A stretch of DNA of 32,252 nucleotides from the IMG/VR virus record IMGVR_UViG_3300042896_001149, positions 1 through 32,252 of that record. One strand, written 5' to 3'. Below are positions 1-32,252 of the stretch, in pieces (the stretch's first letter is position 1; each line of letters opens with the position of its first letter). Under the pieces are notes generated by a model. It searched no databases. It worked only from the letters and a program-made list of their open reading frames with translations, and was not told the origin of the DNA. Made by a program: the position numbers and the translations under genes. The DNA is from a virus.

Positions 1-1454
1 AAGCCTAATGGCAATGCAGTAGGATCAATAGACATATCTGCAACGTCATCAGAAACCTCTACGCGAACATAACGAGAACGTAATGTATAGTTTCCTTCAA
101 TCACTAATTTTTGGGCCGCATCGTCGCGATCAAAATCATAATATGCGTTGACGTCTCCAAGAACCTTCGCGATATAACGATCAGAAGATGGATCAAGGTT
201 GATACCTTCCCAACGTTCAAGAATCTTTGGATCGATATCTGTATCAGTCAAGCTACGAAGAGCGAGGCTGAATGAACCATACCTGTTTATTGGATCGTTT
301 GAAGGAACGATGTTGTAGATTGACACCTTAAATTTATTTGAAATTCCGGCACCTGAATCCAAGGCATGCAATTTGAAAAGATTTACTGGTGATCCACCGA
401 ACTTCTGTGAAACAATCCAAGGAGATTTTGCATTTGAGAATCTGTCGCGGAATCCTTCAAAGTTTGGAACAGTTGAAGAACCAACATCACGGCCGAGAGA
501 AGACGTAAGAAGGAATGCTGATCTTTCGCTTCCATTTACTGGAGGTGCTATAACAGCTCCTACACCAGTCACCGCAGCAAGAGATGGGTGAATATCCCAA
601 TGTGCGGCGAGGTAGTGACCTGCCTCTTGAATCTTGTAAGGATCTGTGTTAAGAACCTTGCTGATATAATTTGCAGATGTCACATCGAAAGATGCTGTCA
701 ATACGTTTGGATATGAAGCGTCTGTTCCCTTGTGACCGTTAAGAAGAATTGTAAACTCTTGCTTTGAAGCGCCACCAGAAGAAAGAACCAAAGAACCGAG
801 TGATGTTCCCTTTGCGGTTGCATCTGAACCAATCAAACCTGATGTTGGCTTGCTTGAATCCAAACCAACTGCTGAAGCTGAAAGACGAAGAACGACTCCT
901 GATGGAGCCATAAGAACTCCTCTAACAAGAGGAACGGACCCATTTAAGATGCCATTAACGCTACCAACGCCCTGCAATCCTGCAGAGCTAAGAGCGCTTG
1001 ATCCTGCAGATTCTGACATGAAGCATCCCAAGAAGTAAGTCCTTCCAAGAACGCCATTAGAATTTGCATAAGGATTAGAAGACAAAGAACCGTCTGTAGA
1101 TGATGGTAGTTGTTCACCTACGGTAAATCCAGCGTTTACTACGTCACCAGCAGTTGGACCAGAAGAAACCTTCTTTTTTCCATCTCCGACGCCAAGTACT
1201 CTAAGATATGTAACCGCAGTTGCACGTCTCATCCACTCAGAAACAGCAAGAGGACCGAATTTCTTTGAATCGCTCTGGCCGAACTTTGCAAAGAAGTCAT
1301 TTAATGTACCGTAAGTGAGAGGAACGAAAGCCGGTCCCTTCACTGAAGTACCTATGATTCCCGCTGGTACGCCTGTCGGACCTGTTTCCGTTGGTCCAGT
1401 TAAATCAATCTCTCTTGTCGTTACGCCTGCGCTTCCAAACTTGAGCTGTGCCAT
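1..1454 (-). CDS. Tail sheath protein, second copy (C-terminus beyond window)
   Basis: The reading frame is open from an ATG at 1454 to the left edge, giving about 484 residues; the C-terminus lies outside the window. A GTAGGAG ribosome site sits just upstream of the ATG. The N-terminus has the contractile-phage sheath pattern: a REIDLTGP segment, then GPTGVPAGIIGTSVKGPAFVP, then KKFGPLAVSEW and TYLRVLG. The same landmarks occur in the same order in the neighbouring sheath gene. Further in, NLDPSSDRYIAKVLGD and SRYVRVEVSDDV also match that neighbour. Sheath subunits polymerise around the tail tube and contract to drive it through the host envelope. It lies 58 bases downstream of the other sheath gene in the same direction, so co-transcription is likely. 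Function is assigned from motif order and similarity to the neighbour, not from a database search. Confidence 0.85.
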   Translation of the reverse strand, partial: MAQLKFGSAGVTTREIDLTGPTETGPTGVPAGIIGTSVKGPAFVPLTYGTLNDFFAKFGQSDSKKFGPLAVSEWMRRATAVTYLRVLGVGDGKKKVSSGPTAGDVVNAGFTVGEQLPSSTDGSLSSNPYANSNGVLGRTYFLGCFMSESAGSSALSSAGLQGVGSVNGILNGSVPLVRGVLMAPSGVVLRLSASAVGLDSSKPTSGLIGSDATAKGTSLGSLVLSSGGASKQEFTILLNGHKGTDASYPNVLTASFDVTSANYISKVLNTDPYKIQEAGHYLAAHWDIHPSLAAVTGVGAVIAPPVNGSERSAFLLTSSLGRDVGSSTVPNFEGFRDRFSNAKSPWIVSQKFGGSPVNLFKLHALDSGAGISNKFKVSIYNIVPSNDPINRYGSFSLALRSLTDTDIDPKILERWEGINLDPSSDRYIAKVLGDVNAYYDFDRDDAAQKLVIEGNYTLRSRYVRVEVSDDVADMSIDPTALPLG

Positions 1455-1512
1455 TTATCTCGCTCCTACGATTTGCTTGATAAGTATAAGTTTACCTTCG
1501 AATTTTTCGGTA

Positions 1513-4500
1513 TCAAACGAACTGGACACCAGAGTTTGTAACGATAAAGTCGATAGCTATGAATTCAATTGCCCTGGTTGGAACCACAACGATTCTACCA
1601 TTCAGGCGGTTTAGATCAACATCCTCTTGAGTGTTGTTCGTTTCATTCATCACGACCTGGTAGGCCTCGATTCCTGCCTGAGCCTGTATGAGACCAAGCT
1701 GAAGGATAGAATCAGCAACGAACTTGTTACGAACTGCTGGTGTGTTCTGTTCAAACACAACCCTGTTTGCGATGTTGATAATTAGTCTCTTCACCTCGAG
1801 AAGGAGGCGGCGGACATTAACACGATCCAACGCTGACTTCCTGATCTGTAAGGTCTTTTGTCCATAGATCACGAAACCTAGACGTGGGAACGTTGCGATT
1901 GGATTGATTCTTGCATCGTATAGACGATCACGATCAGACACGTTCAATCTAACTTCGACATTGTTGACGAAGTCAAGCGCAGCTCTATTGAAACCTGCTG
2001 GAGCAAACCAAGGATATGCAACCTTGTCATTGAAGCCTAATGCGCCAAGTGCTGCGACTGAAGATGGAACCTTAACGTATCTGCTGTTTGTTGCATCGTT
2101 GATAAAGACGTTCGGGAAATATGTTGCAACATAGTTGTTATCGAAAGTTCTTCCTTCAAATGTCGATGCAGTGTTCTCAATGTTAATTCTGTTAGTAGAA
2201 TCATCGTAGATACGATCATTGTTGTCATCGTAGTTTGGAAGATCCATTACATACATTGAAAGGCCGTAATCACGAACCTTCTTGGCTGTGTAGTTTGTGA
2301 TGTAATCCTCACGAATTCCAGGAAGTGCCAAGAGATTGACGTTAACCTGAAGTGGATCTGTCATGACGTCAACTGCAGTTAGGTAAGAATTGACGGCATT
2401 GTTATCAACCCCAACTCCTGCAAGGTTTGTTAACATACCTGGAGAGACGAACGTCGAAGATGCTCCTCCAAGTGGTGTCTCAAATGATGTTGCCTTATCA
2501 TTCATTCTTGATGCAGCTGAATCCAGGCTATTAAGACCATCGAATCCACCTTGCATGAAAGTTGTGAACTTAGCAAATGATGAATATTTGTTGAACTGGT
2601 ATGGTTCTCCATTTGATAGCAAAGATGCAAAGGTTATACGATTGCCTAGAACAGGATCATTGATCGTATAAGTTGTTTGATCAACGTTTGCGTTTCTAAT
2701 GTATGCAGCTTCCTTCATATGAGCTCTAACAGTTCCAGTCAGACCTGCGATCGTACCAGCAGAAAGAGCAACCTTAGAAAGAGAAAACTTGTTGTTGTTG
2801 AATGTGTCTGCACCAGATCCAGTTAAAAGAACATCAAGCTTCTTTATGCCTGCAAACTTTGTGAAACTCTCAAGAAGAGGATTCTTGACTTCTGAAAGGT
2901 TAGCATTAAGAGGCGAATCATTTCTTTCAAACTTAACGCCCCAATAAAACTGAGGAGAAGCAATCTCTTGTGGTCCAGGATCACCGTCCCATGCTGGTGT
3001 TGTTATTGCTCCCTTAGTCACTTTAAAGCGGAATGGAACAGGAGGAAGTATTGACTGTGACAAAATCCCTGATGCATCAACTGTAAATAATCCGCCTAGT
3101 CTCTTAGCTCCAGTAGCACCATCAGTTAATGAGTCATTTGTTTTAAGAAGCTCTGGACCTCTAAATCCAAATGGCAAAGATCTTGCAGGAATTTTCTTAT
3201 CTTCAACAGCAGAAGACAAGATGACTCTAACGTATTTTGAAACGTTGTCGTATTTGCCTGTTGTAATGATTCTGCGTTCGGAGACTACGTCTTGATCAAA
3301 GTCATAAGTTACTTTGCGATCGCCTACTAACTTCCCGACGTAATTGTCGGATGATGGATCTAAAGAACAGTTTACAAACTCTTCCAAAACCATTGGATTT
3401 ATATCAGAATCATTCCAATCACGGATTTGAAGGTTAAATGTTCCGTACTCATAAGCTTCATTCTCAGAAACCTTAAGGTTTGAAATTGAAACTTTGTAGA
3501 GGCTGTTTGCATATGCTCCATCGTCTAAAGATTCGACGGAAAATAGATCATATTCAGTCGCGCCGAAGGGCTGCGAAATGAAATTAGTTGTCTTAGGAGC
3601 TGTAAAACGAGTATCAAATCCACCAAATGCATTACGGAATGTGGTTGTTGGCTCCCCAGAAACGTTGCTTGTTAGAGAAGATCCTGAAAGAATTGCAACG
3701 TAATCATCGTTAAGAACTGATGCAACTTCATCATCAACAGCAAAATCAGAATATAAAAGATGTTGATATTGTTCGAACTTCTCAGGATCTTTATTGAGGA
3801 TCTTTCCGAAATAATCATCGTTGCTTGGGTTCATCGATGCCGTGTATATTTTGATTCCAGAAACCTTATCATCAAAAGAGAAAGCAGAACCTAAAGCAGA
3901 AGAAATGATAAGTTTAAACTTTCCTGACTTAACTAAAGCTGCATCATCAATCGTTGTGGCACCACTAAACGTTGAGCCAACTTGTTGATTTCCATCAAGA
4001 ACCAACATTCTTGCTCCAGAAGCCATCATTACAACGCCACGAACAAGAGAAACATTACTTGCTTGAGTTCGTGAGTTGTTGTCAGTAAACATTGGCATAC
4101 CATACGCTTCATTCGCTTGAAGGGTATGATCAGCGACGAGGAACTGTGCTGTTCCATCATGACGGCCTCGCGAATCATGAGGGGACACGGTTCCTTCAAG
4201 CTTAAAACCAGCATTTTTAACGCGGCCGGTGGATGTCGTATTGGAAATATCAAGTGCAGTTCTATTTGCGCCGGCGCCTAAAACTCTCATATAAGTCAAT
4301 GCTGTTCTATTCTTTAAGAACTCATTAACAGCATAAGGACCAAACTTCTTTGGATCAAGATTGCCAAAGATACTTATAAATTCATTAAAGCTTGCAACCG
4401 TGACAGGTACAAATGCAGGGCCTTTATTCGCCATGCCAATGACTCCTGCTGGTACGCCAACCGGACCTGTTGCCGGTGGTGCTTTTAATTCAATTTCACG

Positions 4501-4539
4501 CTCAAAAAAATTAGGAGACCTAAAAACCTGCTCAGACAT
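1513..4539 (-). CDS. Contractile tail sheath protein (gp18-like), 1008 aa
   Basis: The N-terminal half has the sheath signature REIELKAP, GVPAGVIGMANKGPAFVPV and KKFGPYAVNEF, with TYMRVLGAG following. The C-terminus has the conserved sheath closing domain: a long helix with RRLLLEVKRLIINIANRVVFEQ, then RNKFVADSILQLG, then GRIVVVPTRAIEFIAIDF. T4 gp18 is about 659 residues, so this protein carries several hundred extra residues, probably surface insertions in the middle. The frame opens at 4608, but the ATG at 4537-4539 is preferred because GAAGGAG lies 8 bases upstream, and this start aligns with the paralogue's N-terminus. It follows the gp15-like gene, as expected for a tail module. It assembles the contractile outer tail. 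Confidence 0.92.
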   Translation of the reverse strand: MSEQVFRSPNFFEREIELKAPPATGPVGVPAGVIGMANKGPAFVPVTVASFNEFISIFGNLDPKKFGPYAVNEFLKNRTALTYMRVLGAGANRTALDISNTTSTGRVKNAGFKLEGTVSPHDSRGRHDGTAQFLVADHTLQANEAYGMPMFTDNNSRTQASNVSLVRGVVMMASGARMLVLDGNQQVGSTFSGATTIDDAALVKSGKFKLIISSALGSAFSFDDKVSGIKIYTASMNPSNDDYFGKILNKDPEKFEQYQHLLYSDFAVDDEVASVLNDDYVAILSGSSLTSNVSGEPTTTFRNAFGGFDTRFTAPKTTNFISQPFGATEYDLFSVESLDDGAYANSLYKVSISNLKVSENEAYEYGTFNLQIRDWNDSDINPMVLEEFVNCSLDPSSDNYVGKLVGDRKVTYDFDQDVVSERRIITTGKYDNVSKYVRVILSSAVEDKKIPARSLPFGFRGPELLKTNDSLTDGATGAKRLGGLFTVDASGILSQSILPPVPFRFKVTKGAITTPAWDGDPGPQEIASPQFYWGVKFERNDSPLNANLSEVKNPLLESFTKFAGIKKLDVLLTGSGADTFNNNKFSLSKVALSAGTIAGLTGTVRAHMKEAAYIRNANVDQTTYTINDPVLGNRITFASLLSNGEPYQFNKYSSFAKFTTFMQGGFDGLNSLDSAASRMNDKATSFETPLGGASSTFVSPGMLTNLAGVGVDNNAVNSYLTAVDVMTDPLQVNVNLLALPGIREDYITNYTAKKVRDYGLSMYVMDLPNYDDNNDRIYDDSTNRINIENTASTFEGRTFDNNYVATYFPNVFINDATNSRYVKVPSSVAALGALGFNDKVAYPWFAPAGFNRAALDFVNNVEVRLNVSDRDRLYDARINPIATFPRLGFVIYGQKTLQIRKSALDRVNVRRLLLEVKRLIINIANRVVFEQNTPAVRNKFVADSILQLGLIQAQAGIEAYQVVMNETNNTQEDVDLNRLNGRIVVVPTRAIEFIAIDFIVTNSGVQFV

Positions 4540-4611
4540 TATCCTTGCTCCTTCATTAGCAACACAAAAACTTTCATATAAGTATTTGAAAAAAACCAAA
4601 AATTTCAAATA

Positions 4612-5937
4612 TCATTCTAGGTCGCCTGAAGAATAGACGATTCCACCAAGCAAAGATTCATCATCGATAGGGCTTGGATTGGAATGAACTTGTGAAGCAG
4701 GTTTTATAATAGTTTCTCCTGAAGATGCATTAACTTTATAAATTCTAGTATATTGAACTGTTTTACCGCCATCACTCGATTTTGAATAAAGACGTTGAGC
4801 ATGTTGCGATGACCTATTAGAAGTTGCTGGATCTTCTGACGTTATAGGGTCTACAACGGGATGATAAAGAGTAGTCCCTGATCTTCTTTGATCATTTCTA
4901 GAGTTCTTCTCATCGCTTAATGGCAACGTTGGATCATCAGATCCTAAAAACGGATCTTGTTTTAAAGAAATTGAAGAATTTAAACCTTTATTTGGCTCTA
5001 ACGTTGTATCAAACGTTATGATAGGTGAAGAAACATAACGTTTAACAGGTATTCCATTTCCAGCATGTTGTGGAGCAAAAATATAAGCTTTAACCGTGAT
5101 ATTAAATTTGTATTTGATTATTCTCTCTTGTTGCCCAATTTCTTCGAAATTAGTTTCAGGATTATAAGAATTGTTATCAACTGTCGCTATAAACCAATAT
5201 CCCTTTGGGGTATTTAATTTCCAAGCATTTCCTTGAGGTAAAAACGAAGATATGATTTGCTCTAATAACTGATTCATGTGTTGCGTATATTGAGTCCACA
5301 TCGTCACTTCATAGTTTAAATTGCAAAATTGAGGTGATGGAACAACAATCGTCTCATAAATGTTATTTTTCTTAATGTCAGCTAACCATGCCCCGTCTTG
5401 AACAGTAGAATCATAAGAATCTGCACCGATCAAACGATCAGTTAACAGTTGACCATCAACATGATCCAATTCAGGATTTGTTGCAACATTTTTCTGATTC
5501 TTTAACAAGAAACGATTTATTAAATTTTGATAACCTCTGTCTGACTTATCAAGGCGACGACGAATGATAATTTCTCCAGTTTGCTGGTTAATACCTCTCC
5601 CAGCAATGTCAGAACTTAAATCTTGAGACACAGCGTTTCTTGCAATTGTCAATAAAGGAAGAATCAACGAATTATTTTTATCTCTCAACGTTTTTTTCTT
5701 CTTTAAAAGAGCCCATTTCTCTCCAGTTGCAAAGATGACAGGAACCTTTTTAAAATCGCCATTATCTCCGCCTACCTGTAACTTAATTTCATTTTCAAAT
5801 AATTTGAATAAAGCAACGTCGACGTCCTCAATACCAACTGGAGGTATCGTTAGATCAGGTGTACCTTGATGCGTTTTTGCATTAATGCCAATTACACCAA
5901 ATTGAGGCTGGCTATTTGAATTAAATCTTGTTGGCAT
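4612..5937 (-). CDS. Tail sheath stabilizer / tail completion protein (gp15-like)
   Basis: Several blocks match my recollection of the order in T4 gp15. VPVIFATGEKW (residues 65-75) corresponds to the gp15 VPITYASKEHF region, followed by ILPLLTIAR (92-100). NYEVTMWTQYTQHMNQLLEQ (208-227) corresponds to its YELSIFTRYEDDM helix, and KYKFNITVKAYIFAP (275-289) to its SLTFEVNGWMYPP strand. T4 gp15 is 272 residues; this protein is 441, with an insertion around 105-205 and a long polar, probably disordered C-terminus. The gp15 family forms a hexameric ring that caps the tail and joins it to the neck. A GAGG ribosome site precedes the ATG. Position between gp14 and the sheath genes agrees with the T4 order. 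Confidence 0.85.
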   Translation of the reverse strand: MPTRFNSNSQPQFGVIGINAKTHQGTPDLTIPPVGIEDVDVALFKLFENEIKLQVGGDNGDFKKVPVIFATGEKWALLKKKKTLRDKNNSLILPLLTIARNAVSQDLSSDIAGRGINQQTGEIIIRRRLDKSDRGYQNLINRFLLKNQKNVATNPELDHVDGQLLTDRLIGADSYDSTVQDGAWLADIKKNNIYETIVVPSPQFCNLNYEVTMWTQYTQHMNQLLEQIISSFLPQGNAWKLNTPKGYWFIATVDNNSYNPETNFEEIGQQERIIKYKFNITVKAYIFAPQHAGNGIPVKRYVSSPIITFDTTLEPNKGLNSSISLKQDPFLGSDDPTLPLSDEKNSRNDQRRSGTTLYHPVVDPITSEDPATSNRSSQHAQRLYSKSSDGGKTVQYTRIYKVNASSGETIIKPASQVHSNPSPIDDESLLGGIVYSSGDLE

Positions 5938-5949
5938 AATATAACCTCA

Positions 5950-6615
5950 TCATTCGTCATAAAAAGCGTTACCAGCTCCAGTAGGATCCCCAAGATCAGA
6001 AACCTCTTTGGGTCCTGAAATTGGCGGATCCAGCACACCGTTTTTAACAAGATCTCTTGTATCAGCAGTTGGACCTTCTTTATTTTCAGTAACGCCTCGT
6101 TGCTGAACGAACGTATCTTGAATTGAATCTGAATCCGTGTATTTGATGTCAGTTGGTCCAGCTGTGAGTGCCTTAAATTGACTCTCACGAACCCTAGTTC
6201 CTATTAGGGAAACGCCGTCGATGTTTTCTGCTTGTCCGTAAATCGTACGCATGTATTTGTATTCTGTTATTTCATAAAAAATAGAACCGAATGAAAAATA
6301 ATCTCCAATAGCAGGATTGATTCCTTTTTCTATCATGTCTCTATGTTGAACATAAACTTCTAAAGTAAATGTTGCATCAACCCCGAATTTATCAATTTTT
6401 GTTTCTGTTTGAAATTCACTATTGACTAAAGCTTCTATAATCAGTGGATTATCAAAAACTTTCTTCAACGCTTCATCGTATATTTCATGAGATTTTGTTT
6501 TTGTCTCAGAAACTGGATAGTAATAAATCTTTTGACCAACCACATCCTTGACTATCTCTTTTGTGATATCAGAAATAAAATTGATCTCACGTTGAGTAAT
6601 AAAAAGCCTTGCCAT
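5950..6615 (-). CDS. Neck protein (gp14-like)
   Basis: This 221-residue protein has the gp14 layout. A KIYYYPVSE segment near residue 30 parallels the ECYYVPRE stretch of T4 gp14. A FGVDATFTLEVYVQHRDM strand region is followed by GDYFSFGSIFYEITEY, which parallels the gp14 segment GDLIYFPMDNSLFEINWV. Then comes a TIYGQAEN turn that parallels its YQLGQNA. The last 60 residues are polar and probably flexible. T4 gp14 (256 residues) helps form the neck that joins the DNA-filled head to the tail. The gene starts one base after the stop of the gp13-like gene and ends 12 bases before the gp15-like gene, so the three are probably translated from one message. Assignment rests on recalled family layout. 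Confidence 0.78.
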   Translation of the reverse strand: MARLFITQREINFISDITKEIVKDVVGQKIYYYPVSETKTKSHEIYDEALKKVFDNPLIIEALVNSEFQTETKIDKFGVDATFTLEVYVQHRDMIEKGINPAIGDYFSFGSIFYEITEYKYMRTIYGQAENIDGVSLIGTRVRESQFKALTAGPTDIKYTDSDSIQDTFVQQRGVTENKEGPTADTRDLVKNGVLDPPISGPKEVSDLGDPTGAGNAFYDE

Positions 6616-6616
6616 A

Positions 6617-7795
6617 TTATCCTATCACAATTCCCTTGCCTAAAGGCATAGGAATGTATCTTAGTTGTTTGTTTAGATTCTCTGCTGCGATGGCATCATT
6701 CTCCAATAACTTTTGATTAGTCAGATTTGCTAAAAAGTCCTTCATCTGTGTGGTTAATTTTTCTTTATCATCCCTAGCTTGAGATACTAACTCAGAACCA
6801 TTTAAGGTTAACTCTGCGTTTGGAATAGGAATAGAAGAAAATTTTGACCTTATTAATCCCAACAATTCTTTGCATAATGCCAAAGTATATTGTCTAATCC
6901 ATTGACGACCTGGTTGGTTGACCGTTGAGAATGGTATATTTCCAAATGGCATGTTGCTAGGACCGGATATTCCATAGATTGAATCGTCCGTATAAGACGT
7001 GGGATTCAACGGACTTTGTGGTTTCATCACCTTGATATACATACGGCCTGTTTGTAGGTCAGAAGCAGGTACAGGATAAATTCTAATATTTCCTCCTAAT
7101 ACTTCATAGCTATAATTTGAACGACGAACTCTAAATGCTTGTTCTAACATTCCTCTTCTAAGAATGTCTTCGAAGACTGGAAGGACATAGAACACCGTAG
7201 AGTTAACATAAGATTCATAATTAAAATTCGTCGCCAAGAAATTGGTAACGTTGGAAGCATTGAGTAAAAAGTGTTGAGCAGCTAACGGTTCAAAGTGAAA
7301 AATCTCTACGATCTTTAACTTTCCTTTTGATCCAGAAGCCATGGACTCATAAATCCCTAACCCGCTAGTGTTGTCCTTTATATCTGAATAGATGTTATAA
7401 TCTTGTTTCCCAGAAACTAATTCAACGTACCCTAACGTTGCGTCGTACGACCCTCCAACGTATGCTTCAGTTGCATACGGTTCTGCCATTCTTAATAGAT
7501 ACTCAACAGTACGTTTGGCGTATCTATTGGTCAAATCTGTAGATCCAGTTGGCATTCCTAAAACGTTTGTAAGATCCGAAGTAATCTTCATTTCATGAAT
7601 GAGACGGCTGTATTCACAACATGCTTCTTCAAAGCAAGTCCATATTTCTTTCTTCGTTAATTCTACGCTAAGAACGTCATCACCCAATTTCCTCTTAACA
7701 AAAAGGACCATGGAATCAGCCTCAGATTGAAACGTTGAATCTGAATCGAAGAACCCGAATGGTGTCGGATTGATTGTCGATAAAAATGTTGTCAT
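6617..7795 (-). CDS. Neck / head-completion protein (gp13-like)
   Basis: Residues about 28-65 contain VKRKLGDDVLSVELTKKEIW followed by CFEEACCEYSRLI. This is the small helical pattern seen at the N-terminus of head-tail connector and neck proteins, with a conserved LG-x-V-x-V-E-x-T turn leading into an acidic helix. The rest is mixed alpha/beta with a GNIRIYPVP strand and a C-terminal helical region. At 392 residues it is longer than T4 gp13 (309). It is the first gene of the minus-strand neck-tail run, next to gp14- and gp15-like genes, which strengthens the gp13 call. AAAGGG lies 9 bases before the ATG. Its promoter should lie in the 258-base divergent region shared with the plus-strand fibre gene. 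Confidence 0.72.
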   Translation of the reverse strand: MTTFLSTINPTPFGFFDSDSTFQSEADSMVLFVKRKLGDDVLSVELTKKEIWTCFEEACCEYSRLIHEMKITSDLTNVLGMPTGSTDLTNRYAKRTVEYLLRMAEPYATEAYVGGSYDATLGYVELVSGKQDYNIYSDIKDNTSGLGIYESMASGSKGKLKIVEIFHFEPLAAQHFLLNASNVTNFLATNFNYESYVNSTVFYVLPVFEDILRRGMLEQAFRVRRSNYSYEVLGGNIRIYPVPASDLQTGRMYIKVMKPQSPLNPTSYTDDSIYGISGPSNMPFGNIPFSTVNQPGRQWIRQYTLALCKELLGLIRSKFSSIPIPNAELTLNGSELVSQARDDKEKLTTQMKDFLANLTNQKLLENDAIAAENLNKQLRYIPMPLGKGIVIG

Positions 7796-8053
7796 ATGTA
7801 TGCGCCCTTTGACACGCTAGACTCTTAAATAAAAATATGGTTGAACAGCAAGACAAAGCTGACGTTTTTTTAGTCGCAATGGTCTCTTGAGCTTGTAATC
7901 TAAAAAAGTGACATTATGACAAAATTATGACAAATACTTCATCTCCAGACCACTAGCACAATTCGTACATGAATACTTATTTTTGCGCGGTTAAACCGCA
8001 CATGGTGTGTAGGTTTTTGCGCAAGACACGACCAACTTTTTAAGGTGGTAACA
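7796..8053. promoter_or_regulatory. Divergent intergenic control region
   Basis: This gap separates the minus-strand neck operon from the plus-strand fibre gene, so it should carry promoters for both. Visible elements are a perfect tandem direct repeat of the 11-base unit ATTATGACAAA at 7913-7934, a 13-base palindrome GCGGTTAAACCGC at 7986-7998, two copies of TTTTTGCGC flanking it, and TTGACA at 7808-7813. No clean -35/-10 pair at normal spacing stands out on either strand. The fibre ribosome site AAGGTGG ends just before 8049. Which element is the promoter or operator cannot be decided by eye. Confidence 0.45.
7913..7934. repeat. 11-bp tandem direct repeat, two copies
   Basis: The unit ATTATGACAAA occurs twice with no spacer. 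An 11-base period is close to one helical turn, so a protein bound to both units would sit on one face of the DNA. It lies about 120 bases upstream of the fibre start. Confidence 0.6.
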
Positions 8054-11000
8054 ATGGCTATTACACGTATTCAACAATCACAAATCAGTGGTTCACTTTC
8101 TCTCTCTGACAACGTTTCAAATGCAGATCTCGTCAAGTCAAGCCGTACGCTTGCTGACGACCTCAACTCACTTCGTACACAAGTCAAAAACATCATGGGT
8201 ACATCGGCATGGACCGATGGTCTCGACGGTTCACAAGACCTCGCAGACATCTACGCAGCAATGCATGCTTCTGGCATGAATGCAGCATTCCAAGGTGATG
8301 TTTCCATGGCAGGAAATGCAGACCTCAATGGCACACTTGACGTAGCAGGAGCATCTGACCTTCACGGCGATGTTCATGCATACGGTGCACTTGATGTTGA
8401 TGGCAATGCAGAAATCGGCGGAACCTTCGACGTTGCAGGTGCAGCTTCTTTCGCAAGCACACTTCACGTTGACGGAGCAGCAGATGTCGACGGAAACTTC
8501 GACGTTGCAGGAACATCTGACCTTCACGGCGATGTTCGCGCATACGGCGCATTGCGCGCTGACGGAAACGCAGACCTCAACGGCCAACTAGATGTTGCAC
8601 AGGAAGTTTACCTTGCAGCAGCTGGTAAGGAAACACAGGTTCGTGGTTCCCTCTCAGTCGCAGAAGATGCATCTCTCTCCGCTGACCTCTCTGTGTCAGG
8701 TGAATCCTCCTTGACAGGAGCAGTCTCCATGGCATCTACGCTCGACGTCACAGGAGCAGCATCCCTCTCCTCCACGCTCAGCGTGACAGGAAATGCAACT
8801 CTCTCCGCTGACCTCTCAGTTGCAGGTGACTCTGCACTCGCAGGTGACCTCTCTGTTGCAGGAATCGCAGACTTCAACGGCGATGTAACGGCAAACAAGA
8901 TCAGCATCGACGGCGACGTTGCACAACGTCTCTACATCGTCGACGCAGACGGTTCAATCAAGGATGAGTCCAAGATGACCTTCGACGGTTCCGAGCTTGC
9001 AATCGACGGCGACGTTGATGCTTCTGGTTCCGTGATGGCAGCTTCCTTCAAGATCGACGGTGACGTTGCACAACGTCTCTACATCGTTGATGCAGACGGA
9101 TCCATCAAGGACGAGCTCAAGCTCACCTTCGACGGATCTGAACTCGCAGTTGATGGCGACATCGACGCTTCTGGTTCTATCTTCGCAAACAAGATGGCAA
9201 TTGACGGCGACGTTGCACAACGTCTCTACATCGTTGATGCAGACGGTTCCATCAAGGATGAGTCCAAGCTCACCTTCGACGGATCTGAACTCGCAGTTGA
9301 CGGCGACCTCAGCGCAACAGGCGCAGCAGACATCAGCGGAAACGCATCTGTCGGCGGCACCTTCCATGCAGTTGGAAATGCAACACTCGACGCAGAGCTC
9401 TCAGTGGCAGGCACAGCATCCTTCGCGGATGATGCTTCTATCGCAGGTGGCCTCTCAGTCACAGGTGATGCATCCCTCGCAGCAGACCTCGCAGTCATGG
9501 GTGATGCAGCAATTATGTCAGACCTCGATGTTGCAGGTGATTCATTCCTTGCACAGGCACTCAATGTGTCTGGATCTGTGGCAATGGATTCCACCCTCGC
9601 AGTTGAAGGCAACGCATCCTTCGCAGCAGAACTCGCAGTCACCGGAGCAGTTTCATTCTCCTCAACACTCGGAGTAACAGGAAAGGCAACACTTTCTGAT
9701 GACCTCGAGCTCGCAGGCGATGCTGACTTCAACGGTGCACTCGACGTTGCAGGAGCATCTGACCTCCACGGTGCAGTCAAGATGTACAGCACACTTGAAC
9801 TCTCAGGTGCAGCTGACTTCAACGGAGCACTCGATGTTTCTGGAGCTTCTGACCTCCATGGTGCAGTGCACGCATACGACAACCTCGAAGTTGATGGAAA
9901 TGCATCCCTCGATGCGGATCTCGCAGTCGCAGGAAACAGCTCACTCACAGGAACACTCTCCGTTTCCGGTGCATCCACATTCGCAGACATCTCTGCGGAT
10001 GATGGTTCATTCTCCGGCGACGTGGACGTGACCGGTGCAATTAGCGGCGCAAGCATCTCCACATCAGGAACAGCATCCTTCGGTGGAAACCTCTCCGCAG
10101 CTGATGCATCCCTCTCCTCAGTCACAACAACAGGAACAGCATCCTTCGGAAACAACGTCTCCATCACTGGTAACCTCAGCGCTTCAGGCGATGCAACAAT
10201 CACAGGAGACATCTCAGCATTTGCAGCCGACTTCGACCACGTCGACGTCACAGGCTACATCTCTGCAGGTGGAAACCTCACGATCTCAGGCGACGCATCA
10301 ATCACCGGAGACCTCTCCGCAGCTGATGCAACACTCGCAAGCCTCCATGTAACAGGCAATGCTCAAATCGACGGTAACCTCCAGGTCAAGGGTTCGATGA
10401 CATACATCGACACGCAGAACATGCGCGTTCAAGATGCATTCATCTACCTCGCAACAGGATCTGCAGGAACCACCGATTCCGGTATCGTTCTCCATGAGGG
10501 CGCAGGTGCAGCGATGGATCTCGTCATCGGTCAATCCTCAGGTGCAGGTGAAGTCATCTTTGGTAAGAGCGATCGTAGTCCAGACGGCGAAGGCTCAATG
10601 GCCGGAATTGATCTCATTCCAGCTTGGATGTCCGAAGCCAAGATCGGTTCAGAAGAAGGTACAATGGTTGGTTCTATCCTCAAGGATGGATCCTCCCTTG
10701 CAGTTTCCGCTTCTTCCGACCTCAAGCTCGCAGCAGGATCCGAGGAGTTCAGCCTCGCATCAGTAGGCGATCAGGCAGCATTCGAAGCACAATTCGGCGC
10801 AGTCAGCGTCATCTCCGCCCTCGTCTCCGCAGCATCCGGTGGTAACTTCAAGCAAGATGCCCTAATGCCAGGAGCCGTTGGTGCAGGGTCTGACATCAAT
10901 TTCTCCGCAATCGGTTCACTCCGCAGCGCAGAGATCGTAACAGATGCAGACAAGAAGGTTGCGATGGATGTGTACCTCAACGGCGTTCGCCTCGCGTTTG

Positions 11001-11098
11001 GTGCTGACTACAGCATCCAAGCTGTCGACAAGATTCGCCTCTCAATGGACACAACGGGAGATGATCGTCTCTTCATTGTTCTCCATAACGCAGCATGA
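8054..11098 (+). CDS. Giant repetitive beta-solenoid fibre protein
   Basis: The protein has 1014 residues. After an 80-residue N-terminal region starting MAITRIQQSQISG, most of the chain is built from a 12-residue unit of the form L-x-V-x-G-x-A-x-L-x-x-x (for example LDVTGAASLSST, LSVTGNATLSAD). This is the pattern of a stacked beta-solenoid. Residues 285-431 hold three exact-length 49-residue modules containing DGDVAQRLYIVDADGSIKDE and TFDGSEL. Around residue 780 a VKGSMTYIDTQNMRVQDAFI segment resembles the fibre-to-tip transition seen in many phage fibres. The C-terminus (VYLNGVRL...DYSI...IRLS) looks like a small beta knob. The ATG at 8054 is chosen over the GTG at 8045 because AAGGTGG fits it. 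It is probably a head or tail fibre. It lies on the plus strand, opposite its neighbours, and uses codons richer in G and C, like the capsid gene. Confidence 0.85.
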   Translation: MAITRIQQSQISGSLSLSDNVSNADLVKSSRTLADDLNSLRTQVKNIMGTSAWTDGLDGSQDLADIYAAMHASGMNAAFQGDVSMAGNADLNGTLDVAGASDLHGDVHAYGALDVDGNAEIGGTFDVAGAASFASTLHVDGAADVDGNFDVAGTSDLHGDVRAYGALRADGNADLNGQLDVAQEVYLAAAGKETQVRGSLSVAEDASLSADLSVSGESSLTGAVSMASTLDVTGAASLSSTLSVTGNATLSADLSVAGDSALAGDLSVAGIADFNGDVTANKISIDGDVAQRLYIVDADGSIKDESKMTFDGSELAIDGDVDASGSVMAASFKIDGDVAQRLYIVDADGSIKDELKLTFDGSELAVDGDIDASGSIFANKMAIDGDVAQRLYIVDADGSIKDESKLTFDGSELAVDGDLSATGAADISGNASVGGTFHAVGNATLDAELSVAGTASFADDASIAGGLSVTGDASLAADLAVMGDAAIMSDLDVAGDSFLAQALNVSGSVAMDSTLAVEGNASFAAELAVTGAVSFSSTLGVTGKATLSDDLELAGDADFNGALDVAGASDLHGAVKMYSTLELSGAADFNGALDVSGASDLHGAVHAYDNLEVDGNASLDADLAVAGNSSLTGTLSVSGASTFADISADDGSFSGDVDVTGAISGASISTSGTASFGGNLSAADASLSSVTTTGTASFGNNVSITGNLSASGDATITGDISAFAADFDHVDVTGYISAGGNLTISGDASITGDLSAADATLASLHVTGNAQIDGNLQVKGSMTYIDTQNMRVQDAFIYLATGSAGTTDSGIVLHEGAGAAMDLVIGQSSGAGEVIFGKSDRSPDGEGSMAGIDLIPAWMSEAKIGSEEGTMVGSILKDGSSLAVSASSDLKLAAGSEEFSLASVGDQAAFEAQFGAVSVISALVSAASGGNFKQDALMPGAVGAGSDINFSAIGSLRSAEIVTDADKKVAMDVYLNGVRLAFGADYSIQAVDKIRLSMDTTGDDRLFIVLHNAA
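8906..9346 (+). repeat. Three tandem 147-bp repeats inside the fibre gene
   Basis: The string GACGTTGCACAACGTCTCTA begins at 8915, 9062 and 9209, exactly 147 bases apart, and the flanking sequence is also nearly identical. Each unit encodes 49 residues. The copies differ mainly at third codon positions and at a few residues (DESKM, DELKL, DESKL). This is an in-frame tandem duplication that could expand or contract by recombination. Confidence 0.95.
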
Positions 11099-11142
11099 AT
11101 TTAGCGTAAGCTAAGTTTTTAAAGGCTAAGACTAACTAGCCG

Positions 11143-11175
11143 GGGCCCAGAGGAAACTCTGGGCCCTTTTTATTT
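11143..11175 (+). terminator. Rho-independent terminator after the fibre gene
   Basis: A perfect 10-base-pair stem, GGGCCCAGAG (11143-11152) with CTCTGGGCCC (11157-11166), encloses a GAAA loop and is followed by TTTTTATTT. It begins 44 bases after the fibre stop and should end its transcript. The next plus-strand gene therefore needs its own promoter or read-through. Confidence 0.95.
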
Positions 11176-11232
11176 ACCTAATTGTACTTATTGAATATTT
11201 TATTATCAAATTTTTTTGAAAGATTATAAACA

Positions 11233-11865
11233 ATGAGCAACAAAGATCAAAAAGACTTCATCAGCACACTGACAACAAGGGCAAGACTGTTGACAGAGCT
11301 TATCGGTGATAAAACGACATCACTAAATTCGATGATCGAAAACATAAAAAGGCTTGATGGCTATGTTCTTGGATCAAAGGAATCAATTGCTAAGGTAGAA
11401 GAACACATCAAGAAACAAAAGAAAGAGCTTGTGGAGCTTTTAACACAAAAGAAAATTCCTCAAGAAGTTGCAAACCTGATAGACGGAGTTCTTCGCAGCA
11501 CTTCAGCTTTTGCAAAGAATGTTGCCATGGATGCAGAAAGGCTCTTCTACTCCAAACAAGGAGAGATGATCTTTTTGAAGCAAGACATTGAAAAACTTTC
11601 TTCAATAAAAGCAAATCATGAATCTGCGTTAACAAACGTTCAAAAGCAACAAGAAGAAAAAGCAGAAACGAAACAAGCGACACCAGTTAAGGATGATGAA
11701 CCTGTTCAGGAAAAGAAGCAGCCCGTAAGACCAGATAAGAACCCAAACACTAAGATTGGTAGAGCTGCCATGGACATCATGGAACGCAAGAAGAAGGCTG
11801 CTGGTTCATCACAAACAACCCAAGAAAACTCTACTAAAAAGAGAGGCAGAAAACCAAAGGCCTAA
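11233..11865 (+). CDS. Coiled-coil protein with basic AT-hook-like tail
   Basis: This is a 210-residue hydrophilic protein I do not recognise. Residues about 5-150 are rich in E, K, Q and L with heptad-like spacing, suggesting long helices (for example KVEEHIKKQKKELVELLTQK). From about 150 the chain is low-complexity (KQATPVKDDEPVQEKKQ) and it ends KKRGRKPKA, a sequence like the core of AT-hook minor-groove DNA binders. A DNA- or head-associated role is possible, as is a fibre chaperone given its position behind the fibre gene; neither is shown. The ATG follows a weak GAAAG. It converges with the gene at 11868, leaving only two bases between the stops. Confidence 0.75.
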   Translation: MSNKDQKDFISTLTTRARLLTELIGDKTTSLNSMIENIKRLDGYVLGSKESIAKVEEHIKKQKKELVELLTQKKIPQEVANLIDGVLRSTSAFAKNVAMDAERLFYSKQGEMIFLKQDIEKLSSIKANHESALTNVQKQQEEKAETKQATPVKDDEPVQEKKQPVRPDKNPNTKIGRAAMDIMERKKKAAGSSQTTQENSTKKRGRKPKA

Positions 11866-11880
11866 TATCAGGCTTTATTA
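11855..11880. terminator. Possible shared terminator between convergent genes
   Basis: AAAGGCCT, AATATC and AGGCTTT form a short hairpin with one bulged base over the two convergent stop codons. It is T-rich on the plus-strand side. The stem is weak, so this is only a candidate. Confidence 0.35.
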
Positions 11881-12263
11881 TAGGTTGCCAACATCTTTGA
11901 ACCAGATCTTGGGGCACGATTGAATGTTATCGTTCTACCAGTTAGATAAAAATCTGCCCCACCTGAGTCTCTCTCTTGTAGGACACCGTTAACGAACACA
12001 AGAACTCTATCGTTTATAGGAGTAAATTCTAACATGAACGTTACGTTCGTACCGTCGATCGCCCCAAGCGGAGCCTCATTCCAAACGATATTGATGTTAT
12101 TTGGAACTAATCTTGCTACTAGCGTGTCCAAGCTGGCAACTTTGTCAATGGTCGCTGTGATGGTGTTCATTTCATCCTCAGTCGTGATCAAAACAGGTCT
12201 AGGTCGAGGCCTGTAATATGAATAAGCCTTTCGAGATCTAGATATATCTCTAACAATCGCCAC
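11868..12263 (-). CDS. Small beta-rich virion protein candidate
   Basis: The 131 residues have an arginine/tyrosine-rich N-terminus (SYYRPRPRP). They end with a domain of the form FTPINDRVLVFVNGVLQ, then ADFYLTGRTITFNRAPRSGS. That F-V-N-G-V-L-Q, Y-x-L-x-G-x-T-I-T-F, A-P-x-x-G-S arrangement is common at the ends of phage fibre and baseplate-associated proteins, and a related VYLNGVRL segment ends the large fibre in this window. The start is uncertain. The GTG at 12263 lies inside a hairpin with a poor ribosome site. An internal ATG at 12170 has GAGG five bases upstream and would give a 100-residue protein containing all of the domain. Confidence 0.7.
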   Translation of the reverse strand: MAIVRDISRSRKAYSYYRPRPRPVLITTEDEMNTITATIDKVASLDTLVARLVPNNINIVWNEAPLGAIDGTNVTFMLEFTPINDRVLVFVNGVLQERDSGGADFYLTGRTITFNRAPRSGSKMLATYNKA

Positions 12264-12283
12264 ATTAATTATGTATTAATGTG
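12261..12283. promoter_or_regulatory. Hairpin covering a GTG start codon
   Basis: CACATTAAT (12261-12269) and ATTAATGTG (12275-12283) form a perfect 9-base-pair stem with a 5-base loop. On the minus strand the last three bases of the 3' arm are the GTG start of the 131-residue gene. Another CACATTAA lies at 12308. The element could block initiation or be a dyad operator. Confidence 0.5.
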
Positions 12284-12331
12284 TCTCAATTAATTTTTGT
12301 TATTGTGCACATTAAGTAACACTAAGTATGC

Positions 12332-13120
12332 TTAAAGTATCTTATAGGCCTCAAAGTGCATTCCATCTGGCCTTTGAGGAAACCATCCTCCCCAATAAAA
12401 CCCATGTTCATAAGCGATGTCAACCAACTCTCTGGTTGATCCAGTCGCGCCTCGAAGCGCAGGTTGAATACCAAGTTGGTTCCATTGAACGTTAATATCA
12501 AATGCCGTTGCCCACGCATGATTTGAAAGAACTGTTCTAGATCCTCTTATAAACCTGGGTGCCCATGATCCTCCCCACGTTACAATTAAATACGTCAATC
12601 CTGCATCATCCCATGCTTTAAATAGATTTAAGAATTGTTGCGAAATTGCTACATGAATTGATACTATTCCAGATTTAGGAAATCCTGGTATTCCTCTTAG
12701 TTGCGAAACATTAACGTTAGTTATACTCTTATTTAACCAATCACCAGTTATTGTGATTCCTTCAGGATTTCCCATTGTAGGTGATGTAACGTAAGAAAAC
12801 CTACCAAACAATTTTTCTCTATCTGTACGACTTAAAGGACCGACAGCAGGTCTTGGAGGCCAGTTTGGACCATTTATGTCAAGCGTAGGATCATCCATCA
12901 GTGGGTATCCAACTTGGATAGCAATAGACATTGTCTTTGGCCCAACCGTACCGTCTGCAATCAATCCTTTTCTATTTTGAAAAGCCTTTGTCTCTAACTC
13001 TGTAACAATATCGAACGTTCCGTTTACGATGACAGAGCTATTCTGTGACAATCCTCTTAGAAAGGTTTGCCATCGATCAACATCAGCACCAGTTGAACCT
13101 CTACGAAGAATTTGCAGCAT
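12332..13120 (-). CDS. Peptidoglycan-binding / M15-type peptidase (endolysin candidate)
   Basis: Residues 1-70 form a PG_binding_1-type domain: LRRGSTGADVDRWQTFL, a GTFD turn, then TKAFQNRKGLIADGTVGPKT. Residues about 150-262 match the zinc D,D- or L,D-peptidase M15 family. SNHAWATAFDIN supplies H201 and D208, and DGMHFEAY supplies H255 as the third zinc ligand. Family members usually have glycine where A204 stands. The enzyme should cleave peptide cross-links of peptidoglycan, either as endolysin or as a virion-associated lysin. No signal peptide is visible, so cytoplasmic accumulation and a separate holin would be needed for lysis; no holin was recognised in the window. A GAGG site lies four bases before the ATG, in the end of the upstream gene. 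Confidence 0.85.
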   Translation of the reverse strand: MLQILRRGSTGADVDRWQTFLRGLSQNSSVIVNGTFDIVTELETKAFQNRKGLIADGTVGPKTMSIAIQVGYPLMDDPTLDINGPNWPPRPAVGPLSRTDREKLFGRFSYVTSPTMGNPEGITITGDWLNKSITNVNVSQLRGIPGFPKSGIVSIHVAISQQFLNLFKAWDDAGLTYLIVTWGGSWAPRFIRGSRTVLSNHAWATAFDINVQWNQLGIQPALRGATGSTRELVDIAYEHGFYWGGWFPQRPDGMHFEAYKIL

Positions 13121-13126
13121 GTGACC

Positions 13127-13342
13127 TCAGAAAGTTGACATCATTTCAACAGCTGTACGAACTCTTTCGCGAAGTTCGTCAGGAAGTGCAGATAAAAGAA
13201 CATATGTCTCAGGACGATACGATCCCTCTACCGGCCCACCTACGGTTTCGGCAGAACTTTTATTAACTGCGACCCTAATAGAAAGAGGAGGGGCTCCGAC
13301 TCGAACATGAACCATTGGTTGATACAAATCTACTCTTTGCAT
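13127..13342 (-). CDS. Small unknown protein, 71 aa
   Basis: I do not recognise this protein. It begins MQRVDLYQPMVHVRVG and has a short basic/hydrophobic start, a central TVGGPVEGSYRPETYVLL segment and a helical end (LPDELRERVRTAVEMM). No membrane segment or signal peptide is visible. The ATG at 13342 has AAGGG six bases upstream. An in-frame ATG at 13348 overlaps the stop of the preceding 59-residue gene as ATGA and cannot be excluded. It ends six bases before the M15 peptidase gene, so it probably sits in that operon. Confidence 0.6.
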   Translation of the reverse strand: MQRVDLYQPMVHVRVGAPPLSIRVAVNKSSAETVGGPVEGSYRPETYVLLSALPDELRERVRTAVEMMSTF

Positions 13343-13344
13343 TG

Positions 13345-13524
13345 TCATCCCTTCAGGATTCCTTGAGACTTACCCAAGGCTTCATTCATTGTAGTAAATC
13401 TACCTTTAAGTAACGACAATGTTTCTTCTAATTGAGAACAATCTTCTCCACGAGCGCGAGATTCTAACAAACGATTCTCTAATTCAACAATTTGTAATAA
13501 CAAAGTCTCTGAAGTTGCTGACAT
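13345..13524 (-). CDS. Small coiled-coil ORF, 59 aa
   Basis: The frame runs from ATG at 13524 to TGA at 13345. Its product is a hydrophilic helix: TLLLQIVELENRLLESRARG, then a second amphipathic stretch SQLEETLSLLKGRF. The stop overlaps an ATG of the next gene (ATGA), typical of translationally coupled phage genes. The ribosome site (AAGAGC region) is weak. It is the first frame after a strong minus-strand terminator, so it probably leads the operon that contains the M15 peptidase. Function unknown. Confidence 0.6.
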   Translation of the reverse strand: MSATSETLLLQIVELENRLLESRARGEDCSQLEETLSLLKGRFTTMNEALGKSQGILKG

Positions 13525-13556
13525 ATAAATAAAATATCGCTCTTAATAGAGCATGT

Positions 13557-13591
13557 AAAAAAACGGATAGATCAATTTAAAATCTATCCGT
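13557..13591 (-). terminator. Rho-independent terminator (minus strand)
   Basis: On the minus strand ACGGATAGAT (plus 13582-13591) pairs perfectly with ATCTATCCGT (plus 13563-13572) around a 9-base loop, followed by seven T residues. It separates the small unknown gene at 13684 from the peptidase operon, which then needs a promoter between here and 13524. Confidence 0.9.
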
Positions 13592-13683
13592 CTTAGGTGG
13601 CGTATGTATTTTTGCTATTATATACGAAAGTAATGAACTTTCGCTAAAATATATATCACCAAAATTGACAAAAATCAATTAAT

Positions 13684-13896
13684 TTAAATTTTAACTGCAA
13701 TTTTTATCATAGCATCAATGTCAGCGATTGATTTTTCTAACTTTGTCTCTAAAGGTATCATGGCAATAGGAACAACACCAGATCCGTTGATACCATCTAG
13801 TCGCCATGTCTTTACTGTACGTAACAGCCCCTCTAACTCATCTTTAACTTTGAGCAAGGTTATCCCCAACGTCGACGGTCTAATAATTTGTGCCAC
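13684..13896 (-). CDS. Small unknown protein, about 70 aa
   Basis: The frame extends to an ATG at 13944, but no ribosome site precedes it. An in-frame GTG at 13896 has AGGTG four bases upstream and gives a product starting MAQIIRPSTLGITL, so that start is preferred. The protein is mostly helical (LLKVKDELEGLLRTVKTWRL, LETKLEKSIADIDAMIKIAV) with a small GINGSGVVP turn. No signal peptide or membrane helix is seen and I do not recognise it. It is followed by a strong terminator after about 90 bases. Confidence 0.55.
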   Translation of the reverse strand: MAQIIRPSTLGITLLKVKDELEGLLRTVKTWRLDGINGSGVVPIAMIPLETKLEKSIADIDAMIKIAVKI

Positions 13897-13972
13897 GTTC
13901 CACCTCGAACATATGTATTTAAATTCATTGATGAAACATGACACAAAATCATTTTTGCCGTTTAAAGCTAGT

Positions 13973-14500
13973 TCACTCCCAATTAATCACACGAAAACAT
14001 GACTTCGTCTGACCAAGGGCACTCATCCATCCTGCTGAAACTACTTCAAGATCAAAATAGTTCCAACACCTTTCGTCTCCCTGACCTGTGGCAACCTGAA
14101 GTTCACGATCAAACAACTTGACATATGTAACTGGACCGACTGACTCCTTGTTACCATTCATCATAAGGTATGTGTCAACTTCTCCACCATCCTTGATAAC
14201 CTTCTTAAACCGAAGCTCAACATCATCACCAGTATCACCACACATTGATGAAACGATGTGACCATTGATTGGTTTCAAATCAACCAACGTTCCTGGTTCA
14301 ATGTTACCATCTACCCTGAATGTATCCTTAAATGCATTCACTCCATCTTCTTGCCGTTCATCAAGAATGAACTCCTCAAGCTCCTCGAGAAGATAATCTG
14401 TGTCGTTGATGATTGAGTAATTCGTACCCACCATCGTTAGTGAATTGTAATGGCTCAGAGCCTTAACTAGAGACAACGCCTGACGCTTAGTAATTTCCAT
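13973..14500 (-). CDS. Unknown acidic protein, 175 aa
   Basis: I do not recognise this protein. It begins with a helix (TKRQALSLVKALSHYN), followed by an acidic stretch (YLLEELEEFILDERQED), then beta-rich sequence with GTLVDLKPINGHIVSSMCGD and a C-terminal WMSALGQTKSCFRVINWE. Two cysteines flank the centre and another lies near the end. There is no signal peptide, so it is probably cytoplasmic. AGGAGG at 14508-14513 lies seven bases before the ATG and is one of the strongest ribosome sites in the window. A terminator-like hairpin ends only a few bases upstream of that site. Confidence 0.75.
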   Translation of the reverse strand: MEITKRQALSLVKALSHYNSLTMVGTNYSIINDTDYLLEELEEFILDERQEDGVNAFKDTFRVDGNIEPGTLVDLKPINGHIVSSMCGDTGDDVELRFKKVIKDGGEVDTYLMMNGNKESVGPVTYVKLFDRELQVATGQGDERCWNYFDLEVVSAGWMSALGQTKSCFRVINWE

Positions 14501-14515
14501 CTTGGTTCCTCCTAT

Positions 14516-14553
14516 AAAAAAAGAAAAGGAGACCCACCGAGAATCTCCTTTTC
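14516..14553 (-). terminator. Terminator-like hairpin directly before a ribosome site
   Basis: On the minus strand GAAAAGGAGA pairs perfectly with TCTCCTTTTC (10 base pairs, 11-base loop), followed by CTTTTTTTA-like T-rich sequence across plus positions 14516-14522. It would end transcripts from the 88-residue gene. It sits only three bases upstream of the AGGAGG of the next gene, and its CTCCT arm is complementary to that AGGAG, so attenuation or ribosome-site masking is also possible. Confidence 0.8.
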
Positions 14554-14573
14554 AAACTAAGTAAGTTTTACTA

Positions 14574-14840
14574 TCAACGACGAGTCTTACCGGTAAACCC
14601 GTAGTGTGTACGAAGCAATCGATAGAGTGTTCGTGCCTCACGGCCTGTAAACTCAACCGTTCCTCCCTGAAGATCAATGAACATACGTGTCGAATCATTA
14701 CGCTCATCAGTGCTCAGTGCAGCATTGAAACCATCATCACGACGGGCAGTCTCTGTTCGAAGCTTGCCAGTACGATCACGACGTGTGCGGATGATTGCAT
14801 TCTTATTGGTCGAGGTTGTATTCTTCTTATTCTTAGGCAT
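14574..14840 (-). CDS. Small basic protein, 88 aa
   Basis: I do not recognise this protein. The first 35 residues are strongly basic (NKNAIIRTRRDRTGKLRTE), the middle is polar, and the C-terminus GREARTLYRLLRTHYGFTGKT forms an amphipathic basic helix. The charge pattern suggests nucleic-acid binding, but no named domain is visible. A GGAG ribosome site precedes the ATG. It lies between the exported-protein operon and the 175-residue gene and is followed by a terminator-like hairpin. Confidence 0.7.
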   Translation of the reverse strand: MPKNKKNTTSTNKNAIIRTRRDRTGKLRTETARRDDGFNAALSTDERNDSTRMFIDLQGGTVEFTGREARTLYRLLRTHYGFTGKTRR

Positions 14841-14908
14841 TTTCTAATCTCCAATTAATTTCGATTTAATCTATGTCGGCTTAAATGACTTGCCGGATGA
14901 TAGAAGGA

Positions 14909-14931
14909 TACACACATACCAAACGTGTGTA
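14909..14931. other. Small inverted repeat between operons
   Basis: TACACAC (14909-14915) and GTGTGTA (14925-14931) form a 7-base-pair dyad with a 9-base spacer, between the DUF1501-like stop and the 88-residue gene. No T-run follows on either strand, so it is more likely an operator or mRNA hairpin than a terminator. Confidence 0.4.
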
Positions 14932-14953
14932 CAAAAACCTAATTCAAAAGAGA

Positions 14954-16558
14954 TTATGACTTAGAATTGATCAACCCAGGAATGATGTTTGGAGAATTTC
15001 CAAACTCTGCGGTCTTGTTAGAGTCTCCACGGGCAGTGGCATAAACTGCTGCAGTGGAAGAAAATGATGACATCTGCTCAGAAGTCTTGCTAGGATCGTC
15101 CATTCCTGTCACCGGATTATATCCAATTCCATTACGATTATTTACCTTGTTCGAATAGCAATGACCAAACCAACCATTCTTAATGTGCCCCTTAGGGTCC
15201 ATCACATATGACCAGTTACAGGAATCTGGGGTTGCGTCAGGCCAGGCATTTCCTTGCAGGGGTGTGTGAGGTGTGTCACCGTAGGCAACAAGCACTGTGC
15301 TCTGATCTAACTTCTCGGTGGGACTCTCAGGATCAGACTGCTGCGACAAATAGCCATAGAAGCCATCCAGGGCCTTCCCTAAATGCTTCGTAGTATTCCG
15401 ACCTTGGTTCATCAAGGTTGTTGAATCAAATGTCACGTGAGGGTCTGTGAAGGTCGTATCGCTGGTCGGTCCTGGAGATAAAGCAACGATGGCTGTCTTG
15501 CTGAGACCCAAAGCAAAGGCCTTCGCAACCACTATGAGAACTCTACCAAACTCTTCTATTCCGTTCCTCTGAGCAACGGTCATGTAAGAAGAACTAGAAT
15601 TAAGACCATCTATCATCTCCTGAATTCCAAAGTCGATTAGGTCTTGGCTCGTCGGAGTCAATTGAGTTGCAAAGTTCAATCCGATGATCCGTGCAGCATT
15701 CTTGGTGATTGACATTTGAGGTAACCAAGTCGATCTTGAAGAAGACTTCCTCAGCCCGACAAGGGCCTTGTAATAAACTTCAAAGATTTCTTGATCAGTC
15801 TTCGTCGCCAGAGTGAACTGACTTGCAGCCGAATTAAACAAATCAATCATACCATTGGCGCTAGGAACAGTGGCAACTTCAGGAGCACCCGGAGCTCTAC
15901 CATACTTTACCGGATCTATTCCCAAGACAGGAACTATTGCTCCTGAACCGGCGGCCCCTAGAGATGCCAAGGCTGCTTGCATCGAAGCATTTCCAGAAAG
16001 AACTGTCGCTGAAGTTGGAAATTCCGTGTGGGTCTCATCCTTACCTGACATTAGCGCAGTGACAGGATACTTTGGAATTCCATTCACATGATCGAAACAA
16101 GGAGCATGAGGACCGTAAAAGAAAGATCGGTCTCCACCATTCCATCCCTTAACCCCATTTGGAAGAGTCGGCATGACATTTCCCTTACCCCACGTATATG
16201 TTCCACGATATCCATTACCAGGATTGTAACCGTACTGAGAGGTATAGAGGTAGGAAGAGAATCCACCAAACTGCGAAGATTGTCCAGGAACATTTGCATT
16301 CTGGCAAGCCTTCAAGGCAACGTCGGCAACTGGCCATAATTCTTGGAACCAGGCATAGACTCCATTTGGGGATGGAATAATAAGAGATCTTCCGTAAGTA
16401 GATCCTGCGGCTTCTGCTAAACCATATCCACCTTCGTCTGCCAGGAAGTTTAACAAGTCAGTCCTCGAAACACCTATTGCAGCTGCGGTTGCAGTGCACA
16501 TCTTAAGAAAATTTCTACGTCGTTCGCTACGAAGATCTTTTAATTTCCAATTAGCCAT
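14954..16558 (-). CDS. Tat-exported DUF1501-like protein
   Basis: The 534-residue protein starts with a twin-arginine-type signal: ERRRNFLKMCTATAAAIGVS, matching R-R-x-F-L-K followed by a mildly hydrophobic alanine-rich stretch. The mature part has an LGKALDGFYGYLSQ helix, then STVLVAYGDTPHTPLQGNAW and a DPKGHIKNGWFGHC segment. This order resembles the C-terminal part of DUF1501 proteins, an alkaline-phosphatase/sulfatase-fold family in which a dimetal-type site is expected, where a V-x-x-x-G-E-F-G-R-T-P stretch precedes the final histidine/tryptophan segment. The reaction of the family is not established. It is the last gene of a three-gene operon with two lipoprotein-like genes, starting 12 bases after the second with an AAGGAAG ribosome site. 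Such a protein is not a known virion component. DUF1501 is the best guess from pattern, not proof. Confidence 0.65.
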   Translation of the reverse strand: MANWKLKDLRSERRRNFLKMCTATAAAIGVSRTDLLNFLADEGGYGLAEAAGSTYGRSLIIPSPNGVYAWFQELWPVADVALKACQNANVPGQSSQFGGFSSYLYTSQYGYNPGNGYRGTYTWGKGNVMPTLPNGVKGWNGGDRSFFYGPHAPCFDHVNGIPKYPVTALMSGKDETHTEFPTSATVLSGNASMQAALASLGAAGSGAIVPVLGIDPVKYGRAPGAPEVATVPSANGMIDLFNSAASQFTLATKTDQEIFEVYYKALVGLRKSSSRSTWLPQMSITKNAARIIGLNFATQLTPTSQDLIDFGIQEMIDGLNSSSSYMTVAQRNGIEEFGRVLIVVAKAFALGLSKTAIVALSPGPTSDTTFTDPHVTFDSTTLMNQGRNTTKHLGKALDGFYGYLSQQSDPESPTEKLDQSTVLVAYGDTPHTPLQGNAWPDATPDSCNWSYVMDPKGHIKNGWFGHCYSNKVNNRNGIGYNPVTGMDDPSKTSEQMSSFSSTAAVYATARGDSNKTAEFGNSPNIIPGLINSKS

Positions 16559-16570
16559 TTTACATCTTCC

Positions 16571-17605
16571 TTATTGACAAGAATGAGCAGCACTCAACAA
16601 CACGGCGACAGCGATATTACGCTTTTTTGTTAAATCCGTCTGATCACCTGGATTTGCTTTTTGAACAATTAAATTGCAAAGCAACATGTGATCCTCTGTA
16701 GCAGGCTGTCCGATAAGACAACTTACACTTTCCTCAACGCAACTTCCGTCGCTGGGATCAAACATCGGTCTATTCTTTCCATTCAAGGTGCATGCAGGAG
16801 CCTTTAATGAATTACCAATATTCATAATGATCTGCGGAGCTGATTGAACGAAAATATCCATTAATCTCATCGCAGAAGCAGTTGAATGTTCATCCTTCTC
16901 AGAAAGACGAGAATCAAGCTTTGGAACGCCAAGGGCATCCTTACCAGAAAAGTACAAGTACCCAGCAGTCGAAGGCTTGGAAACACAATATCCGTCCTTG
17001 GCATCAGGTGAATTATTTCCTACGTCCAAACAACCACGATTAATTTCGTTTACTTTATCGTCTTGGTTACAGAAACAAACCTCACCAGCAGGACACAATG
17101 GATCATTACCCTGTCCAGAACCGTTTGCCGCAGTGTCTGCCATTTCACAAACGTTATTACTTCCTCCAAAAATGCTTCCCAAAGACTGTGTAGATCCAAA
17201 CAATGTTACCATGGAGTTTTTCAAGTCAGAAACTCCACCAGGAGGTACAGATACACCTCTATTACGTAAGAAATTGCCAAGCTGTGAATATGTCAACTTA
17301 TGGCAACTATGAAGTCTTGAAGCAATTTCATCGGCCATGGGAACATCATATACCTCAGCTTCCATTCCACTCCCAGTTGACGTTGCTACAGAGGAAACAG
17401 AAGATGCTGTTGAAACGCTCGATGTTCCTCCTACACCAGAGGTAACTGCTGAAACAGTTGCAACAATTGTGGGATCTTCAGGTTCTGGACATTCATTATC
17501 TCCGATGTCCGGAGCTACCGTTCCGCATGACACGGACATCATATAAAAAGTCATTAGCGCAATTATGGGAAATCCTAATCCAATCCTACCGCTATTTTTA
17601 TTCAT
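16571..17605 (-). CDS. Lipoprotein-like exported protein, cysteine-rich
   Basis: The N-terminus NKNSGRIGLGFPIIALMTFYMMSVSCG is a basic-hydrophobic signal ending at a cysteine, like a degenerate lipobox. A low-complexity Ser/Thr/Val linker follows (VSTASSVSSVATSTGSG), then a domain starting LHSCHKLTYSQLGNFLRNRG. That motif recalls the R-L-T-x-x-E-Y-N-N-x-V-R-D-L-L start of DUF1587-type secreted cytochrome-associated proteins, with C-H instead. The middle has many cysteines (PLCPAGEVCFCNQDD), as in disulfide-bonded periplasmic proteins. The frame opens at 17629, but the ATG at 17605 is preferred: it lies five bases after the stop of the upstream gene and has GAGG ten bases upstream, suggesting coupled translation. 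Function unknown. Confidence 0.65.
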   Translation of the reverse strand: MNKNSGRIGLGFPIIALMTFYMMSVSCGTVAPDIGDNECPEPEDPTIVATVSAVTSGVGGTSSVSTASSVSSVATSTGSGMEAEVYDVPMADEIASRLHSCHKLTYSQLGNFLRNRGVSVPPGGVSDLKNSMVTLFGSTQSLGSIFGGSNNVCEMADTAANGSGQGNDPLCPAGEVCFCNQDDKVNEINRGCLDVGNNSPDAKDGYCVSKPSTAGYLYFSGKDALGVPKLDSRLSEKDEHSTASAMRLMDIFVQSAPQIIMNIGNSLKAPACTLNGKNRPMFDPSDGSCVEESVSCLIGQPATEDHMLLCNLIVQKANPGDQTDLTKKRNIAVAVLLSAAHSCQ

Positions 17606-17609
17606 TTGT

Positions 17610-19088
17610 TTAGAACCTCGTGAAATCATCAGAAACGAGTATCTCTCTAAAAACCTTCTTCAAATTATAGTTATTAGACTTAAACAAAGAAACGAGCTTT
17701 GATGTCGTTAATAGTTGTTGATTTTGATCTTTACGGTCAGGAAGGTTGACCCAACTACGACCGCCAATCTCAGTTATGTCAGCTCGACCCATCATATAAT
17801 TCCACGTTCTCTTCACTGCACATTCAACGACCTCGTCATCCTTAGCCATTTGTTGACCCAACTCTGTGAGGTTTGAAGCAGGAGCAGGAGTCTCTACACC
17901 ATCAACCTTCATGACCTTCTTCCAGGCCGTCGTGTTCTGACCCGCGTTCGGGCAGGTGGCCGGGTTGATGCACAACCAGTCGGACAGCTTTGCTTTTGGA
18001 GATCCAGAGACTGGAACGAAAACGGCATATTCTCCAAGGCCAGTCAACGGTTGATAAACACCCTTAGAATCAAACTGTGAGAACAGCGGGGCTCTATGGT
18101 TCCATGTTGAATGACAGTTTGAACACACATTTCCGGCATTGTACGCATGAAAATCTACTCGACCTCCGTTACAAGCACCTGCAATCTCATTCACAGGCCA
18201 CTTGTTTTGATAACCTGGAATTGCAGCACCTCCTGCGCATGGTGGATCTTGCGGAGGCATGTCGGTTGGCTCACCACCAGCCTGCTCATTTCCTGATCGA
18301 CACAGGAACGTCTCGTGATAGAAACGATTCCTACGAAACGATAGGTTCCCAAAGAATAAACTTTGAACACCAGGATCTGTAAGAATGCCCGAAGACTTCA
18401 TCCCAACAGGAAGATTGTTACAATTTGCTGGAGAAAATGTATGATTCGTGGAATTGAAGCTCGGACAAGTGCCTGATTCCTGGGTAAGAATGCCTCTCCA
18501 ATCTCCACTTTCATACACAATCTTTGCCGCGAGGGTAGGAGCCGTGTCTCTCGTTGGCTCTCCTGGTGTGGTTGCAGCTCCACCCATCTTAAAGGTGTAT
18601 TTATAGAATTCTACCAGCGTGTCGGCAAACCGTTGATCTGATAACATCTTATCGATCATCTCCTCATACTTTGCCTTCTGTTGTTCCTTGGGAGTATCTC
18701 CTAGCTCATAGAGCTGTGAAACAGTAGGAGCGTCGCCTATGATCAAAATACTAGCTGTTCGCAAAGCTTCAGAATAATCTAACTCTCGTTCATCCAATTC
18801 AGTCTTTTCAACCTGGGGTTGATTACCAGAACCAGTAGAGGCTCCCGTAGAGACAGAAGATGCGCTCGTGTTAGAAGCTTGTTTCCCTCCTGAAGTCACA
18901 CCAACTGCTGTTCCTGATGAAGGTTTAACTTCAGGACCGCTTGCTGTGGACGGAGTCGGACAATCGTTAAGCACGGCCGATGTATCACCTGCAATCTTGT
19001 TCGGATTAGGTCTCTCACACCCATATGCTACCAATCCAGACAATAAAAATAAAAGTATAACGTTCTTCAAAGAGCTATTCATAGGCAT
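17610..19088 (-). CDS. Lipoprotein-like DUF1549/DUF1553-like protein with haem-c motif
   Basis: From the ATG at 19088 the protein has 492 residues. A signal SLKNVILLFLLSGLVAYGC ends at a cysteine (C24), followed by a Ser/Thr/Gly linker to about residue 95. EALRTASILIIGDAPTVSQL and KYEEMIDKMLSDQRFADTL match the DUF1549 theme of a helix pair ending in D-x-L-L-x-x-x-R-F. CSNCH (C322, C325, H326) is a cytochrome-c haem motif. The C-terminus (CAVKRTWNYMMGR, then LVSLFKSNNYNLKKVFREIL) matches the end of DUF1553/DUF1585-type proteins. These families occur as secreted cytochrome-like proteins encoded beside DUF1501 genes, notably in Planctomycetes and myxobacteria-like groups. The frame also offers a TTG at 19103 and an ATG at 19082; the ribosome site is weak. 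It leads the three-gene operon. Confidence 0.7.
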   Translation of the reverse strand: MPMNSSLKNVILLFLLSGLVAYGCERPNPNKIAGDTSAVLNDCPTPSTASGPEVKPSSGTAVGVTSGGKQASNTSASSVSTGASTGSGNQPQVEKTELDERELDYSEALRTASILIIGDAPTVSQLYELGDTPKEQQKAKYEEMIDKMLSDQRFADTLVEFYKYTFKMGGAATTPGEPTRDTAPTLAAKIVYESGDWRGILTQESGTCPSFNSTNHTFSPANCNNLPVGMKSSGILTDPGVQSLFFGNLSFRRNRFYHETFLCRSGNEQAGGEPTDMPPQDPPCAGGAAIPGYQNKWPVNEIAGACNGGRVDFHAYNAGNVCSNCHSTWNHRAPLFSQFDSKGVYQPLTGLGEYAVFVPVSGSPKAKLSDWLCINPATCPNAGQNTTAWKKVMKVDGVETPAPASNLTELGQQMAKDDEVVECAVKRTWNYMMGRADITEIGGRSWVNLPDRKDQNQQLLTTSKLVSLFKSNNYNLKKVFREILVSDDFTRF

Positions 19089-19131
19089 GTAACCATAATA
19101 CAACCGTCACTAAAAAAAAGATAAAAATATC

Positions 19132-19455
19132 TTACTTGTTATTATGCCTTAATATCAAAGGATTATCCTGGACCTTCCAGAGCTCCTTGAGCAACGGTGG
19201 TTGTTCACCTTCGCGGAACCACATGAGCTTCCTTCCACCCGTCGAAGGATAAACACCTATGACAATGATCTCACCGGCATGGATCAAGTCGTGACAAGAG
19301 TGGCACACAACGGCTAGATTATGGTTGTCGTTGGAACAACGCGGATCACAACGAGGAATGATGTGATGAAAGTTCAACGCCGCAGGTCGATCAAATCCAC
19401 AGACCTCACATCGGTTTTTGATGAGCTGCGGTTGATTACGGCTACGACGTTTCAC
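19132..19455 (-). CDS. Free-standing HNH endonuclease
   Basis: The 107-residue protein has the compact HNH layout. A CEVCG zinc knuckle (C16, C19) is followed by ALNFHHIIPRCDP (H30, H31), then HNLAVVCHSCHDLIHAG, with N46 and the second knuckle C51/C54 plus H55 and H59. The HH pair supplies the general base and metal ligand; the N and final H complete the motif. Such small enzymes are usually mobile nicking or homing endonucleases in phage genomes. The only start in frame is GTG at 19455, with no clear ribosome site, so expression may be low or coupled. It sits between a fibre-like gene and the exported-protein operon. Confidence 0.88.
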   Translation of the reverse strand: MKRRSRNQPQLIKNRCEVCGFDRPAALNFHHIIPRCDPRCSNDNHNLAVVCHSCHDLIHAGEIIVIGVYPSTGGRKLMWFREGEQPPLLKELWKVQDNPLILRHNNK

Positions 19456-19491
19456 TCAAGAATTATATTCTACTTTTTATTATTGATAACA

Positions 19492-19950
19492 TCAAGTTCC
19501 GCTGATCGCATGAGAGCCTGAAGCTGCCATCAACAAAAATGATGCCCCGTCGCTGATAAGTGCGACGGATGAGCCTTGAACGGCAGAAAGTGTTAACTTA
19601 CTTCCTTGCGTATCGGGAGTTGCACCAGCCTGGCCTGCAAAAACCTTAGTTCCGTTTGCTTCTTGAGAACCAGTTAGAATGTGAGCATGAGCAGAAGCCG
19701 TACGAAACACGAATGTTCCACCAGGGACTGAAGATGCTAAAGGCATTATCATCGTTAATGCAGTACTTCCAGATACCGTATATGCTCCAGGACTAACTAA
19801 AGTTTCAGCAGCTGTCTTTGCAGAAACAGTCGTTGTCGGTAACGATGTCATAGAAACTGGCGAGTTTATTGAAACAGAAGAATTAAATTCTACGCCAGAA
19901 CCCGTGCTTTGAACTAAACCTTGTGAATCGTTAATTGTAACTTTTGGCAT
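19492..19950 (-). CDS. Fibre- or decoration-like virion protein, 152 aa
   Basis: The protein is rich in Ser, Thr, Val, Ala and Gly and looks all-beta. VSPGAYTVSGSTALTMIMP is followed by GGTFVFRTASAHAHILTGSQ, and the end has SKLTLSAVQGSSVALISDG then SFLLMAASGS. This series (P-G-x-Y-x-L-x-x, then G-x-x-x-x-F-x-N/R-x, then G-S-S-V-x-L-x-S-D-G) is common in small phage capsid-decoration or fibre-tip proteins. A strong AAAAAGGAG site precedes the ATG. The gene lies downstream of the capsid gene, separated only by a homing endonuclease, so a capsid-surface role is reasonable but unproven. Confidence 0.65.
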   Translation of the reverse strand: MPKVTINDSQGLVQSTGSGVEFNSSVSINSPVSMTSLPTTTVSAKTAAETLVSPGAYTVSGSTALTMIMPLASSVPGGTFVFRTASAHAHILTGSQEANGTKVFAGQAGATPDTQGSKLTLSAVQGSSVALISDGASFLLMAASGSHAISGT

Positions 19951-19979
19951 GATGTGATCTCCTTTTTGTTCGCAAGATT

Positions 19980-20022
19980 CCGAACCACCGGCGAGGTCGG
20001 TTGATCACAGGTTCGGGCCTGT
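19980..20022. other. Structured intercistronic element
   Basis: Two mutually exclusive pairings are possible: CCGAACC (19980-19986) with GGTTCGG (20010-20016), and ACAGG (20007-20011) with CCTGT (20018-20022). The element lies directly after the homing-endonuclease stop and before the decoration-like gene. Neither form is followed by a T-run. It could be a processing site or a relic of the endonuclease insertion. Confidence 0.35.
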
Positions 20023-21480
20023 TCATAAGTATTGACCATTATCAAGTAAGATGTATAAATCACAAACAAAAACCGAAGAACCGCAGCCATAGATTCTTGA
20101 AACGTTGGCTTCATTGACAATCTGTCGTTCTGACTTGCCATCTCGGGCTCTAAACCTAAAACGATCATAACGAAGATGGTTGTCTGTATACCAATAATCA
20201 ACAGGAGTCGTACCAGTCATGCTAAACCCAGCAGACCTATATCCATTACCTTCTCCAACCCTTCTATCGACATAGGTCATGATTCTTGAATATCCATTTG
20301 ACTTGCACCAAGACTTTGCCGTTTTCAACAACTTGGACAATCCTCCTGGAACAGAAGTTCCTATCGCTGTACTGAACCTGGCTATCTCTAGACATCCTTC
20401 GTACTTCTTTCCGTGACGAGGGACCCTCAACGATAATGCAGCTACGATGTTATTGCTTCTGTCCCTCAAACCCCAGGTGATCTTTGAAGGAACATACCCG
20501 GAGATATGGGTGGAATCAAAGAATTCTCTCTGCTCTTTTGAATTCAACTCCACAACCTTAGTAGACCAAGTCTTACACCGGTGAGCATCTAACCCAAGAC
20601 GATGGAGGATCATAGACTCGCATATCCCTCGCTTGTCCCTCCATTCATCCTCAAATATCTGTAGCAACTTTATTCCCTTTTCAGAAGCCAAGACGGATTT
20701 CTTCAGGTGCTTGTTCTTGTCGAATATCTCGTCCTGCTTGGCTCCATCGCTGTGCCAATACAGTCCGTGACACTCGATTCCAAACTTTTTGGATGGAACA
20801 TAGACGTCTATCTCCTTCGGAGCGATGACCCTCTTGTCTCCTGATACGGCATCTTGTGTTATCGATTGGACATAAGAAAATACCTCTAATTCCCAATTGG
20901 ATTTACCAACCGGATGGCATCGATAACACCTACTGCCTCTTTCGAAGGCTTGAAGGGTTTTTGGTTGTAGTTCTCCACACTTGGTGCACTGGAATGTTAG
21001 GTATTGCTCTTGTCTAGAGACATATTGATCTACAGGTGTTATCATGATGAACTCAGATTGCCTTGCAGATAATCTTTCATTTAATGTTGAGGTTACCAAT
21101 AGTTTGCTTAAACTAATTTTTTGTAGGGTATCCTGGGTGTGGTGTCGACCGTAAAAAGGGTTGCCTGTACCAATCATCTTTTCTGACTGTTGTTTGATCC
21201 TATCATCTGTCTGTTTGGTCTTGCCGCGGTTCCAAGCTTCTGCTTTTCCGCCTCGTGAACCGCCTTCCTTCATTGCAAGATGTGAATGATCCTTACAAAA
21301 AGTCTTGAAAGAGAAAGACACATACCTGACAGGAGCTTGACACTCTCTACAGGCAGGTTTTATTCCGTCATGATAAACCCTTACCGTGTAGTCCTCAGAA
21401 GACAATCCGTGTTCTGATCTGATGTGATTGGTCAGCTTCTTTAGATCATCATGTTTGAATTCACACAACTTGCAGTCCAT
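20023..21480 (-). CDS. NUMOD3 / VSR-like homing endonuclease
   Basis: The 485-residue protein starts with a C2H2-type finger (C3, C6, H19, H24). A NUMOD3-type DNA-binding segment follows at about 85-125 (RGKTKQTDD, then GNPFYGRHHTQDTLQKIS). A zinc ribbon FQCTKCGE...CYRCHP spans 164-190. A VSR-like nuclease core at about 194-280 has SNWELEVF, KEIDVYVPSKKFGIECHGLYWH and LLQIFEDEW. E223, D225 and E236 are candidate catalytic residues. This resembles the I-Bth0305I family of PD-(D/E)xK homing enzymes. The C-terminal 200 residues look like an additional domain (GGLSKLLKTAKSWCKSNGYS). Such enzymes spread by cutting phages that lack the insert. Position directly behind the capsid gene is typical of phage homing elements. 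Confidence 0.85.
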   Translation of the reverse strand: MDCKLCEFKHDDLKKLTNHIRSEHGLSSEDYTVRVYHDGIKPACRECQAPVRYVSFSFKTFCKDHSHLAMKEGGSRGGKAEAWNRGKTKQTDDRIKQQSEKMIGTGNPFYGRHHTQDTLQKISLSKLLVTSTLNERLSARQSEFIMITPVDQYVSRQEQYLTFQCTKCGELQPKTLQAFERGSRCYRCHPVGKSNWELEVFSYVQSITQDAVSGDKRVIAPKEIDVYVPSKKFGIECHGLYWHSDGAKQDEIFDKNKHLKKSVLASEKGIKLLQIFEDEWRDKRGICESMILHRLGLDAHRCKTWSTKVVELNSKEQREFFDSTHISGYVPSKITWGLRDRSNNIVAALSLRVPRHGKKYEGCLEIARFSTAIGTSVPGGLSKLLKTAKSWCKSNGYSRIMTYVDRRVGEGNGYRSAGFSMTGTTPVDYWYTDNHLRYDRFRFRARDGKSERQIVNEANVSRIYGCGSSVFVCDLYILLDNGQYL

Positions 21481-21545
21481 ATCATCACACCCTTCTATGG
21501 ACTATATAGTATCGATAAATCTAAAGTTGTAATAAAACAGACGGC

Positions 21546-21577
21546 AAAAACTACAAAGGCCACCCAAAAGGTGGCCT
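21546..21577 (-). terminator. Terminator after the major capsid gene
   Basis: On the minus strand AGGCCACC (plus 21570-21577) pairs with GGTGGCCT (plus 21557-21564) around a 5-base loop, followed by TTGTAGTTTTT. The T-run is interrupted but the stem is perfect and GC-rich. It lies about 40 bases after the capsid stop and insulates the homing endonuclease from capsid transcription. Confidence 0.75.
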
Positions 21578-21616
21578 CTGCAGCTGTTCAAGCTATGAAC
21601 TCAGATGACGTTCATG

Positions 21617-23494
21617 TCATATGATATTCATGTCGAGACATGTGACGGTGCCAAAGAAATCGCTGCGAACCATCTTCTTACCGTAGCGAGTCATCACACC
21701 CTTACGTGGTGTGAAATCTTCTGGTGCGAAGATTGTTGGTGTCACAATGAGTGGAACGTATGGTGCGTAGACGTAGCCGGTCTCGAGGTAGCTGCCGCCT
21801 TTGTAGCCGACGAGGATCTTGTTACGAACGAAGTAAGGATCCTTGTAGACTGTGAAGCGGTTGCTGAGAGAGCCGATTGCCTCTGCACCGATTGTGAATG
21901 GAGAAGCGACTTGACCTTCACCGTCGATGGAGAACTTTGGTTTATAGAGGACAGAGCTCTCGAGGACTGTTGCAACGTCTGGGCCGCAGACCATGAAGTT
22001 TGCAGAGCCGCGGAGTGTCTTGCGGTGGATGGTGTTTGCCACGTCGATGATTGTCTCGACGAGGGTCTCGTACCACTCGCGAACCGTACCTGTGAAGGCT
22101 GGTCCGATTGAGAGGGAAGAGGCGAGGGCAACAGGTGTGCCTGTTACCTTGTTGACAAACTTGCCTGGTGCGCGTGACCAGTAGTAGTTTGCGCCGTTTG
22201 CCTGTGTGACGAGGTCGCTGAGAATCTCGCGATCAATCTCAAGAGCAATTTGCTCGGAGAGGATTGAAGTGAGTTCCACCTCTGCATCCATTGAGTGGTA
22301 TGCATTGAGGTCTTGGGCGAGCTCTGGTGACCAGCGAGCGCGGAGCTTGCGGGTTGTTGCAGTTATCGCAAGAGACTCAATCTTGATATCAATCTCTGGA
22401 ATTGCTGGGGATGGGGATGTTCCGAAGTCGGACTCGAAGGATGGAATCGTGAGTGTTGATCCTGTTCCTGCGGAATCTGCGCCACCTGCGACGACTGAGT
22501 CAGACTTGGAGAATGCGAAGCGAGCACCGGTTGTCGCGATGATTGCTGTTGCATCGGCGGCCTTGACGACCATCTGAACGTGAGTACCGTTGAGTGCATC
22601 GACCGTGAAGCCGGATTGTGACCAGTTACCACGCTTGTTGAGGCGGCGAAGGTTGAGAACGCCACTTCCACCTTGGTAGGTCTGTCCCCATACAGATGCG
22701 TTAGTCAGACCGCTGAACACAGCGACCTGATCGACTGCGAGGAGATCTGCACCGGTGAGTGAAGATGCAGAGACATAGAGGAAGCAAACATCGAGATCGT
22801 TGTTCTGAAGGGCTGTCTCAACTTGGCTGTCGAAGTCCATGAGGCGAGCATTGCTGCCGGAGAACATCGTTGAACCAGAGAGCATGCCGTTGTAGAATGC
22901 GCCGAGGCCATCAGAGCCGCCCCAGATACCTAGCGCGGATGCGGCGGTAGCGAGAGAGACGCTCTGAAGTGAACCAGTCACCCTTGAGTAACCTGTACCA
23001 ACGAGGTCGTACATACCACCAGTTGCAAGAGATCCGGATTGGACTCCGCGGCCGGTTGGGTTATTGTAGATAGAGGTACCACGTGAGTAGGTCGCCTCAG
23101 ATGACTGACCTGCAGCTTGACCGACGTTGGTTCCGTAGGTGTAATCAAGATAGAAGATTAGACCTGATGGAAGGCTCATTGGTTGGATGGAAACGAGCTC
23201 GTTGGCGACGAGGCCACCGAACACGCGGCGGACGATTGGGAATGCAATGTTGCTGAAACCCTGAATCTGTCCGGATGAAGAAACGTTGCCGCCGCCTGTT
23301 GAGAGAGATGAACTCTCCTTGAGGACCTGTGCTGCCTGGTTTTCGAGAAGTTGCGACATCATCTCGCGGCGTTGTCCGTCGAGACCACGAAGAAGTCCTG
23401 TGCGGGACCACTTCTCCGTGAGGCGGGCACGCTCTGCGCCGACGTGGCGCTCGCGGATACCCTGCGAAAGTTGATCAATTGTAAAAGTCTTCAT
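21617..23494 (-). CDS. Major capsid protein (gp23-like)
   Basis: The 625-residue protein carries the gp23 N-terminal pattern: MSQLLENQAAQVLKESS, then QGFSNIAFPIVRRVFGGLVA and ELVSIQPMSLPSGLIFYLDY. In T4 the gp23 N-terminal region is removed by the gp21 protease during maturation; a protease gene is present upstream here. The central part contains an IEIDREILSDLV-like helix and a GSANFMVCGPDVATVLES segment characteristic of the HK97-fold core. The protein forms the hexamers of the prohead shell. CAGGAGATACAAAA gives a strong ribosome site. Codons are visibly more G/C-ending than in neighbours, consistent with high expression. It follows the scaffold candidate, in the T4 order, and is closed by a hairpin. 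Confidence 0.95.
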   Translation of the reverse strand: MKTFTIDQLSQGIRERHVGAERARLTEKWSRTGLLRGLDGQRREMMSQLLENQAAQVLKESSSLSTGGGNVSSSGQIQGFSNIAFPIVRRVFGGLVANELVSIQPMSLPSGLIFYLDYTYGTNVGQAAGQSSEATYSRGTSIYNNPTGRGVQSGSLATGGMYDLVGTGYSRVTGSLQSVSLATAASALGIWGGSDGLGAFYNGMLSGSTMFSGSNARLMDFDSQVETALQNNDLDVCFLYVSASSLTGADLLAVDQVAVFSGLTNASVWGQTYQGGSGVLNLRRLNKRGNWSQSGFTVDALNGTHVQMVVKAADATAIIATTGARFAFSKSDSVVAGGADSAGTGSTLTIPSFESDFGTSPSPAIPEIDIKIESLAITATTRKLRARWSPELAQDLNAYHSMDAEVELTSILSEQIALEIDREILSDLVTQANGANYYWSRAPGKFVNKVTGTPVALASSLSIGPAFTGTVREWYETLVETIIDVANTIHRKTLRGSANFMVCGPDVATVLESSVLYKPKFSIDGEGQVASPFTIGAEAIGSLSNRFTVYKDPYFVRNKILVGYKGGSYLETGYVYAPYVPLIVTPTIFAPEDFTPRKGVMTRYGKKMVRSDFFGTVTCLDMNII

Positions 23495-23543
23495 TTTTGT
23501 ATCTCCTGTATACGTTTATCAAAAAGTTGTTAAAAGTTGTGAC

Positions 23544-25469
23544 TCACTTGATTCCAGCGAGCCTTGCCCAACGCTCGGCCTCGACTCCTTCATTGAGGGT
23601 CGTTGTTTGTGTTGAGGCCGCTCGGGTGGCCTGTGAAGAAGAACCTAGAACGCGGCCTTCGGTCACAGTCCTACGAGGCTTCACCAATGCTTTGGCTAAT
23701 GACTCGTAAACTAGCTTCGCTTCGCGAACTGTTTCTGCTGCGTCGAGTTGCTCAATTACCTGTGCCTTTTGGCGAGCAGTGAGTGACTCTGTTTGAAGAA
23801 GTTTATTCGTGAAGAGTAGCTTTGCGTTGAGCAGATTCGTCTCTGCCAACTTCTTGCTTAGCGTATCTGAACCTGCGCTAGCATCAGGCTTAGCAACGTT
23901 ATTTGAACGTGTGCTGTTTTTTGCAGTTCCCTTAGAAAGAGACTCTGAAAGTTTATTAAAGCGAGTAACAGAACCGTTATAACGTTGTGCTGTCACTGCA
24001 TATGCAGCCTTTAGTTTGCTGCTATTTGTTGTTGCATCTTTGCGCTCGAGTAGAGTCTTTGCACGAGATGTTGCAACCTTATATGACTCATAGAGCTTCT
24101 TCAATTCAGAAGCACGCTTACGAAGCGATTCCTGAAGTTTGAGCTCCTTGGCCATTTGAGAGCGAATAGACTCATTGGAAGGTTGACGAAGTTGTTTTGC
24201 ACTTTGTTCGACATCACCCTCGCCGCGGCCACCGAGTGATGCCACATCTTGTGCTTGATCCATAGAGTTCATCTCTTCGAGATCATAGCCATCATCATCA
24301 TCAGATTCATCATCCATGTCTAACTCAAGAAGCTCATCTTCTTCATCGACAGAACCTGGTTTTTTATCTGTATGCGCTGCGGCTGCTGCTGTTCCAGCGT
24401 TGGCTGGACCTACAGGATCTGTTTCGTCCATGACGGTTTCATCCATATAACTCTCAGAAAGTTCAAGCTCAAGGGCTTCGCCTTCTTCAGATGCTCCACC
24501 GAAATCATCAAACTCATCAGCGCCAGGAGCTGATCCATCAACGTCTTGAACTGATTCGTCAGATTCGCGGAGAAGCTTCATGAATGCAATCTCGCGGCGG
24601 AGCATGCTCTCGTCAATTTCAACGACAGAGTCGTCATCCATCTCAAGAAGTCCCTCTTCCTCTGAAGCCTCTTCTGCTTCAGGAGCCTCTTCTTCAGATG
24701 ATTCTTCAGCAGATGGTTCTTCCTCTCCTGGGGTCTCCTCTGATTCGAGATCTTCCATGTCTTCGTCACCTTCTTCGTCAAGGACTAGGTCAACCGCTGC
24801 ATTTTCTAAAGCGTCGCCGAGGTCAATACCAGGAAGGTCTAATTCGATTGTTACTTTTTCTTCACCCAAAAGATTTCGTTTCATTTTTGTCTCCTGAAGC
24901 TTTTCAAGTTTTTCTAAACACTTTCTAATTTTTAAGCTATAACCCAACCTGACAGTGGGATTTTCTACATGTTCTTGAATATAACTGTAAACTGTTGCAA
25001 TGATATCACCTAATTGTGATATGTCTTTGCTAAATGTCTTAGATTCTTTGATGTTACCTTTGATGGCTGTTAAGGTTTCAATTACCTTTTCAACGTAACG
25101 TAGCTTTTGATTAAGCTCGTTAATGTTATTTGGAGAGGAAATTGACATAAGATGTGATGCGAGCTCATCTAAAGTTGCATCATTATCAATTTCTTCTTTT
25201 ACTCCAGTTACAACCTCAGAAAAAGAAATTGATTCAACAGAAGTTTCTTCTTCATCATGTGAAGGTTCATCTATTAAGATCTTATCTTTCTTTTCTTCAT
25301 CTTCAGAAGATTCATCTTCGCCTAAAGATTCACCAAGTAATTCTTTTTCGATCAACTCTCGAATTCTTGGCGCGACAGCTTCAACAACAGCACGTTTTGC
25401 GTTGTCTTCTGCAATTTCTTTAACCTTTTTTAGATCTGCAATTGCTTCTTCGTAGAGTTGCTTCGACAT
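23544..25469 (-). CDS. Prohead scaffold candidate (gp22 position), long acidic protein
   Basis: The 641-residue protein begins with a helical domain (QLYEEAIADLKKVKEIAEDN). It has acidic low-complexity stretches at about 50-75 and 225-400 (runs of E, D and S), and ends with a coiled-coil region and a conserved-looking helix: LAETNLLNAKLLFTNKLL, ESLTARQKAQVIEQLD, then REAKLVYESLAKAL. The last residues are EAERWARLAGIK. Location immediately before the capsid gene and the acidic helical make-up fit a scaffold core that is later cleaved by the gp21 protease. T4 gp22 is only about 270 residues. A strong internal start at Met196 could yield a second, 446-residue product, so the gene may combine two functions. 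Confidence 0.78.
   Translation of the reverse strand: MSKQLYEEAIADLKKVKEIAEDNAKRAVVEAVAPRIRELIEKELLGESLGEDESSEDEEKKDKILIDEPSHDEEETSVESISFSEVVTGVKEEIDNDATLDELASHLMSISSPNNINELNQKLRYVEKVIETLTAIKGNIKESKTFSKDISQLGDIIATVYSYIQEHVENPTVRLGYSLKIRKCLEKLEKLQETKMKRNLLGEEKVTIELDLPGIDLGDALENAAVDLVLDEEGDEDMEDLESEETPGEEEPSAEESSEEEAPEAEEASEEEGLLEMDDDSVVEIDESMLRREIAFMKLLRESDESVQDVDGSAPGADEFDDFGGASEEGEALELELSESYMDETVMDETDPVGPANAGTAAAAAHTDKKPGSVDEEDELLELDMDDESDDDDGYDLEEMNSMDQAQDVASLGGRGEGDVEQSAKQLRQPSNESIRSQMAKELKLQESLRKRASELKKLYESYKVATSRAKTLLERKDATTNSSKLKAAYAVTAQRYNGSVTRFNKLSESLSKGTAKNSTRSNNVAKPDASAGSDTLSKKLAETNLLNAKLLFTNKLLQTESLTARQKAQVIEQLDAAETVREAKLVYESLAKALVKPRRTVTEGRVLGSSSQATRAASTQTTTLNEGVEAERWARLAGIK
24882..24895 (-). 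promoter_or_regulatory. Strong internal ribosome site and ATG in the scaffold gene
   Basis: Within the long scaffold frame, AGGAG (24891-24895) lies six bases before an in-frame ATG (24882-24884, Met196). The context CAGGAGACAAAAATGAAA closely copies the capsid gene's own start CAGGAGATACAAAAATGAAA. A product from here would be MKRNLLGEE..., 446 residues, the size range of a gp22-type scaffold. Confidence 0.6.
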
Positions 25470-25495
25470 ATTTTAATTCTTTCCGTCTAAAAATA

Positions 25496-25990
25496 TCAAC
25501 CTGATGAATCAGAAGATCCCATCTTACTATTGATGCCTAACATTTGTGCTGCAATTTTTTTAGCGTATTCTGCAGGATTCTTAGTTCCAGTATTTGGACC
25601 ACCAGGAACGTAAGATGGTTTAACATCGCTAGATTTAATTTCTGGATTGACGTTTTTGTCAATACCATCTGTATTACCAGGACCAGGGGATGTTAAATCA
25701 GGAGAAAAAGCGTTAGCAGGATCACCTGGATTTTTCCATGCATTGTCCGCGTTTGCAAGAACGTTAGGAGATTCTGAATAGTCCAAGCTTACGCCTGGAC
25801 CAAAAAATGAATCTCCAGATTGAAATGAAGGCTTTAAATTATCATTTCCAGATTTAATAATTATCGAACGATAATCATTTTCTTTACCAACGAAAGCGCT
25901 GGTCGGTGAGCTCGGAAACAGCTTGCTTAACAAGTTGTTTTTTGCATTGCTCTCTGGAGCATAAATAGTGTATTTTCCCTGACCAGCCAT
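25496..25990 (-). CDS. Unknown head-region protein, 164 aa
   Basis: I do not recognise this protein. It is Pro/Gly/Ser/Asn-rich with few hydrophobic runs, begins GQGKYTIYAPESNAKNNLLS, and contains a repetitive P-G loop region (NPGDPANAFSPDLTSPGPGN) and an end helix PAEYAKKIAAQMLGI. The composition suggests a mostly extended or disordered chain. GGAGG lies five bases before the ATG. It sits between the basic-tail protein and the scaffold candidate, so a structural or prohead role is likely from context only. Confidence 0.65.
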   Translation of the reverse strand: MAGQGKYTIYAPESNAKNNLLSKLFPSSPTSAFVGKENDYRSIIIKSGNDNLKPSFQSGDSFFGPGVSLDYSESPNVLANADNAWKNPGDPANAFSPDLTSPGPGNTDGIDKNVNPEIKSSDVKPSYVPGGPNTGTKNPAEYAKKIAAQMLGINSKMGSSDSSG

Positions 25991-26029
25991 AATAACCTCC
26001 GTCTTTCCTCAAATTATTGAGGAATCAAT

Positions 26030-26341
26030 TCACTTCTTAACAGACTTCTTAGCAACCTTTTTTGGTGCTTTCTTTGCAGCAACTTTTTTTGCTGCCGCCT
26101 TCTTTGCTTCATGAATTTGAGCAAGACGCTTGATTAAACGAGTCTCTTCTAGACCTAGAGCCTTATAGTGATCAATGTGGTTTTCTAAAGAATCTGCATA
26201 TCCGTCCGCATCGACTTCTTCTGCATCCTTTGCTGCATCCTCTGTAGATTCCATATCTCCAAATAGCTTGGACTCACGGAACTTAGAAACTTCCTCAGCA
26301 ATGATCTTCTTTAAAACGGTCGTAGTTAACTTCATAGTCAT
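26030..26341 (-). CDS. Head-region protein with histone-like lysine/alanine tail
   Basis: The first 25 residues form an amphipathic helix (KLTTTVLKKIIAEEVSKFRE) like the N-terminus of the neighbouring 140-residue protein. An acidic middle (STEDAAKDAEEVDADGY) is followed by a helix, and the last 25 residues are a K/A repeat (KKAAAKKVAAKKAPKKVAKK) like the tail of histone H1. The charge contrast suggests an internal head protein that touches both scaffold and DNA. Two in-frame ATGs (26341 and 26335) are possible; GAGG fits the second better. Function is inferred from position and composition. Confidence 0.65.
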   Translation of the reverse strand: MTMKLTTTVLKKIIAEEVSKFRESKLFGDMESTEDAAKDAEEVDADGYADSLENHIDHYKALGLEETRLIKRLAQIHEAKKAAAKKVAAKKAPKKVAKKSVKK

Positions 26342-26390
26342 AAACCTCGTGCAAATATATATTGTTTAATTATCTTACCTAAAGAAAAAA

Positions 26391-26813
26391 TTAAAATTTC
26401 TTCTGTGTTTCAGTAAATGCCAATTGAGCCCACTTAGAAGCAGCATCATCTCCAAACAACTCCTCAGGAGTACTATCTGCTACCGCGCGTTCAACAGAAC
26501 CAACTGGTTGGGGGTGTTGAATGGCACTTTCTTTTAGCATTGAAGGTAACGTCGTTGCGGCAGTGTCTGCAAGTATTTCTGCCATAATTGAGTTTCCTCC
26601 TGCTTCTCTTTTTATAGTCTCTGCCATTGTTTGAGAATATTTTACGTGTTCGCCGCGGCGGGCTTGAACATTGCTTTGCTTTTTAGAAACTACATTATTA
26701 GTTCTTGATGAAACTTCCTGTATCGATTTTTTTGTAGAACCAATACCTTCAGCCAATATCTCTACAAGACACTCTTTTACAATAGACTTTAATTGTTGCC
26801 TTGTAACGCTCAT
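26391..26813 (-). CDS. Prohead-associated helical protein, 140 aa
   Basis: The frame opens at 26849, but the ATG at 26813 has GGAG nine bases upstream and lies two bases past the previous gene's stop, so it is preferred. The product starts SVTRQQLKSIVKECLVEILA, an amphipathic helix, followed by a Ser/Lys-rich middle (SSRTNNVVSKKQSNVQ). The end, GDDAASKWAQLAFTETQKK, shares a W-A-x-L-A motif with the C-terminus of the scaffold candidate (ERWARLAGIK). A prohead-core or capsid-binding role is possible. I do not recognise a named family. Confidence 0.65.
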   Translation of the reverse strand: MSVTRQQLKSIVKECLVEILAEGIGSTKKSIQEVSSRTNNVVSKKQSNVQARRGEHVKYSQTMAETIKREAGGNSIMAEILADTAATTLPSMLKESAIQHPQPVGSVERAVADSTPEELFGDDAASKWAQLAFTETQKKF

Positions 26814-26814
26814 A

Positions 26815-27222
26815 TCAACCAACTCCATTCCAGAATGTTGTACCACCAATTGATCCAGTTAGAGCTGGCATCATCATTGCATCAATTCCAACTAATTCTG
26901 CATACATGCTAAAAGAAATATCACTTCCCCCATCACGCTTTAAATAGATCTCTTTGATCCTTGCATCAAATTCGAATGTATCTCCACCGTCGACTCTAAA
27001 AAAGTAATTTGCGCCAACGCCGTTAATACCATTTAAGGTAAATCCAACCCTTAAATGTTTTCCTGCTGATTCGTGGTTTTTAATAATGATATGTTTAGAA
27101 ATCTTTTCAAATTGAAAAGATGTTGCAGACGCTCCTGCGGTCCCTGAAATGACCCATGGAAGTCCAGACCCCACGAACTCAGTTACTGAGTTATACCCTA
27201 TTCTTGGCTCATTCATTCCCAT
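26815..27222 (-). CDS. Small beta-rich virion protein candidate
   Basis: The protein begins MGMNEPRIGYNSVTEFVGSG and is mostly beta strand: SFQFEKISKHIIIKNHES, KHLRVGFTLNGINGVGANYF, then DTFEFDARIKEIYLKRDGG. The pattern of alternating hydrophobics and glycine turns suggests a jelly-roll or immunoglobulin-like decoration protein. The ATG at 27222 has AGGAG nine bases upstream; ATGs at 27228 and 27216 also exist. It overlaps the protease gene end by a few bases, indicating translational coupling within the head operon. No named family recognised. Confidence 0.65.
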   Translation of the reverse strand: MGMNEPRIGYNSVTEFVGSGLPWVISGTAGASATSFQFEKISKHIIIKNHESAGKHLRVGFTLNGINGVGANYFFRVDGGDTFEFDARIKEIYLKRDGGSDISFSMYAELVGIDAMMMPALTGSIGGTTFWNGVG

Positions 27223-27224
27223 GA

Positions 27225-27836
27225 TCATTTACTCCTAGACGCGATAATGTCGTTAAGTATTCTATCTATTCTATCTGATTTAGTGAATACTTTTTGTAGT
27301 TCTTCTGGATTTATTTGGCGACCTTCGGCCATCATAAAAGCTCCAGGTGTTGAAGGCTCGGATACGAAATCCCAACAAATCAATTGAAAATCGTCTTGAA
27401 CTATTTGATAGTCACCTTGCTTCTTTGTGGTGCCAACGCCACGAGAAGAAATTCCCAACTTGACTCCAGACTCAACAAGCGATTGAAGAATCTTTCCAGA
27501 TGGTGTATCAAGAATTTCAACTGATCCATAGACGACGTCACCTTCAATGTGAGCCTCACGAACTATATGGGATACATTCTTGAGATTAACCACTGAAGAA
27601 TCTGGATGATCTAATTCTCCTAAAGCACGATTCTCAATAATGAACTTTTGATAATTACGAACTTCACGCTCAAGAACATTCCGAGGATAGATGCGACCAT
27701 TTTGATTCAAGGTATCGGATTTCTGAAGGATTCCCTTCATGACAACCTTTCCCTCGTTGGCCTCTCGTGCCTCCTTGATCATGTCAGGAGTGTAATCAAA
27801 AACTTGATAGGAATTAATCAATCTTAAATCAGACAT
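27225..27836 (-). CDS. Prohead maturation protease (gp21-like)
   Basis: The 203-residue protein shows the gp21/S77-type herpesvirus-fold protease layout. RIYPRNVLEREV is followed by NRALGELDHPD with H77 as catalytic candidate, then VKLGISSRGVG with S130/S131 as nucleophile, and WDFVSEPS containing D156. This enzyme cleaves scaffold, internal proteins and the capsid N-terminus during head maturation, then digests itself. The frame opens at 27860, but the ATG at 27836 has GGAGGAG directly upstream and starts MSDLRLI. It overlaps the end of the preceding gene by eight bases. Gene order portal, core protein, protease, scaffold, capsid is that of T4. Confidence 0.93.
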   Translation of the reverse strand: MSDLRLINSYQVFDYTPDMIKEAREANEGKVVMKGILQKSDTLNQNGRIYPRNVLEREVRNYQKFIIENRALGELDHPDSSVVNLKNVSHIVREAHIEGDVVYGSVEILDTPSGKILQSLVESGVKLGISSRGVGTTKKQGDYQIVQDDFQLICWDFVSEPSTPGAFMMAEGRQINPEELQKVFTKSDRIDRILNDIIASRSK

Positions 27837-28683
27837 TTTCTCCTCCTGACAACTCATCAATCAACTTGATGTATAACATGTATTCTGCTACGACAGAATC
27901 ATCAACCTTCTTAACCTCATTTAATAAACCAGTCTTCACTTCATTCAGCTTATCAGAGAGATATTTTTCTTCTTTTTTGTTATCGACATAAGACTCAATT
28001 GAATTCAAAAGTTTTCCCTTGATCTCATTGAGTTTTAATGTAATCGTTTTTTCATCATCGCTCGCTGCAGAAAAAGCGTAAGCCTTGATGAGAGACTTTT
28101 GCTCTGTGGTCAAGGTGTCATCATACTTTTCGCCAAGCTTCTTCATCATAATCTTCATGAGAAGGCGATTCGATCCAGCAGTTCCCTCTGTGGTAATCTG
28201 CTCATTAGATTCCGTCTTTGGAGTAACCAACCAACGAACTACTTGGTCCTCATACTCAGCCATCTTTGAAAGATCTGCGGGCTTTAATCTCCAACTGTTC
28301 AATAAATTTTGAACTGTAGCAAATGTCCTGTATTCAGATATTTGTTGATCATAAAAATGATCATCGTTTAATTGATGATTGATTGATCTTATCAATAACG
28401 ATTTTTCTCTATCAAGAGAATCAACATCATGAGATCTTGCTGCAACTTTCGCTTCACCTAAAATTGATGATGCGACTGATTCAGCGCTGACTGTCGTCTT
28501 CATTATTGAATTAATAAGACGAAACTCCTTATAGAGCTCAGTACCAGGCTTAAAGTGCGTCTTGATTATCTTTAAGGCACGAGAAGATTTTCGCTTATCA
28601 TCATCTACTAGTGCCTGAGAAATTGTGCGAATGAGGAACTCGTATAATAGTCCTGTATTTCTTTTTTTGTTATGAGCCGACAT
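27829..28683 (-). CDS. Prohead core protein candidate (gp67/68 position)
   Basis: The 284-residue protein starts SAHNKKRNTGLLYEFLIRTI and is almost entirely helical and charged, with LGEAKVAARSHDVDSLDREK in the middle and a C-terminal coiled coil (YLSDKLNEVKTGLLNEVKK). It sits between portal and protease, where T4 encodes the core proteins gp67 and gp68. I remember similar genes beginning with N-T-x-L-L-Y-E-F-L in marine T4-like phages but cannot name a function. AAGGA precedes the ATG by ten bases. Confidence 0.7.
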   Translation of the reverse strand: MSAHNKKRNTGLLYEFLIRTISQALVDDDKRKSSRALKIIKTHFKPGTELYKEFRLINSIMKTTVSAESVASSILGEAKVAARSHDVDSLDREKSLLIRSINHQLNDDHFYDQQISEYRTFATVQNLLNSWRLKPADLSKMAEYEDQVVRWLVTPKTESNEQITTEGTAGSNRLLMKIMMKKLGEKYDDTLTTEQKSLIKAYAFSAASDDEKTITLKLNEIKGKLLNSIESYVDNKKEEKYLSDKLNEVKTGLLNEVKKVDDSVVAEYMLYIKLIDELSGGENV

Positions 28684-28718
28684 TTAGGTCAGATCCTTTC
28701 AGGTTGATTTCAGAAAAT

Positions 28719-28735
28719 CCATCGATTATCGACGG
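28719..28735 (-). terminator. Weak hairpin between portal and core gene
   Basis: On the minus strand CCGTCGA, TAA and TCGATGG form a 7-base-pair stem with one G-T wobble, followed by ATTTTC. It lies about 38 bases after the portal stop and could reduce transcription into the downstream head genes. Confidence 0.4.
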
Positions 28736-28772
28736 ATGATAATAATGGCATAAATATCGAGTAATTTTAGAG

Positions 28773-31700
28773 TTATTCCTCGACATTGAGATCTATTTCC
28801 TCTTCACCTTCGGTCAGCAATCCCTCTGGCTGCTTAACTATTCCTAAAGAATTTGACATCTTCTTTAAAGTAGACATCATATCAGGAGATAGTGGAGGCG
28901 GCAACGTTTGTTTTCGATTAGTTGATTCTCCTAAAGGATTGCTAAAGAATTCTTCATCAAATGGTTTTGCTAAAACGTTTCTATGATCTAACGATCTTTC
29001 AAAATCTACAAATCCGTTTGTTTTTCTGTGGCGGGGACCTTTTCTTGTTCTCTTGCTCTTTTTTACAGGTAGGTCTTTTTCTTCAAGAGATGGTAAAATC
29101 TCATCTTCATCAATGTCTCCAGACATTAAAAGTTTAGTACCTGGTTTAGCATCATCTGCTGCATCATCTGCTGCTGTAAGCTCTTCTTCGGGTTTTTCTT
29201 CAGGAGCTTCAGGTTCTTCAGCTGGTGGAGATTCTTCCCCTCCAAATAAATCTTCTCCTGTCTCAGCTCCAGTGTCATCTCCGCCGTCAGCCTTGGCTCC
29301 TTCGATTCCTAAGTCAGTAATCTTCTCTTTCAAACGTTGATCATTCATCTCATCGATCTCTTCATCGTTGAGACCCCAAATTTCACGTTGAACAAATCTA
29401 CGACTACCCATTCCTTCAGGAAGCGCTGCACCAATTTCAAACTTTGATTTCCAAAGTTCTAATTTTTGTTGTTGTGCAATCGTTGATGGATTTGATAATC
29501 TAAGAGTAAAGTTTTGAAGATCTTCGCCATCATATCCGTGAGAATATAAATGAATGATTGCTAACTTGCTTAACTCTGCAATCAATGTCTTCTGAATTAC
29601 AGCGATTGTACGAGAGAATCGAATGTCCTCTTGAGCTAGCGTTGCCTTAGAAGAAAGCATTTCATCGTATCCAAGATATGCTCGTGGAACCTTTAATGCA
29701 GCAAACAACTTCTTCTGCATATACTGAACATCTTCTACAGACGCAGCATTTTGTCCGCCAGAAAGTGTATCAATCTTCGTTCCTGACTCACCGCCACGAA
29801 CAGCAATAAAGTAATCGTCCTCAACACTCAAAGGATTATAACGAAGATCAACACGTCCAGTTGTACGATCTATAACCTGACTGGACCTAAGGTTTTTTCT
29901 TTGTTCCTCCACATACATTGGAACGTTTTCTGGAGGAATATTAGCTACGTCAATATAGAATACGCGGCGCTCCGGTGCACGAACGATACGATACACCAGC
30001 ATCGCATCTTCTAGTAGAATTAATTGTCTCCAGATCCTACGAGCAGGCTCAATCAATGATGAACCATAAGGAAGAAACATATCGTTTCCAAGAAGACGAA
30101 AATGTGTTACTTCCCAATTTTCCAAGGTTCTATTTCCCAAAGTTGACCAACGATATCTAACAGCGAACGGATCTTCACGATCGTAGTTCTCTTCACGCTC
30201 AATCTCATTTACGGGGATTGGAAATGCATGAATGACTCCCTGCGTAGGAGAAACATCATTATAAAGAAAGAAATCTCCATACTTAACCAAGTTTCTTGCC
30301 CAAGAACGAAGATTAAACTCTACGTTGATGATGTTATAAAAAAGATCCTCTAAAATGTCCCTGATCTTTTCATCATCAGAATAAATGTGAAGAACTCTTC
30401 CTTTGTCATCCTGTGCGACGGTCTCATCTGCGTAGATGTCCATTGCCGCTGCAATTTCGGCAGTGTTGTGCGATATTACAGAGTCAGTTGCAAAATTCTT
30501 ATAACCGTCAACTGTCAAATCATAAAGAGGGATTATCTCTCCGGGTTCTATTGAAACAACCTTCATATTTTCATAAGAATTTGAAAAATCCGTGAAGTTT
30601 GTATATCCAGCAAGTTTAATTCTCTTGTCTAAAATCGATGTTGTTGTATCAACTTCGTTTGCAAGTTTGACCTTTGACATCCCCTTAGAAAACTTTGAAC
30701 ATATCAAATCAAAGGTTACGTGATGTTGATATCTAGGATTTTTTTCTCCGTTATTGTCCCAGGCGTGATTTTTCCAATCTGGACTGTATGCTTTTGCAAA
30801 GATCTCAAAATTTTGATATCCATGTTTACGAAGTCTTCTCTTGATTACATTTGGATCCGTGCCGAGAACTTCACAAAGCCTGTAAAGATTGAAGTCTACA
30901 CTTTCACTTATTTCAAGAATCCTTCCGAAAGTGATGTCTTTTCTTTCAGCAGGATTATTTTCAGTCATGAATTTTGAATGATTCGCTTTAAATTTGTTAA
31001 TCCAATCTGAATTTTGTTCTGACCATTTTGCACCGTTGATAATCTTCGTATGAAGATTACGATGATCAAGATCTGTCATAACCCTTAAATTCTCTAATCG
31101 ATTATCATCCTTTTTAAAATTGATGTGATGTACAACTTCATTTTTATCAAGTTGAGAACCTTTTAACATTTCACCTAAAATTCTATGTTCTGCAACCCAA
31201 CCATTCATTTTGGATCTACGATCCATCGAATAGATCCAGCGATACCCATCACCTTCTTCTTTACATCCGTTAAATAAATCTCTACGGTAAAAAGGCATCA
31301 TCGCATCGCCTTGCTTTAAGTTCTCAATCATGCAATAGGTGCCATCTCGCTTCATAAGACGATGGTTTGAAGACCCTACGATCTTTTGTCCGTTATCAAA
31401 AGTAACGACATATGATTGATCAACAACGGTCTGTCTTGCTTGTTTTGCAACAGTAGGTACAATCCTTCCTAGATTATGATCATAAGAATAAACCACAAAT
31501 TCGTGGTCAGGATTCTTAGAACATTCATTAGAAAGTTCCTTTATGGTTTTATAACCTCCAGGAACAGCTATTAATGTATCACCATGTAAACAATATTCCA
31601 TCTCTTGAAAATCCTGATACCGCATCAGCCGTTCTGAAAGGTTATAAGAATTTGCAGTAATTACAGAGTATGTAGGTGATGTAGAGCGTTGAAATAACAA

Positions 31701-31838
31701 AGCACCTGATGACTTTACCTTGTCAGCAACTGCAACTGTTGTATCAAACGTTTTTACCTTGCGTTTAACGACAGGCCCGCTTTTAAAAAGTCTAGACAAT
31801 CGTTGAAATAGGTTCTTGTTCCTATCGTCTTTTGACAC
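28773..31838 (-). CDS. Portal protein (gp20-like) interrupted by an intein
   Basis: The frame encodes 1021 residues, of which 83-458 are an intein. The spliced portal would be 645 residues, with 82 before the junction and 563 after it. The junction lies in a conserved stretch: QDFQEMEY joins TAEIAAAMDIYADE. Downstream, HAFPIPVNEIER, WEVTHFRLLGND, PYGSSLIEPARR and APERRVFYIDVANIPP match the gp20 portal core. The portal dodecamer sits at one capsid vertex and passes DNA during packaging. About the last 200 residues are an acidic, proline-rich extension (EEPEAPEEKPEEELTAADD) not found in T4 gp20. The start is GTG with AAGG six bases upstream. Splicing is presumably needed for a working portal. 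Confidence 0.93.
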   Translation of the reverse strand: MSKDDRNKNLFQRLSRLFKSGPVVKRKVKTFDTTVAVADKVKSSGALLFQRSTSPTYSVITANSYNLSERLMRYQDFQEMEYCLHGDTLIAVPGGYKTIKELSNECSKNPDHEFVVYSYDHNLGRIVPTVAKQARQTVVDQSYVVTFDNGQKIVGSSNHRLMKRDGTYCMIENLKQGDAMMPFYRRDLFNGCKEEGDGYRWIYSMDRRSKMNGWVAEHRILGEMLKGSQLDKNEVVHHINFKKDDNRLENLRVMTDLDHRNLHTKIINGAKWSEQNSDWINKFKANHSKFMTENNPAERKDITFGRILEISESVDFNLYRLCEVLGTDPNVIKRRLRKHGYQNFEIFAKAYSPDWKNHAWDNNGEKNPRYQHHVTFDLICSKFSKGMSKVKLANEVDTTTSILDKRIKLAGYTNFTDFSNSYENMKVVSIEPGEIIPLYDLTVDGYKNFATDSVISHNTAEIAAAMDIYADETVAQDDKGRVLHIYSDDEKIRDILEDLFYNIINVEFNLRSWARNLVKYGDFFLYNDVSPTQGVIHAFPIPVNEIEREENYDREDPFAVRYRWSTLGNRTLENWEVTHFRLLGNDMFLPYGSSLIEPARRIWRQLILLEDAMLVYRIVRAPERRVFYIDVANIPPENVPMYVEEQRKNLRSSQVIDRTTGRVDLRYNPLSVEDDYFIAVRGGESGTKIDTLSGGQNAASVEDVQYMQKKLFAALKVPRAYLGYDEMLSSKATLAQEDIRFSRTIAVIQKTLIAELSKLAIIHLYSHGYDGEDLQNFTLRLSNPSTIAQQQKLELWKSKFEIGAALPEGMGSRRFVQREIWGLNDEEIDEMNDQRLKEKITDLGIEGAKADGGDDTGAETGEDLFGGEESPPAEEPEAPEEKPEEELTAADDAADDAKPGTKLLMSGDIDEDEILPSLEEKDLPVKKSKRTRKGPRHRKTNGFVDFERSLDHRNVLAKPFDEEFFSNPLGESTNRKQTLPPPLSPDMMSTLKKMSNSLGIVKQPEGLLTEGEEEIDLNVEE
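30465..31592 (-). mobile_element. Intein with HNH homing endonuclease, in the portal gene
   Basis: The 376-residue insert begins CLHGDTLI, a canonical block A with catalytic C83. Block B is IVGSSNHRLM with the conserved N-H. It ends YDLTVDGYKNFATDSVISHN, with blocks F and G, the terminal H457-N458, and T459 as the +1 nucleophile. The central part has an HNH endonuclease (residues about 215-265: EHRILGEML, VVHHINFKKDDNRLENL). After it come two repeated helix-turn-helix-like segments at about 302-351 and 374-421 (CEVLGTDPNVIKRRLRKHGY and LANEVDTTTSILDKRIKLAGY). All splicing residues are intact, so self-splicing is expected, and the endonuclease could still home into intein-free portal genes. 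Confidence 0.95.
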
Positions 31839-31903
31839 TTTATGCCTTCTTTAATCCCTAACTACAATATATTATAAACTTAAAATAACGATTTGATTAA
31901 AAA

Positions 31904-32252
31904 TCAATCAATCTCAAGCTCATCATCTTCGTCAGATTCCAAATCTTCTTCAGAAGGAATTTCATCTGAAAGTTCCAGCTCTTCTTCTTGATCTTCTTCA
32001 GAAGGTTCATAATCTTCGGCTGGTTCATCTTCTAGTTTAGAGACATAATTCAACGGTTCACTCAACATTTTTTCCAACATTTCATGAACGTGATTAAGAT
32101 GAGGAGACAGCGCATTAACAGCAGCGTGAGGAGCTTCCTTTTCAAAGGAATTAATTTCCTCATATAGATCAACAACAAGACCGTAAAGTTTTTTTGCTTC
32201 TGTCGTGTTCAAACCTTCATAAATGAGATTTGCGTCTTTATTAATTGACTCT
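31904..32252 (-). CDS. Acidic protein, N-terminus beyond the window
   Basis: The frame is open to the right edge (..SINKDANLIYEGLNTTEAKK), so the TTG at 32212 is probably not the true start. The visible 115 residues have a helical part (AKKLYGLVVDLYEEINSFEK, then ALSPHLNHVHEMLEKML) and a strongly acidic tail (EDQEEELELSDEIPSEEDLE). No domain is recognised. It lies 65 bases upstream of the portal in the same direction and may be a head or neck accessory protein. The short gap to the portal holds TATAAT on the minus strand, without a clear -35 partner. Confidence 0.65.
   Translation of the reverse strand, partial: ESINKDANLIYEGLNTTEAKKLYGLVVDLYEEINSFEKEAPHAAVNALSPHLNHVHEMLEKMLSEPLNYVSKLEDEPAEDYEPSEEDQEEELELSDEIPSEEDLESDEDDELEID

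Follow-up and report, generated by a model that had tools for sequence, protein, structure and literature searches.

Why does a T4-like phage carry, between its capsid and neck genes, three genes that resemble an exported operon of a bacterium? The question is raised by a 32,252-bp IMG/VR virus record, which was analysed over its full length and is referred to here as the window. A preliminary description of this DNA had read the three genes as an operon for two lipoprotein-like proteins and one twin-arginine protein, had placed them near DUF families known from bacterial secreted proteins, and had raised the possibility of a new phage-encoded system acting on the host envelope.

Organization of the trio and its surroundings

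Three co-directional ORFs on the minus strand span positions 14954–19088 in the order C-B-A, with gaps of 4 and 12 bp, confirming the operon as first read (Table 1). For two of the genes, relatives favour a start inside the longest ORF: C is open for 497 aa from a TTG at 19103, with the ATG at 19088 preferred, and the B ORF opens at 17629, with 17605 preferred. The T4-like setting among capsid-associated and lysis genes was likewise borne out, the flanks containing a gp23 capsid gene, an intein-bearing portal gene, gp15-like and sheath-like genes, and an M15/peptidoglycan (PG)-binding lysin. No promoter was identified for the trio; the T4 late promoter TATAAATA has two matches in the window, which is chance level, and none lies in front of C. 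Terminator-like hairpins around the trio are not more numerous in the region than in shuffled sequences, and the one downstream of A is a consensus match only.

Table 1. Coordinates of the trio and of neighbouring features in the window
Feature	Coordinates	Strand	Remarks
Gene C	17610..19088	-	Predicted lipoprotein with export signal and a single CxxCH heme-c motif; remotely PSCyt/PSD-like (DUF1549-DUF1588-DUF1585)
Gene B	16571..17605	-	Predicted cysteine-rich lipoprotein, assigned to no known family; homologues come from the same operon
Gene A	14954..16558	-	Predicted Tat-exported protein; putative remote DUF1501 relative with alkaline-phosphatase/sulfatase-like fold
Conserved phage gene (88 aa) directly downstream of A	14574..14840	-	43–85% identity across relatives
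Terminator-like hairpin with T-run	14523..14553	-	Possible end of the C-B-A transcript; consensus match only
Small HNH protein directly upstream of C	19132..19455	-	Found also in trio-less phages
Homing endonuclease	20023..21480	-	NUMOD3, phrog_3339; within the recently exchanged block
gp23-like major capsid gene	21617..23494	-	PF07068, 3e-77; borders the cargo site upstream
Lysin (M15 peptidase plus peptidoglycan-binding domain)	12332..13120	-	Inside the cargo zone
gp13-like neck gene	6617..7795	-	Assignment from gene order; forms the second border of the cargo site

Several features of the surroundings stand apart from the trio. The T4-like portal gene (28773–31838, minus strand) is split by an intein that includes an HNH endonuclease (Pfam matches: intein, 7e-12; HNH_3, 2e-9). 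Two tandem sheath-like genes of unequal length (3–1454 and 1513–4608, minus strand) match the same place in relatives, at ~32–46% versus 53–84% identity, and are thus related to each other. On the opposite strand, a 1017-aa gene (8045–11098) with a GC content of ~54%, against 43% for the window, has a bactofilin match (7e-25) in its repetitive N-terminal part and keeps the same inverted orientation in several relatives. The homing endonuclease gene downstream of the capsid gene recurs at this position in several relatives, whether or not they have the trio.

Predicted products of the three genes

Direct naming of the trio with Pfam and NCBIfam gave no family at 1e-3, though the Tat signal model TIGR01409 passes its own cut-off with A (18.9 bits against 16.7). 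The N-terminus of A carries the twin-arginine signal RRRNFLK (pattern RRxFLK), in which the RR is invariant in the alignment. In B and C, a hydrophobic signal peptide is followed by a lipobox Cys that is invariant in the alignments (C29 in A5, C35 in A2), and both are predicted to be bacterial lipoproteins. The export signals in the preliminary description thus stand for all three proteins. B, whose lipobox reads SCG or ACG, shows many invariant Cys in the alignment of its homologues and has no database family match.

A CxxCH motif is kept in 32 of 32 phage and bacterial homologues of C, and it falls within the aligned DUF1588 segment, at the domain end. The Pfam matches of C in the window lie below their gathering scores: PSD2/DUF1585 (PF07624; E 0.002, 18.2 bits against 25.8), PSCyt2/DUF1549 (PF07583; E 0.003, 18.1 bits against 29.8) and PSCyt3/DUF1588 (PF07627; E 0.22, 12.3 bits against 27). 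Among the phage members, PSD2/DUF1585 matches all 14 (best E 5.4e-7) and PSCyt2/DUF1549 matches 12 of 14 weakly; the best scanned bacterial homologue reaches 27.6 bits with the latter. These sub-threshold matches in nearly all members, together with CxxCH, suggest that C is of the PSCyt/PSD type, a remote relative of the DUF1549/1588/1585 proteins. CxxCH alone is no proof of heme, and the heme-c site of C is predicted from the motif.

For A, Pfam gave no DUF1501 (PF07394) match in the window, and none is listed at E ≤ 1 for the 14 phage members. The lack of matches at Pfam thresholds, which on its face speaks against the families first proposed, is overturned by profile–profile and fold evidence. 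With hhalign, A scored 95.4% against DUF1501 over 364 columns (E 1.9e-8 for one comparison), whereas C, as a negative control, scored 0.1%; DUF1552/HXXSHH (PF07586) gave 19.8% over just 49 columns, located at the Tat signal. An AlphaFold model from 14 close sequences was unusable (pLDDT 34), and one from a broader alignment reached moderate confidence (pLDDT 63, pTM 0.73). When the latter was compared with known structures, 50 of the 50 matches listed belonged to the sulfatase/alkaline-phosphatase superfamily (Z up to 8.9, rmsd 4–5, ~230 aligned), the best being mainly sulfatases, LtaS, phosphodiesterases/autotaxin and cofactor-independent phosphoglycerate mutase; Foldseek E-values were weak, with a best of 0.29. 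A keeps DPH and GDTP motifs, and the invariant DPH (372–374) and GD (427–428) are candidate metal ligands. Collectively, the profile–profile comparison and the fold search suggest for A a remote kinship with DUF1501 and a fold like that of sulfatases and alkaline phosphatases. A structure search against viral proteins yielded no convincing match, and a sequence search of solved structures found no relatives.

Of the families named at the outset, then, the DUF1549/DUF1585 direction (with DUF1588) holds for C and a remote DUF1501 kinship for A, although no Pfam family reaches its curated cut-off in the window proteins. DUF1553 (PF07587), with matches in three of the 14 phage C members (best E 0.014), has no clear support, and DUF1587 gave no match.

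Recurrence of the trio among related phages

The search for the trio beside T4-like genes that had been proposed found it at the same place in many independent contigs. Counted by contig name, it occurs whole or in part on ~43 distinct IMG/VR contigs, including ones of 187, 205 and 211 kb. The queries were C, A and an alignment of A, together with the capsid and neck proteins. The order MCP-C-B-A-gp13 is found wherever enough sequence is present (counted by locus, as contigs repeat). A chimeric assembly with host DNA was rejected, since the junctions are common to many contigs and the trio has a GC content of 45%, against 63–71% in host contigs.

Conservation of the trio is similar to that of the capsid gene, A being 80–98% identical within class I (class II is described below). 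The three genes are under strong purifying selection, with median dN/dS values of 0.057 for A, 0.11 for B and 0.081 for C at saturated synonymous sites. The export signal motifs persist in the phage copies even where the signal sequences around them have diverged.

Of the capsid relatives whose sequence extends 7 kb or more downstream, most with capsid identity ≥75% have the trio, the exceptions being L119/L120, L129 and L172; below 75%, none has it. At the same site, L172 (a 298-kb record) instead has unrelated genes together with a small HNH gene and a homing endonuclease gene. The trio is absent throughout the large trio-less records L172, L139, L164 and L180, which may be fragments. The close phages L119, L129 and L172 without it indicate that the trio is not essential for all, and the differing contents of the site between relatives mark the capsid-to-neck region as a variable cargo zone. 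Past this zone, from ~14 kb, translations of L230 and L119 read as RNA-polymerase-sigma-like and UV-endonuclease-like genes on the opposite strand.

Ancestry in Polyangiales chromosomes

A single genome scan located A on six contigs of Myxococcota MAGs, with 61–78% identity and a GC content of 63–71%. Its neighbours there are host genes as read from their translations: nuoN/M/L-like (L032), ClpB-like (L033), and TatD- and pseudouridine-synthase-like (L034). The order C-B-A is kept where the contig permits (L033, L035). In each of five Myxococcota genomes, between one and three close copies of A are present, plus a distant one. Across the order Polyangiales, A occurs in 42 of 184 genomes and C in 41 of 184, mostly at matching places with B between them; in a sample of the phylum Myxococcota, A occurs in 10 of 284 genomes. 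The presence of the same operon on Polyangiales chromosomes agrees with the earlier view of the trio as host-type rather than virion-type.

The A tree unites 24 phage sequences in a single starred clade, nested in a starred group to which freshwater Polyangiales copies also belong. The C tree agrees, with a support of 93 for the phage class-I fork, just under that for a star. The phage copies nest inside bacterial diversity, pointing to a host-derived operon of freshwater Polyangiales (Myxococcota). Intact, on bona fide phage contigs and of host ancestry, the trio can be classed on sequence grounds as host-derived auxiliary genes. A DNA search for a prophage or CRISPR link between window positions 1–20000 and Polyangiales returned only the trio itself and one 33-bp terminator-like hairpin. 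As no spacer or prophage was found, assignment of the host rests on gene ancestry, by which the trio-bearing phages probably infect lake Polyangiales. The hairpin (11143–11175), 94% identical to one adjoining a 5S-rRNA-like sequence in the Polyangiales genome L241, is possibly a borrowed host rRNA terminator, or a chance match.

A second capture and a recent block exchange

A class II trio is present in L178 (a 200-kb record), L230/L233 and L231/L234. Just 29–39% identical to the window trio, it matches the latter in gene order and in its location behind the capsid gene, and it carries a Tat signal, a lipobox and CANCH. L178 groups with the other bacterial class in the A tree, and a single phage clade was rejected by the AU test (p 6.1e-60 for C, 2.8e-30 for A). 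By these phylogenies, phages captured the operon on at least two occasions at a single genomic site; the new phage-encoded system proposed earlier is a captured Polyangiales operon and not a phage invention. That two paralogue classes were taken up separately at this site speaks for selection on operon function. After its class II trio, L178 has further cargo at 17463–21106, with translations that read as nucleotidyltransferase-like and as two kinase-like proteins.

Between the window and L001, DNA identity is 93% over 14961–19477 and 87% over 20059–22691, a stretch with the homing endonuclease gene and the 3' portion of the capsid gene; both flanks are at 67–70%. Such a high-identity block amid divergent flanks indicates a recent transfer of trio and endonuclease between phages that are distant elsewhere in their genomes. 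The homing endonuclease may have driven this transfer.

Proposed role and competing explanations

We propose, with a probability of about 0.5, that the trio is a host-derived auxiliary envelope or metabolic module that oxidizes or hydrolyses envelope or carbohydrate substrates in the periplasm. In this reading, a complete Polyangiales C-B-A operon has been captured by a clade of large T4-like phages and kept as capsid–neck cargo. In infection, possibly from late expression, the phage would make the Tat-exported A, the heme-c lipoprotein C, once loaded with heme, and the cysteine-rich lipoprotein B. The three would assemble in the periplasm or outer membrane into a complex that adds to or replaces the host paralogues and catalyses the oxidation or hydrolysis, from which the phage might benefit. 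Uptake at least twice at the same viral site suggests that the phages probably alter host envelope chemistry during infection. Lake-bacterial PSCyt genes neighbour sulfatases and some encode carbohydrate-binding modules, which suggests a carbohydrate role (PMC5615132). DUF1501-DUF1800 pairs travel with chitin synthase genes (PMC5122149). By these associations, a redox or hydrolytic action would be most likely and exclusion or receptor masking next. Among the functional ideas of the preliminary description (exclusion, a redox or sulfatase-like activity, lysis timing), the redox/hydrolase one appears to fit best.

An overproduced host-type complex, or a displaced host receptor paralogue, might instead bar related phages. 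The export signals on A, B and C would suit such superinfection exclusion or receptor masking, as would a patchy cassette swapped between phages and the existence of host paralogues, which makes a decoy or replacement possible. Exclusion lipoproteins are usually single small genes, however, and here an entire operon of large proteins is kept. The slow evolution of A and the invariance of the putative metal motifs and of CxxCH point to a conserved activity. Although exclusion by surface lipoproteins that phages encode is known (Ltp family, PMC3952083), we consider this role, the main alternative to the module, unlikely. A late change of the outer membrane or surface polysaccharide that aids lysis or progeny release would fit the presence of the M15/PG-binding lysin in the same cargo zone; however, the lysin lies apart from the trio and is independently inverted (L007) or not detected (L004), and bacterial copies of the operon come without lysis genes, making this a poor candidate.

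Position between capsid and neck genes might suggest that A, B and C decorate the virion rather than the host envelope. This is very improbable given the conservation of Tat and lipoprotein signals within diverging signal sequences, the chromosomal occurrence of the same operon in bacteria, and the related phages L172 and L139, which build virions without the trio. Passive carriage by the adjacent homing endonuclease, with little benefit to the phage, is in keeping with the 87–93% identity to L001 of the endonuclease-containing block 14961–22691, but is largely refuted by the strong purifying selection and the two independent captures.

A more specific form of the redox/hydrolase proposal remains tentative. 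Here, T4-like phages that infect lake myxobacteria would possess a mobile, complete periplasmic module of a heme-c PSCyt-type lipoprotein, a sulfatase-fold Tat enzyme and a Cys-rich lipoprotein. Taken up at one site on two or more occasions and passed from phage to phage along with a homing endonuclease, the module would re-run host envelope or carbohydrate oxidation in infection.

Relation to known systems

The closest counterparts of the trio are the Polyangiales chromosomal operons (L033 on CANMZR010000059.1, L032, L035), which have the same genes, order, signals and CxxCH; identity to L033 is 75/59/69% for A/B/C. Unlike the phage trio, they lie on high-GC chromosomes among ordinary host genes, with several paralogues per genome. 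T4-like cyanophages carry host-derived auxiliary genes (psbA and others) under purifying selection, and the trio resembles these as host genes kept under such selection in phage genomes. It differs as a whole exported envelope operon from another bacterial phylum.

Planctomycete and verrucomicrobial PSCyt/PSD systems (PMC5615132) also place a PSCyt/PSD protein beside partner genes, and the likeness extends to the weak matches of C to PSCyt2, PSCyt3 and PSD2 and to the putative remote DUF1501 kinship of A. In contrast to them, the trio falls below Pfam cut-offs in the window, has the extra lipoprotein B without a match and is phage-borne. Bacterial DUF1501-DUF1800 operons (PMC5122149) share a Tat-exported DUF1501 protein encoded in one operon with a second DUF protein, and one bacterial C homologue (L087) has a weak DUF1800 match (5e-4); these operons, however, have two genes, are linked to chitin synthase and have no heme lipoprotein described. 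The Ltp exclusion lipoproteins (PMC3952083) are likewise phage-encoded surface lipoproteins, but each is a single gene of a temperate phage, and no similarity to the trio was found.

A tblastn search of 50,697 GenBank phages with A, C and class-II A gave no match, PHROGs contained no match to the trio, and the open-licence PMC literature yielded no paper dealing with these phages or with phage-borne PSCyt genes. Host-derived auxiliary genes as such are already known; a complete exported heme-lipoprotein/sulfatase-fold operon, captured twice, appears to be new. Well-known phage auxiliary genes function mostly in the cytoplasm or the photosynthetic membrane. An exported operon that is strongly constrained and was captured twice at one site suggests that some feature of the myxobacterial envelope is worth changing in infection. 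The trio also serves as an entry point to the PSCyt/DUF1501-type gene sets found commonly in some lake bacteria, and it hints at which host a group of large uncultured phages infects.
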